A stretch of DNA of 64,000 bases, from positions 69,829,554 through 69,893,553 of the forward strand of contig OX485803.1 in NCBI GenBank assembly GCA_950295325.1, written 5' to 3'. This stretch comes from Polytrichum commune (Eukaryota; Streptophyta; Polytrichopsida; Polytrichales; Polytrichaceae). The notes beneath the pieces were generated by a model. That model saw only the letters and a program-made list of their open reading frames with translations, did not search any database and was not told the origin of the DNA. The translations under genes were made by a program, and so were the position numbers. Every line of letters begins with the position of its first letter. Within the stretch, counting starts at the first letter, position 1. Positions 1-64,000 of the stretch are shown piece by piece.

Positions 1-158
1 TGATGTTGTTACCACCCAACCTTCCTCAACACTAAATTTCAATTCTTTGATAATTAATGTTAGAAGATTTCCCATTGCGCTTCTTTTGACCACCCTGATC
101 TACAGTCACTAAACGACTATGTATTTTCTTATTTCTTTTTCAACTGTATGTTTTAAAT

Positions 159-231
159 ATTTTGGAGCGTGTAATATACCGTTGGAAAGGTATTTTCAAG
201 ACCTTTCCAATGGTATATTACACGCCTCCAA
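159..231. repeat. Long inverted repeat / foldback hairpin
   Basis: Two arms of about 30 bp (roughly 159-190 and 200-231) are near-perfect reverse complements around a loop of about 9 bases (attttcaag). The core stem gcgtgtaatatacc-ttggaaaggt has one mismatch against its partner and is flanked by a TTTGGAG/CTCCAAA extension. It could be a tiny MITE, a small-RNA hairpin precursor, or a cruciform-forming relic. No coding function is visible, and the short overlapping ORFs are products of the palindrome. Confidence 0.8.
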
Positions 232-2072
232 ATTCCAAACATTGCAGCTGGTAGACCAAAAAAACAAATCTGCACTTGAATTCTTGAGTTCTAGATGTCC
301 CGCGTTGTTTGATGAAACACGTGTAAGCGGGTTTAAAGGGTAGGGCAAGGTAGTGCTGGTGTGTCTCATGGGCTATAATATAATTAAGGCACATAAAAGG
401 TAGATTCATTAAAACATTCGTGAAATGGCATTTCTCTGACATGGGCCCTTGCTTTTTTCTACCAGACCACCTCTCTTGCCTCTCTCAACGAAAAACCCGT
501 TGGACCATGTCAGTGCATTTATTAGGCCTTAAAAATTATATTTTGGGGACCTCAACCTCCGTGGTCCCTCTGCCATTTTTTCCTTAGTGTAAACCGAAGT
601 TGTCCCGGGACAACTTCAAGAACCAATCAGCTGCCTTGCAGAGCCCTGGTCCAACTTCATGGTCCATAGTGTAAACCGCCCCTTAACGTCCGCCAATATT
701 AATTTCTTAAAAATAACCGGACTAGTAATGATAGGTTGGCAATGCATGATGCACCCACTTTCTTTTATACGAGGCTTTTTATTTTTATTTTTTGAATGTC
801 TAACCTTCTTGTGTTATTGCCTTAAATAATAGATTAGACTATGATTATTTAGAACTATTAAAACTTGGTATTTTTGAAACCCTTGAGACAAGGAACCGAC
901 GACGTAAGGTAGTGTCTAAAGTGGTTCATCTCATCCGCAAAGATGAATGAACTCTCATTAATGAAAATACATGAGTGCCACGAATCCCCAGCCATATCGG
1001 CATACCATCATACCTAGAAAGGTACTGTATAGTAGAACGGCCCATTGTATTGCTTAAAAGCCGGAGGATCCTCTACATAATGAAGCCCATTATGATTGCT
1101 GAAAGCAAATGTCTTAACTCCTGCATTTCGCCACAAGATTGAATCCTTCTTCTCTCCCTGCAACACAGTTGGCGTGAAGTTGAATCATTCTGCTTCAACT
1201 TAATGTCTTCTACCTGCAGGCTTGTGGTCTTTGCTTCTCTAAGTAGCTAGCATCCGGCCAATCCGCTGTGCAAATGAATTGGAAGGGTAGGGCTCAGGAC
1301 AGTCGAGTGATTGCACCTGAGAGCTTGGGGAGGAGTCACGGTTGATGATATTCTGGTGAGACACACCTGATTTGAATTTGCAGATCAGCAACAAGTGTTT
1401 GCTGTTGAAACATGGACTGACATTGATATTAAATTCGCATCAGATCTGCTTGCAGGGCGCCATTCACTTGCCCTAGTATTAATTTGCTATTGGAAAAATG
1501 GGGGGTTCTCCGTCGAAGGTCATGGCAGAATTGCTGGTCCCCATGATGGAAAGCATCAAGGGCTTGATTGGAATGTTACATAATCAACGGATCATTAGCA
1601 GATGACCCTTACCTCACACTTACGTAGGAATTATCTTACGGTCATTGCATGTACTCTAACTCCCTTTCAAGTCTGTCACTTACCTTGATCATGGTTGACA
1701 CAGGGATTACAGTATTAAGCTCAGTTCTGTCAGAAAATCTCTCTCTCTCTGCTGTTGAAAGCAGACTTATGTGGTTTGGCTCACATATCAGCAAAGTATT
1801 CATGTTGGCATCTTTGCGTCGTGTCTAGAGACTTTCAACACTGCTGTGTTTTGGAAGAGGCAGGACTCAGGACAGAGTATCTCCTCATAGCTTGGTGAGT
1901 CATACATGGTTGACGTTTTCCTGGTGAGATTTGTGCACATCAATGCAATGAATGGTTGATGCTGAAGTCAATGACTTCCATGCATAAGTTCATTGGCTGC
2001 ACTGTTCTGCAGGGTGATTAATACTACCGTTCGCTTGAGGCTGCACCGCCGGTTCGCTGTGATTGGGCCAAA
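232..2072. other. Non-coding region upstream of the GTPase gene
   Basis: No convincing coding sequence is seen. Two stretches, about 1285-1380 and 1860-1935, resemble each other: both contain a gctcaggacag/actcaggacag core, then agcttgg and a ctggtgaga motif. This suggests a local duplication. A pyrimidine-rich tract ending ttctgcag near 2013, shortly before the ATG at 2073, could be a 5'-UTR intron acceptor. Confidence 0.45.
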
Positions 2073-3392
2073 ATGGGGAATTCACAATCAAGCAGGGGCT
2101 TGAATGAGAATGGTGAGGCCATCAAAGGGGTACTAGAGACTTTTGTTCCCTTTTCTGGCCAGCTCTTTGAGACAGTTACGTCCTGGTTTGGAATCTTTCG
2201 GAAGGAACCGAGGCCATTGAATGATACCATGGAGGCGATTCGGCGGGCGAATGAAACGGCTGCAAAAGAGAGAGAATTAGCCGCAAAAGAGCAAGAATTA
2301 GCCGCAAAAGAGCGAGAATTAGCAGCTGAGAAAGAACGAGAAGTAGCGGCTGCAAAAGAACGAGAATCAGCTGCTGGGAAAGAACGGGAATTGGCTGTTG
2401 CGAAAGAGCGTGAAGAGGCCGCTGCCTTCGCAATGCAACAAGCCCAGGCGGCTGTTGCCGAGGCACGCAAGCAAGAGGCGGCTGCCAAGAGCCGCGCGGA
2501 TGCAGCTATGGCGGAGGCACAGAAGGCGAACGACGCGCTCCAGCAAGGCATCCATCCCGTCGTGATGCCCACTGACGAGCAGTACGAGACGACGATGAAG
2601 CGGATTCAATACAGCAAGGAGAAGCTCCACTTCGCTGTTTGCGGGACCTCCGGTAGTGGCAAATCCACGCTCATCAACGCATTCCGTGGCCTGAAAAAAG
2701 GCGACTTGAGCGCGGCCGCTGTCGGCGTCACGGAGACGACCTCCCATATCACACGATACCCCGACCCCCGCCGCGAGCTCCCCTACTCACGGTTTGTCTG
2801 GTACGACATCCCCGGCGCGGGAACGACAGCCATCTCGGACTGGCAGTACTTCAACGACCAAGGGCTGTTCGTGTTCGACTTCATCGTCATGGTGTACGAC
2901 GTGCGCTTCACCAAGATCGACGTGAGCATCATTGAGAATTGCTACCGCTTCAACATCCCGGTGTTCATCGTGCGCAGCAAGGCCGACCAACACATTGACA
3001 ACATGCTGAAGGAGCTTGAGCTTGACTGTTTGCCGGGCAGCGAGGAGTACCAAACGGTATACCAAGATGTCAAGACGACGTATGTCAAAGAGACGAAAAC
3101 AGATTTCGAAAGGCACATCAAGAACATGGCGGGAAACCCGGAGTTTGATGCACGGGATCGGCAAATGCTTCTAAGCCAACGGGTTTACATGGTGTCAGCC
3201 ATCAATGTTCGGTCTTTGGTGCTGAAGGGCCGTCAGGTCGACAACAGCAGACTCATTGATGAGGCTTTGCTGGTGGAAGACTTGCTCAGCACAGCCGCGA
3301 GAAGGCGCTACTTTGAGGAGGAGTGGAAGAGTGGAAGGGCATTTTCAAGAGAGGGAGGAACGCACTCACTGGGGCATTCTCTACAGTCTTGA
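2073..3392 (+). CDS. IRG-like (interferon-inducible-type) GTPase with N-terminal coiled coil
   Basis: A 439-residue single-exon protein. It starts MGNSQSS, a good N-myristoylation signal (Gly2, Ser6), in a favourable aaaATGG context. Residues about 60-155 form a heptad-like Lys/Glu/Ala coiled coil built from repeats of AAKERELA. A G domain follows: P-loop GTSGSGKST near residue 189, a VGVTETT switch-I-like Thr stretch, G3 DIPGAG near 244 and G4 SKAD near 301. The order and the flanking DIPGAG...FDFIVMVYDVRF context match the IRG family (p47 immunity-related GTPases), which are dynamin-like membrane GTPases; some mammalian IRGs are also myristoylated. The role in this organism is unknown; membrane attachment is inferred. 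Alternatives are other AIG/septin-like GTPases. The frame has no breaks. Confidence 0.8.
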   Translation: MGNSQSSRGLNENGEAIKGVLETFVPFSGQLFETVTSWFGIFRKEPRPLNDTMEAIRRANETAAKERELAAKEQELAAKERELAAEKEREVAAAKERESAAGKERELAVAKEREEAAAFAMQQAQAAVAEARKQEAAAKSRADAAMAEAQKANDALQQGIHPVVMPTDEQYETTMKRIQYSKEKLHFAVCGTSGSGKSTLINAFRGLKKGDLSAAAVGVTETTSHITRYPDPRRELPYSRFVWYDIPGAGTTAISDWQYFNDQGLFVFDFIVMVYDVRFTKIDVSIIENCYRFNIPVFIVRSKADQHIDNMLKELELDCLPGSEEYQTVYQDVKTTYVKETKTDFERHIKNMAGNPEFDARDRQMLLSQRVYMVSAINVRSLVLKGRQVDNSRLIDEALLVEDLLSTAARRRYFEEEWKSGRAFSREGGTHSLGHSLQS

Positions 3393-5066
3393 AATCTTCA
3401 GGACCATCATCATCATCATCATCTTGAGGTCGCATAATAGGGTGATGAATGTCAGTGTAGATGACAATCGAGCTGCACGACATGGTGCACCTACAATAAC
3501 ACTTTCATTAACTTGGAGGGCACTCCTCGTGTTGTTGTAATTCCAGGGTTGTGTGTTCACCAAAGACTGTGACTAGGCTATGCTTGTGAGTAATGCCATG
3601 GAATCCGGCACGATTCAAATCAACTCTGCACCTGGTTGAGGATCTTATCACTTTCCTTTCCAAGTATGATCTCATCCTCTCAATCATATGTGCCCTTGGT
3701 CCACCTACTAAAAAGTGGGTAGTACCCCTTATCCATACTCAAGAACAAGGGCTCTTGACTGCTTGTTGGCGGACAAACCCTTTTCACGTCGGTATCCCCA
3801 CATTAATGTCCTTTTCTATGTATCCATGCTATAACATAGCAGCATAAAAACTGCTATGTTTTATGAACATATTTGAAAGCACGCAACAATCCTAACAAAG
3901 TCCTCATAAACAGGGCTTGCGAGATTGTGGTGTTGGCTCTCAAGGCATTACCAACAACATCAATATGATGTGCAAAACCAATAGCACAGTGATGAATATT
4001 AACACATTGTGTATGAGCTACATATACAACGGGATAAGCGAAAATAACTAGCGAGGCTTGGTGATGGCGAGGCTTATGCTCAAGCTTCTAATGTTGCTTG
4101 TGTGTATTGCTCCGCCCCAAGCCAAAACACCTGCAAAGATTTTAGGCACTAGGTGGTTTCGGCTAGAAGGAAAACGAATTATTGGCTTAGTTTGCTCCTC
4201 ATATTGCTATTGTTCTTTGTTTGAGAAACAATAATGAGGTGTGGAAAGTTCAATGCAGTCGAGGCTGATCCAAGGTTGACAAAACTTATGTGAGACACAA
4301 ATGTACTCTCCTTGTTAGCAGTAGACCCTCGTTCAGATGGTTGCTAAATCATCAAAGAGTAGGTTCGCATATTTTGGGTGATTTTGGACACATTTGCATG
4401 GTGTGCACATTAGGATCCTTGTCAATGACATGCAATGTAGCAGTTGAACCACAACAAGGAAATTGGAATAGACCTTCCATGCAAAGCAGGATTTGAATAG
4501 GAATTATCCGATGTTAACCAATCTAATGCCCCCACTACTAGGAATCATGGTCCATTTACACACGAAAACCCACAGTACACTGACACCGTGCAGAGTGCGG
4601 CACACATGTCGGAGAGTGCGCAAGTGGTGCCAGCGAGTGTGAACGCGGTGTCATCTTGGATCAATCCTATTATTAGCAAACATGGTGTCCGAACTGTGTT
4701 GAAAGTTTTTGGGCCACATAGTGTTGGAAGTATGTCGTGTGTTTCACAACCATAATTGACCTCGCACGTTAATTGCATGTACATGTAAACTTGATACAGG
4801 GTTAGTATTCGTATCCCAGCCAGCATGCGTTGTTGTACCGGTGGTGGTATGTATAGAGTACATTTTGCGGGTGAGCTTTATACGCGTATTGCCTTGCCTC
4901 GTCGTGCGTTGTTTTTTCCCAGAACATATTCGTCTGTGCGAAATACAGATGTTTCTTGTAAATGTGATATTGCAATGTAAACCGTATACACACTGCAAAT
5001 AGCATGGACTCACAATGGTGTGTGCATTTCCGACCATTGCATAACTTTGTGTGTATTGCATGTTTA
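3393..5066. other. Non-coding DNA between GTPase gene and hAT element
   Basis: A CATCAT microsatellite (about 3402-3423) lies directly after the GTPase stop, so the 3' UTR may include it. The rest has only short ORFs without recognisable domains and no clear repeats. Confidence 0.5.
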
Positions 5067-5074
5067 GGTACACT
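5067..5074. repeat. hAT target-site duplication, left copy (GGTACACT)
   Basis: GGTACACT immediately precedes CAGGGTTGTC and recurs immediately after ACAACCCTG at 22963-22970. Eight base pairs is the duplication length expected for hAT transposases, so the two copies define the exact boundaries of the element. Confidence 0.93.
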
Positions 5075-5100
5075 CAGGGTTGTCTATTGTGTCGTGACGG
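5075..5100 (+). repeat. hAT left terminal inverted repeat
   Basis: Begins CAGGGTTGTCTAT, continues TGTGTCGTGACGG, and pairs with the right end at 22934-22962. The C/TAGGG-type start is characteristic of hAT termini. Confidence 0.9.
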
Positions 5101-5180
5101 AGGGTAATCCCGACATAATGTCGTGCCGTCACGACACATATCCGTCACGACACATATCCGTCACGACATTATGCCGGATG
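5089..5180. repeat. hAT left subterminal repeats (CGTCACGACA motif)
   Basis: The ten-base motif CGTCACGACA or its complement TGTCGTGACG occurs at least four times here, partly as direct tandem copies separated by catatc. The same motif recurs next to the right end (about 22881-22935). Clustered short subterminal motifs are the usual binding sites of hAT transposases, so this is a likely transposase-loading region. Confidence 0.7.
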
Positions 5181-5314
5181 CTGTCTTTATCCTGACGGAC
5201 TTGAATTTTACCAATTTTTTTGTGTAATTACATTAACCCATTTCTGACACGTAGGATTTACAATGTCCACGTGTGATGACATGTCACCAAAGTAAAGGTA
5301 AAGTGGGGAAAAAT

Positions 5315-6292
5315 TTACTAGAGCCCGTCCGCCCCCCCGTCCGCCCCCCCGTCCGCCTCCGTTCCCAACCCCCGTTCGCCCCCGTTCCCCCCCGTCCGCT
5401 CCCGTTCACAATCCCCGTCCGCTCCCGTTCCCAACCCCGTCCGCTCCCCCCTCTCCCGTCCGCCCCCCCCCCGTCCGTCCGCTCCCCCGTCCGCCCCCCC
5501 CCTCCCCCGTCCGCTCCACCCCCCTCCGTCCGCCCCACCCCCGTCCGTTCCCCCGTCCGCCCCCCCGTCCGCCCCCCCCCCCGTCCGTCCGCTCCCCCGT
5601 CCGCTCCCTTGTCCGCTCCCCCCCCTCCGTCCGCTTCCCCGTCCGCCCCCCCGTCCGCTTCCCCGTCCGCCCCCCCGTCCGCTCCCCCCCTCCGTCCGCT
5701 TCCCCGTCCGCCCCCCCGTCCGCTCCCCCCCCCCGTCCGTCCGCTCCCCCCCTCCGTCCGCTTCCCCGTCCGCCCCCCCGTCCGCTCCCCCCCCCCGTCC
5801 GTCCGCTCCCCCGTCCGCTCCCCCGTCCGCTCCCCCCCGTCCGTCCGCTCCCCCGTCCGCTCCCCCCCCCCTCCGTCCGCTTCCCCGTCCGCCCCCCCGT
5901 CCGTCCGCTCCCCCTTCCGCTCCCCCGTCCGCTCCCCCCGTCCGTCCGCTCCCCCGTCCGCTCCCTTGTCCGCTCCCCCCCCCCCTCTGTCCGCTTCCCC
6001 GTCCGCCCCCCCGTCCGCTCCCCCCCCCCTCCGTCCGCTCCCCGTCCGCTCCCCGTCCGCTCCCCGTCCGCTCCCCGTCCGCTCCCCGTCCGCTCCCCGT
6101 CCGCTCCCCGTCCGCTCCCCGTCCGCTCCCCGTCCGCTCCCCGTCCGCTCCCCGTCCGCTCCCCGTCCGCTCCCCGTCCGCTCCCCCCCCCCTTCCGTCC
6201 GCCCCCCCGTCCGCTCCCCCCCCCCCCCCTCCGTCCGCTCCCCGTCCGCTCCCCGTCCGCTCCCCCCCCCCCTTCCGTCCGCTCCCCCGTCC
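5315..6292. repeat. C-rich minisatellite (CCGTCCGCTCC units), left array
   Basis: Nearly 1 kb of one-strand C-rich tandem repeat. The unit is a CCGTCCGC core plus a variable C run. Between about 6030 and 6185 it is a clean 11-bp array (ctccccgtccg, about 14 copies). Long ORFs on both strands here are translations of the repeat, not genes. The strand asymmetry could support i-motif or G-quadruplex structures. Related arrays at about 14160-14700 and 21880-22690 lie in the same hAT element. Confidence 0.92.
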
Positions 6293-6303
6293 GATTCGAA
6301 TAC

Positions 6304-6309
6304 TATAAA
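6304..6309 (+). promoter_or_regulatory. Candidate TATA box for the hAT transposase gene
   Basis: TATAAA lies just after the C-rich array and about 235 bases before the transposase ATG at 6541. A pyrimidine/T-rich stretch ending ttgcag (6521-6526) suggests a 5'-UTR intron acceptor between them. Position is the only support. Confidence 0.4.
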
Positions 6310-6540
6310 TTGAGGGTTCAAGGTGCCATTTTTGCCTCCACTGACATAGTGTGTCTCAAGTCTTTTGATTCTCCTTTGAGGAGTGAGGATTGAATGCGTG
6401 AGACCCGAATGCAGAGGATACTTTGTCCAATCTAGTGACTGTGAATTAGGGTTGCCCTTGTGGCACTCTTGAACAAGACCTAGTATGCGATCAAAGTTAC
6501 TTGCTCTAACTTGTTTGTATTTGCAGGTTTTGTTGAAGTC

Positions 6541-9500
6541 ATGCCACGCCGAAATGATGCATGGGATCATTGGTACGAGGATAAGGGGATGGTTCCCGGT
6601 AAATCACAAAGGCAGGTTAAATGTAGGTTTTGCCCGTTCGTCATATCTTACCGAGGAAATAGAATGTTGGCCCACCTTGGTTATAGACCTCCTGTAGGGG
6701 GTGCTTGTGATGTTTCCACATGTAGGATGGTACCCCCGCATATTAGGGTCTTGTTTGAACATTGCGGAGGCATTGTGCCCTTACATGTAGGCATTGTAAA
6801 TGAGGACTCTCCGGTGCCAGATATTGTACCTCTGGAGCCTATTATAGCGGACTCCGTAATTAGTGAAACAGAGCCTTTGCTTATGTCCCAATCCACTCAA
6901 CATTCTGATGTTGTGATATATGGCACACCTCCTCGTGAACTACGTCAACTCAACATAACGGAGGGGTTCAATGTGTCAACAAAACAACTCCTTGATAGAG
7001 CATGGGCAACGGCTTTTTATGAAGCTAACATTCCTTTCAACATTGTGAGACATCCTGCATTTGTTCATGCTGTGCGTGAAACTGCCCGTCATCGAATGCC
7101 AACCTACACACCACCATCGTACAATGCCATCCGTACGAAGTTGTTAACTGATAAAAAGGTTGACCTAGATAGGCAAGTGAAGGAGAAGATGGGGAATTCC
7201 GTTGAAAAATACGGTGTTACAATATGTTGTGATGGATGGGACAACGTGCAAAACCGACCTCTACTAAACGTTCTCCAATGCGGCACAAAGGGAGATGTTT
7301 TCTTGGGTACCATTGATACCACGGGAAATCACAAGGATCATGTATACGTTGCTGCTCAAATTCAACCATTTGTGGAAAAGGTTGGTCGACATAATGTGGT
7401 CCAGATTTGCACTGACAATGCCCCAGTTATGGCCTCCGCTGCTCGCGACTTGATTCAAGCAAATCCCGATCTATATTTTCAAGGATGTGCTGCGCATTGC
7501 CTAGATCTCCTCTTAGAAGATTGGGGGAAGGAGGAATGGGTGAAAAAGTTGGTAAAAAAGACGCGCCATATTTGTGTTTTTATCAAAAACCATCATGCTT
7601 CTCAAGCTATATTCCGGAGGTTGTCACCAAATCTCTCACTCCGCCTACCTGTAGAGACCCGTTTTGCAACGAACTTCATCATGATAGATCGTCTTCTTCA
7701 AGTACGCAATGCTTTGGAAAGAATGGTGGTTGATGAGGATTGGCCTACTCTAATGCGTGATATGAGGAGGAGATCTCGCACCTCTTACATGAAGGGCTCT
7801 GCTGTGCGAAGCTTTATACGTTCTGATGGATTCTGGAACACGTGCGAAAATTTCTTGTATATGGTGATCCCGGTTGTTAAAGCTCTTCGTGTATTTGATG
7901 GCAAGGCGCCTGCAATGGGAATGGCTTGGAGGGTCATGCATGATTTACAAACCCATATTCGTGGATTCAGTAAACCTCCATTTCACTTAAGCCCTGAGCT
8001 TGCTGCAAATGCTATGCTAACGTTTCAAAATAGATGGAGGTTGATGTTGAATGATCTACATTGGGCTGGAGCGATGTTAAATCCGCTTCTACGTGGTTGG
8101 GCCCCACTCCATGAGGATGAGAATTCGAGGACAATCCTAAATCGAGTTCTTCGCAGGCTTGCTCAAGATGAGGACACTTATGTCCAAATCCTCCACCAGT
8201 ACCAAGATTTCCTTGAAAATCGAGGGCCTTTTGTTGATTCTACTGACCCGAGCGTGCATGCTGCACCTCTCCATGAATGGTGGGATGCAATGGGAGGTGG
8301 AGCTAAAGCCCTCCAAACAATAGCAAGACGTATCCTTGCACAAATATGTTCCGCATCCGCATGTGAACGCAATTGGAGCATGTACTCATATGTTCACAAC
8401 AAGAGTCGCAATCGCTTGAAGCATAGTCGTGCTGAGGACCTCGTCTACATATATACCAATAGTAGGCTCATTCGACATCGGAGGGGCCTAAGACCTGCGC
8501 AATGGTACGAATTGAATGAGGTCCATTCTGACGATGACCTTGACGAAGAAGATGACAACGAAGATGACGTGGATCCAAATGATAGTGCCGGAAATGATGC
8601 TGACAACAATGTTGATGACATCGACTTTGATTTGGATGACCTTGATTCCGAGAATCATGATTCAGAAGATGAGGATGGCAATGGTAGTGATGGAAACCTT
8701 GGGGTGTTTGATTTTGATGAACCGGATGTCCCCCAACATAACGACGGAATGCATGACGATCATGAGGGGTCTATTGGAGGACCGCCTTTTGAAACTCTCC
8801 ACATTGGACAAGGATTTCGCCCTGGCCATAATGTTGCTATGGGGGCAAGTGAGAATGTAGGAATTGAAGTAGATTCCTTGCAACCTCGGAGTGATTCTCT
8901 TTCTTTTGGTGAAGGTGACAATGTACTACCCGCAAATGAGCCAACGCACGTTCAACAGGATCCATTTCCAGCCCGAGTACATTCTGAATCCATGGACGCC
9001 TCCCTCATATCCAACCATCGTATAGAAGATCAAACGCCCAATGTTCCTGAAATACCTACAACTCGATTCCGTGCTCTTCAAATAACTGCATCAACCTCTA
9101 CGGTGCAAGTGCATGCACAAGGTCAACGTCGTCCTCTCACTCGAAGTATTGCCAATACTTCTAGATTGGGTGTTTCACGTGCAACTGCGGTGGGTGCTAC
9201 TTTGGTTGCTATACACAATGTTTCAAGAAATGTTACTACAGAGGCGCCACGTCGTCATTCTGTTCGTCGACATGTTGTTGAGAACATACCAATTGCAATT
9301 CCATCCGCATCAGTTTCACTTCCACACAGTCAATCCAATGGAACATGTGGCCTTGGAGTTGGAGGCGGAAGTACAACGGGGGATGTTTTTATAGATGGAA
9401 GTAGAGATGAAGTGCATTCAAGTCGTGGTACGGGTGGAGGGCGTCAGAGAACTACGAGAGGTGTCAAACGTACTAGGAAGAGGTATCAGGGAAGATCGCT

Positions 9501-9738
9501 TCCGTTTACTGTTGAAGACTACAATGAAGATGAGGGTAGACCACATCTAGATGAAAATGGCATACAAGATGCAGAGGGCTCCCGGCCGACCAAGAAGATA
9601 ATTTTCTCACAACGTGACCGAGAGTTGCATCTTCGGAGCGCGACTCCCCAAACGGATGATGATTGCAGCACAGACGAGTCTGAAGAGGACCCAAGATGTG
9701 TCGAAGCAAATGATCCCACAGTACGGATTCGAACGTAA
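6541..9738 (+). CDS. hAT-family transposase (BED finger, DUF659, dimerisation domain)
   Basis: About 1065 residues from the ATG at 6541, chosen because ttgcag just upstream looks like a splice acceptor. Residues about 5-75 carry a BED-like zinc finger (CRFC ... HL ... C). The RNase-H-like core follows, with CCDGWDN (first Asp) near 228, CTDNAPV (second Asp) near 289 and CAAHCLDLLLEDWG near 315, as in DUF659 plant hATs. The C-terminal dimerisation/catalytic region has ACERNWSMY (Glu, Trp) near 605 and KSRNRLKHSRAEDLVYI. An unusual tail follows: a strongly Asp/Glu-rich segment (about 660-745) and a low-complexity extension of about 300 residues ending in an acidic stretch. The frame is uninterrupted and the catalytic acids are present, so it may be functional. 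It catalyses cut-and-paste transposition of the surrounding element. Confidence 0.9.
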   Translation: MPRRNDAWDHWYEDKGMVPGKSQRQVKCRFCPFVISYRGNRMLAHLGYRPPVGGACDVSTCRMVPPHIRVLFEHCGGIVPLHVGIVNEDSPVPDIVPLEPIIADSVISETEPLLMSQSTQHSDVVIYGTPPRELRQLNITEGFNVSTKQLLDRAWATAFYEANIPFNIVRHPAFVHAVRETARHRMPTYTPPSYNAIRTKLLTDKKVDLDRQVKEKMGNSVEKYGVTICCDGWDNVQNRPLLNVLQCGTKGDVFLGTIDTTGNHKDHVYVAAQIQPFVEKVGRHNVVQICTDNAPVMASAARDLIQANPDLYFQGCAAHCLDLLLEDWGKEEWVKKLVKKTRHICVFIKNHHASQAIFRRLSPNLSLRLPVETRFATNFIMIDRLLQVRNALERMVVDEDWPTLMRDMRRRSRTSYMKGSAVRSFIRSDGFWNTCENFLYMVIPVVKALRVFDGKAPAMGMAWRVMHDLQTHIRGFSKPPFHLSPELAANAMLTFQNRWRLMLNDLHWAGAMLNPLLRGWAPLHEDENSRTILNRVLRRLAQDEDTYVQILHQYQDFLENRGPFVDSTDPSVHAAPLHEWWDAMGGGAKALQTIARRILAQICSASACERNWSMYSYVHNKSRNRLKHSRAEDLVYIYTNSRLIRHRRGLRPAQWYELNEVHSDDDLDEEDDNEDDVDPNDSAGNDADNNVDDIDFDLDDLDSENHDSEDEDGNGSDGNLGVFDFDEPDVPQHNDGMHDDHEGSIGGPPFETLHIGQGFRPGHNVAMGASENVGIEVDSLQPRSDSLSFGEGDNVLPANEPTHVQQDPFPARVHSESMDASLISNHRIEDQTPNVPEIPTTRFRALQITASTSTVQVHAQGQRRPLTRSIANTSRLGVSRATAVGATLVAIHNVSRNVTTEAPRRHSVRRHVVENIPIAIPSASVSLPHSQSNGTCGLGVGGGSTTGDVFIDGSRDEVHSSRGTGGGRQRTTRGVKRTRKRYQGRSLPFTVEDYNEDEGRPHLDENGIQDAEGSRPTKKIIFSQRDRELHLRSATPQTDDDCSTDESEEDPRCVEANDPTVRIRT

Positions 9739-10437
9739 TGGTTTTGCACAAATGTGGTATTTCGGTGCTCCCACGTACTCCCATAATTTATTACTTACGT
9801 CAAAATTGATACAAGTTACAACCTTAGGGCCTTCGGTAAGACATTTAGACCACAAAGCGAACGTTACCTTCGAAGTTGTAACATTTTATTATAGTAATAA
9901 AATTATTTATTGCATGTTTTTTAAAATTTTGAAAATACAATATGGTTGTCAACTTAGCATTGCAATTAATTTCCAATAACATGTTATGCCTTTATTAATT
10001 ACTATTTTGTATAATTCTTACTGTGAATGAAGTTTTATGTTTATTTATTGAGCTTCTTAAAGAATATGCTTTTATAAATATTGCAATCCCCTATTGCTCG
10101 ATTGTACATGCTTCGTTGGTGACATCCTCTTTTTGAGGACCTTTCTATCCGTTTTATATAATTATATCTTTATGTGGTATTCAATATTGACTATGTAGTC
10201 AATAGTACTTTTGGTTAGACTATCATATGAATTACTAATATTCAAGTAAGTTTTTAAAAATTTCAAATAACATTAAAACATGTGGCATCCATATGTTATC
10301 TTTTACACGATCTTAGAAATGACAACTTGTCGGTAAATCCTCTTTATATTACATATACTTTGAACATGAAATATGTTCATTGTGTCCAAAGTCTTCATCC
10401 GTTCCTATACAACTTCCTAAACATGGTACAAAAATGC
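9739..10437. other. AT-rich spacer after transposase
   Basis: AT-rich DNA with no coding signal, lying between the convergent 3' ends of the transposase gene (plus) and the RING-type gene (minus). It presumably holds both polyadenylation regions. Confidence 0.5.
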
Positions 10438-12439
10438 CTAATCCGAATCTGAATCAAGGTCTATTCTAGCTGAAGTAGATCCTCGTCGTACTCGTGATGA
10501 TTCCCCCGCTTCCATGCTTCGCGTTGTTCCACGGGTGAGGTATGGACGACTACCAGGAGACAATGGAACGGCATTACGTGGTCTAGGCCCACCATTTAGC
10601 CATCTCAATACCACATCATCCGCAACTCTATGCAAGAGTGCATCAATTGCAGCCAACTGCAGCCTGTTCTTGTGGTACCCCACCTCTAACTGCAATTCAT
10701 ATCTCGGATCCCGTTCCGTAGGCATGTCATCTGCATCTTCTTCCAAATCATGCTCCGATACTGATTCGAGACCTGCTGCATTGTACCAAGGAGGATGAAT
10801 GCCTCTCTTTAATTGTCTGCTGGTTGAATCCCAATGCCATTCAAGAGTTTGGTACAAAAATCTTTTCAAGCCATGATCGGAGGGCTTGTTGGGATACAAC
10901 TCGTCTGCAACATACAAAATTTGACGTGCATTCCGTGTCCAGTCGCCATCTCTGTTCTCGTGCCATAGCTCAACCTTGGCACAATTGTATAACCAACTCC
11001 ACTCAACATTCTCCCCATCAAACTCTTGAAGATCGAAGGAAAAGTCCCATGGCTTTAATACCTAGTCGTTAGGCATGTAATCCCGAAGGCCAAATTGGAG
11101 GTACAAACGAGGGTGGAAGGGTGATCTGCAATGAGGACATTGGCGTTTCTTGATCATATTCCCTATTAGACATTGTGGATGGAATTGGGCCCCACATGAT
11201 CCAACTTGATAGCATCCCTCTGGGCCAAATGGACATTGGCAAATCGCACATGCGGTTCCGTCGAAGACCATTGTATGTGGATTTGGCCATAACAACTCAC
11301 CCCTCATGCGGAATGGATATTCATGCACTTGGGTCACATCCCAATGGTGATCTGGGTCGGTCACTTGACGCCAATCGATGCTCCCGCTTGGCAATGTCCA
11401 CTCATTATCCCTATCCCACCTACTAGGGTACATCTGCTCATCTTTTGGCCATGACGTGAGCATCATATTCCGCATTCTCTGATTGCGGTTCCATTCTTTC
11501 TGGATGCTCTCAAACTCAGCTTCAAATTGATGAGCCTTGGCCATAGCAAGCAATGTGCTTGTCCTCATATTTTTGCGCTCCACAATCGCATCCAACAGAA
11601 ATTTCTTCAACCTTGCATTCTGCTCCTCCAGTCCGCCAATCTTGGCTTCTTGATCAACAACCACTTCATTGACCACTTGAAGTTGTTGTTGCATGTCCAC
11701 CACCTCCTTTTGCAAAGCCTCCATCTTTCCTCGCATTACTTCATTCCTCATACATACCTCCAGAGCTTGTAACTTTGCAATCTTGGCCTCCTGTAAAGCT
11801 GCGTCCCTCTCTGCTTCCAAAGACTGAAGGTTAATTGGTGTACTACTTGAACTGCTAGCCTCCCCCATCGTAAGTGTTGCAACTCGATTTTCGAACTTGA
11901 AAATCATCGTTTTATACTCACGAATTTCCAACGCATGTTGCTTACGCAATTCCTCCATTCTGCTCTCCGTCGGGTCCGCTCCATGTTCACCAAGGTTTAC
12001 CTCGTCTAGGACCTCGTTAATCACGTCGTTGATTAGGTTGTTGACCTCGACATTTGCCTCCATGCCCTCATCCATATGCTCAAACGCCTCCTCGATGGCC
12101 ATCTCCACGTCATTGGCTGGTCGTTTACGATTACGTGGTTTTTTTGGTTCCCGACCCTCTGGAATTGGGGCCCCAGGCTCGTCCACTAGTCGAGGATTCC
12201 TCCTGAACCATTCCGGAACGGGAGTGTATGGAATATCTAGAACTGTGCATTTAGTGAATGCAATTCCAATACCCCCAAATTTTTGACCATGCAGGGTAGC
12301 CAAACTTGACCAATCCACCCTAACTCGCAACACGTCCTCCGCATACATCATACACGCCACCGACTTTGGAATTGCACTCTTGGGCCATCTATCCAAATTG
12401 GAGATACTTCTAAGTATCGTTAGGAATCTCCATTTTGCC

Positions 12440-12444
12440 TCCAC
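12440..12444. repeat. TSD of solo LTR A (TCCAC)
   Basis: TCCAC flanks the LTR on both sides (12440-12444 and 13418-13422), the 5-bp duplication expected for Ty3/gypsy integrase. Confidence 0.9.
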
Positions 12445-13417
12445 TGTCGCGCACCTCTCCATGAGGAGTGCCCGAAACACCATGGGCACAAGGGGGACCC
12501 CGGAGTGACACCCGGGACTTGTGGCGCCGTTGGTGAGAGGGCCCAAGTGATCCTAGTGTGGGTGAGGGCCCCGGGCGTTGGGAACGCCTCCCACCCACGA
12601 AGACTAGGAGGCACAAGGGCAAGGCCATGAGCTATGCGTAGCTCATGGCGTGGTGATTCTAGAATGCTCAAGAACACCTCAATCGGAGGTGTGAGCTAGG
12701 AGTTATGGCCATTTGAGTGGGGCGCTGTCCCGGGACAGCGCCCTGGTACAGCAGTGCCTGGGAGGGATTCCCGGGACTGCCAAGGTTCAAACAGGCATAA
12801 CTTCCTCAAGACTTGCTCGAATGGAGCAAGTGAGGAGTCCATCGGCATCTACGTGAAGCGTAGATGAGGATGGAGTGGTTGGTGGTTATGATCAGACATC
12901 ATACAAGGAAGTTATGATGGTCTGAAGCTGCTGGGGGGTTCTAGGCCCAGCAGCTAAAGGAAAATGTCCACTTGGCCCCAACTCTTGGTAGAGAGACAAG
13001 AGGTTGGTTGACGGTGGGGTAGGGGCCCCGCGTGAAGTCCTAGAGGCTTATATGGGTGAGGTGGTGTGGCCTCACCCACCCGAGGCCGAACGGCAAGGCC
13101 TCCATGGGCTTTGGCCTATTGTGAGGCCATAGTTGCCTAGTATGGTTCGGGTTGTTGTAGTGTTGCTCCGGCAATGCGATGATCAACATAGGATTGGACT
13201 TCCATGAATGGAAGTCCACATTGGGGAAATGGGTTACCGATTAAGGGGTGAGTCCCGAAAGCAAAGTAGGAGGGTTGGTTCCCTCCTATGAACTATTGGT
13301 CCGGGGTAAGAGGAGCTATCCATTAGCATGGCGGAATGCGAAGGGTTAGCGACTCGTAACCTTTGCTAGAATTGAAAATTGGCAAGATTATTAAGGGACC
13401 TAGCAAGGGTTGCGACA
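12445..13417 (+). mobile_element. Solo LTR A of the chromovirus family
   Basis: 973 bp, starting TGTCGCGCAC and ending GGTTGCGACA. It lies inside the coding exon of the RING-type gene. It closely matches the solo LTR at 48932-49904 over the stretches compared, although the two sit in different giant transposons. A solo LTR is what remains after recombination between the two LTRs of a full element. Confidence 0.92.
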
Positions 13418-13749
13418 TCCACGTCATCAAGCTGCATATAACTCGCACTGATGGCCTTGCAGTGTCGCTCGTGACAAGGTCTTGGCCACAACCGATCAAA
13501 GTGAGGGAAGCCCACGTACTGCATTGCAGTCTTCACTGACCACGGTTGTGGTACATTCTCCCAACCTGCCCTGGCTTTTTGAGTGTTGTCATCATAAACA
13601 TCCCACTCCAACCCAGCGGCCTTGCATACATATGATCTGTGACAACCAGATCCTCCACTTGCCATGTCTCCAGATCCTCCACTTGCCATGTCTGAAAATC
13701 CTTCACTTGCCGGATCCACCCAAATTGTAGTTTCTAATTCTAATCTAGA

Positions 13750-14150
13750 ACTCTAATTTTTAAATTACTAATTGCACTTCATAATAGTGCTACAAAACAT
13801 CCAAGCATACACTTCAAAATAGTGTTGCTGTGGAATTAGTTCAAAAAAGTCGTTAAAAATTAAAGTACAAAAATTCAGCACACCCTTCGAGCACCCCGCT
13901 ACCAGCGCTCACGCAGAGGCCAGTTGACTGGGCGCGTCACAAGGAATATGCCAAAAATGCAATATGCCACGTCACAAGGGACCGGGTCCACGTGGATCAC
14001 ACCCACAAACAGGTCAGTAAAAAAAGTATAAAAGGATCCCAAAAAAAGGATCCTTAACTCCTCCGAGCACCCCGCTAAACCCCGCACTCTGTAGTAGAGG
14101 AGGGTCGTCCGGGCGCCCACAAGGAGTGGAGTGGGGTATGTAAGTGGTCC
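13750..14150. other. Spacer upstream of RING-type gene
   Basis: No gene is visible. The phrase cgagcaccccgct occurs twice (about 13890 and 14065), and a TATAAAA sequence sits near 14027 on the plus strand, but no plausible plus-strand gene follows it. Confidence 0.4.
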
Positions 14151-14159
14151 CCTCCACTT

Positions 14160-14720
14160 ATATACCCCTCCATCCGCTCCCCATTCCCACCCTGTTCGCA
14201 CCCGTTCCCTCCCGTCCGCGCCCGTTCCCCGCCAGTCCGCACCCGTTCCCTCCCGTCCGCACCCGTTCCCTCCCGTCCGCACCCGTTCCCTCCCGTCCGC
14301 GCCCGTTCCCCCCAGTCCGCACCCGTTCCCGCCCCCGTCCGCACCCGTTCCCAAACGTCCGCCCCCTCGTTCCCTACGTCCACCCCCTCGTTCCCTACGT
14401 CTGCCCCCTCGTCCGCCCCCTCGTTCCCTACGTCCACCCCCTCGTTCCCTACGTCTGCCCCCTCGTCCGCCCCCTCGTTCCCTACGTCCGCCCCCTCATT
14501 CCCTACGTCCGCTCCCCTCAGTCCGCTCCCTCGTTCCCTACGTCCGCTCCCCTCAGTCCGCTCCCGCGTTCCCCTCGTCCGCTCCAACCCGCCCCCCCCC
14601 CCCTTCCGCTCCATGTTCCCTTACGTCTGCTCCAACGTTCCTATAAGTCCGCCCCATGTTCCCCTACGTCCGCTCTAGCGTTCCCATACGTCTGCTCCCG
14701 AGTTCCTTTGAATCTGCACT
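14160..14720. repeat. C-rich minisatellite, middle array
   Basis: Tandem units of the type CGTTCCCT(A)CGTCCGC(A/C)CC. The first part (14190-14350) uses cccgttccctcccgtccgca; the second (14355-14590) uses ctcgttccctacgtccgcccc. The array shares the CCGTCCGC core with the arrays near both ends of the hAT element. ORFs here are repeat translations. Confidence 0.9.
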
Positions 14721-15224
14721 TTTTAACTTTTTTTGGAAGTTTGGACATAGTCTCGGTTTTTTGGCTCTCAAAAATTCATATGAAGTCCAAAAAATGATTT
14801 CTTGGTATCCATGGATAGGTAATGAAGTCCTCTACATGAATATGCAATAATATTTCTACTGCACATTCCCGCGTCCCTCCATCCGCACCCCATCTAACTT
14901 AGACCCTTTGCAAATAATATATGTGACACTAAATATCATTACCGGTGTACTTATCCACACAAAACTAATGAAGGATCCCTCAAGCAACAAAGTAATCAAT
15001 GTAGTATGATGACCAACAAATTATCACCCCTATGGAGACAACGATGTACAAGTAATGACTTTATTATTGCGACGACGGTACAAATGCCCTTTATAAATCA
15101 CATACATGAACAAACCATGCACGATTTAATATTCCACTTCATTCCGTCAAGTTGACTTCCGTCATGGCAACCTCGTAGATGCTTGTGGCTTCCGTCGAGG
15201 GTCCATTTTTGGGAGAGGATTCGG
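14721..15224. other. Spacer, no gene seen
   Basis: AT-rich DNA between the middle minisatellite and the small acidic ORF. No domain, clear repeat or RNA gene is recognised. Confidence 0.4.
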
Positions 15225-15721
15225 TCAAAGTAAATCAACATAGCTAATCGTTCGGTCTTTCATCCGTTCCTTCAATGGTAGCCGATGAGGCGATAATCCT
15301 CTCCTCTTCTTACGAAAAGGCAAAGTCCTTGAAGATTCTCCCGCTACCTTGACATCTTCAATGTCGATTGAAGTCTCCTCCACATCCACATCCCGGGCTT
15401 CTCCAAAATATCCGCACACAAATCAATCAGATCATTTAGATCTCCACCCACGCATTGTGTGTTGTCATTCTCCACCGCATCGATCTCAAAGTTGTCCGCA
15501 TATCGTCGTTGGTCCTCCTCCGCCCTCATCCTCCAAGCTTGTGTAGATTGTGAGAAGGGAGTCATGACATACTCATCACGAAATCGATCCCTAGCACATC
15601 TCTCATCTCTCTCACGCTCGGTTGATGGATTGAATGGAATATCGGGTTCACCTAAATTTTCTATCTCCTCATCACATCCTAGACCCTCAAACATGTATCT
15701 CTTCTCTCCCATCCTATCCAT
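15225..15721 (-). pseudogene. hAT cargo ORF: small acidic hypothetical protein with frameshift
   Basis: Two overlapping minus-strand frames seem to be one gene. The 5' part starts MDRMGEKRYMFEGLG and is acidic/Arg-rich (ERERDERCARDRFRDEY). The 3' part contains DVDVEETSIDIEDVKVAGES and a basic PFRKKRRG tract before the stop. A one-base shift near 15405-15415, or an unrecognised short intron, joins them. Joined length would be about 160 residues. No family is recognised. The composition suits a nuclear accessory protein, but that is inference. Confidence 0.4.
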
Positions 15722-15954
15722 GATACTCTACCCTCGTTATATGTATGAGTCTAAATGCTCTACTTATATATTGAGCTCAAAGGACTTTATGAAATATACA
15801 ATATTTGATGTAATCCAAGATGTAGAGGATCCAATTCTCGTTGGTAGGATAAAGACAACACAATAGGAATAAAAAGAAAGTTGGTGAAGTCAAAAAGTTA
15901 GTTGCACTTTTTGAAAAAGTCCCCCGACACCCGCATTGGAAACCTCTTTGAAAC

Positions 15955-16265
15955 TTCTATATTTGATGGGTTGTCCTTTCATTCAACAATTCACATATTT
16001 GAGCTTCAACCTTAGTGGTTCGTATAGTTTCACAACCCACACGCATTCGAATGTCATATTAATTCAACAAAGTACATATTTGTGCTTCAACCTTTGTGGT
16101 CCATATGGTTTCACAACGCATATTAGGCATCCGAATGCCATCTTCATTCAACAATTCACATATTTGAGCTTCAACCTTAGTGGTTCGTATGGTTTCACAA
16201 CCCACACGCATCCCCTTGCCCTTTCATTCGACAATTCACATATTTGTGCTTCAACCTTTGTGGTT
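15955..16265. repeat. Tandem repeat, about 75-bp units
   Basis: Four to five imperfect copies of a unit containing caattcacatatttgagctt, caacctt(a/t)gtggttc and gtttcacaaccca. The plus-strand ORF across it encodes a repeated peptide (SFNLSGSY-FTTH) and is probably not a gene. Confidence 0.8.
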
Positions 16266-16269
16266 CATA

Positions 16270-16304
16270 AACCCTAAACTCTAAACCCCTAAACCCTAAA
16301 CCCT
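16270..16304. repeat. Interstitial telomere-like repeat (CCCTAAA)
   Basis: Several consecutive, partly degenerate CCCTAAA units. This is the Arabidopsis-type telomeric motif, which supports a green-plant origin. It is far too short for a telomere and lies inside the hAT element. Confidence 0.75.
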
Positions 16305-18674
16305 ACGTCATTCCAAATTGCTACCACATATGTGCCGTTGTTTTGTTCTCTCACTCATGTAGAAGTGTTTCCATACATGGTTTAAGGGTTTAGGTTCCCA
16401 GCTTTCCAACGAACCCACCCGCTTTTTTTTACGATGCCTACAACGAAAGTTAAACGTTCGCAAATCGCGAGGACTACTTCAAGTTGGCACAATCTCTACT
16501 TAGACATATAACTTATGGTATACATTGGGGTTTTTAGAAGGGGTCATGAACGCACGTGATTCTCAAACATAATGTAGAGTGCATCCCCCGAGTTCCTATA
16601 GGCTTCATAAAGATATCTTACCAACACCTTACACAAATTAGAACATTCTAGAAAAGCAAATTAATATGGTCCACATTGATATTAAACTAGGAATTTGGTG
16701 TGGGTTTAAATTTAATGTGGCCCACATTAGTGATCATTTGGGGGGGGTGCACTATACTAAATCCGTATGAGTATATGTGAGTGCACAAAAGAGGTATTGA
16801 TTTGAACTTTGTTGTATTATGTATTATTCTTCACAAAATTATAAGTTGTAGTTATGTAAATATATAGAATAATTTAAAAAAATATACAACATCTCTACTA
16901 ACTTGTATGGTAGTGTCATTAGATTTTATAGAATAAGGTTCATTTTATTTTAGTATTGGCTTAAACTGGTACATAAAAAGAACCAACCACAAGTGAACAT
17001 ACGATCTTACATATCATTTGATGGTAGACTTCAAAACAATAATTGCATTAGCTTTTATGACATGTATTACAAATCAGAGTATGGGAGGATTGAATGGAAA
17101 CAGATGCTTAGGGACTTGGAAAAAGCCCCGGACGTGGCCTACCATGACATTCTTAACAAATTTGATTTGATTTGGGGGGTCAAAGGTCTTATTGTGACCC
17201 GTAGCAACTTAGTCCCTACTTGGAAGGATAGGCCTCAAATGAGCATTATTTCTAGATTTCCACTTAGGGTGCGCTGTTTCGGCTGGGTTGGTTGTATTTT
17301 CAATTTGTGCCAAAAAAAGAATAAGACATGTATTGCAAATATAAGGGCCGGTTCACAATATGGCCAAACTTTAAGAGGTTCAACATTTGGACCATGAAAA
17401 TGCTGAAATGCCCAAAGTCCGTCCTCTCGGCCTTCACACTAGAGGCCGAAGTCCAAAGGACGTGGCCTCCAAAAGAGCCTAGGTGCCAACACTTTTAGGA
17501 AGTTATGGCGCCAAGAGTTCGGCCTCTCGAGCAAAGATTGGGTATAGCAAAATGCTCAACCCAAACTTCCGTCGAGAGGCCGAACTTTTTTTTCATTAAA
17601 ATAATCAATCATTGACAAGATCTTGGCCGTTAGATTGGAGGGGTTATTTTGAGCAAGGAATAAAGTGGCATGCTCCTTTGAGTTTGGACTTTGGGATTGG
17701 CCTTTGGAGGCTTCACACTTTGGCCATCCAAGCCGAGAGGCCGTGGGAGTTCATGGCCAAAGGTTTGGACTTTGCGCTTGGCCTTTGGAGGCTTCACACT
17801 ATGCCCAACTAAGGCTACCCTTACTATATTTTCTTGGCTATTTTCAGTTCATTTCTTTGGACTATCAACAAAATTGGGCCACTCAATCGCACGGCCTCTC
17901 AACTTGGACGGCCAAGAATATGTCCAAACTTCCAAAAAAAAGTGATTGTGAATTATATAAATATAAATATAAGCAATTGTGAAGATTCCTTGTGAGAGAA
18001 TACCATTCATAAAATTGCACACCCAATCAAAACTTTATTCAATATCAAGTTTACAAATCACGAGTGAATATGAATCAATGTAACTGGATGTGTAGTTTTT
18101 ATCATCCATATTATGGTTGTATTTCATCCGTTAACGTTTATAGAGTCAGATTTACAAAGAAGGGAGTACCATTTTGTTAACTGTTAACACGTTTAACATT
18201 TATAGTGTGCAATATGTGGGGAGTAGAAGAAAGATAACATTTAGAGATGTTTTGGATCACGTGTACAACCGATATAACTATTGCAATATTGTGCTCAACT
18301 TTAGTTAACTAGATATAACTATAGTTTACTACATTTTGTGGCATACCAAAATTAGAATAAATATAGGTAACTGCATTTTTTCAAGACATATCACAAACAA
18401 CTATAGTTAACTTGAACTTAGCACATGGATGTGATAACAACGATGTGAAAGAAGGATGTGGCCTCACGAGAGGCGAGAACCTTGGTTAGCCTCCCATAGA
18501 CTTCTTCTCGATTATGGAGCAAAGGCCTCATGGAGTAGTATGAACATTGCACTAAGATCCATAAACCTCATACAATATACAAGTTTTGTATGAAAAAATG
18601 ATGGCTTTATTTACATCTCCAACGGTTACAAAATTGGTATGATTCAAAATTGTTGCAAAAAAAACAAAAAAAAT
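16305..18674. other. Long spacer in hAT element; GGCCTC-rich stretch
   Basis: Mostly AT-rich with no recognised gene. An ORF at 16993-17397 has no recognisable domain. About 17400-17920 is unusually rich in GGCC/GAGGCC words, with two similar segments around ttggcctttggaggcttcacact (near 17697 and 17779), i.e. a short local duplication. Confidence 0.4.
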
Positions 18675-21570
18675 CTATTTTGCAGTGTCACGGAAGCACA
18701 TTGTCGGGTTAACCATGTTGTATGGAGGAGACTTCAAAATGTTCACTACGTGTGTCGCAACCCTTGCTAGGGCCCTTAATAATCTTGCCAATTTTCAATT
18801 CTAGCAAAGGTTACAAGTCGCTAACCCTTCGCATTCCGCCATGCTAATGGATAGCTCCTCTTACCCCGGACCAATAGTTCATAGGAGGGAACCAACCCTC
18901 CTACTTTGCTTTCGGGACTCACCCCTTAATCGGTAACCCATTTCCCCAATGTGGACTTCCATCCATGGAAGTCCAATCCTATGTTGATCATCGCGTTGCC
19001 AGAGCAACACTACAACAACCCGAACCATACTAGGCAACTATGGCCTCACAATGGGCCAATGCCCATGGAGGCCGTGCCGTTCGGCCTCGGGTGGGTGAGG
19101 CCACACCACCTCACCCATATAAGCCTCTAGGACTCTACACGGAGCCCCTACCCCACCGCCAACCAACCTCTTGTCTCTCTACCAAGAGTTGGGGCCAAGT
19201 GGACATTTTCCCTTAGCTGCTGGGCCTAGAACCCCCCCAGCAGCTTCAGACCATCATAACTTCCTTGTATGATGTCTGATCATAACAACCAACCACTCCA
19301 TCCTCATCTACGCTTCACGTAGATGCCGATGGACTCCTCGCTTGCCCCATTCGGGCAAGTCTTGAGGAAGTTATGCCTGTTTGAACCTTGGCAGTCCCGG
19401 GAATCACTCCCAGGCACTGCTGTACCAGGGCGCTGTCCCGGGACAGCACCCCACTCAAATGGCCATAACTCCTAGCTCACACCTCCGATTGAGGTGATCT
19501 TGAGCATTCTAGAATCACCACGCCATGAGCTACGCATAGCTCATGGCCTCACCCTCATGCCTCCTAGTCTTTGTGGGTGGGAGGCGTTCCCAACGCCCGG
19601 GGCCCTCACCCACACTAGGATCACTTGGGCCCTCTCACCAACGGCGCCACAAGTCCCGGGTGTCACTCCGGGGTCCCCCTTGTGCCCATGGTGTTTCGGG
19701 CACTCCTCATGGAGAGGTGCGCGACAACGTGTGTGATGGTTGACCTTTCCGCTGGATTGGTCTTCGTCAATGAATCCAATGCTAACTCAAACCGCATATT
19801 CAAGCCATTTGGATCACTGTTTAGCTGAAACAAGGGGGAAGTCGCATCCCTGGCATAAATCTTCTTTGCCAAAGCACCCACTGAGAAGGACTCCGATAGA
19901 AACGTGTGCCTATGTTTCCGAGCCATCCTCACCGGAGAGGTGGATGTTCCACGCTGCCCTCGTACATGGAATAATTCTGGACCAGCACAGTTGTATTTTG
20001 CTTTGTGCTTGTTCATCTCATCCACTGAATCTTTTCCATAGTTGGAGGGTGCGTCTTCACCTCCCCAGGATGCCATGCCCCAATCACACACACCAATGTA
20101 AACCGTGTTCTCACGGTCTTGTGGGAAATGCAGCATGACATTGTTGGGATTAAGGTCATTGTGCAACACGTCATGCTTGTGCACTACATCCACAATGCAC
20201 ATTAGAGCCCATGCCAAATAAGCTCGATGCCTTCGATATACAACCAACCGTTTCCGTGCTTCAAAGTCTGCCCCAGGCATGTGAAGGATTGTGCGCTCGT
20301 GGGTTTCCGGAACGTTGAAGTCATAGATCCTCATGTTTTTCAAGGAGCCTCCATTCCACCACATCGAATAGGATTCGTATGTTTTCATATTGAGGTATTG
20401 TAGCTTGATTACCCCAGGATGATCTACTGGACACGCCAATGCTTCAACTGAACGTTCCTTTCGATTCTCCAAACTATTCGTGGCCTTCATGGTCTTCCCA
20501 GCCCACTCTATCCAGCTAGGGATGAATGATGCTCCATGAATTGCGACTCTCCGCACCACTCCGAAGGTCCCTTGGAAGATTTCCTTATCCAAGGCTTTGA
20601 TCTCCGCATTCCTAGGCAACCATATGACACCCTGCCGGCCCTGAGTGGCAATGTTGTCTGCCATCTGCCTATCAATAAAAATGGGAAGGTTGCGGGCGGA
20701 TGTTCCTTTTGCTGCTATTACGCCTCTTTTCCAATTCTCTAGCTTCATGTACAGCTCGGACTTCCTGCCACTACTACTTCCCTCGCTAGGATGCACAACA
20801 TCATATGCCATTGTTGGATTGTAGATTGCTTCCACGGCTTGTTGTTCAATCCAGGTGCCCCAATCGCTCATGCCCCTAGCATCTTCAAACTCCGCTCCAG
20901 CCGTGGCTTCCGTGAGAATAAGAATCAAATCGTTCCTCACCAAATCCAACCCCTTTGTACCATCATTGAGGTATTTTATTTCCAAATAAACCATGCTGTT
21001 ATTTCTAAACCACTCCAACAGCACGACCCTACAATGGTTTCGAGCCTCATCGATCCGCGGGTCGCGTTTGCCTCTATTTTTCCTTTTCCTCGATTGCGAA
21101 CCTGAAACCCCGGACCCCTCCTCCGTCCCTTCCGAAATTGCTGGGCGTTTTTGTCCCCGTCTTTCACCATGCTCCGAACCTTGAGGTACATCACGTGCAG
21201 GGCTCTCCGGTCTTGATGTCCGCCGTGTCGGAGATCGTGGTGGCACGGACTCTCCATGAGTGGCTGCATTTATATCGGTGGAACTGCCTGAGCTTGGTCC
21301 CCTTCCTGTTCTCCCTCTATGTCCATTGTTTCCCCGACTCCCACGTGTTCCACGGCTTCCACGTGTTTGGTTGCCTCCTGAATGGCCAACTGCAAAGAAC
21401 TCTTCGTCAAACCGAAAAGGATCTGGACGTGGGGGACGTGCTGCAGTGCTTCCACTTCCGGCCTCGCTTCCCGTACCCTCTCCAGTATGCGCAAGTGGAG
21501 TGCTTTGGAGCCAAGCACGGTGCAGCCTCGTATCCTCGTCTTGGTAAGGAGCAATGTCCTCCCCCTCCAT
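18675..21570 (-). pseudogene. hAT cargo gene 2: protein-kinase-like protein, C-terminus split by a solo LTR
   Basis: Starts at the ATG at 21570 (MEGEDIAPYQDED). After setting aside the LTR at 18753-19726 and one ACGTG duplication, the frame runs in phase through ITHVV-NILKSPPY to a TAG at 18675-18677, giving about 638 residues. The first 200 residues are low-complexity and Gly/Ser/Arg-rich with a basic KRKNRGKRD patch. The kinase fold occupies about 300-600: a VAIK-like lysine in AGKTMKA (near 357), catalytic loop HNDLNPNN (near 468) and DWG in place of DFG (near 492). Catalytic Asp and Asn are kept, so activity is possible, but the HRD Arg is lost and DFG is altered. The LTR removes only the last residues. 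A TATATAAA box lies upstream. Host-manipulating or regulatory functions are speculation. Confidence 0.7.
18753..19726 (-). mobile_element. Solo LTR B of the chromovirus family
   Basis: 974 bp. On the minus strand it starts TGTCGCGCAC and ends GGTTGCGACA. It is flanked by ACGTG on both sides (18748-18752 and 19727-19731). Inserted in the last coding part of the kinase-like gene. Confidence 0.92.
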
Positions 21571-21795
21571 CGTGAAAAAAACCGCGTGAGTGAGTGAATG
21601 TAAAAAAGAGTGAGTGAATGTAGAAATGAATGCGTGAATCTGGAAAAAAAATTGCGAGGGTTCCCCCACAATTTGCCCTGCCCTCCCAAACCCCCTGAGA
21701 CCCGCGCGGTGCCGCTGTCCTTGGGACGGCAACAAGGTCTCGGGTCCCTTTGTGGTGGGAGGAGAGGAAAGTGAGGGGAACTAAAACCCCATGGC

Positions 21796-21803
21796 TTTAT
21801 ATA
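21796..21803 (-). promoter_or_regulatory. TATA box of kinase-like cargo gene
   Basis: TATATAAA on the minus strand, about 225 bases upstream of the ATG at 21570, at the inner edge of the right-hand minisatellite. A good match to the plant TATA consensus at a plausible distance. Confidence 0.55.
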
Positions 21804-21879
21804 GGCAAAGGGGAGCACAATCATTATGGGATCCCGGTCGGATTTGACATGGGGCACGAAAAGGACGTATGGGGAACGT

Positions 21880-22430
21880 GGGAACGCGGGGGCGGACGGA
21901 GGGAACGAGGGGGCGGACGTAGGGGAACACGGGCGGACGGAAGGGAACGGAGCGCGGACGGGAGGGAACGTACGGGAACATGGGGCGGACGGGAGGGGAA
22001 CGTGGGGCGGACGGGAGGGGAACGTGGGGCGGACTGGAGGGGAACGCGGGCGGACGGGAGGGGAACGCGGGCGGACGGGAGGGGAATGTAGCGCGGACGG
22101 GAGGGAACGTGGGGCGGACGGGAGGGAACGTGGGGCGGACGGGAGGGAACGTGGGCGGACGGGAGGGAACGTGGGCGGACGGGAGGGAACATGGGGCGGA
22201 CGGGAGGGAACGTGGGGCGGACGGGAGGGAACGTGGGCGGACGGGAAGGGAACGTGGGCGGACGGGAAGGGAACGCGGGGCGGACGGGAAGGGAACGGGT
22301 GCGGACTGGGGGGGAACGGGCGCGGACGGGAGGGAACGGGTGCGGACGTTAGGAAACGTGTGGGAACGTGAACGCACGGCGGGGGAACGTGGGGCGGACG
22401 TGAGGGAACTTGGGGCGGACGGAGCCCTCC
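21880..22430. repeat. G-rich minisatellite, right array part 1
   Basis: Tandem units of GGGCGGACGGGAGGGAACGTG, the G-rich strand of the same family as the middle array. The polarity is opposite to that of the left and middle arrays. Long ORFs across it are repeat translations. Confidence 0.9.
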
Positions 22431-22690
22431 GCGTTCCCCCGTCCGCTCCAGCGTTCTCCCCCCCGTCCGCTCCACCCCCGTCCGTCCGCCCCACCCCCGT
22501 CCGCCCCACCCCCGTCCGCTCCACCCCCCTCCCCCGTCCGCTCCACCCCCGCTCCACCCCCCTCCCCCGTCCGCTCCACCCCCCGTCCGTCTGCACCACC
22601 CCCCTCCCCCGTCCGCACCACCCCCCGTCCGTCCGCTCCACCCCCCTCCGCCGTCCGCACCACCCCCCTCTCCCGTCCACCCCACACCCT
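22430..22690. repeat. C-rich minisatellite, right array part 2 (polarity switch)
   Basis: At about 22430 the array flips from G-rich to C-rich on the plus strand (ccgtccgctccaccccc units), forming a head-to-head arrangement next to the right end of the hAT element. The two halves could pair with each other as a large imperfect inverted repeat. Confidence 0.88.
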
Positions 22691-22880
22691 CCTTAGTCAT
22701 ATTTTTCTACTTTGATTTTAACAGAACCCTAAACACAATGGCAAAATGGTTTACTTGGCAAGGGAAATATGCACATCCACGTCGGCGTTTTCTGCCACAT
22801 AGGACGCCACCTTGGCAAGAAGGTAAGTATTTTACCCACCCTAGTCCATTCCCCCTATGTTGACCCTACGTGGACCCTAT

Positions 22881-22935
22881 TGTGTCGTGACGGAGGGGTC
22901 CGTCACGACACGACCTGACATGACGGCACGACACC
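22881..22935. repeat. hAT right subterminal repeats (TGTCGTGACGG motif)
   Basis: Copies of TGTCGTGACGG and CCGTCACGACA mirror those beside the left end. These are likely transposase-binding motifs. Confidence 0.68.
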
Positions 22936-22962
22936 GTCATGACGTCGCGATAGACAACCCTG
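22934..22962 (-). repeat. hAT right terminal inverted repeat
   Basis: On the minus strand it starts CAGGGTTGTCTAT, then CGCGACGTCATGACGG. It is followed by the GGTACACT duplication at 22963-22970. Confidence 0.9.
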
Positions 22963-22970
22963 GGTACACT

Positions 22971-24453
22971 CTGTGTGGGAACACACGAACACTAGAATAT
23001 CCGGATTGGCGTTTTTAAGTGCCTAATCCGGTTTTGTCCGGATGACCCTAGTATCGTCCAGGGATTTTGTGAAGTGTAGGAGGTCGAGAACTCTCCGTAC
23101 CCGCTTATCTCCCACTCCTTAGCCGAATTTCCGGAAACCCTGGTTTCCGGCCTTCCGATCTTTTGGAAACTCGTCCTCCTCCGGAGTTTTCATTTCCGGA
23201 TTGTATCCTTAGGTCCTAATTATAATACTTACTCACCCCTATGATCCAGATTTACCCCTCTATGTTCTACCCTCTAGAATAGTTGGTTTCTTCCGGTGAA
23301 GACGTCCCTTATAAGATTGGGATCCGGATATTCTCTCACAACCAATCCGGATTGGCCAAATCCGTCTTGGTAGGTCACACAGGGAGATCCGGATTATATC
23401 TTAGGACTACAATGACCGGAGTATTCCAGATTCCACCCGGAGATCTGATTCGATGGGATAAGTGGGTGATCCGTACCACTTTCCGGATTATCCCGTCCAC
23501 AAGCGGTGAGACCTCTTCAGAAGATCAGATTGGCGCAAGTCCGGATCCCTTTCGGATCTTTACCCAGTCTTCCCCACGGCTATCTCACCTAGACGTTACC
23601 CAGACATCCGGAACAATGAGGTTCCCTTCCCACTACGCTCGGGAGATGGCCTCCGACCCGGAATCCTAACTGTTCCGGTCCTTCCCTCCTCATTCCGACA
23701 GATCGATCCGGCTACCACTACCTTGGACTCTACTCAATCTGAGCTAACTGGGCAATCCGTACCACTTTCTAGATTGGTCCGTCAAAGGGCGGTGGGACCT
23801 CTTCAGAAGCTCGGACGGCGTGAGTCCGGATCCCTTCCGGATTTCACCCAATCCTCCCAGCGGCTATCCCACCTCGACATTACTCAACCATCCGGAATAG
23901 TGAGGTTTCCCTCCCACTACACTCAGAGAGGGTCCGCAAGGCCATAACTAGATCTAATCCGGGTCTCTTCTCCCATGTCCTATCCGGAACTCCTATTCCC
24001 TCATGCTCTTTCTCCTCCGCTAACGATCTCCGAATCATTCGTACACAAAATCAATCAAGGAAAGTCAAGGAGTGAGAAAGCAAGGAGTTTATTAGAGTCG
24101 GAGCAATCAGAATACAACAATGGAGAAGGAACCCCTCTCCAGCTCCTTATTCAGCCTTAAGTAGAGGCCCAAAAATTCCTAACCTGAGGGCGGCGGCCCA
24201 GGCGGCCGCCGCTAAGAAAACCCTAACTGCTTCTTTCCTCCTGATCCGGATTTTCCGCTGACAAAAACCCAAGGGAGAATTTTATTCATTAACTTCAAAA
24301 ACTCCTAAGTCCTATCTTCCTACCTCTATTCTGCCTAACTAATCTAACTACCATCCTAAGCTAAGAAGAACGGTGCTTCTTCTGAGCTGTTCCTTCCTTC
24401 GAATGGTTGCCGAGGCCGCTAACGGCGGATGAGCCCCCTCCCGGCGATGCCTT
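22971..24453. other. CCGGA-rich sequence 3' of the gag-like gene
   Basis: Non-coding in appearance and dense in TCCGGA words. It contains a direct duplication: about 23490-23660 and 23755-23930 share (t)cagaag-tc-g...cggat-tt(t/c)acccagtc-tcc, ggctatc(t/c)cacct and catccggaa-a--gaggtt. It continues the sequence family of the gag-like gene, so it is probably the 3' part of that retroelement. No LTR end was identified. Confidence 0.4.
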
Positions 24454-25737
24454 CTACAGCCGCGTAAGCATCCTCCTCATGTTTGGAGAAGGGGCAATCT
24501 CATCCTCTGAGTCCGCTGCTCCTTCTGTCCGTGGTGTTCCGCAACCTGGTGTTCCGGAAACTGTACTCTTCCGGACGCTCCGGATTGGGGAAGGATCGTT
24601 TCCGGTGCGCTGTTCCGGATTCTGCTCGCCCGAGATCGAGGTAGTCCGTGGATCCCTGTTGGAGGCCGCCCTTGAGGGTGGCGGAAGGAACGGGCTCATC
24701 ATTTGGCAGTCCGGAGGAGACGACGGCGAGGTTTGGGTCATAGGGGCCTTACCCCTACTCGGAGTTGCCTCTCGGTCCGAAGTTTGGTGCCTTATCGGGG
24801 TTCGAGCTCTGTTCGGAGTCCGGGACCGATCTGAAGTCCGCGGAACAGGGGACTGACCTCGTCCGGATCTAACAGACCCGGTGCTCTTTCGCCTCACCTG
24901 GGGAGAGCGGATCTTTTCCGGGGCTCTTCCGGAACTGGCAGGCCGAGAGCCGCCTCCCTGCTGGCTAGGTCCTGCAACCGTTGGCGGATTCTGGACCAGG
25001 GCGACTTCACCAACCACCTCGTAGAGGGTTCCGGTTGGTGACCCAGGCGGACCCGGATAGAGTACCCGCCGGGGTGTTTCGCTTGGCGGAACCACCTTCT
25101 GGATTTCCGCCAGGAGATCCTTCATCGTCTGTGAGTATTTCACGAGGATGGGGAGGATCTGCCTGGCGGAAGCTGGTTCTCCGGACTCCATCATCCGGTC
25201 GTAGAGATGTGCCTTGTTGACGATCTCTGCCGGATGTCCCACCAGCTCCCAGATCCGACTGAAGACCACTGCCTGCTCCGCGTGGTACTTCCGGATCTCC
25301 TCGCTCTTCTGACTCCTGAGTCATGGCCACTACCTGCGCGGTGAGGTGAGCGTTCTCCGTCTTGGCTTGCTCGAGCTCCTTCGTGTCCGCCCTCTTCGCC
25401 AATTCCCGAAGAATATTTCCGGGTCCGCAGTCGTCCAGGGCCTGGTTTGTTCCCCGGACGATGTGTTCTAGCCGGAAGTACTGGTTCTACAGGTCCTCCA
25501 GCCCCTCCTGGACCCGCTTGAAGGGGTTTTCCGGAAAGTCCCAAGCGGAGAGATCCACATTCCGCCAAGTGGTCTCCCAACTGGCTCCTGGTTCCGAATG
25601 ATAGTGAGGAGGAGGAGAGATTGGTCTCTGGAGGGTCGGCAGCGGGCTTCCGAGTGAAGAGGGAGGCGCTTCCGGAATGATGGGGTCGCTGGAAGTTTCC
25701 GTCTCGAGGTCTCCGACTTCCGGATGGAGCTTGTAGG
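24454..25737 (-). pseudogene. Gag-like gene, 3' half (split by the 29-kb transposon)
   Basis: Minus-strand reading frame continuing from 54864-55530. It starts in phase at the insertion point (EV-TYKLHPEVG) and runs through a Pro/Ser-rich stretch and a coil (KELEQAKTENAHL). After a frameshift near 25320 it continues as EEIRKYHAEQAVVFSRIWEL, then a Ser/Arg/Pro-rich tail (RSRTPNRARTP) ending at 24454. One in-frame TAG (LEDL-stop-NQYF) lies near 25486. The architecture (helical N-terminal region in the other half, coil, basic Ser/Arg tail) resembles retrotransposon Gag-like proteins, but no zinc knuckle or pol is seen. The assignment is tentative; it is clearly a decayed gene. Confidence 0.5.
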
Positions 25738-25741
25738 TGAC
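25738..25741. repeat. Target-site duplication of 29-kb element, left copy (TGAC)
   Basis: TGAC at 25738-25741 directly precedes AACACTATATTCG and recurs at 54864-54867 directly after the right terminus. Removing the element and one TGAC restores GAG-GTC-ACC-TAC across the gag-like gene. Confidence 0.85.
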
Positions 25742-25769
25742 AACACTATATTCGTTAAATTGAGACTTT
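25742..25769 (+). repeat. Left 28-bp terminal inverted repeat of the giant CMC-like element
   Basis: Starts AACACTATATTCGTTAAA and ends GAGACTTT; exact complement of 54836-54863. It overlaps a hairpin (TTGAGAC at 25760, GTCTCAA at 25775) that also follows the homologous termini at 57592 and 63081. Confidence 0.92.
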
Positions 25770-26273
25770 CTCTAGTCTCAAATTAATATATGGATCAAAC
25801 AACATTCCGTGTTCCGAAACTATATTGCGAACAATCTCAAATATATTATATGTTCTAATATCCCAAATCTATTATGTGTGTACATAAGCACATATGGTAG
25901 AGCACTCAACATCAACTTCATCAACAAAAACACTTTGGGTAGAGCACTCCAAACTAGTTTCACCCAAGAAACATATAAAATGATTTCTATTATTAGCATG
26001 GTCAATAAAATATAGACATTGCAACATACAAAGTACATGCAATAAATGCATTTTTCTTCACTGGAAAATTTAGTCCCAAACTTAATAAAAAAAATGAACT
26101 TCACAACTGCATTGAAATATAGTAAATGGATATTCATCCAACCCCAAACAATATAGCATTCGCAAGCTCTACCCAAACTTTGCCCCAAGTTTGAGGAGCA
26201 CACATATGAGTAATATATATTTGTCGAATTACATATTACACTATAATCATGCTAACACAATCCTACCAACTTC

Positions 26274-29200
26274 TCATTCAACGTGGGTTGCTTCTTCTGC
26301 GATCCGAGCAAGGTTGTCTTTTGCAAAAGTTATGTACTTTTGAGGGATGGACACTGATCCACTATGATTTTTCCGTGGTTTCCATGCTATGAATATGGAA
26401 TCTGTATCTACCCAAGATGGACCGTGCTCAAAATCCACCTTCCACCGAAAGTGTTGGTTTGTATCCCAGCCTGTATAATGCCGAACAACATCTTCATTCC
26501 GTGTTGTCGGTCGGTAGTACTCTACTTGTATTTGTCGAAAATGAGGGCTGGAAGTTACAAAATTTGGATTGGACAAAGCTCTTGCCACCCACACTGGCTT
26601 TGCATATGTCTCATCTCCAGGACGCAAAATGAGCATATAACCTTCATGACAATCCACTGCAATGCGGAAAGATGGTGGCGGACGACTACTAGCAGGCCCC
26701 ACGTAATGGTCGTCCACATCAAACTCCTCTCGAACCTCTCCATTTCCCAAAAGACTAGCCTCCGAAGCTTGTACATTGACACGTGTTTGTGGCCAAAACC
26801 CATGCCTTAAAGTAAGGGGTGTATCTTGATGAAGGTTTGCCAAAGCGCCACGAACACGTGTCCAATATTGTATCCAACTTCCGTAACGAAGCCAACACGA
26901 TCCACCAACATCCGCTACCCTCAAACTCTCCCAATATTGTATGAAGCCTGATATGCCTTTACAAATGTCCTCCAAATTCTTCATGGGTATTGGTTTGCAA
27001 GGCTTAGGCTCTCCGTCAGGCAACATCGTCCTTCCCTCCCCATCAACACGCCATACAAGGAGACCCTCCGGCGGGCTCCAGTCTTGTGACGTGCACAACA
27101 ACTTGTATTGCATGGCGGGGACACCATCGTCACGCACGTAGAACCGAAATTGTTGTGCCTTCGTATGTCCGATCAATCGGTGAGCTCCGCTTCGAATATA
27201 CGGTTCTATAAATGCCTTGAAATCGGGAACCTCCTCGATCATATGGGGGATGACGGGAATGTTCTCCAAATCCATGTACGACTTCATCAACAATGGGATT
27301 GTTGGAAAATCCTCCTCGCGCAACTTCATGCTCCACCGCCCAAAAGATGCATCGATATCGTCGTGCGTGTGGCCTACCAATAGAAAGGACACAAAAACCT
27401 CCTTGAAAATGTCTTTCGCAACCAACAACGACCAATATGCAAAAACATATCTACTTTTATTGTCCTTCGCACAATTGTCCAATTGGACACGCAGAGTTGG
27501 GGGCAAATTCTTGGCAATCACATCTTCACTTGGTGGCTCCGGCAAGGAGTGCACGCATACATCTCTTCCATCCAAGACCGCTTCATATAGAGGTGTTGAT
27601 CCCGAGTTTTCAAATAACAATCTTGATGAATAGGACGGCGGTTTCTCCAAATCACGTAAAAGCTTTGCAAATGACCCTATCGTGTGGTTTGAATCCGCCG
27701 GATACAAATCAAGAGCATAATGAGCATACTTGACATCACCATGTCCATGTGCAATCATCCCTGCAAAGCCAACGCAATGGTTTAATATTCAACTATGACA
27801 CCAAAAAATTCACCTGCTGTACATCTATGGTCCCAAGTACAAACCTAAAGCACAAATTTGTGTTTAGGTAATGCAATGCAATTGTTATCGAAATCACCTG
27901 TAACTGATACAGGAAGCTTAAAAAGGCCGTCCGTGGTTTGCAAAACATGGTGAGGCTGTTTTGGCATGGTCCATTTTGTCATGGATGATTGTAAGGACCT
28001 CCAAAGGCCTAGAGATGGACAAAGCTCTATTTGTGTAGTAATCATTACGGTGTGCCTCTTGCATGTTCACATGCTTGAAATAGTTCATTTGATGTGCGGC
28101 ATAGGACTCTGTCCCCATCGTGTGTGCATCTCGAAGGCGTTTCAACTTCTCGCATTTAGAACAACGTGCATATTTGTCGCCTCGTCTTTTTGTGATGTAT
28201 TCGCTAAAGTGAGATTTTTTTATTGCACTCAGTTTCGACAACGAAATAGGGTCCAACCCAGCCTTCTCGCCAACTGCGTTTACGTCCAACAATATGTCTT
28301 TCCATTTCGTGCCTGTAGGAAGAACCTTCTCCACAACCTTTTCACCGGTTGCGAGTGTGCGTGTTTTGTGTGGCATTGCATCGGCAAGGGGGACAATGAT
28401 GGTTGCCAGAGTGGCGGTTGCTTGTCTCGTTGCTTCCCTTGGTTTCTTTAAGCCCGTATTCCCATGGTGATGGGACCGGCGGCCTTCCTTGGCATACGCG
28501 GCTTGTCTATAAAATTCCGCTTTCGACACACCGTGAATGATGTACCATGCCGTACAACACACGTCTATGCTCTGAAGGGTGATGACCTTGCGACCCGCTC
28601 CGTTCACATGTATCGCCCTATGGACATCAAGCTTTTTGGTGGATCTTAGACGGAAATCTCCAAGCCACATTTCCTCGCGGATGGCCTTCAATTTATCCCT
28701 TGGGAACAATTGGCAACAACGATGTACACAACAATCCTTTGTGGCAACTTCTCTAATGGACTCCTCACAAAGCAACCTTTGACGTTTACACTCATTTGCA
28801 GACGGAATAGGACGTGCCAATGTATCGTACTTCCGTAGGCCTTTGCGTGGCCGAATGTTTGCTTGGAGCTCCTCTTGGATTTGGATGTGTCGTCGCTCAT
28901 GCTCATGCAAATTAACCCCCTCAATCGTCACATTCCTCAGCGGCCACTTACGCAGGGAGAACCTATGAGTTGGATTCACTTCGAAATGTACGAGTGATTC
29001 CAATATAACAACTCCAATGTCCTCGGTGCCAAGGGGGTTTTCATCAATGCAATCTTGTGGATGTGTGTTACGACAAATACCCTCCGCCACAGCAACTCCA
29101 CTGTCATTAACAAGTACTACATCCAAATTCACCCATGAAGCTCGTGAAAAGCCCAGCACATTCCACAGTGGGGCAAGAAGGGGCAGATGGCGAAGGACTC

Positions 29201-29352
29201 CCCAAGTCACCTTCATCTGCACTGTCATCAAAACTATCCTCCCCAACAATGTCTAGCTCATCCCCAGACGGAGATTGGGTGTTGCCCATGTCGTCAGAGA
29301 AGGAATCCCCTCTTCCACCAACTCCCTCCATTGCGCCTACACACATGCACAT
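26274..29352 (-). pseudogene. DUF7869-type putative transposition protein, copy 1
   Basis: Two main exons. Exon 1 (29352 to about 27870) starts MCMCVGAMEGVG with an acidic region, then a basic RPRKGLRKYD motif, Cys pairs (CCVHRCC, CSKC) and IIHDKMDHAK. An intron (gttacag|gtga ... tttgcag|GG, acceptor near 27760) leads to exon 2 (about 27758 to 26274). Exon 2 carries QLDNCAKDNKSRYVFAYWS and FLLVGHTHDDIDASFG, the signature of DUF7869 proteins common in eukaryotic mobile elements, and ends in a basic PRKNHSG segment. A one-base insertion near 29140, seen by comparison with the copy at 58137-61165, shifts exon 1; exon 2 is open throughout. Acting as transposase is inferred from position near the terminus and from its recurrence beside each terminus copy. 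Confidence 0.68.
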
Positions 29353-29530
29353 GAAACCTCAACACACATGGAAAGAATGTAAGGGTCCAAAAGAATCAAA
29401 TATCGGAAAATGCAAGACACCATGATCAATGGGGACACCGAGGATGAAGACATTTCCAACACAACTACAATGTGAACTCCCAACACTGTGTGCAAGTCCA
29501 AAACAAGTTCCAGGAATTATTTTGGTGCAG
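29353..29530. promoter_or_regulatory. 5' flank of the DUF7869-type gene
   Basis: Non-coding sequence upstream of copy 1 that is conserved at 61166-61330 upstream of copy 2 (for example acacaactacaatgtgaactccca). In both it runs into dyad repeats, so it probably holds the promoter of the transposition gene. Confidence 0.45.
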
Positions 29531-29737
29531 GTTTGGGTCGACCGGCCCAAACCTCATAAGGGTCGGACTGAACCCCTAACACACTGGGGTAGGGGTTTGG
29601 GTCGACCGACCCAAACCTCACAAGGGTACATCCACCCACACCAGGTAGTGATTTGGGTCGGTCGACCCAAACCTGATAAGGGTCAGAAAAAAGACCCTAA
29701 CACACTGGGGTAGGGGTTTGGGTCGACCGACCCAAAC
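29531..29737. repeat. Dyad array, left part (four TTTGGGTCG-NN-CGACCCAAA sites)
   Basis: Dyads at about 29531, 29595, 29651 and 29716, separated by phrases such as cctcacaagggtacatccaccca and taagggtcagaaaaa-accctaacacactgggg. The central dinucleotide alternates AC and GT. The array continues at 36835-37375; the chromovirus has inserted into it. Confidence 0.92.
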
Positions 29738-29745
29738 CTCACAAG

Positions 29746-29750
29746 GGTAC
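29746..29750. repeat. TSD of full-length chromovirus (GGTAC)
   Basis: GGTAC at 29746-29750 and again at 36808-36812. Joining the flanks restores the array phrase aagggtacatccaccca, which independently confirms the insertion. Confidence 0.95.
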
Positions 29751-30723
29751 TGTCGCAACCCTTGCTAGGTCCCTTAACAATCTTGCCAATTTTCGTTTCT
29801 AGCAAAGGTTACGAGCGCTAACCATTCGCATTCCGCCATGCTAATGGTTAGCTCCTCTTACCCCGGACCAATAGTTCATAGGAGGGAACCAACCCTCCTA
29901 CTTTGCTTTCGGGACTCACCCCTTAATTGGTAACCCATTTCCCCAATGTGGACTTCCATCCATGGAAGTCCAATCCTATGTTGATCATCGCATTGCCGGA
30001 GCAACACTACAACAACCCGAAGCATACTAGGCAACTATGGCCTCACAATAGGCCAAAGCCCATGGAGGCCTTGCCGTTCGGCCTCGGGTGGGTGAGGCCA
30101 CACCACCTCACCCATATAAGCCTCTAGGACTCTACACGGAGCCCCTACCCCACCGCCAACCAACCTCTTGTCTCTCTACCAAGAGTTGGGGCCAAGTGGA
30201 CATTTTCCTTTAGCTGCTGGGCCTAGAACCCCCCCAGCAGCTTCAGACCATCATAACTTCCTTGTATGATGTCTGATCATAACAACCAACCACTCCATCC
30301 TCATCTACGCTTCACGTAGATGCCGATGGACTCCTCACTTGCCCCATTCGGGCAAGTCTTGAGGAAGTTATGCGTGTTTGAACCTTGGCAGTCCCGGGAA
30401 TCACTCCCAGGCACTGCTGTACCAGGGCGCTGTCCCGGGACAGCGCCCCACTCAAATGGCCATAACTCCTAGCTCACACCTCCGATTGAGGTGTTCTTGA
30501 GCTTTCTAGAATCACCACGCCATGAGCTACGCATAGCTCATGGCCTTACCCTTGTGCCTCCTAGTCTTCGTGGGTGGGAGGCGTTCCCAACGCCCGGGGC
30601 CCTCACCCACACTAGGATCACTTGGGCCCTCTCACCAACGGCGCCACAAGTCCCGGGTGTCACTCCGGGGTCCCCCTTGTGCCCATGGTGTTTCGGGCAC
30701 TCCTCATGGAGAGGTGCGCGACA
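29751..30723 (-). repeat. 3' LTR of chromovirus copy C
   Basis: On the minus strand it starts TGTCGCGCAC and ends GGTTGCGACA (973 bp). Six-base terminal inverted repeats TGTCGC/GCGACA contain the canonical TG...CA. Confidence 0.94.
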
Positions 30724-30735
30724 CTCACCCCCACC
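30724..30735 (-). other. Polypurine tract of copy C
   Basis: GGTGGGGGTGAG on the minus strand lies directly before the 3' LTR, the position of the plus-strand primer in LTR retrotransposons. The same tract precedes the 3' LTR of the deleted copy at 47829. Confidence 0.75.
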
Positions 30736-31599
30736 AAACGGAGTCGATGCCCTCATCGACTATACTCGTAGTCGGCACACCAATTCTCAAGTTGCCATCC
30801 TCTATGGTGCCGCATTGTGTTTACCTTAGGGCGCGACCCCCACAATGCATCTTCAAATTTGGCATAGTCCCAAAGGTGTCGTTACTAGGTGGTCCGTTAG
30901 CGACCTTGGAACTCCTCCAAGGACCTAACCTATACTAGACCCACCTACTTCGGGACTCACATGGGTTGCCCCTCTTTTGGGGCCTCCCCCCCCCCCCGTT
31001 AGGCTCCACTAGCCTAACGTGACACATCTAGGCGAGACCTCAACGCTTCCACTAAGTTGTCTCGGTTGCAACTCCGAGATGGCTTTCCATTGTTAAGCCA
31101 CGCCTCGATCGCACGGGGGTGATGCCAAGTCCCGCCCGACTCGGTTCCCACTTTGCTCTTTCGAGACATGGGTTCATGACTCCCATGCGCCAACTTTCGT
31201 TAGCTCGCGGGTAGCACTTTTATGAGCACGCGCCATCACCTTGCCCCCGCCCGGACAAGCCCACAACTAAGAAGTTTCTTGGTTTTATCCAAGGCCCCTC
31301 CAAGCCATGGCCCCCAATTACTCGGCTTACCCAACCTAGTTTGGCATATCTATTCCCCCTCTTCCATTAACCAAGCACAAGTACAAGACTAGGACCTCAT
31401 CTCATACTTTTCTCTTTGCACCACTAAAGTTTGGACTTTATTCCCTCAAGCCAAAGAACAAGTTCATGTTGTGGAGTAATTAACCTCGAAGCTAAGTGTG
31501 CTACTAGCGTCTCTCCCCCACTAAAGGAGATTGATGTCCTCATCAATGCCTACGCTTCATTTTATTGGAATCCTTAGCCTTAGTTTCTTCAAAGTGCTT

Positions 31600-34500
31600 C
31601 ACCTATTCATTGGTGTTCACCATGTCTCTTGCCGCCACCCAAGCGGTTTCTTTTTCATGGTATCCTCACCATTTCACCAAGTACTCTTTTGTACATTTTT
31701 TTTTCATTTTCACTTGGGCTTCCTACACTTGAGGGTGCCCTCCTACCTCATGTTCCAAATGACCTCCATAAGGTCGGGAGGTGGCCTAATCACTTGCTTG
31801 TGATCGGGCCACAAGGTGTCGTCCTAAAATGACTTTCGTATTGAGACATGAAATTTCGGATGCACTTTGATCTCCGGCGGTAATTCCAACTTATACATGT
31901 CCTTGAACACTTGTTCCACAATGGAAAACGAAGCTCCAATTTTGGACATGAACTTTTGAAGTAAGGCCTTTGGGCAAGGTGAAGTTGTCCACATTCAACA
32001 ACACCTTATTGGCCCACCTCATACTCCACTTCGCGTCTTCCGGCATTGATTTGCACTCCGTAGCACCTTCGGGCTTTCTCCACCAACAACTTGGTCATCT
32101 CCAAGACTTGTTTACGATCCTTGGCCAAGTCCTCACCATCTTGGTTGAACTCTAGTGTTGAATGTGCCCCCTCGAGAGCTAGGTTAATAGGTTGGAGCGC
32201 ATCCACTCCATAAGCCACCACGAAAGACCACCCCTTGGTAGCCAAGTGCGTGGCTACATTGCAATTACACTCCGCTCGACCCACATAGACCGCCCAATCT
32301 CCTTGGTCCGCCCCCACCAAGTTCCTCAAGTATTGCTTCAAGACTACATTCACATGCTCCGCTTTCCCATTCATTTGGGAATGCAAGGCCGTGGTAAACC
32401 TTAGTTTCATCCGACCTCCTTAGAGAATTGCATTGAAAATGCACTTGTGAACTTTGGATCTTGATCCCACACAATCACTCTTGGCAACCCGTGGTGCCTC
32501 AACCATCCTTTGAGAAAAGGCTATGCGGTCTCCAACGCGGTGGCGGTTCCCACAATTGGCACCATGTGTGCCAACTTGGCAAACCGCTCTACCATCAACA
32601 AGATGGCATCATACCCATGTGACTCCGACAAACTTGTGATCAAGTCCATGCACATACTATGCCATGGCCCCGACGGGATAGGCAACGGTTGCAAGAAACC
32701 GCCTTGCTTTTGGTAAGAGGGTCGGTTCACTTGGCACTTCATCCAAGCCTTCACAAAGTGGGTTATATCCTTCTTTATGCACCGCCAATGGTACCCCCAT
32801 GACACCATTCTATGGCGGCTTTTTCTTTCTCCTCTATGGCCGGCAATAGGACTATCACATTCTTCCTTCAAAACCGATAGCCTCAACTTGCCTTGTGGCA
32901 CATACACCTGACTTTGTTTACACTTGAACAATCCGTCCACCAACTTAACTTCTTTGAGCACCTTGCTCTTGCGAAGCTCACCTAAAAACATTTGTGCTTT
33001 GGGGTAGTAAATTTACCCCTCCCGTATCTTGCATCACAAGTTTCCTTCGCCGGCACACATTAGCCACAAGGTTTGGATGGTTCTCATTGCTTGGAACTCT
33101 TCCCGTCTACTTAGCGCATCCGGCACCACATTTCCACGGTCCGGTTTGTGGACCAAATCCACCTTCATAAGCGCCAAGCTATCATGCCAACGCAATGACT
33201 TGGCGCTCACTTGCGCTTGTATGTCAAAATACTTTTAGGACACATTGTCCTTGTAGACCTTTGCTTTGTGCGACCCCAACTAGTGTCGCCACATCTTCAA
33301 GCAATGCACTACGGCAAAGAAGTTCTTTGTCATGAGTTGGTTGTCTTCTTTGACAACCATCGAGCCTCAAGCCCCCATATGCAAAGGCCATCCATCTTAC
33401 ATTAACAATCCATCATTGGCAAAGTTACTCGCCCCCGTATGCACCTCAAAAGGTTTGTCAAACTCCATGAACTTGAGCACGGGCGGTGAAGAGAACTTGC
33501 TCTTAAGCTTCCCAAAGACTTGGTGACAAGGCTAGTCCCACTCTTGGGATAGCCATTTCTTTCACAAGTCGGACAACCATCGAGCTTCATGCTCTCATAT
33601 GCAATGGCCATCCATCTTGCATTAGCATCCGCCAATGGTAAAGTCACTCGCCCCCCGTATGCACCTCAAAAGGTTTTTTCAAGCTCCGCGAACTTGAACA
33701 CGGGTGGTAAAGAGGAACTTGGTCTTAAGCTCCTCAAAGACTTGGTGGCAAGGCTCATCCCACTCTTGGGATAGCCATTTCTTGCACAAGTTGGACAAGC
33801 TTCTACAACCATGGAGTTTAATGCTCCTATAAGCAATGGTTATCCATCTTGGATCAACATCCGCCAATGGTGAAGTCCTTCGCCTTCATGTGCACCTCAA
33901 CATGCTCATGAAAACCCGGAAACTTAACCACATGTTGTGAAGAGAAGTTACTCTTGAGCTCCCCAAAGGCTTGGTGACAAGGCTCATCCCACTCTTGGGA
34001 TAGCCATTTTTTCCAACATGTTGACTAAGGTTCTAGCAACCTTAGAAAAACCATGAATGAAGTGGTGGTAGTAGTTGGCTAGGCCAACAAATGACCTAAG
34101 CCCTTGTCTTGAGTCAAGGGCCAATTCTCTTCTTGGATTGCCTTGACATTTTTCATGTTCGTCCACCAACTTCCTTTGTCACCACATACCTCAAGAACTC
34201 AATCTCTCGTTGAGCAAAGTTATTTTTCACTTCTTGGCGGTAATTGTTTTTGGGCAACACATTGGTGAATACATCCTTGTATCTCACCAACATCCCACCA
34301 ATGTGGTTTGGAGGAGGCCCATCTTTCCTAGCCTCCCCATACATTCCTTGGAGTTGCTCCAATTGAACCAGGACCATTATGTTTTCTATTTTTCATTTGG
34401 TTCATTAAGACCAAATTCAACTTGGGTCCTCCTACCATAGGAGTCCTTGTCAATTTGAACTTCAATTCTTTGCCATTATGACCCATCATAATGCACCGCA

Positions 34501-34720
34501 AGCTCACCGGCTTGCACCTCATATATATCATGTGAGTTTCAAAGTAGGCGGCCTTCACAATGACATGCATGTCATCTATTTCACATGGTGTGAAATTTTG
34601 ACAAAAATCCAATGTCCCACATTGAAAGGTTACATGCATCGCGGCCTCCTTTGTCTCATGCGGTTCATCCTTTCCAAACCGCACCTTGGTGGGCTTGCTT
34701 TCTCTATCAATCGGCAAGCC
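31600..34720 (-). pseudogene. Degenerate pol of chromovirus copy C
   Basis: Minus-strand fragments in the order protease, RT/RNase H, integrase, chromodomain. The protease-like part (about 34330-34717) has IDDMHVIVKAAYFETH. The RT flanks (about 34153-34377 and 33984-34169) keep YKDVFTNVLP and FAQREIEFLRYVV, then RSFVGLANYYHHFI, but the palm with the YxDD box is missing between them. Integrase (about 32006-32991) keeps HFVKAWMKCQV, the DDE context MDLITSLSES and a QMNGKAEHVN-type third acid. A chromodomain relic reads KEYLVKW in the homologous copy near 46865. Several frames and stops make it non-functional. Confidence 0.8.
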
Positions 34721-34735
34721 CCAACTTCCTTGTGA

Positions 34736-35812
34736 ATTTTGGGCTCAAGAAGGCATGGCTTGCCTCTTTGTCAACACATGAGACATTTCTTCCATTCATT
34801 GAGCCTCAAGGTACAAAAGATTTGGCCTTGGCTTAAGGCTTCTAGCCTTGCCCACAATGCCATCGTCTTACATTCGGTCCTCGGCAACTTGGCTTGGCTT
34901 GGTCCGCAAAGCCAACTTTAAACATTTTGTCCGCGGGACAAATTGGTTTGGTGCCACAAAACCAATTTCTAATAGTTTGTCCGCAAAACAAACATGTTTT
35001 GCCTTGGTAGCACAAAGCCACCTTCCCACACTCCGTCCGCGGCACGAACATGAATTGCCTTGGTAGGACAAACCCACCTCCCAACATTCCGTCCGCGGCA
35101 CAAGTATGATTTGCTTTGGAAGCATAAATCCACCTTTCAACATTCCGTCCGCGGCACCAACATGTTTTCCCTAAGTAAATTGGACCAAACAATTTGCACT
35201 CATTTCTTTGGGACCTACTTTGGCTAAAGCCACTTGTGGTGATGCGCCGCCAAACTTCTCTTTGGGACCATCGGCTTCAATGCTCTTGCAAACTTGATGG
35301 TCCCCACCATGTCCTCAAGAAGCCTTAGGGACTTAAACAAGGCATCCACCACCCACTTTTAAAACCCCACCTAAAGGATGCATTTCTTAGAAAGCTCGTC
35401 CGTTTTAGGTGTATCCTTCATTTGTGCGTTTGAATAGCGCACATAGGCCTTAAGAGGCCCCGGGTGCCTCATTAGCACCAAATTCATTCCAACATCAATA
35501 CCTTCCAAGCATTTCGAATTGGAATTTCAATCCAACATTAATGCCCTCCAAGGTTTTGGGTGCATTCGGTATTCTAGCCCCCGAATACTTTTCGAGGTTT
35601 GCGGGAGCCTTTTCAAAGCATTCCTCCATTTTCCTCACCGAATCCACCCTCATGCCCACCATTGTCATTAGAATCAATGGTATGGTCAAAATCCACTTGC
35701 ACATGATCCTTGTTCCAATTTGAGCCTCACAACCTTTTGGAAACCCCGGGCTCACCATCATAACCCGCATTTTTGATAGCCATGTCTCCTTCAAAGTGCT
35801 AGCTCAAATATT
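34736..35812 (-). pseudogene. Gag/leader region of copy C with short tandem repeats
   Basis: No intact gag is seen. About 34895-35165 holds four to five imperfect units of about 58 bp containing gtccgcggcac-aa and tt(t/g)gccttgg-agcacaaa. The flanking ORF 35495-35794 shows no retroviral Gag feature. This region therefore appears to be a decayed leader or gag. Confidence 0.5.
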
Positions 35813-35832
35813 GGAACCCTGCTCTGATACCA
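35813..35832 (-). other. Primer-binding site (initiator Met-tRNA type)
   Basis: On the minus strand TGGTATCAGAGCAGGGTTCC follows the 5' LTR after a two-base spacer (CT). TGGTATCAGAGC is the standard plant LTR-retrotransposon PBS complementary to the 3' end of initiator methionine tRNA. Confidence 0.93.
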
Positions 35833-35834
35833 AG

Positions 35835-36807
35835 TGTCGCAACCCTTGCTAGGTCCCTTAACAATCTTGCCAATTTTCGTTTCTAGCAAAGGTTACGAGC
35901 GCTAACCATTCGCATTCCGCCATGCTAATGGTTAGCTCCTCTTACCCCGGACCAATAGTTCATAGGAGGGAACCAACCCTCCTACTTTGCTTTCGGGACT
36001 CACCCCTTAATTGGTAACCCATTTCCCCAATGTGGACTTCCATCCATGGAAGTCCAATCCTATGTTGATCATCGCATTGCCGGAGCAACACTACAACAAC
36101 CCGAAGCATACTAGGCAACTATGGCCTCACAATAGGCCAAAGCCCATGGAGGCCTTGCCGTTCGGCCTCGGGTGGGTGAGGCCACACCACCTCACCCATA
36201 TAAGCCTCTAGGACTCTACACGGAGCCCCTACCCCACCGCCAACCAACCTCTTGTCTCTCTACCAAGAGTTGGGGCCAAGTGGACATTTTCCTTTAGCTG
36301 CTGGGCCTAGAACCCCCCCAGCAGCTTCAGACCATCATAACTTCCTTGTATGATGTCTGATCATAACAACCAACCACTCCATCCTCATCTACGCTTCACG
36401 TAGATGCCGATGGACTCCTCACTTGCCCCATTCGGGCAAGTCTTGAGGAAGTTATGCGTGTTTGAACCTTGGCAGTCCCGGGAATCACTCCCAGGCACTG
36501 CTGTACCAGGGCGCTGTCCCGGGACAGCGCCCCACTCAAATGGCCATAACTCCTAGCTCACACCTCCGATTGAGGTGTTCTTGAGCTTTCTAGAATCACC
36601 ACGCCATGAGCTACGCATAGCTCATGGCCTTACCCTTGTGCCTCCTAGTCTTCGTGGGTGGGAGGCGTTCCCAACGCCCGGGGCCCTCACCCACACTAGG
36701 ATCACTTGGGCCCTCTCACCAACGGCGCCACAAGTCCCGGGTGTCACTCCGGGGTCCCCCTTGTGCCCATGGTGTTTCGGGCACTCCTCATGGAGAGGTG
36801 CGCGACA
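35835..36807 (-). repeat. 5' LTR of chromovirus copy C
   Basis: Same 973-bp sequence as 29751-30723, 6084 bases apart. The ORF translations within the two LTRs coincide. Confidence 0.94.
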
Positions 36808-36834
36808 GGTACATCCACCCACACCAGGTAGGGG

Positions 36835-37375
36835 TTTGGGTCGGTCGACCCAAACCTGATAAGGGTCAGTCGACCCAAACCTGATAAGGGTCAGGAAAAA
36901 ACCCTAACACACTGGGGTAGGGGTTTGGGTCGACCGACCCAAACCTCACAAGGGTGCATCCACCCACACCAGGTAGTGGTTTGGGTCGGTCGACCCAAAC
37001 CTGACAAGGGTCAGAAAAAAAAACCCTACCACACTGGGGTAGGGGTTTGGGTCGACCGACCCAAACCTCACAAGGGTGCATCCACCCACACCAGGTAGTG
37101 GTTTGGGTCGGTCGACCCAAACCTGACAAGGGTCAGAAAAAAAAACCCTACCACACTGGGGTAGGGGTTTGGGTCGACCGACCCAAACCTCACAAGGGTA
37201 CATCCACCAACACCACGTAGGGGTTTGGGTCGGTCGACCCAAACCTGATAAGGGTCAGACAAAAACCCTAACACACTGGGGTTGGGGTTTGGGTCGACCG
37301 ACCCAAACCTGTTAAGGGTCAGACATAAACCCTAACACACTAGTGGACAGGTTTGGGTCGGTCGACCCAAACCTC
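36835..37375. repeat. Dyad array, right part (about nine sites)
   Basis: Continuation of the array at 29531. Sites occur at about 36835, 36921, 36979, 37047, 37105, 37165, 37220, 37288 and 37351, plus a half site at 36869. Each about 126-bp higher-order unit has two dyads with opposite central dinucleotides (AC then GT) and a consistent spacer phrase. Confidence 0.93.
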
Positions 37376-39616
37376 ATAGGGTCAGACTCAAAACCTGCCA
37401 ACACTAGTGTAAAGGTGAAGGTTCGCCCAAGTACACCACAAAATCCGGCGTATAATGCGGCGGATATTGCGTGGTGTGTTGAATTTGAGCTCATTGCAAA
37501 GTTCACGGTGGGCTTGCATGCTGTGGATAGGTGCTCATGAACTTGCATGCTATGGATAAGTGCTCATGAACGGCAGCATGCACGAACCTTGAAGTACAGC
37601 TCCTACTAAGAGTTCTCTCTACGAATTCCACAGCGGGAGAAGAGAAAAAAAGGACCGACTTTTGGGGGGTGCGCCCCTTTATACTATCCACCTCCGCTTC
37701 CCAGACTTAGTCATTGGATGCCTTCCCCGCCTTCTTCTCTTGCAGAGGTTATTTCAAACCTCCTGACATAATTCCCCGTTTTCTGTTTATAGTAGAAAAA
37801 TGCGCATCTATCAATGCCCCTCTGATACCCCAGCCGTCATATGACTTAGTCTATGTTATTTAATCTATTTGTTTTGTTTTGTGTGGATATGACATACGCC
37901 ATTGGGAGGAAGGGTGGCGGCCACATTAATTTTTTCAAGTATCATCAAGGTATATTTTAACCAATATGTAGACCCAAACACAACTCCATTCAATGCTTTC
38001 AAGTGTAAACCTATTTAGGTGGGGTTTGGGCCATTTGGAGGCTGCAATTATGAGAGAGTTTCCAAGGCTTGAGGCCATTGTCATGATGAATAGAATTATT
38101 TATTTGTCCCCCCTAAACCCTAAACCCTAGAACCTTGCTCTATTATCTCGCATGCAAGAGTGGCAATGACGAACGTATGTGGACGTTGTTAAGGGGATAC
38201 TAACTACCAATGTCCCTTTCTAGTTCAATCTTTTAATGTTACTTGAATCCATCCTCAAGTTCACTTCAAGTTTACTAATGTGTGAGAGCAAAACATCCAA
38301 GATTGGACCCTAAACCCTTATAACATCCACAACATGAAATACGCATTGACTAAATACAAAACCAATTAGGATATCATGTTTAAACGTCCCATATAACATA
38401 TTAACATGATCAAGATTGTATTTACTATGACCTTCCGATTAGACTCTTCTTCATAATATTATGCAAACAATATCTGTTATATCTTCCTCCATTATCTAAT
38501 ACACGTGGAGAGAACAATGAATAACAACATGATGTTGTGCTTCTCCGATTTACTTTTACATGACATTCCATATATTAAATACATCATGAACGATGGTTTA
38601 TTAGCGACTAATATGTGATTCCCTAAAGTGAGCGAAACATCCAAAGTTGGACCCATAGCCCCTATTAACATCCACAATATTTCATGTTATTTGAATAAAC
38701 ACACGACCAATCAATATATCGCGTTTAAACGTCTCAAATAACAAATTAACATAATCAACATCGTCTTCACTATAACCTTCCTATAAGACTCTTCTCACGA
38801 GTAAGACAATGTAATACATTGACATTGGATAGATTAATATGTTATAACCCTATCTCCTATCTCCTAAACCCTAAACCCTAAACCCTAAACACCAAATGTA
38901 GTTGTGGTTCACTGATGCCCCCATATACAAACAACATCTATTTTATCTTGCGCCATCATCTAATATACATGGAAGGAACAGGGAATAACAACATGATTGC
39001 TTGAATGGCTTCATTTGATGTTGTGCTTATCCCATTTACTCTTATATCACAATCTATATATTAAATATATCATGAACCATGATTTATTGGCGACTATGTG
39101 ATTCGTGAAAGTCACGATCTAAGGGATGTACTTAAAACTTGAGCATGTTCGCATTTTCAAATAAGGATCGTGCATTTCAAAACCCTTGCAAAATGCAGTT
39201 GGGGAAGGTATTCATTTATTAGGCTCCACACTCAATTATTCTAAATTGTTCCACATGTTGGGGGGTGTGTGTAATCTTTTTTTTTTCATTCAATATCGTG
39301 TGAATTGTTGGCATCATTGGTAAAGACTAAATGTGAATGGTTACATCGTTAAATATAACGCAATTATATGGTTTTTCTAACATGCTCAAACAAAAGAGAA
39401 ACCAATGCCTTCAATGATTTTGGAAAATTTAGGGTATGGTGTCATGTAAGTAGGGGATAAGTATTAGTTTAGCATAAAGTTTTGTTGTAAGAATGCGCTG
39501 GCTATATAAATGGTTAGTTTTGTAGAATAACACATTTTATGTAGCACCTTAGGGTACTCCATAGTTCTTTTGAAAAAACTAATAAGGGTTTAGAGCAGGG
39601 TCCAAAAGAACCTAAA
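37376..39616. other. AT-rich spacer with diverged tandem duplication and telomere-like repeats
   Basis: No gene is recognised. About 38290-38460 resembles 38631-38800, and 38461-38630 resembles 38925-39115, so an A-B-A'-B' duplication is present. CCCTAAA runs occur near 38108-38130 and 38864-38890. An ACACTAGTGT palindrome sits near 37404. Confidence 0.55.
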
Positions 39617-39872
39617 CCCTAAAATTTGCTAATTTGAGATTTTCTCTTCTCTCAAATTAATATATGAACCACAACAACATAGTGTAATGTTTGGGTCGTC
39701 CTACCTAAACCATCTTCATATGAGATCTTAATTGCGTTCTTGATATGAACACCCGCTTCAAAGTATTTGCATCTTACAATATTCTCCAATGTACGTGCGA
39801 TTTTATCCATGTTCTTATATTTGTAACTTTCTCAAAATGCCGAAAAAATCCCAAATTAATGAATATACCGAT
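39617..39872. mobile_element. Short MITE-like derivative or ends-only relic of the CMC-like family
   Basis: The left side, from 39617 (CCCTAAAATTTGCTAATTTGAGA), is a degenerate version of the giant element's left end, including the TCTCAAATTAATATATG hairpin arm. About 200 bases on, 39690-39872 matches the giant element's right end in direct orientation (acacccgcttcaaagt-tttgcatcttacaa, tctcaaaatgcc, then tgaatata). Left and right ends about 255 bp apart look like an internal-deletion derivative. The target duplication was not resolved. Confidence 0.5.
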
Positions 39873-40499
39873 TAAAACAAATGCAGCCTACAAAATTAGT
39901 GACTTAGCCTATAAAATTTTGAAAGTGTAGGACAAAGAGCCTATGGACAATTTAAAAACATAGGATATCAACCTATGTGATAAAAAACATTTAGGAAATT
40001 TTGCCTAAATTTTTTTTAAAAGAGAGGATTTTAGCCATTCATCCTTCTTCAAATTGGGAAATTAGTTGGCCTAAGTACATATCTTTAGGCTATATCTTGC
40101 AGGAAGAGTAGAGGTTGAATGAGAACATGGTGAGAACTTTCACCCTTGAACTCATTTGAATTTTAGCAACCTTTCATAACTTATAATCAACTCTTTAAAA
40201 AAGACTTGGTTAATCCTTGGCCTTCAAACGTGGTGAAAGGCTTAGCCAGGTTCAATTCCTGCCAAGGATCCCACTTAGTACTCAAATTTTGATTTTAAAA
40301 CCTACAACATTAAAAGATATGAAGGATTTTAACCTACTAAAAATTAGTTTTGAAGGCAATTGGCGAGGAACTTACAAACTCAAAAGGTTTTCAACTTACA
40401 AAAAGTTGATATTGTAGAATGCAACCTATGCTATGAGGCAAATAGCCTATGTACTCTTAAAGAGGTAGGCCCGCTAAGGGTTTAGAGTCAAGCTTTAGG
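39873..40499. other. Spacer with inverted/direct AT-rich short repeats
   Basis: Contains repeated phrases such as tagcctat(g/a)-a and caacctatg-ta (near 39904-39980 and 40423-40455). No gene is seen. A T-arm-like ggttcaattcc near 40248 is discussed among rejected items. Confidence 0.4.
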
Positions 40500-41446
40500 T
40501 TTTAGGGTTCCCTGTAACCCTGTTTCCGTGGGTGCCCTAAACCTGTGGGCACCCTATTCATGCGGTTGGGGGCCAATTCCCGAGGCAAACAAAACCCCAA
40601 CCGTCACATTTTTTCATTCTTTCTCTCTCTCTCTCTCTCTCCGCGCCAAGCTTACGCTCCGCGCTTTGCTTGGAAGCGCCGCCTCTCCTGAAGCGCCGCT
40701 TTCGCAAAGCGCCACGGCGATTCAGGCTTGGTGTGGGTTTTCTTCACATTCACCCGCGTTTTGCTTTCTTCTAATTCTTCTATTTCCCTCCTTCCTCTTG
40801 CTCTACAATAGAATAGCCGCAGTGCAATCTTGGAAGTTAGGGTTTATTTTGAAAGAAACAGAAACATACGGAGGAGGGTTTTCGAGCGTGAGTGTGAAGG
40901 AAATTAGTCCAAGACTGTTGAAGAGTGTTGGAAAGTGCTGAGGGAAGTTAGTAGAACATTGTGTAGGAGATAAAGCTTCTGTTTGGGAGGTCCAGGTGTT
41001 TGAACTGGAAGTTTTAGGAGTGCTTGTGAAATTCAAGAGTTCTTTAAGAGTATCAAGAGTTGTTTGAGAGTTTTCGAAGTCGTTTGAGAGATTCAGTAGT
41101 TTTGTGAGGGATTCAGGAGTGGGTTTAGACATTTCGAAGTCTTTTGAGAGGTTTAGTAGTTGTGTGTGAGATTCAGGAATTGGTTTAGACATTTCGAAGT
41201 CTTTTGAGAGATTCAGTAGTTGTGTGTGAGATTCAGGAGTTAGTTTAGACATTTCGAAGTCTTTTGAGAGATTCAGTAGTTCTGTGTGAGATTCAGGAGT
41301 TGGTTGAAAGATCCAAGAGCTGTTTGAAAGAGTTGATAGTTGTTTGAAAGTTTCTCATTGAACTTTCTCACAGTTTGTTTGATATTGAGAATTATTGGAA
41401 GAACAACCTGCTCTACTCCAAATTGTCTGCACAACATCTTTGAAAG
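40500..41446 (+). promoter_or_regulatory. Probable promoter and 5'-UTR exon of the ParB/methyltransferase-like gene
   Basis: A (TC)n tract at about 40617-40641 and a GC-rich zone with gcgccgc words mark a plausible core promoter or leader. The following sequence has no initiating ORF. A donor-like ctttgaaag|gtattg lies near 41446, and the matching acceptor tcttacag precedes the ATG at 42001. The leader also contains the 60-bp tandem repeats listed separately. Exon extent is inferred. Confidence 0.4.
41035..41345. repeat. Tandem repeat, 60-bp units in the leader
   Basis: About four units of the type tttgagag-ttcagtagtt, tgtgtgagattcaggagt and tttagacatttcgaagtc. On the minus strand it reads as an exact 20-residue periodic peptide (QLLNLSKDFEMSKP...), which is probably a by-product because the unit length is a multiple of three. 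Confidence 0.85.
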
Positions 41447-41558
41447 GTATTGTATTTTATTTTAACCAATATGTGTTTGTAGATTCACGGTGTTGTAGCA
41501 TACACAATGCATAAGCATTGTATATGCTACATGCCAAGTTTAAAAAATATATTAAAAT

Positions 41559-41971
41559 AATACTGTTTGGGGAGACGACCCAAACACAGCCTATTGTTTG
41601 GGTCGACCGACCCAAACACAGCCTCTTGTTTGGGTCGACCAACCCAAACACAGCCTCTTGTTTGGGTCGACCGACCCAAACACAGCCCCTTGTTTGGGTC
41701 GCTCGACCCAAACAAAGTCTTCTAATTATAAACTCATAAAGAAATCCATGATATTTTGCATCAATATAAAATTCACATCAACCCAAAATAATAATCAAGG
41801 AATGTATCAAGGAAAAGTATCAAGGAATCCTGCATGTCACAAACAATATAAAATGCAAATCCACCCAATAATCACAACATTCTTATTATCATTACAAATG
41901 ATGCTGAAATATAAAAATACACAATCCACCTAAACCTATTCATGTCATAGATGTTTGGGTCGAACGACCGA
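41559..41971. repeat. Dyad cluster in intron 1
   Basis: One degenerate and four good dyads at about 30-bp spacing (41559, 41599, 41629, 41660, 41690; phrase acagcc-cttg between them) and a further one at 41950. Central dinucleotides include AC, CT and AA. They lie in the inferred 5'-UTR intron of the ParB-like gene. Confidence 0.9.
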
Positions 41972-43335
41972 AACTAACCTTGCACATTATTTTCTTACAG
42001 ATGGCTCCAAAGAAAAGACCCGGCGAAAGGTGGTTTATGCCTGCGCCGGACATGTTGTGGTAGGAGCACGAAACCCCGCAGGATGACTCCTATTCCCCTA
42101 AGGACGGGCTTGTCCTCGCTTGGTCTATTCAAGTAGTCAAAGCCTCAACATACAAAATGATTTTTGTTGTCAAGGTGGGAACCGTGGAGAAACACACCTG
42201 GGCGACTCTTGCGGGATGGGAGGTCGCATCGGTACAGTCTCTTGGAGACTATACCGACGTCATCCTCGAGAACTCGGCTGTGCAGAACGCGCATATGTTC
42301 ATGCACCAGTTCTCCGAGCCTTTCGACGCACTCTATGCAAGAGAGTCCTGTGTCGAACCGGAAGTTATCAAGCCGGAGACAATATTTATCGATGGGAGTA
42401 CATCGAATACCAAGGTCTCAAGCCGGTTCACAAAACTAAAACATGCAATAACCGTGCTGAACAGGGGCCTGCAAAGCAAAACCAAATCACAGCAACCTGT
42501 GAGGCGGAAAGCTCCCACAGAGGAAGGAGCAGGGTCGTCAAGACCTCAATCGGTGAGGATGCCGCTACCAGTACCGGCTGACTCGCGTAGGACCACTCCC
42601 TCCCAAACACCTACGAATAGTGAGACACCTACACCTTCTGGGAGCCGTCAAACAACTCCATCCAAGAGGGCGAGAGAGTCATCTGTGATGACTGACGAGC
42701 CAGTCTCACCGGAGATGCGCATGCCGAAGCCAGGCGAAGAGGTGGATGCAGGGGAGCTGCAGAAAATTGTGAACAATTTCACGATGAAATGCTCCCACTG
42801 TTTTTTCATGGGCAGGGATTTCAAGTTCGACGTGAACATCAGCCAGTGCCATCTAGCGCCACCGGAGAAGTGTGTCCGGGCAAAGGAGGACGCCTACGTT
42901 GACTGGATAATCGCGCAGATCGTTTGCGAGCAGTTTAAAGATGACAGGCAAACGATTGTAGTGATGCCACAAGGTCTCAAGAAAATGCCTACACCTGAAA
43001 TGTGGCCAACAATTCAGAAGGGCGATTTTTGGCTGATAGACGGCCAACACAGCGTGGAGGCATCCAAGAAAATCCAACTCATGAATGAGTGGGATGATCC
43101 CAACAATCAGAAGGAAAAGCTGAAGGTTTGGAAGGCACTGGTGGTGTGGTCTGACGACGAGACCAAGCTCAGCGACATCTCCCGGTACTTCAATATGGGA
43201 AACAAGAAGAGGGCTTACCAAGCTTCCTGGATAAGGAATATCATGGCCTCGCGGGAGGTGTGGGAGTTCTATGGTAGGCCTCCCAAGGAGAGGGAGAATG
43301 CAAAGGACAAGAATCCCAAGTGGGAGGTGAATATT

Positions 43336-43456
43336 GTTTGGGTCGACCGACCCAAACTCCTGGTGCAGCCTTGTTTATTTAGTTTGGGTCGATCGACCCA
43401 AACAACTGTTGCAGTCTTGTGTTTTTTTTTAGTTTGGGTCGATCGACCCAAACTCT
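43336..43456. repeat. Dyad cluster in intron 2 (three sites)
   Basis: Sites at about 43336, 43382 and 43434. The last two have centre AT and are perfect 20-bp palindromes. All lie within the 43327-43543 intron. Confidence 0.93.
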
Positions 43457-44282
43457 TGTTGTAGATGTTGGTCATGATATGGTTTGGAAATCACATGTAC
43501 ATATCTAACACGCATTCAAATGTTCTGTTTTGTTCACGTGCAGGATTTCAAATACCAAATGATCAACAAATTCTCCTCTATTGATAATTCGAGCCACAAG
43601 CAAAAGAAATACAGCGACCTCAAGGGGGAGATTTACTTGATTACAGCATCGGACTCAGTTTGGAGGAAGTGGAAAAACCGTGTTTGAAAAGCACGAGACG
43701 GGGGATTTGATCGACCCCGACACTAGCGCTTTCTTTAGCCTGGCCTCGCGCTTCAAGCAGATGAAGCCTCTCGTGAGAGAGTTCTTTAGAACTCTTCAAG
43801 GTCTGTCAGAGACAGAGGTGGAGAAGGCGGCATCGCACATCCTGCACGTGGCACCCACGGCGAAGAGGTGTTGGGTGCACCCGAAGATTGTCTTCCAAAA
43901 GCCCAAATCCTTCGTTCCTTCATGCTACACCATGAAGGAATGGACGGAGAACAGGAAAAAGAAGACGACTATCGTGCAGGAGCTGCATAAATTGGTGCCA
44001 GAGAGGAATATTGTCGTGGACGGCGAGGTTCATGAGGCTAACTGGAGAGCATTCAAAGATGAATATAAGTTCACCAGTGCCTCCATGGCGGCTCTAATAA
44101 GGGAAGCGGGGGACGACTTCTTGCGTGCCAAGATGGTGAAGGGTGGGAAGAACCGGGCGCTTCCGGATCACACAGCGCGTGCGTTCTCGAACTTCATCAA
44201 GGAGAAGAAGATTGTCAAGTTTGAAGGGGACGCTTACTTCAACCTTGTCACCTTCGAGCCTTTGAAAATTCAGGGCTGGCCA

Positions 44283-44287
44283 GGTCA
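44283..44287. repeat. TSD of deleted chromovirus copy D (GGTCA)
   Basis: GGTCA at 44283-44287 and 48802-48806. Removing the element and one copy joins WPG to QDARMAI in frame. Confidence 0.93.
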
Positions 44288-44956
44288 TGTCGCGCACCTC
44301 TCCATGAGGAGTGGCCGAAACACCATGGGCACAAGGGGGACCCCGGAGTGACACCCGGGACTTGTGGCGCCATTGGTGAGAGGGCCCAAGTGATCCTAGT
44401 GTGGATGAGGTCCCCGGGCGTTGGGAACGCCTCCCATCCACGAAGACTAGGAGGCACAAGGGTAAGGCCATGAGCTATGCGTAGCTCATGGCGTGGTGAT
44501 TCTAGAATGCTCAAGAACACCTCAATCGGAGGTGTGAGCTAGGAGTTATGGCCATTTGAGTGGGGAGCTGTCCCGGGACAGCGCCCTGGTACAGCAGTGC
44601 CTGGGAGTGATTCCCGGGACTGCCAAGGTTCAAACAGGCATAACTTCCTTACCACTTGCCCGAATGGGGCAAGTGAGGAGTCCATCGGCATCTACGTGAA
44701 GCGTAGATGAAGATGGAGTGGTTGGTTGCTGGAATCAGACATCATACAAGGAAGTTATGATGGTCTGAAGCTGCTGGGGGCTTCTAGGCCCAGCGGCTAA
44801 GGGAAAATGTCCACTTGGCCCCAACTCTTGGTAGAGAGACAAGAGGTTGGTTGACGGTGGGGTAGGGGCCCCGCGTAGAGTCCTAGAGGCTTATATGGGT
44901 GAGGTGGTGTGGCCTCACCCACCCGAGGCCGAACGGCAAGGCCTCCATGGGCATTG

Positions 44957-46995
44957 CATATGGGAGCATGAAGCTCGATGGTTGTCCGACTTGTGAAAGA
45001 AATGGCTATCCCAAGAAAAGGACTAGCCTTGTCACCAAGTCTTTGGGGAGCTTCAGAGCAAGTTTTCTTCGCCGCCCGTGCTCAAGTTCATGGAGTTTGA
45101 CAAACCTTTTGAGGTGCATACGGGGGCGAGTAACTTTGCCAATGATGGATTGTTAATGTAAGATGGATGGCCTTTGCATATGGGGGCTTGACGCTTGATG
45201 GTTGTCAAAGAAGACAACCAACTCATGACAAAGAACTTCTTTGCCGTAGTGCATTGCTTGAAAATGTGGCGACATTATTTGGGGTCGCACAAAGCAAAGG
45301 TCTACATGGACAATGTGTCCTAAAAATATTTTAACATATACAAGCGCAACTAAGCGCCAAGTCATTGCGGTGGCATGATAGTTTGGCGCTTATGAAGGTG
45401 GATTTGGTCCACAAACCGGACCGTGGAAATGTGGTGCCGGATGCGCTAAGTAGACGGGAAGAGTCCCAAGCAATGAGAACCATCCAAACCTTGTGGCTAA
45501 TGTGTGCCGGCGAAGGAAACTTGTGATGCAAGATACGGGAGGGGTAAATTAACTACCCCAAACCACAAAAGCTTTTAGGTGAGCTTTGCAAGAGCAAGGT
45601 GCTCAAAGAGGTTTAGTTGGTGGACGGATTGTTCAAGTGTAAGCAAAGTCGGGTGTATGTGCCTCAAGGCAAGTTGAGGCTATCGGTTTTGGAGGAATAT
45701 GATAGTCCTATTGCCGGCCATAGAGGAGGAAGAAAAAACCGCCATAGAATGGTGTCATGGACATGTACAATTGGCGGTGCAAAAATGAGGATATAGCCCA
45801 CTTTGTGAAGGCTTGGATGAAGTGCCAAGTGAACCGAGCCTCTTACCAAAAGCAAGGCCACTTCTTGCAACCGTTGCCTATCCCGTCGGCGCCATGGCAT
45901 AGTATGTGCATGGACTTGATCACAAGCTTGCCGGAGTCACATGGGTATGATGCCATCTTGTTGATGGTATAGCGGTTTGCCAAGTTGGCACACATGGTGC
46001 CGATTGTGGGAACCGCCACCGCGTTGGAGACCGCATAGCCTTTTCTCAAAGGATGGTTGAGGCACCACGGGTTGCCAAAAGTGATTGTGTGGGATCAAGA
46101 TCCAAAGTTCACAAGTGCATTTTCAATGCATTTCTCTAAGGAGGTCGGAATGAAACTAAGGTTTAGCACGGCCTTGCATTCCCAAATGGATGGGAAAGCG
46201 GAGCATGTGAATGGAGTCTTGAAGCAATACTTGAGGAACTTGGTGGGGGCGGACCAAGGAGATTGGGCGGACTATGTGGGTCGAGCGGAGTGTAATTGCA
46301 ATGTAGCCACGCACTTGGCTACCAAGGGGTGGTCTTTCGTGGTGGCTTATGGAGTGGATGCGCTCCAACCTATTAACCTAGCTCTCGAGGGGGCACATTC
46401 AACACTAGAGTTCAACCAAGATGGTGAGGACTTGGCCAAGAAGCGTGAACAAGTCTTGGAGATGACCAAGTTGTTGGTGGAGAAAGCCCGAAGGTGCTAC
46501 GAAGTGCTAGTCAATGCCGGACGACGCGAAGTGGAGAATGAGGTGGGCCAAAAGGGTTGTTAAAGGTGAACAACTTCATTTAGCCGGAAGGCCTCACTCC
46601 AAAAGTTCATGTCCAAAATTGGAGCTTCGTTTTCCATTGTAGAACAAGTGTTCAAGGACATGTATAAGTTGGAATTACCGCCCGAGATCAAAGTGCATCC
46701 GACATTTCATGTCTCATTACGAAAGTCATTTTAGGACGACACCTTGTGGCCCGATCACAAGCAAGTGATTAGGCCACCTCCCGACCTTGTGGAGGTCATT
46801 TGGAACATGAGGTAGGAGGGCATCCTCAAGTGTAGGAAGTCCAAGTGAAAATGAAAGAAAATGTACAAAGGAGTACTTGGTGAAATGGTGAGGATACCAT
46901 GAGAAAGAAACCGCTTGGGTGGCGGCAAGAGACATGGTGAACACCAATGAATTGGTGAAGCACTTTGAAGAAACTAAGGCTAAGGATTCCAATAA
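44957..46995 (+). pseudogene. Degenerate RNase H-integrase-chromodomain remnant of copy D
   Basis: Plus-strand counterpart of the pol pieces in copy C. The integrase region (about 45750-46560) keeps HFVKAWMKCQVN, the MDLITSLPES acid, VIVWDQDPKFTS (second Asp) and HSQMDGKAEHVNG (Glu), interrupted by stops at about 45970 and 46037. Downstream, near 46865, KEYLVKW-stop-GYHEKETAWV is a chromodomain core. The family is therefore a chromovirus. Confidence 0.8.
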
Positions 46996-47828
46996 AATGA
47001 AGTGTAGGCATTGATGAGGACATCAATCTCCTTTAGTGGGGGAGAGACGCTAGTAGCACACTTAGCTTCGAGGCTAATTGCTCCACAACATGAACTTGTT
47101 CTTTGGCTTGAGGGAATAAAGTCCAAACTTTAGTGGTGCAAAGAGAAAAGTATGAGATGAGGTCCTAGTCCTGTACTTGTGCTTGGTTAATGGAAGAGGG
47201 GGAATAGATATGCCAAACTAGGTTGGGTAAGCCGAGTAATTGGGGGCCATGGCTTGGAGGGGCCTTGGATAAAACCAAGAAACTTCTTAATTGTGGGCTT
47301 GTCCGGGCGGGGACAAGGTGATGGCGCGTGCTCATAAAAGTGCTACCCGCGAGCTAACGAGAGTTGGCGCATGGGAGTCATGAACCCATGTCTCGAAAGA
47401 GCAAAGTGGGAACCGAGTCGGGCGGGACTTGGCATCACCCCCGTGCGATCGAGGCGTGGCTTAACAATGGAAAACCATCTCGGAGTTGCAACCGAGACAA
47501 CTTAGTGGAAGCGTTGAGGTCTCGCCTAGATGTGTCACGTTAGGCTAGTGGAGCCTAAAGGGGGAGGCCCCAAAGGAGGGACAACCCAAGTGAGTCCCAA
47601 AGTAGGTGGGTCTAGTATAGGTTAGGTCCTTGGATGAGAGATCCAAGGTCGCTAACGGACCACCTAGGAACGACACCTTTGGGACTATGCCAAATTTGAA
47701 GATGCATTGTGGGGGTCGCGCCCTAAGGTAAACACAATGCCGCACCATAGAGGATGGCAACTTGAGAATTGGTGTGCCGACTACGAGTATAGTCGATGAG
47801 GGCATCGACTCCGTTTGGTGGGGGTGAG

Positions 47829-48801
47829 TGTCGCGCACCGCTCCATGAGGAGTGGCCGAAACACCATGGGCACAAGGGGGACCCCGGAGTGACACCCGGG
47901 ACTTGTGGCGCCATTGGTGAGAGGGCCCAAGTGATCCTAGTGTGGATGAGGTCCCCGGGCGTTGGGAACGCCTCCCATCCACGAAGACTAGGAGGCACAA
48001 GGGTAAGGCCATGAGCTATGCGTAGCTCATGGCGTGGTGATTCTAGAATGCTCAAGAACACCTCAATCGGAGGTGTGAGCTAGGAGTTATGGCCATTTGA
48101 GTGGGGAGCTGTCCCGGGACAGCGCCCTGGTACAGCAGTGCCTGGGAGTGATTCCCGGGACTGCCAAGGTTCAAACAGGCATAACTTCCTTACCACTTGC
48201 CCGAATGGGGCAAGTGAGGAGTCCATCGGCATCTACGTGAAGCGTAGATGAAGATGGAGTGGTTGGTTGCTGGAATCAGACATCATACAAGGAAGTTATG
48301 ATGGTCTGAAGCTGCTGGGGGCTTCTAGGCCCAGCGGCTAAGGGAAAATGTCCACTTGGCCCCAACTCTTGGTAGAGAGACAAGAGGTTGGTTGACGGTG
48401 GGGTAGGGGCCCCGCGTAGAGTCCTAGAGGCTTATATGGGTGAGGTGGTGTGGCCTCACCCACCCGAGGCCGAACGGCAAGGCCTCCATGGGCATTGGCC
48501 CATTGTGAGGCCATAGTTGCCTAGTATGGTTCGGGTTGTTGTAGTGTTGCTCCGGCAATGCGATGATCAACATGGGATTGGACTTCCATGGATGGAAGTC
48601 CACATCTAGGAATGGGTTACGGATTAAGGGGTGAGTCCCGAAAGCAAAGTAGGAGGGTTGGTTCCCTCCTATGAACTATAAGGTCCGGGGTAGGAGGAGC
48701 TAATCATTGGCATGGCGGAATGCGAATGGTTAGCGCTCGTAACCTTTGCTAGAATTGAAAATTGGCAAGATTGTCAAGGGGGGCTAGCAAGGGTTGCGAC
48801 A
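47829..48801 (+). repeat. 3' LTR of copy D
   Basis: 973 bp, TGTCGCGCACC to GGTTGCGACA, preceded by the GGTGGGGGTGAG polypurine tract. At least one substitution (acctctcc versus accgctcc) distinguishes it from the 5' LTR remnant. Confidence 0.93.
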
Positions 48802-48931
48802 GGTCAGGACGCCAGAATGGCGATAAGGACGAAAGCAAGGGACCGCTTTCCTTTTGGGATGATTGATTTCAGGAATATTCCTGGAAGCTCATTTGAGGGC
48901 ACAATGAGCACCCTCTTTTATGACCCCTTCC

Positions 48932-49904
48932 TGTCGCAACCCTTGCTAGGTCCCTTAATAATCTTGCCAATTTTCAATTCTAGCAAAGGTTACGAGTCGC
49001 TAACCCTTCGCATTCCGCCATGCTAATGGATAGCTCCTCTTACCCCGGACCAATAGTTCATAGGAGGGAACCAACCCTCCTACTTTGCTTTCGGGACTCA
49101 CCCCTTAATCGGTAACCCATTTCCCCAATGTGGACTTCCATTCATGGAAGTCCAATCCTATGTTGATCATCGCATTGCCGGAGCAACACTACAACAACCC
49201 GAACCATACTAGGCAACTATGGCCTCACAATAGGCCAAAGCCCATGGAGGCCTTGCCGTTCGGCCTCGGGTGGGTGAGGCCACACCACCTCACCCATATA
49301 AGCCTCTAGGACTTCACGCGGGGCCCCTACCCCACCGTCAACCAACCTCTTGTCTCTCTACCAAGAGTTGGGGCCAAGTGGACATTTTCCTTTAGCTGCT
49401 GGGCCTAGAACCCCCCAGCAGCTTCAGACCATCATAACTTCCTTGTATGATGTCTGATCATAACCACCAACCACTCCATCCTCATCTACGCTTCACGTAG
49501 ATGCCGATGGACTCCTCACTTGCTCCATTCGAGCAAGTCTTGAGGAAGTTATGCCTGTTTGAACCTTGGCAGTCCCGGGAATCCCTCCCAGGCACTGCTG
49601 TACCAGGGCGCTGTCCCGGGACAGCGCCCCACTCAAATGGCCATAACTCCTAGCTCACACCTCCGATTGAGGTGTTCTTGAGCATTCTAGAATCACCACG
49701 CCATGAGCTACGCATAGCTCATGGCCTTGCCCTTGTGCCTCCTAGTCTTCGTGGGTGGGAGGCGTTCCCAACGCCCGGGGCCCTCACCCACACTAGGATC
49801 ACTTGGGCCCTCTCACCAACGGCGCCACAAGTCCCGGGTGTCACTCCGGGGTCCCCCTTGTGCCCATGGTGTTTCGGGCACTCCTCATGGAGAGGTGCGC
49901 GACA
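48932..49904 (-). mobile_element. Solo LTR E of the chromovirus family
   Basis: 973 bp in minus orientation, flanked by CTTCC (48927-48931 and 49905-49909). Removal joins YDPF to LSKFVDY in frame in the methyltransferase-like exon, only 125 bases from the insertion site of copy D. Confidence 0.93.
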
Positions 49905-50400
49905 CTTCCTATCTAAGTTCGTCGATTATGCAAGCCCTAAGTTCAGGGAGGTAGATATCTGGCTTTGGATAGTCGAGGATAGGAGGGCGGAGCAGGTGTA
50001 CGAGCTTGTCCGGAAACTGCAGCCGGAGTATGCAGTCTCCAAGTCTCACTACATCGCCGCACCGGCGGAGGGGGCTTACACGACGTTGAGGGACAAGAAG
50101 ACCAAGTTCGTCAACGTCTTCTGTTTGTACTTCGTGTACAAAGCGGAGTTGTTGAAGGTGCCGAACCACCCTATATCCCGGATGGACAAACTCTTCCAAG
50201 TTCCAGAAGGGTTGGGTGCCAACAAGTGCCTCTACGACGAGGCTAAATACGCGAACTATCCTTTAGATGAGCTGCGGATGGAATTTTACATGAGAATGAT
50301 GAGGACGCTGACGAGGAGAGGGGACTGCATCTTCAACGTCTTCGGAGGCTCAAAACCTGTCTATGCTGCTATGGTAAGTGACTTTCTATAGCTCGTAAGC

Positions 50401-50497
50401 AGTTTGGGTCAATCGACCCAAACTAGGCTCTTTGCAGGTTTGGGTCGACCGACCCAAACTAGGTTTTTTGCAGGTTTGGGTCGACCGGCCCAAACTA
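50401..50497. repeat. Dyad cluster in intron 3 (three sites)
   Basis: Sites at about 50401, 50439 and 50474 with one or no arm mismatches, inside the 50374-50569 intron. Confidence 0.92.
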
Positions 50498-51688
50498 CAC
50501 ATTTCACTTAGTCTTGTATATGTGACTGCCTCGACAAATTCTAATTTCCCTATAACTTGGATTGTATAGATGTCGGGGCTGAATATATACTCCTACATAG
50601 AGGATGGCGATCTGCCATTTTATAGGGTGCAGAAATCGCTGGCGAAGAAGATGGACATCCTCGATTGGATCCCGGGTAGCTACGTCGACGAGGTTGTTCA
50701 GGGTGGCGAAAACCCTCTTGATAGGGTGAGGCGCATCAACCCGGAGGAAATGGCCATGAGGGCCACGACCCAAGTTCCCGAACCTCTGGTCGGGTTGCAT
50801 CCGGGCAATCCGTCCCGCACAGAAGGTGGCGAGGTTGAGGAGGAGGAGGAGGAAGCAGAGGAACACGAGGAGGCGGAGAAGGAAGGCGACATCGAGGAAG
50901 GGGCAACGGGCTTCACGCAACAATCCGAAGCCCCTCAACGGAAGAAGGCGATGCGGGCGGCAACCCCGCAGAGTAAGCTCGTGCCCGTCCTGACTGTGGA
51001 CGATGCACGGGACATGTACTCCAGGGACGCGACCGCCACGTTCAGGGAGAGGAGGAAGTTGAAGGGGAAGAAGCTGTATGGCGACTACTCCGTGGAGGAG
51101 ACCATTGCCATAAGCAGCGAGGACGACGATGATATTGAGCTCGCCAAACGGCTCAGATCAGATCCCCCCTCCCCGACAGCGTTCGCTGGCATGGTTAGGG
51201 TGAAGCCCGAGGTCCTGACTGTGGAGGAGGCGAACGAGAAGATGAGGAGGGACGAGGAGCAACGCGTCCGTCTGCAGAAGGCTGCCGCTGAAGAGCCCTC
51301 AATGCGGAACGAGGTAGCAGAGCTGAGGGCTCTCCTGTTGGAGCAGGAGCGACAGAGGGCGATGGCCCAACCTCCGTCCCACGCCGAATTGATATCACAA
51401 GTGATACAAGGAATGTGGGCGCAAGGTTTGGTGGTGGCTCCCTCCAGCTCCTTCCCGCACTTGCCCCCCGGCTTCCCTCCGCAGAGCATCCCTCAGCAGC
51501 CTGTGCCGCAATCGTCTTTCAGCTTCCAGCACTTGATTCGGCCCCACCAAGTTCCGTACGCGCCGGTCCAGCAAGTGGATGACCCCAACATCTGGCGCGT
51601 CTCTGGAGCCTCCTCCCCTTTGGGCCCTCCACCACTTCGGCCCCCCATAGTCATGGCGCCCCCTCACCAAGCGGACGACCCCAGGATG

Positions 51689-51778
51689 TTTGGGTCGACC
51701 GACCCAAACCCACCATCCACTGGAGTGTCCGAAGGGCCCTCTCCAGATGCAGGACAGTTTGGGTCGGGCGACCCAAAC
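51689..51778. repeat. Two dyads inside coding exon 4
   Basis: Dyads at about 51689 (centre AC) and 51757 (centre GG) are translated as FGSTDPN and FGSGDPN in the same frame. Here the cis element is part of the coding sequence. Confidence 0.92.
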
Positions 51779-52079
51779 CCCGTTGCAGCGCAGTCCTCCC
51801 TTGACCAACATGGGTGTCAACTAGACACGGCCATGCTAGATGTTGAAGGCCTGCAAGGGCCTGGTGATACCTCTACTCCTAACCAAATCGATGAACGCAT
51901 GCATGATGCACATGCGGAGATTGGTTTAGGACAAGGGCATGATGCCGATCGTTTGCAGGAGAAGGTTCCTGACGTCGTCGGAGAAGGCGGTGGCGAGAGA
52001 GGCGGGGCAGCGGGGACGGTGGAGGCTTCCACATCGTCGAGACATGACCAGGGCGAGGTAATACACTGAGCCCTCCCCA

Positions 52080-52101
52080 ATTTGGGTCGACCGACCCAAA
52101 C
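52080..52101. repeat. Single dyad in intron 4
   Basis: One TTTGGGTCG-AC-CGACCCAAA site just after the GAG|gtaata donor at 52057/52058. With it, every recognised intron upstream of the FCP1 exon carries the dyad. Confidence 0.93.
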
Positions 52102-52547
52102 TTCCTGGGTCATTGTCTTGTTGGCGTGGTCGTGTCCCCCTTGCTAGGAGGAAATGCACACCCCCTGCCCCCCCCCGTGCTCTACACTTGCTCCCCCTCC
52201 CCCCAACGTGCCCCCCCGCGATCCCCTTCGTCTCACCTGCACTCGACTACGCTCGACCTTGGCGGCGCGCAACCAATTTTGTAGATGTAGAATTAGGGTA
52301 GTGTGAATGCCCTCGTTCACCGCGGTCCCCCCCAATCAAATTGTACATAGAGATTTGTAAAAATAAAATTATTATTTTTGGCGCCCATATGTTTGCATCC
52401 GTGTCCTAATGTATGTTGTTCCCCTTGTATGTTTTTGTTGCCACCAATGGTCCAATTCTTCTTGTGTTTGCACAAAATTTCCGTTCTGCTTGAGATGGAC
52501 ATAGCATAACATAGTCCTCGTCCGCCTTCTCTCGCTCGTCGCCGCAG

Positions 52548-53360
52548 GGTTCGGAGCATAGCGTCGCAGCTCCCCACCGATCCTCTCCGAGGAGTGTGGA
52601 GGACAGCGCGGTGGTCCCCCCGATTTTGCCCTCGCCACCTTCGCCTCCCAAGACCCGGTTCCTGGTGCTAGACCTCAACGGGGTCCTTGTCCAGTGCGTG
52701 CATTGTCCGAGGGTCCCTACGGTGCCTTTCTGCAAGCCCGAGGACGCCAACTACGATGGACCCCCCGCGTACATCAAAAGCAAGCTAGTGTACCTCCGCC
52801 CGTCCCTTCGGCGCTTCCTACAGGTCGCCCTATCCAAATGGTGGGTGATCATTTGGAGCTCCATGAAGTCCGAGAATACCCAGGCCGTCGTGGAGTTCAT
52901 CTTCAAGGGACTCCAACCCCCGTGCTTGGTCCTAGGACAGGATTCTTGTAAAACATTATACACCCCCGAGGGTAGGGTTGTGAAGAAGCCCAACAACCCC
53001 GCCGTAAACCAATTTCTTAAGGTCTTGAAGCCAGTCGTATGGGACCAGCGTCCGACCATGGTCGGCTGTCCCTACGACGTTCGCCCCACCCGTGACAACA
53101 CGTTGATGGTGGACGACAGCGCTTCCAAAAACATTTTGAACCCGACCTCGAACTTCATAGTTTGCCCCACGTGGACGGTCGAGAAGGTCCGAGACCGCTT
53201 TTTGTTAGACCTACTTAAGTACATTCAAACGCTCGTGGGGAGCAGACTACCCGTGCCCCGGTTCCTTAGTTGTAATCCGATAGGCGAAAGATACATGGAT
53301 CCGAAGGACTATATGTACAGAGAGTTGTACGCTCACGCGAAATATAATAAACTCATTTGA
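52548..53360 (+). CDS. FCP1/NLI-type HAD phosphatase-like domain (exon in phase with the ParB/MTase-like gene)
   Basis: Opens after a good acceptor (gtcgccgcag) and stays open to the TGA ending at 53360. Motifs: FLVLDLNGVLV (HAD motif I with D-x-N instead of D-x-D), YLRPSLRRFL, VIIWSSMK (motif II Ser) and LMVDDSASKNI (motif III Asp pair). The order and spacing fit the FCP1 homology domain, which dephosphorylates phosphoserine in proteins such as the RNA polymerase II tail. The lost second Asp is also seen in plant FCP1-like proteins and may lower activity. The preceding exon ends in phase 0 at 52057 and this one starts in phase 0, so a direct fusion is possible. An alternative acceptor at 52147 would give a short exon ending in a stop. 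A separate gene starting at GTG/ATG further in cannot be excluded. Confidence 0.7.
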   Translation, partial: GSEHSVAAPHRSSPRSVEDSAVVPPILPSPPSPPKTRFLVLDLNGVLVQCVHCPRVPTVPFCKPEDANYDGPPAYIKSKLVYLRPSLRRFLQVALSKWWVIIWSSMKSENTQAVVEFIFKGLQPPCLVLGQDSCKTLYTPEGRVVKKPNNPAVNQFLKVLKPVVWDQRPTMVGCPYDVRPTRDNTLMVDDSASKNILNPTSNFIVCPTWTVEKVRDRFLLDLLKYIQTLVGSRLPVPRFLSCNPIGERYMDPKDYMYRELYAHAKYNKLI

Positions 53361-53487
53361 GATACTACATGGTGTGCCATTGTGTGTGATATATTATGCC
53401 TCAATTGTATATCGATTTTCACATGCTCCTCCCTCCCCCCCTCCCCCCCTCCCCTTGGGTTTTGTTTTGTTTCCTTTTTTGCGCCAG

Positions 53488-54324
53488 CGTTTGGAGCCCT
53501 CGATTGAGATCGTCAGCGAATCAAACTTGGGGAGCTTCTTCTACGAGACCGTCTACGATGCCGCGTCCACCATCGACTACTCCAAGGAGCCTATCAACGC
53601 CGGCGTCGTCGATAGCCCCCCACCCAAGCAAATCTTCCGGCCATCTCTGTCCCCGTCGCCGCTCAAGGGCATAAATCGCAAATGCATCCGGACGTCCCCC
53701 TCTCGGCCCGGCGGCAGTATTACACCTCAACGGCGGCTGCGGATGGACGCTCGGCCCACGAAGAGTGGCACCCTTCCTATCCCTTTGCGGGACGCCTTGC
53801 CCCTCCTCGCCAACTCCGACGGGAACGCCCCCGGTGACAAGGTGAACCCCCCCCCCCCCCCCAAAACATGGTTAACCGCGCATTACAATCATCCCGCACT
53901 TAAAAATTGAACGTGTGACACGTTTGGGTCTTCCTCCCTAAACTAACACATGTGTTCTTGCATTGACGCGTTGCAGGTTGCTCCCACCCGTAAACCTATG
54001 CGGGCTAGTGCGTCCGTCGAGTTGGAGCGTTTCTACTCCATGACCAGAAATGCAAGACAGTCCACTTCATCGTATTCGAATTCTTCGTCGTATAATTCGG
54101 GCGGCCGACGGAATCCAAAATGTGTTTTTGATGGCGGTCACCCCAAGAATGGCTATAGTCGCGGGGCGGAGATTTTCAGGAATGTTGAAGCAATGCGAGC
54201 AAAAGAAGCCGCAGCAAAAGAAAAAGAGGCAAAAGAAAAAGAGGCAAAAGAAAAAGAGGCAAAAGTAAAAAAAGCAAAAGAAAATGAAGCAAAAGAAAAA
54301 GAGGTAGTCTCCGAGGCTAGATAG
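53488..54324 (+). CDS. Two-exon Lys/Glu-rich hypothetical protein (5' end unresolved)
   Basis: Exon a (53488-53841) begins after a gcgccag acceptor and ends GACAAG|gtgaac. Intron 53842-53976 contains a C14-like run and a degenerate dyad (gtttgggtcttcctccctaaac near 53921). Exon b (53977-54324) ends SEAR-stop. All junctions are phase 0. The protein is Ser/Pro-rich with basic patches, then a charged helix of KEKEA repeats (about 54200-54300). No family is recognised. It lies directly after the FCP1 exon and may be an alternative C-terminus of the same transcription unit: FCP1 stop skipped by splicing, or a separate gene whose start I cannot see. Confidence 0.45.
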
Positions 54325-54483
54325 GCCATAGTAGGCGTAGGGTTTTGGGCCATAGGCAAGAACATTTTGGGTCGCACTATCCAATGGATGTGTGGTGTTA
54401 GCATGCTATGCATTTTACATGCCACACTTTGTATGTTTTTTTTTGCAATAATATAAGTGTCACATGATTTCCCCTTCCATATG

Positions 54484-54695
54484 GTCTAAGGTTTGGATTG
54501 CCCTACCTAAACCATCACAAATATGAGTTTGGAATATTTTGTATGTTATATTATATTGGTTCACATATTTCCCCTTCAATATGATCTATGGTTTGGATTG
54601 CCCTACCTAAACCATATTCATACAAGTTTTTGTGCGATAATATGAATGTTTTAAGATTTCCCCTTCAACTTGGCCTAAGGTTTGGATTGCCCGCC
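54484..54695. repeat. Right subterminal degenerate dyads (three copies)
   Basis: Three imperfect copies of gtttggattgccctacctaaac at about 54488, 54593 and 54674, each preceded by tccccttc-a-ttgg-cta-g. They resemble the 20-bp dyad with changed arms (centre shifted). The relic at 39690 has the same type (gtttgggtcgtcctacctaaac). They probably form the subterminal binding region of the right end. Confidence 0.7.
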
Positions 54696-54835
54696 CTAAA
54701 CAATCCCAAATATGAGTTATTAATGGGGTTCTTGTTCTAAACACCCGCTTCAAAGTGTTTGCATCTTACAACTTTCTCCAATACGTGTTCCATTTATCCT
54801 TGTTCTTATTTCTGTGAATGTCTCAAAATGCCCAA

Positions 54836-54863
54836 AAAGTCTCAATTTAACGAATATAGTGTT
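54836..54863 (-). repeat. Right 28-bp terminal inverted repeat of the giant CMC-like element
   Basis: Ends CGAATATAGTGTT; exact reverse complement of 25742-25769, followed by TGAC at 54864-54867. Confidence 0.92.
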
Positions 54864-54867
54864 TGAC

Positions 54868-55530
54868 CTCGTCCGCCGCTATCGTCAGCAGGTCCTCCTC
54901 CTCGGCCGTGATGCAGTCAAAGTGCTAATAGAGGTGCAGAATGAAATGGCAGAGGAACGAGGGTTTCCGGCCTACATTGGGGAGGGCCCGCCCTACTATT
55001 TCGTGAATTATCAACCCCCAATTCACGGGCCGGACTCCGGACATAGCACCGAACAGGGTGTTAGCCATGGTAAGGCTAATCCGCTTAGGCTTGTCTGGGT
55101 TAAGGATGGGCAGGAGGAACTCTAAGACCCTCTGCTCTCAAAGGTTCCGGCAGTTCCAGGGGTGAAAGCCGTCCTTCGGATCCGCGTCCCCTCTAAACTT
55201 CCCGGCGAACACGCCATCGCGGCGGCCAGCCCATCCCTCTGCAATTCCCCTCGGAAACCCGTAGACCCTATTCCAAACTTCCGGAGTCCAACTATCCGGA
55301 TCCCTCCTCTTGGTTCCTAGCCACCGATTTCCTCTCTCAAACTTGAACTCCCGGAGGGTATCTTCCGCTCGGAGGTTCTAGGATTTGGAGAGCAACCCCG
55401 CGCAACCCATAACCCGGAGATCCTCTGCTAGCTCCTGCAGCTCCCCGTCCTCCTTCAGAATTGCAGGGATGAGGGCTTTGAGCGGAATTGGGATGGGTTT
55501 CCTCCGATCCTCTTCCCGTGCTTCCGGCAT
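54868..55530 (-). pseudogene. Gag-like gene, 5' half
   Basis: Minus-strand frame from an ATG at 55530 (MPEAREEDRRKP) to the transposon insertion point, with three in-frame stops (SKS-stop-NLRAED, CRNL-stop-EQRVLE, HLY-stop-HFD). Visible stretches include WNRVYGFPRGIAEGWAG and NTLFGAMSGVRPVNWGLII. It continues in phase into 24454-25737 after the TGAC duplication is counted once. The helical, pol-less character resembles Gag-like or plant transposon-associated proteins; family not firmly recognised. Confidence 0.5.
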
Positions 55531-56417
55531 TTTCCTATCTCCCGTTAACTTCTATCTCAACTACGGAAATTCTCTCCCCTCTGGATTCCCTCTCTTCCGC
55601 CCAAGTGCTACAGAGTCCCGGCAAACCAACTGCCGGTAACTGGAAATTGTGGAGTCCCAGCAATCCAACTGTTGGCGGCTTGAAAAAAAAACAACCTCAC
55701 CACTCGTTCTCTCAACAATTTTCCTCTTGTGAACAAAAAAAAAAAGTGGGGAGGAGAGGGAAGGGACCCTTAAATATCCTTCATTCCCTTGTTACTGTTC
55801 GTTTTAATGGAAAACGGTTGCCAACCGTTTTCCGACGGTTTTCCCCTAACCGTCACAAGTCCGTTGTAACCGCCACTTCCGGACCGTTGGTTAATCTTGG
55901 CGTAACCGTTACTTGGTCCGGACCAGCGGTCCGGACCATGATCAAACGGTCCCCCTAGTCCAACTTGCCGGACCGGTAATAATACCCCTTTTTATCATTT
56001 TTATCGTGCGAGGCGGATTTAGAACGCCTTATTTCCTAGTATAATTAATTTAATCTAAGAGACCCTATTATCCTTATACGAGCAGGGTAAAATACAGAAA
56101 ATGAATCCGTATTTCCGTATTTCCGTAGAATATTGGGCTCCCACACTCTGCACAATATATTCATAGTATAAATATTTATAGTATACATCAAAGTTCATTT
56201 CGTTGCAAATTCGTTGCCACTCATGCAAATGATGGTTCATCTGCGAGAACGCGATCGTTCGTGCTTGCCATCTGTCGGCCTGCACGCCATCTGCCTTTGT
56301 AGTTTCCTTTCCGTTCGGACTGCCTGCCTACCATACTTCCACGCGCTGTTGTGGTTAGACTGCGTATCAACCACAACCACCTCTTCCCACCTAGGCTTTT
56401 GTTCCACAAACATGTTC
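55531..56417. other. Non-coding flank with AACGG/CCGTT repeats
   Basis: Upstream region of the gag-like gene. About 55790-55950 is dense in aaccgttttcc, ccgtcac and gtccggac words, including the near-palindrome tggtccggaccagcggtccggacca. This could be the LTR or promoter of the retroelement, but no LTR boundaries were found. 56000-56417 shows nothing definite. Confidence 0.4.
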
Positions 56418-57421
56418 TCATCCTAGCCGGAGGTTATATTGCCCTATTGGGGCCTCTACAAAACATCCCTCCCACGCGCAACCTACATGCCCCACGGGGT
56501 CATCCATGTATTTGCATTGCATAGTGTTGCCAAAATTTAGTGCATTCCCCGCTGGCATTTTGCACACCTCCCTCATTGGAGTGGTGATATATGTTGGGGC
56601 TATCGTGTGCACATCAACCCATTCCCAGTTTGGCCACACTGCAATAACAATGCAGTGTTGCTTTTCAATGTCCCACCATTATCTGGCGACTGGCATCCTC
56701 CCGCTTCCCCATAGGGCCCCCCACAACTACTGGCAACAATCCTTTGTGAACAAGGGACGGATAGAGTCGTCTCCAAGTATGCAATCCCGTCTAAGCTCTT
56801 TTTCTCTGCGAAACACACGACTAGAATCGTATTTGCGCAGACCTTTGCGAGGACGTATTGTGGCCAACAAAGCTGACTGTGTTTGTTTATACCGCCATCC
56901 ATGATCCCACAAGCTTACTTCTTCATGGAGAACTCGACGAAGGGGCCATCAACGCAAGGAAAATCTCCATGTCAACAAGACCTCCAACGGAAGCAAAGAA
57001 TTCAAGATGCAAACGCCAACATCATCGAGGCCAAGGGGGTTGGCATCAACACATTCACAAGGATCAGAGTTTCTACAAATGTCATTTGCCACCGGGACAC
57101 CAAGCTCGTTAAGTAGAACAACATTAAGGCCCACCCATTGCTCCTTCCCGAAACCGGCACACAATGGAATGTCTCCGTGATCATTCCCGAGATGTTGAGA
57201 ATGTTCGAGCACTTCCAAAGATTCATGGGAGGATGTATCCCCAGACACACCCAACACGTTTGTACCGTCAATAGAGTCCGCCGAGGGGAAGAGAGTTCAC
57301 ATTCACTATCAAAGATTGATGCATTCGTTGACAAATCAAATGCACTATTTCCCATATCCATTGCCATCCTACCTAAACAAGTCACCATGGAATGACCAAC
57401 CCCACATCCGATGTCATGCAT
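56418..57421 (-). pseudogene. Remnant of a divergent DUF7869-type gene (exon-1 part), copy 3
   Basis: Minus-strand fragments include ATIRPRKGLRKYDSSRV and SIRPLFTKDCCQ, matching IRPRKGLRKYD and IREVATKDCC of copy 1. Upstream fragments carry GRSNGWALMLFYLTSLV-type translations of the region equivalent to NDSGVAVAEGIC. Frames are broken repeatedly. The exon-2 part with GHTHDDID is missing. It lies just left of the terminus at 57592, so the copy-2 element may have inserted beside or into it. Confidence 0.65.
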
Positions 57422-57591
57422 ACAAGAGCGGACTCACTATATGTGTATACATATGGTGTGCAATTCAAAAATAAGTATTTGGGTACCATTGGAGGACCTC
57501 ATATATAAACGCAACGAGCATTCCGAAACAATACAATGTCATATGCAAACAATCTTTATTCTCCCATATCAATAGACATGGCCATGTCATT

Positions 57592-57619
57592 AACATTATA
57601 TTCGTTAATTTGAGACTTT
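57592..57619 (+). repeat. CMC-like family terminus, copy 2
   Basis: AACATTATATTCG then TTAATTTGAGACTTT: three differences from the giant element's 28-bp terminus, followed by the same TCTCAAATTAATATATGG hairpin arm. The partner terminus is not found before the window end. Confidence 0.85.
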
Positions 57620-58136
57620 CTCTTGTCTCAAATTAATATATGGACCACAACAACGTGAATTCGCCCGTAATTATATTGTCAACAATCTCAAATATATTAT
57701 CAGTCTAATATCCCCAAATCAGTGGTTGGCGATATAAGCACATTGGGTAGAACACTTGAAACCAACTTCACCACCAAAACCACAAGGGTAGAGCACTTGA
57801 AACGAACCTCACGAAAGAAATCATATAGAATGTTATTTATTATTAGCATACGAAGTAAAATATAGATACTACAACCTTGGAAGCGTCGTGCAAAAAATGC
57901 ATATTCATTCAACCCAACAATTTAGTCCCAAACAAAAAATAAAATAAAGTTCACATTTGTTATGAAATATTGTATATAGATATTCATCCAACCCCAATGG
58001 AGTTGGAGCGTTCCTAAGTTCAACCCACACTCTATCTTTATTTTGAGGAGCACACATATGACTAATATGTGCCTACTATAGTTACATATGGAACTATAAT
58101 TATTATGATAACACAATCCTACCAACTTCTCATTCA

Positions 58137-61100
58137 ACGTGACATGCTTCTTGTTCGATCCAAGCAAAGTTGTCTTTAGCAAAAGTTATGTACTTTTGAG
58201 GGATGGACACTGATCCACTATGATTTTTCCGTGGTTTTCATGCTATGAATATGAAATCTGTATCTATCCAAGATGGACCGTGCTCAGAATCCACCTTCCA
58301 CCGAAAGTTTGGGTTTGTATCCCAGCCCATGTAATGCCGAACCACATCTTCATTCCGTGCCGTCGGTCGGTAGTACTCCACCTCAATTTGCCGAAAATGA
58401 GGGCTGGAAGTTGCAAAATTTGATTTGGACAAAGCTCTTGCCATCCACACTGGCTTTGCATATGTCTCATTTCCAAAACGCAAAATAAGCATATAGCCTT
58501 CATGACAATCCACTGCAGTGCGGAAAGATGGTGGGGGAAGATTACCAGCAGGCCCGACGTAATGGTCATCCACATCAAACTCCTCTCAACCCTCTCCATT
58601 TCCCAAAATGCTAGCCTCCAAAGCATGTACATTGACACGTGTTTGTGGCCAAAACCCATGCCTCAAAGTAAGGGGTGTATCTTGGTGAAGGTTTGCCAAG
58701 GCGCCACGAACACGTGTCTAATACTGTATCCAACTCCCGTAACGAAGCCAACACGATCCACTAACATCCGCTACCCTCAAACTCTCCCAATATTGTATGA
58801 AGCCTGATATGCCTTTTACAATATCCTCCAAATTCTTCATGGGTATTGATTTGCAAGGCTTAGGCTTCCTGTTTGGCAACATCGTCCTTCCCTCCCCATC
58901 AACATGCCATACAAGAAGACCCTCCGGTGGGCTCCAGTCTTGTGTCGTGTACAACAACTTGTATTGCATGGCGGGGACACTATCGTCACGCATGTAGAAC
59001 CGGAATTGTTGTGCCTTCATATGTCCGATCAATCAGTGAGCTCCACTTCAAATATACGGTTCTATAAATGCCTTGAAGTCGGGCACCTCCTCGATCATAT
59101 GGAGGATGACGGGAGCGTTCTCCAAATCCATGTACGACTTCATCAACAATGGAATTGTTGGGAAATCCTCCTCTGACAACTTCATGCTCCACCGCCCAAA
59201 ATATGCATCAATATCATTATGCGTGTGACCTACCAACAAAAATGACACAAAGGCTTCCTTGAAAATGCCTTTCGCAACCAACAACGACCAATATGCATAA
59301 ACATATATCATTTTATTGTCCTTGGCACAATGCTCCAATTGGACACGCAAAATTGGGGGCAAATTCGTGGCAATCACATCTTCACTTGGTGGCTCCGGCA
59401 ACGAGTGCAGACATACATCTTTTCCATCCAAGACCACTTCATATAGAGGTGTTGACCCCGTGTTATCAAATAACAATCTTGAAGAATAGGACGGCGGTTT
59501 CTCCAAATCACGTAAAAGCTTTGCAAATGATCCTATTGTGTGGTTTGAATCCGCCGGATAGAAATTGAGAGCATAATGAACAAACTTGACATCACCGTGT
59601 CTATGTACAATCATTCCTGCAATGCCAACCTAACGGTTTAATATTCAACTATAAAAATATTTACATGGTGTACATCCATGGCCCCAAGTACAATCCTACA
59701 AGCACAAAGTTGTGTTTAGGTAATGCGATGCAATTGTTTTCAAATTCACCTGTAACCGATACATGTAGCTTAAAAAACCCGTCTGTGGCTTTGATTCGAT
59801 TTGCAAAACAATGGTGAGGTTCTTTTGGCATGGTCCATTTTGTCATGGATGATTGTAAGGACCTTCGAGGGTCTGGTGATGGACAAAGCTCTATTTGTGT
59901 AGTAATCATTACGGTGTGCCTCTTATATGTTCACATGCTTGAAATAGTTCAATTGATGTGTTGCATAAGACTTTGTCCCCATCGTGTGTGCATCTCGAAG
60001 GCGCTTCAACTTCTCGCATTTGGAACAACGGGCAAATTTGTTGCCTCGTCTTTTTGTGATGTATTCGCTAAAGTTTGATTTTTTTTATTGCACTCAATTT
60101 TGACAACGAAATTGAATCCAATCCGACCTTCTCACCAACTGCGTTTACGTCCAACAATTCCACAACCTTTTCACCGGTTGCGAGTGTGCGTGTTTTGTGC
60201 GGCATTGCATCGGCAAGGGGGACAATGATGGTTGCCAGAGTGGCAGTTGCTTGCCTCGTTGCTTCCCTGGGTTTCTTTAAGCCCATGTTCCCATGGTGAC
60301 GGGACCGGCGACTCTCCTTGGCATACACGGTTTGTCTATAAAATTCCGCTTTCGATACACCGTGAATGATGTACCATGCCGTACAACACACGTCTATGCT
60401 TTCAAGGGTGATGACCTTGCGACCCGTTCCGTTCACATGTATCGCCCTATGAACATTAAGTTTTTTGGTGGATCTTAGACGGAAATCTCCAAGTCACATT
60501 TCTTCGCGGATGGCCTTCATTTTATCCCTTGGGAATAATTGGCAACAACGATATACACAACAATCCTTTGTGGCAACTTCTCTTATAGACTCTTCACAGA
60601 GCAACCTTTGACGTTTACACTCATTTGCAGACGGAGTAGAACGTGCCAATGTATCATACTTCCGTAGGCCTTTGCATGGCCAAATGTTTGTTTGGAACTC
60701 CTTTTGGATTTGGATGTGTCGTCGCTCATGGTCATGCAAGCTAACACCCTTAATCGTCACTTTCCTCAATGGCCACCTATGAGTTGTATTTACTTCGGAA
60801 TGAACGAGCGATTCCAATATAACAACTCCAACGTCCTCGGTGCCAAACGGGTTTTCATCAATGCAATCTTGTGGATGGGTGTTACAACAAATACCCTCCG
60901 CCACAGCAACTCAACTGTCATTAACAAGTACCACCTCTAAATTCACCCATGAAGCTCGTAAAAGCCCCACACATTCCACAATGGGGCAAAAAGGTACAGA
61001 TGGTGAAGGACCCCCCAATTGACCTTCATCTGCACTGTCATCAAAAGTAGCCTCCTCGATAATGTCTAGTTCATCCCTAGATGCAGATAGGGTGGTGCCC

Positions 61101-61165
61101 ATATCTTCAAAGAAGGAATCACCTCTTTCACCAACTCCCTCCATTGCGCCTACACACATGCACAT
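58137..61165 (-). pseudogene. DUF7869-type putative transposition protein, copy 2
   Basis: Same layout as copy 1 and same distance from its terminus. Exon 1 starts MCMCVGAMEGVG at 61165 and here reads ECVGLLRASWVNLEVVLVNDS before an in-frame stop near 60911. Exon 1 ends KATDGFFKLHVSVT, and the intron uses gttacag|gtga ... ctgcag. Exon 2 keeps FLLVGHTHNDIDAYFG and QLEHCAKDNK (Asn of DNC replaced by His). Frameshifts split it at about 59045, 58720 and 58575, so it is inactive. Comparing copies shows which changes are decay. Confidence 0.75.
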
Positions 61166-61329
61166 GAAACCTCAACAAAGATGGACACAATGTAAGGGTC
61201 CAAAAGAATAAAATATTAGAAATGCAAGACATCATGATCATTGGGGACACTGAGGCCCAAGACATGTCCAACACAACTACAATGTGAACTCCCAATCATG
61301 TGCAACAGTCCAAAAAATGTTCCACAACA

Positions 61330-61565
61330 TATTTTTGGAAGGGATTTGGGTCAACCGACCTAAACCCTGTGGCAGGATGGATTGAGGGTCATCCAAAGCT
61401 CGCACATGGGGTGGAACGGGGTTTGGATCGACCGACTCAAACCTTGTACCATGATGGGTTCAAGTTCGTACTCAGTCCGTACAAACCTTCTCACATGATG
61501 GGTTCAGGGCCATTCACAATTCGTTCACGCTGTGGGAAATAGTTTGGGTCGACCGATCCAAACCT
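61330..61565. repeat. Degenerate dyads upstream of copy 2
   Basis: Three mutated dyads at about 61335 (atttgggtcaaccgacctaaac), 61420 (gtttggatcgaccgactcaaac) and 61541 (gtttgggtcgaccgatccaaac). Same position relative to the DUF7869-type gene as the array at 29531. Confidence 0.85.
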
Positions 61566-61925
61566 TCTCAGGGTCGATCTAAATCCGCCCACACTGGGGG
61601 GGAAACTCAAGTATGTGAGCGGAGAGCGGAAAATTTAGATTATATTGGGAAATTTTCGGAGAAGCAGTGCCTATTTCCGTGGAATTAGAGATAGTTTGAA
61701 TTCAATATGTTGGAAAGGCACCCCATTCCCGTGGACTTAATAACCAAAAATTGTTCGAAATACACAAAATATTTTATTAGTCAACAAAATGTAGCCAACC
61801 TGAAGACTTACAAAAATGGGTAGTCAGTTCAAGTAGCTATATACTATAGTTTAAGGCCATCTACATCCTATCTGCCGGGCATGTCCAATATGGGTAAAAT
61901 GATCCAAAGAACATGCCATAGATAT
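61566..61925. other. Spacer, no gene seen
   Basis: AT-rich, without recognised coding sequence, dyads or a terminus matching the family's right end. Confidence 0.4.
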
Positions 61926-62129
61926 TCTCTGCACCATAACCTCACAACTTGAAAATCTGGCCTAACCTCAAAAGATCAGATTTGAAGTAGAAACCAACAA
62001 ATTCACAATCACAAGCCAAATACAACTCAAGGCCATTGAACCTCACAAGTTGAAAATCTGGCCTAACCTCAAAAGATCAGACTTGAAGTAGAAACCAACA
62101 AATTCACAATCACAAGCCAAATACAACTC
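61926..62129. repeat. Tandem duplication, two units of about 100 bp
   Basis: cctcacaacttgaaaatctgg ... acaactcaag occurs at about 61940-62030 and again at 62041-62130 with very few differences. A recent duplication; no coding role. Confidence 0.92.
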
Positions 62130-62359
62130 AAGAGCAAACAAAATATGAAGAGAGGCCGAGAGATGCACCTTTAGTGAAGCTTGCATGAATTGGAGCTTGC
62201 AACCATTTGTGGCCGATATATAGTTGCCCAACTCATTGCATTTGTTAAGGGGCTAATGTGAAAAGGGAGAAAGGTGAGGTGTCTATGATTGGTAGTATAT
62301 TTGGTTTGATTGCCTTGTATTAAAGGGGTGAATCAAAACTCGATTAGAGGATCCGGGCT

Positions 62360-63010
62360 AGACCACCATATGATGAACCCCTCATCCAATACATGGCCCC
62401 CTATAACTAAGACCTTGAACTAACTAGCCGAGAGCCTAAACAAACATAACCTTGAAGCTTTCACATTCATCCAAAATATGGCCCCCTATAACTAAGACCT
62501 TCACTAACTAGCCGGGAGCCTAAACAAACATGACCTCTAAGCTTTCACATTGATCCAAAATATGGCCCCATATAACTAAGACCTTGAACTAACTAGCCGA
62601 GAGCCTAAACAAACATAACCTTGAAGCATTCACATTCATCCAAAATATGGCCCCCTATAACTAAGACCTGCACTAACTAGGTGAGAGCCTAAACAAACAT
62701 AACCTCTAAGCTTTCACATTCATCCAAAATATGGCCCCCTCTAACTAAGACCTTACACTAACTAGCCCTTACACTAAGACATTAGACTACCTAGCCGAGA
62801 GCCTAAACTAAAAGAACTTGAAGGCTTTCACATTCATCCAAAATATGGCCCCTCTAACTAAGACCTTAGACTACCTAGCCGAGAGCCTAAACTAACAGAA
62901 CTTGAAGGCTTTCACATTCATCCAAAATCTGGCCCCTCTAACTAAGACTCTACACTAACTAGCCGAGAGCCTACCCAACAAAAAATCTAACCTCCCCCCT
63001 TCATACAAAA
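62360..63010. repeat. Tandem repeat array, about 85-100-bp units
   Basis: About seven imperfect units containing cattcatccaaaatatggcccc, ctaactaagacctt, actaactagccgagagccta and aacaaacataacctt-aagctttca. Unit length drifts through small deletions. No gene. Confidence 0.9.
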
Positions 63011-63080
63011 TGTGGCCACTTAGATTCCGAGAGGCTAGGCCTTTGAAGGGTAATGGACCAGATTTCGCATTGTTTTGTAT

Positions 63081-63108
63081 AACACTATATTCGTTAATTG
63101 GAGACTTT
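63081..63108 (+). repeat. CMC-like family terminus, copy 4
   Basis: AACACTATATTCG then TTAATTGGAGACTTT, close to the giant element's terminus and followed by a matching hairpin (GGAGACTTTGGAAAGTCTC). Marks the left end of another family member that runs off the window. Confidence 0.85.
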
Positions 63109-63737
63109 GGAAAGTCTCAAAATAAATTGGACCCGTAGTTTCGGATGCGAATATTGTGAACGTAGGGAACATGGGGAACAATGGCAACATAATGTTCGAA
63201 AGATCCATATGTGATGAATATATATGTTTCTAAATATAGTAATTATTTGGGGTATAATCAAAACTACGCCAACACAATATTCCAATGTCACAAATTCACA
63301 ATTATTTTGTATTTTTTATTTTGTATTGAACAAAATTAACGAATCTATAAATAGCCATCTGATTTTATATCTAGGGACTCTTGGATGCGTATCCCAAACA
63401 TAACATCTTAGCCAATTGTGGGTGAATTGAACGGCACATCCCAAACGCAACAATATTAAAATAATTTGACAGTGTGTATAAGAAAATGCAAATTAGCATT
63501 TGCAATATAATTATATAGTTTGGACTCCACATCCGTAAACACAAACATATAAAAAACATTTGATAGCGCATGTGAAGTTGGATTCCACATCCGTAAATCA
63601 ATACAATCATGATATATAATTGTAATCTATAAAATTGCTATAAAATGTATCTAATATAGTATTCGACCCCAATGTCATATATTTCATGAAAAACCAAGAC
63701 ACATTTCAAATAGTTGTGGTCCAACCCTACGTCAATA

Positions 63738-64000
63738 TCATTCTCCCTCTTCATCTTCAGCTTCATCTTCAGCTTCATTTCCATTCTCGACATCGTTTTC
63801 TGCAGCAGCAATACGTGCCAAATTGTCTTTGGCAAAATCTATATGTTTTTGGGGAATGGTCATTGTCTCTGATTTGGAACCTTTGCGTGGTTTCCAAGCA
63901 CAAAGTATGGTATCTGTGTTTATCCATATTGGTTCGTATGCTGAGTCCATTATCCATTTGAAACCTTTTTTGGTGTCCCACCCTAAATATGTGCGGAGCA
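63738..64000 (-). pseudogene. DUF7869-type gene, copy 4 (C-terminal part, cut by window end)
   Basis: Minus-strand frame ending ...NEAEDEAEDEEGE-stop at 63738. It contains WINTDTILCAWKPRKGSK-type and PQKHIDFAKDNLARIA segments homologous to the end of copy 1 (IPQKYITFAKDNLARIAEEA). The acidic tail is an extension absent from copy 1. The open frame continues beyond the window, so it may be intact there; typed as pseudogene only because it is partial. Confidence 0.6.

Follow-up and report, generated by a model that had tools for sequence, protein, structure and literature searches.

The 64,000-nucleotide stretch of Polytrichum commune DNA analysed here (the window) contains a DNA transposon copy at 25742-54863, which spans 29,122 bp, or 16.6 kb once three LTR insertions are subtracted (Table 1). 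The genes of the element, two in number, diverge: one strand bears a DUF7869 gene and the other a gene comprising ParB-like, methyltransferase-like (MTase-like), coil and FCP1 parts, referred to below as the accessory gene. The copy represents, in damaged form, an autonomous-looking DNA transposon about 16 kb long. The initial annotation had read 42001-54324 as a transposon-borne gene joining ParB-like, permuted-methyltransferase-like, coil and FCP1-type parts. This gene is real and its combination of parts is conserved in many copies; the motifs lie where they had been placed, and the two LTR-type insertions with their GGTCA and CTTCC duplications leave the frame intact. The pseudogene state of the copy had been missed, and the element reaches beyond the annotated range, to 25742 and 54863.

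Table 1. Features of the transposon copy (positions within the window; TIR, terminal inverted repeat; TSD, target-site duplication).
Feature	Position	Strand	Remarks
Left TIR, 28 bp	25742..25769	+	28/28 against right end; TSD TGAC at 25738-25741
DUF7869 (PF25273) transposase-like gene, in pieces	26277..29252	-	Pfam match confined to 26277-27788
Dyad array, part 1	29531..29737		4 sites, 0-1 arm mismatches
LTR-retrotransposon-type insertion into element	29751..36807		TSD GGTAC
Dyad array, part 2, between divergent genes	36834..37372		9 sites with perfect arms, 1 with 4 mismatches
Nested short derivative, same family	39617..39872		Left-end and right-end sequence; right end 7 mismatches to TIR
Probable intron before ATG at 42001	41448..42000	+	AG acceptor; possible GT near 41447; dyads 41596-41974
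Exon 1: N-terminal region and ParB-like domain	42001..43326	+	LIDGQHSVEA near 43040; in-frame TAG 42061-42063 in window copy
Intron 1	43327..43543	+	GT-AG; three dyads
Exon 2, first stretch	43544..44287	+	Window copy changes frame between 43641 and 43690
LTR-type insertion in exon 2	44288..48801		5-bp TSD GGTCA
Exon 2, second stretch	48807..48931	+	Carries FYDPF
Solo LTR in exon 2	48932..49904		TSD CTTCC
Exon 2, third stretch	49910..50373	+	Methyltransferase motif-I-like GDCIFNVFGGSKPVYAAM
Intron 2	50374..50569	+	Three dyads
Exon 3	50570..52057	+	End of motif-I-like region, acidic/coiled and proline-rich tail; GT donor; in-frame dyads 51688, 51757
Intron 3	52058..52547	+	Phase-0 GT-AG; one dyad at 52080
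Exon 4: FCP1/NIF domain, DLNGVL ... VDDS	52548..53360	+	AG acceptor, phase 0; stop 53358-53360
Further open stretches past FCP1 stop	53488..54324	+	Possible alternative terminal exons
Three degenerate dyads ahead of right TIR	54491-54701		4 mismatches each
Right TIR, 28 bp	54836..54863	-	TSD TGAC at 54864-54867

The identical TIR (28/28) is present at eight ends of five other fetched copies and was not found in the fetched stretches of L046, L047 and L050. Exact 4-bp TSDs flank all four copies with both ends read (TGAC, AACA, AAAT and TTAG), a set that consists of the window copy and three others from one clade, the latter being 15.8-16.5 kb long. CACTA elements, which generate a 3-bp target duplication (the length also stated for EnSpm), were considered, given that the TIR contains CACTA, and rejected on account of the AACACTA ends and a duplication of 4 bp. 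A 4-bp TSD is typical of Sola elements, and the four duplications match the Sola1 superfamily in length; the available text on Sola2 gives the same value (PMC3627910). A search of Rfam gave no match at the gathering threshold.

The PF25273 match in the window has an E-value of 4.9e-42, and at least 150 scored matches to DUF7869 were obtained among 1490 candidates in the genome (64 contigs, 407.8 Mb). We infer that the product is the transposase. In the 88% clade, DUF7869 is divergent from the accessory gene and 6.8-11.1 kb away from it in 11 of 11 copies. When the best 150 of the 1490 DUF7869 candidates were compared with the 150 MTase-like matches, 17 of the latter had a DUF7869 match within 15 kb, and in 14 of these cases the two diverge. 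The DUF7869 piece had no relatives in viral and prokaryote collections.

The accessory gene is predicted to have four exons. The in-frame TAG, the frame change and the inserts make the window copy a pseudogene; the DGQHSVEA motif lies in the open frame that starts at 42064, and GDCIFNVFGGSKPVYAAM runs to 50373, at the GT donor. The frame of exon 2 is kept around both LTR-type insertions, and the three stretches share one frame in other copies; the interrupted region corresponds to a single uninterrupted exon of 444 residues in seven fetched copies. The eighth, L043, lies outside this count and has a deletion across intron 1 that fuses the ParB exon and the exon 2 region into a single open frame. 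Intron 1 is found in seven of eight copies, with a changed acceptor in L046. The proposed 52057/52548 junction has a GT donor, an AG acceptor and a common phase 0. Separate ParB/MTase and FCP1 genes were judged unlikely: there is no ATG between the exon start and DLNGVL in nine of nine sequences, nor, in the window, any ATG in the open frame ahead of the FCP1 exon. Because of this missing start and because the phase-0 splice pair of intron 3 is kept in all six copies with both sites read (L043 and L046 left out), one gene is preferred over two.

At least 150 scored matches to the MTase-like region, the window's own included, were found among 918 candidates, with identities of 88-100%; 139 of the 150 are stop-free over the 154-residue match. 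All eight fetched copies are collinear, sharing one set and one order of exons. Purifying selection is indicated by dN/dS values of 0.04-0.22 in 33 of 38 finite comparisons, the pairs not being independent; seven further comparisons have saturated dS. Since the eight copies share this exon order under purifying selection, the fused gene is, as judged from sequence, no artefact of insert removal. Intact paralogues, which the initial annotation had proposed to seek, do exist, although only three of the eight that were fetched have every one of the four exons open and begin at the usual start.

On the evidence of its profile match, the FCP1 domain is real: PF03031 is reached with an E-value of 2.3e-13 and 50.6 bits (cut-off 21.8), and exon 4 has dN/dS values of 0.14-0.22. 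As in FCP1/SCP (NIF) phosphatases, the DLNGVL and VDDS motifs are conserved within the element family. The catalytic motif of these enzymes is DxDx(T/V). In contrast to them, the moss domain is fused to a transposon protein and its DLNGVL keeps the first Asp and has Asn for the second in nine of nine sequences.

No ParB or methyltransferase family scored above cut-off in Pfam, NCBIfam, PHROGs or PADLOC. Below cut-off, a ParB-like PHROG (E-value 0.03-0.16) and PADLOC MTase_II (0.023) were matched, and these pieces drew comparable E-values from unrelated families (acetolactate synthase small subunit, 0.034; MPN396, 0.072; HTH_17, 0.095). The ParB and MTase pieces had no relatives in viral, bacterial and archaeal collections. 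A tblastn search of phages with the motif-I region returned eight matches with E-values of 6-9, seven of which are not methyltransferases, and the ParB piece returned none. Sequence searches of the PDB gave one chance match each (E-values 0.31 and 0.91) or none, and an AlphaFold2 model of the ParB piece alone, built without an alignment, had a mean pLDDT of 35.5, too low to bear on the fold. The family profile, which is nearly one sequence (Neff 1.1), was compared using hhalign with a profile of 13 phage methylases, eight of them as long as full ParB-MTase fusions. The best local alignment fell on motif I (score 29.4) and the second on the ParB motif, matching the expected order of the two. 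None of 200 column shuffles reached 27.9; the best of them (26.5) also fell on the template's motif I. Omission of the Curtobacterium phage Elener protein left the same two places with a score of 26.8, the shuffles belonging to the comparison with Elener. The ParB/MTase identity given in the initial annotation has the two ordered phage-methylase alignments in its favor and lacks a Pfam match; we consider this reading of the accessory protein to have moderate support and ParB and methyltransferase ancestry to be supported but weak.

Beta-class methyltransferases carry the catalytic motifs FxGxG and DPPY. The accessory protein has FGGSK and FYDPF instead, both invariant in nine of nine sequences, and has no Pfam match to the beta-class N6/N4 methyltransferase family PF01555. 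In the same genome, PF01555 is reached by two further ORFs, which lie on large contigs; the accessory family showed no relation to them (score 18.0). The GxxR of the ParB P motif reads GQHS (DGQHS) in nine of nine sequences, with Arg replaced by Ser, and a CTP-clamp mechanism is not assured because this Arg is missing. Its loss abolished nucleotide binding in the ParB-fold proteins tested for it (PMC12704722).

The element is studded with a 22-bp dyad, GTTTGGGTCG-NN-CGACCCAAAC, in which two 10-bp arms enclose a freely varying 2-bp spacer. The genome contains 9,231 dyads with perfect arms and none of the reversed control. With up to two arm mismatches allowed, 11 of 16 spacer dinucleotides are used, each of the 21 introns examined contains at least one dyad, and the density is 56 per 6,207 bp in introns versus 12 per 35,933 bp in exons. 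The arms are fixed across copies with dS > 1. The AC-spacer dyad had no exact match in viral contigs, and no dyads (up to four mismatches) were found at eight other DUF7869 loci of other families (3.4-3.6 kb each). We infer that the accessory protein binds these dyads, and the dyad-studded copies suggest a way for the element to recognize and regulate its own copies.

The initial annotation knew of no described element of this kind; related ones have in fact been published. Giant eukaryotic transposons carry ParB-methyltransferase accessory genes, such as that of Sola1-1_Ec32 from Ectocarpus, and those of Ectocarpus and other algal relatives are proposed to methylate their own element (PMC12477816, in the text available). 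Self-binding is suggested for the algal and brown-algal genes, with no target site given in the passages concerned. As in Sola1-1_Ec32, the moss accessory gene lies opposite the transposase strand of a DNA transposon and has putative ParB-like and N4/N6-type methyltransferase-like parts. Like the Ectocarpus kind, the element has TIRs (here 28/28) and TSDs and, if DUF7869 is taken as the transposase, a divergent arrangement in the window and throughout the 88% clade (11 of 11 copies). It differs from Sola1-1_Ec32, as described there, in adding an FCP1/NIF domain, a long coil, dyads and altered signatures. As far as the literature covered shows, searches on FCP1 included, the FCP1 fusion, the altered signatures in all three enzyme-like parts and the dyad are apparently new. 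Phage ParB-N6_N4 fusions, such as Elener gene 1, likewise place the ParB motif first and a permuted methyltransferase after it, motif I coming at the end. The Elener protein differs in retaining both DPPY and FGGSG and in lacking a coil and an FCP1 domain, and is similar over short stretches only. Fungal DNA transposons of several superfamilies carry a TET/JBP gene that acts on DNA marks (PMC12730594), which, unlike the ParB/MTase/FCP1 gene, encodes a dioxygenase.

A parallel in layout is offered by VANC, an anti-silencing protein of Arabidopsis, whose targets, in the text available, are short tandem-repeated motifs of changing repeat number in introns and intergenic parts of its own VANDAL copies and differ between families (PMC5735166). 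Both systems have a second element-encoded protein and repeated motifs, here candidate targets, in their own introns and intergenic stretches. They differ in transposase and domains, and the moss motif is a long symmetric dyad with fixed arms; VANC-type DUF1985 was absent among Pfam matches with E-values up to 1. The best explanation, to which we assign a probability of about 0.5, is that the accessory protein is a sequence-specific self-recognition factor, a degenerate ParB-MTase with an FCP1-like part, that binds the element's own dyads in an anti-silencing or regulatory role. It would bind as a dimer, recognizing the element's own copies, nucleate at or spread from the dyads between the genes and in the introns, and maintain the element's capacity for expression in the way VANC does for VANDAL transposons, while the FCP1-like part may have the transcription machinery as its target or docking partner. 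The effect would then be anti-silencing or regulation rather than methylation. More tentatively, a ParB-derived, signature-stripped and FCP1-fused protein may load onto the roughly nine thousand 22-bp dyads in a parS-like manner and act on RNA polymerase II or chromatin at its own copies only, a VANC-type anti-silencing invented independently from prokaryotic parts. If true, a sequence-specific anti-silencing system has been assembled independently of VANC. The family provides many conserved copies, an exact candidate site for binding that recurs thousands of times, and a joined eukaryotic domain that is likewise conserved, making the self-recognition proposal for such transposon proteins directly testable.

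In other elements, transposase-binding subterminal repeats adjoin the ends. The degenerate dyads adjoin the right end here, and within these elements DUF7869 accompanies the dyads no less than the accessory gene does, so the dyads could instead serve the DUF7869 transposase or a host factor, with the accessory protein's role unrelated to them. We find this doubtful: the dyads are mostly internal, many in accessory-gene introns, and the eight DUF7869 loci of other families have none in the 3.4-3.6 kb covered at each. Chance likeness, with an unrelated transposon-specific DNA-binding protein carrying the FCP1-like domain, would fit the absence of above-threshold families and the poor phage tblastn results. 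It is nevertheless improbable, given that the two best profile alignments fall in order at equivalent places, the first with a score unreached by 200 shuffles, and that the same combination opposite a transposase strand is published in another transposon, as far as that description extends.

An active N4C/N6A DNA methyltransferase that marks the element encoding it, the proposal made for the relatives in the available text of PMC12477816, would account for the permuted order with motif I last, the profile match to phage ParB-methyltransferases and the purifying selection seen in that exon (dN/dS 0.04-0.16). The altered signatures nevertheless make activity unlikely, with motif I reading FGGSK versus FGGSG in the phage protein, no DPPY-type motif evident and PF01555 not reached, and we regard this alternative as quite improbable. 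A protein that brings transposon copies together in the nucleus, in pairs or clusters and in the style of ParB on parS, with its main part in transposition or co-inheritance and not in expression, would suit the ParB-like motif and the thousands of parS-like dyads; with Ser in place of the Arg needed for nucleotide binding in tested ParB-fold proteins, it is highly improbable.

Beyond the FCP1 stop, the open stretch 53488-53838 is present in six of eight copies and has dN/dS values of 0.19-0.41 in three pairs.

The gene at 42001-54324, which joins ParB-like, methyltransferase-like (MTase-like), coil and FCP1 parts, belongs to a DNA transposon of 16,563 bp after subtraction of three LTR-type insertions, and the family of which this transposon is a member is real, abundant and conserved, with a testable mechanism. 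The family is not dead, although the window's own copy is: a TAG soon follows its ATG, the frame changes near 43.65 kb, and two insertions interrupt it. The 154-residue MTase-like exon, searched against the same genome (407.8 Mb, 64 contigs), gave 918 candidates, the best 150 of which, including the window's own match, were scored; these show identities of 88-100%, and 139 of them, as counted from the list of matches, have no stop within the match.

Features in the window
Feature	Position	Strand	Remarks
DNA transposon (main element)	25742-54863		Perfect 28-bp inverted repeat at the ends; TGAC on both sides
DUF7869 gene	near left end of element	minus	PF25273, E 4.9e-42; transposase-like
ParB/MTase-like/FCP1 gene	42001-54324	plus	Opposite to DUF7869 gene
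LTR-type insertion	29751-36807		5-bp duplication
LTR-type insertion	44288-48801		5-bp duplication
LTR-type insertion	48932-49904		5-bp duplication
MITE-like short derivative	39617-39872		Composed of sequence from both ends, left and right, of this transposon family; nested inside element
Open stretches beyond FCP1 stop	53488-54324		First one conserved in 6/8 copies, without early ATG; perhaps alternative terminal exons of the ParB/MTase-like/FCP1 gene
Further left end of the family	57592		2 mismatches; rightward of main element
Region with second DUF7869 stretch	57592-61600		87-89% identical to main element
Further left end of the family	63081		2 mismatches; rightward of main element
Solo LTR	12445-13417		Same family as insertions in element (94.9-100% alike); exact 5-bp duplication TCCAC
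Solo LTR	18753-19726		As preceding; exact 5-bp duplication ACGTG
ORF with interferon-inducible-GTPase-like domain	2022-3389		PF05049, E 6.6e-24; coiled repeats
hAT-type transposase ORF	6484-9735		1084 codons, no interruption; PF04937 and PF05699

Eight copies were fetched from this genome, and in all eight the exons keep one order: ParB, the stretches of exon 2, coil, FCP1. The region interrupted in the window is a single open exon of 444 residues in seven of them; the eighth, L043, lies outside that comparison, a deletion across intron 1 leaving its ParB exon and exon 2 region in one frame. The exon order that the initial annotation had reached by removing the inserts is thus directly visible in other copies of the same genome. 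Intact paralogues, proposed there as a check on the gene, were also found: three of the eight copies are open in all four exons with the usual start, whereas each of the other five is impaired, be it by a stop or frame change, by lack of the start, or by an interruption or deletion. Both ends were read in four copies (the window's and three others, the latter from one clade), in which the terminal repeats agree at 28/28 positions and the 4-bp target duplications are exact (TGAC, AACA, AAAT and TTAG); the three non-window copies measure 15,839, 16,183 and 16,480 bp. Eight ends, all 28/28, were located in five of the eight fetched copies, and no element end was found within the fetched stretches of the remaining three (L046, L047 and L050).

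Pairwise dN/dS values, calculated by piece over seven pairs that are not independent, were 0.06-0.11 for the ParB exon (finite in three pairs, with dS saturated in four), 0.07-0.38, 0.02-0.12 (finite in four of the seven pairs) and 0.04-0.16 for the first, second and motif-I stretches of exon 2, 0.15-0.22 for the coil, 0.14-0.22 for the FCP1 part and 0.19-0.41 (three pairs) for the later exon after the FCP1 stop. Purifying selection acts on every part, FCP1 among them. No ATG lies between the exon start and DLNGVL in any of the nine sequences, and the phase-0 splice pair between the coil and FCP1 exons is retained in all six copies with both sites read (L043 and L046 being outside this count). 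Taken together, the selection on all parts, the lack of an ATG before DLNGVL and the kept splice pair support the prediction that the four exons encode one protein. In L046 the acceptor of intron 1 is CAA in place of CAG.

The gene is also paired with a DUF7869 gene beyond the window. At least 17 of the 150 MTase-like matches (the best 150 of 918 candidates) have a DUF7869 match within 15 kb, a lower bound given that 150 of 1490 DUF7869 candidates were used, and 14 of these 17 pairs are divergent; random placement gave a mean of 1.8 of 150 and a maximum of six in 200 trials. All 11 members of the most divergent clade have a DUF7869 partner, in divergent orientation throughout and at a distance of 6.8-11.1 kb.

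The identity of the FCP1 domain can be taken as certain from its match to PF03031; TIGR02251 and TIGR02245 also match this part, below their cut-offs. For the ParB and methyltransferase parts, no match reached the cut-off in any profile library scanned. The nearest were PHROG 1033, ParB-like (E 0.03-0.16), and PADLOC MTase_II (E 0.023), the sole match of the PADLOC scan, in which the ParB pieces had none. These E-values on their own prove nothing, since these pieces score about as well against unrelated families (acetolactate synthase small subunit, 0.034; MPN396, 0.072; HTH_17, 0.095). A tblastn search of phages with the motif-I region gave eight matches with E 6-9, seven of which are not methyltransferases; the other, an N6_N4 methylase (PF01555) matched at motif I, is gene 1 of Curtobacterium phage Elener, whose product has an N-terminal part that resembles proteins annotated ParB. 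A template profile of 13 phage methylases found via this gene, eight of full fusion length, was compared with a family profile of seven of the eight copies, which is close to a single sequence in view of its Neff of 1.1. The best alignment fell on motif I (score 29.4, P 0.0098) and the second on the ParB motif (score 17.7); none of 200 column shuffles reached 27.9, the top one scoring 26.5, also on the template's motif I. Because the template family had been reached through a weak match, the comparison was repeated without Elener and returned the same two places with scores of 26.8 and 16.0, which have no separate shuffles behind them. The ParB-motif alignment would not be significant on its own and matters for where it falls. 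On this evidence, descent of the accessory protein from ParB and methyltransferase is uncertain.

A second methyltransferase gene family is present in the same genome, on large contigs: L054 (G000 C4:44111740) and L055 (G000 C1:9662150) are near-identical 577-residue ORFs with an N6_N4 methyltransferase domain, PF01555 being above the Pfam cut-off (E 1.1e-7 in L055). Comparison of these two ORFs with the transposon family showed no relation, and no clear ParB motif was seen by eye upstream in locus L056. Three further loci, L051-L053, lie on small contigs (C10 and C12 of G000) with methyltransferase and phage-like ORFs of bacterial look, as judged by eye; these contigs may have entered the assembly as contamination or from a symbiont.

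Several signature residues are altered. The Arg of the ParB P motif GxxR is required for nucleotide binding in tested proteins (PMC12704722), and the motif here is GQHS. Motif I reads FGGSK versus FGGSG, no DPPY is evident in the family sequences, with FYDPF in its possible place, and in DLNGVL, the FCP1 motif, another residue stands for the second Asp. A protein with DLNG would be expected to show little phosphatase activity. All four variants (GQHS, FGGSK, FYDPF and DLNGVL) are invariant in the nine sequences. Residues so conserved yet altered suggest that the protein serves in binding or as a scaffold, or that its chemistry has changed.

The element contains many copies of a dyad, GTTTGGGTCG-NN-CGACCCAAAC, with 39 in the window at up to five arm mismatches, 20 of them perfect; Markov shuffles of the window gave one match in four of 20 cases and zero in 16. 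Those at 25933 and 33259, with five mismatches each, are probably due to chance, and three of the 39 belong to the element on the right of the main one. Dyads with perfect arms number 9,231 over the whole genome (not per element) versus 0 for the reversed control, and eight DUF7869 loci of other families, in 3.4-3.6 kb each, have no dyad at up to four mismatches. Across the eight copies, at up to two mismatches, every one of the 21 introns examined holds at least one dyad, with 56 in 6,207 intron bases versus 12 in 35,933 exon bases; the 12 are accounted for by two per coil exon in all six copies with that exon delimited. The spacer uses 11 of the 16 possible dinucleotides, and the number per intron varies from copy to copy with the arms constant. 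Owing to these fixed arms, free spacer and changing surroundings, the dyad looks like a candidate binding site of a dimeric protein. Binding of the dyads by the accessory protein is a candidate role, as yet uncertain. In L047 (G000 C1:71193000-71202900), the exons are 98-100% identical to those of the window, what precedes the ParB exon differs and has no dyads within the fetched stretch, and the usual MAPKKRPGE start is missing.

In Ectocarpus, a 21.5-kb Sola1 element carries a 1,104-residue protein with ParB-like and N4C/N6A methyltransferase parts opposite the transposase; the authors also cite green and red algal relatives and already propose that the protein binds and modifies its own element's sequence (PMC12477816). 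The 4-bp duplication of the Polytrichum commune element is compatible in its length with Sola. Among the works listed by searches that named FCP1, no title or abstract opening joins it to such a transposon protein, in a coverage that mostly leaves out subscription papers, and the accessible part of a 2026 review of gene capture by plant transposons names neither ParB nor FCP1 (PMC13317346). Fungal transposons carrying TET/JBP genes offer a further parallel (PMC12730594). In the VANDAL21 study, the VANC protein binds short tandem-repeat motifs in introns and intergenic parts of that element, the target repeats are gained and lost, and binding goes with methylation loss (PMC5735166); the target layout so described is strikingly like that of the dyads.
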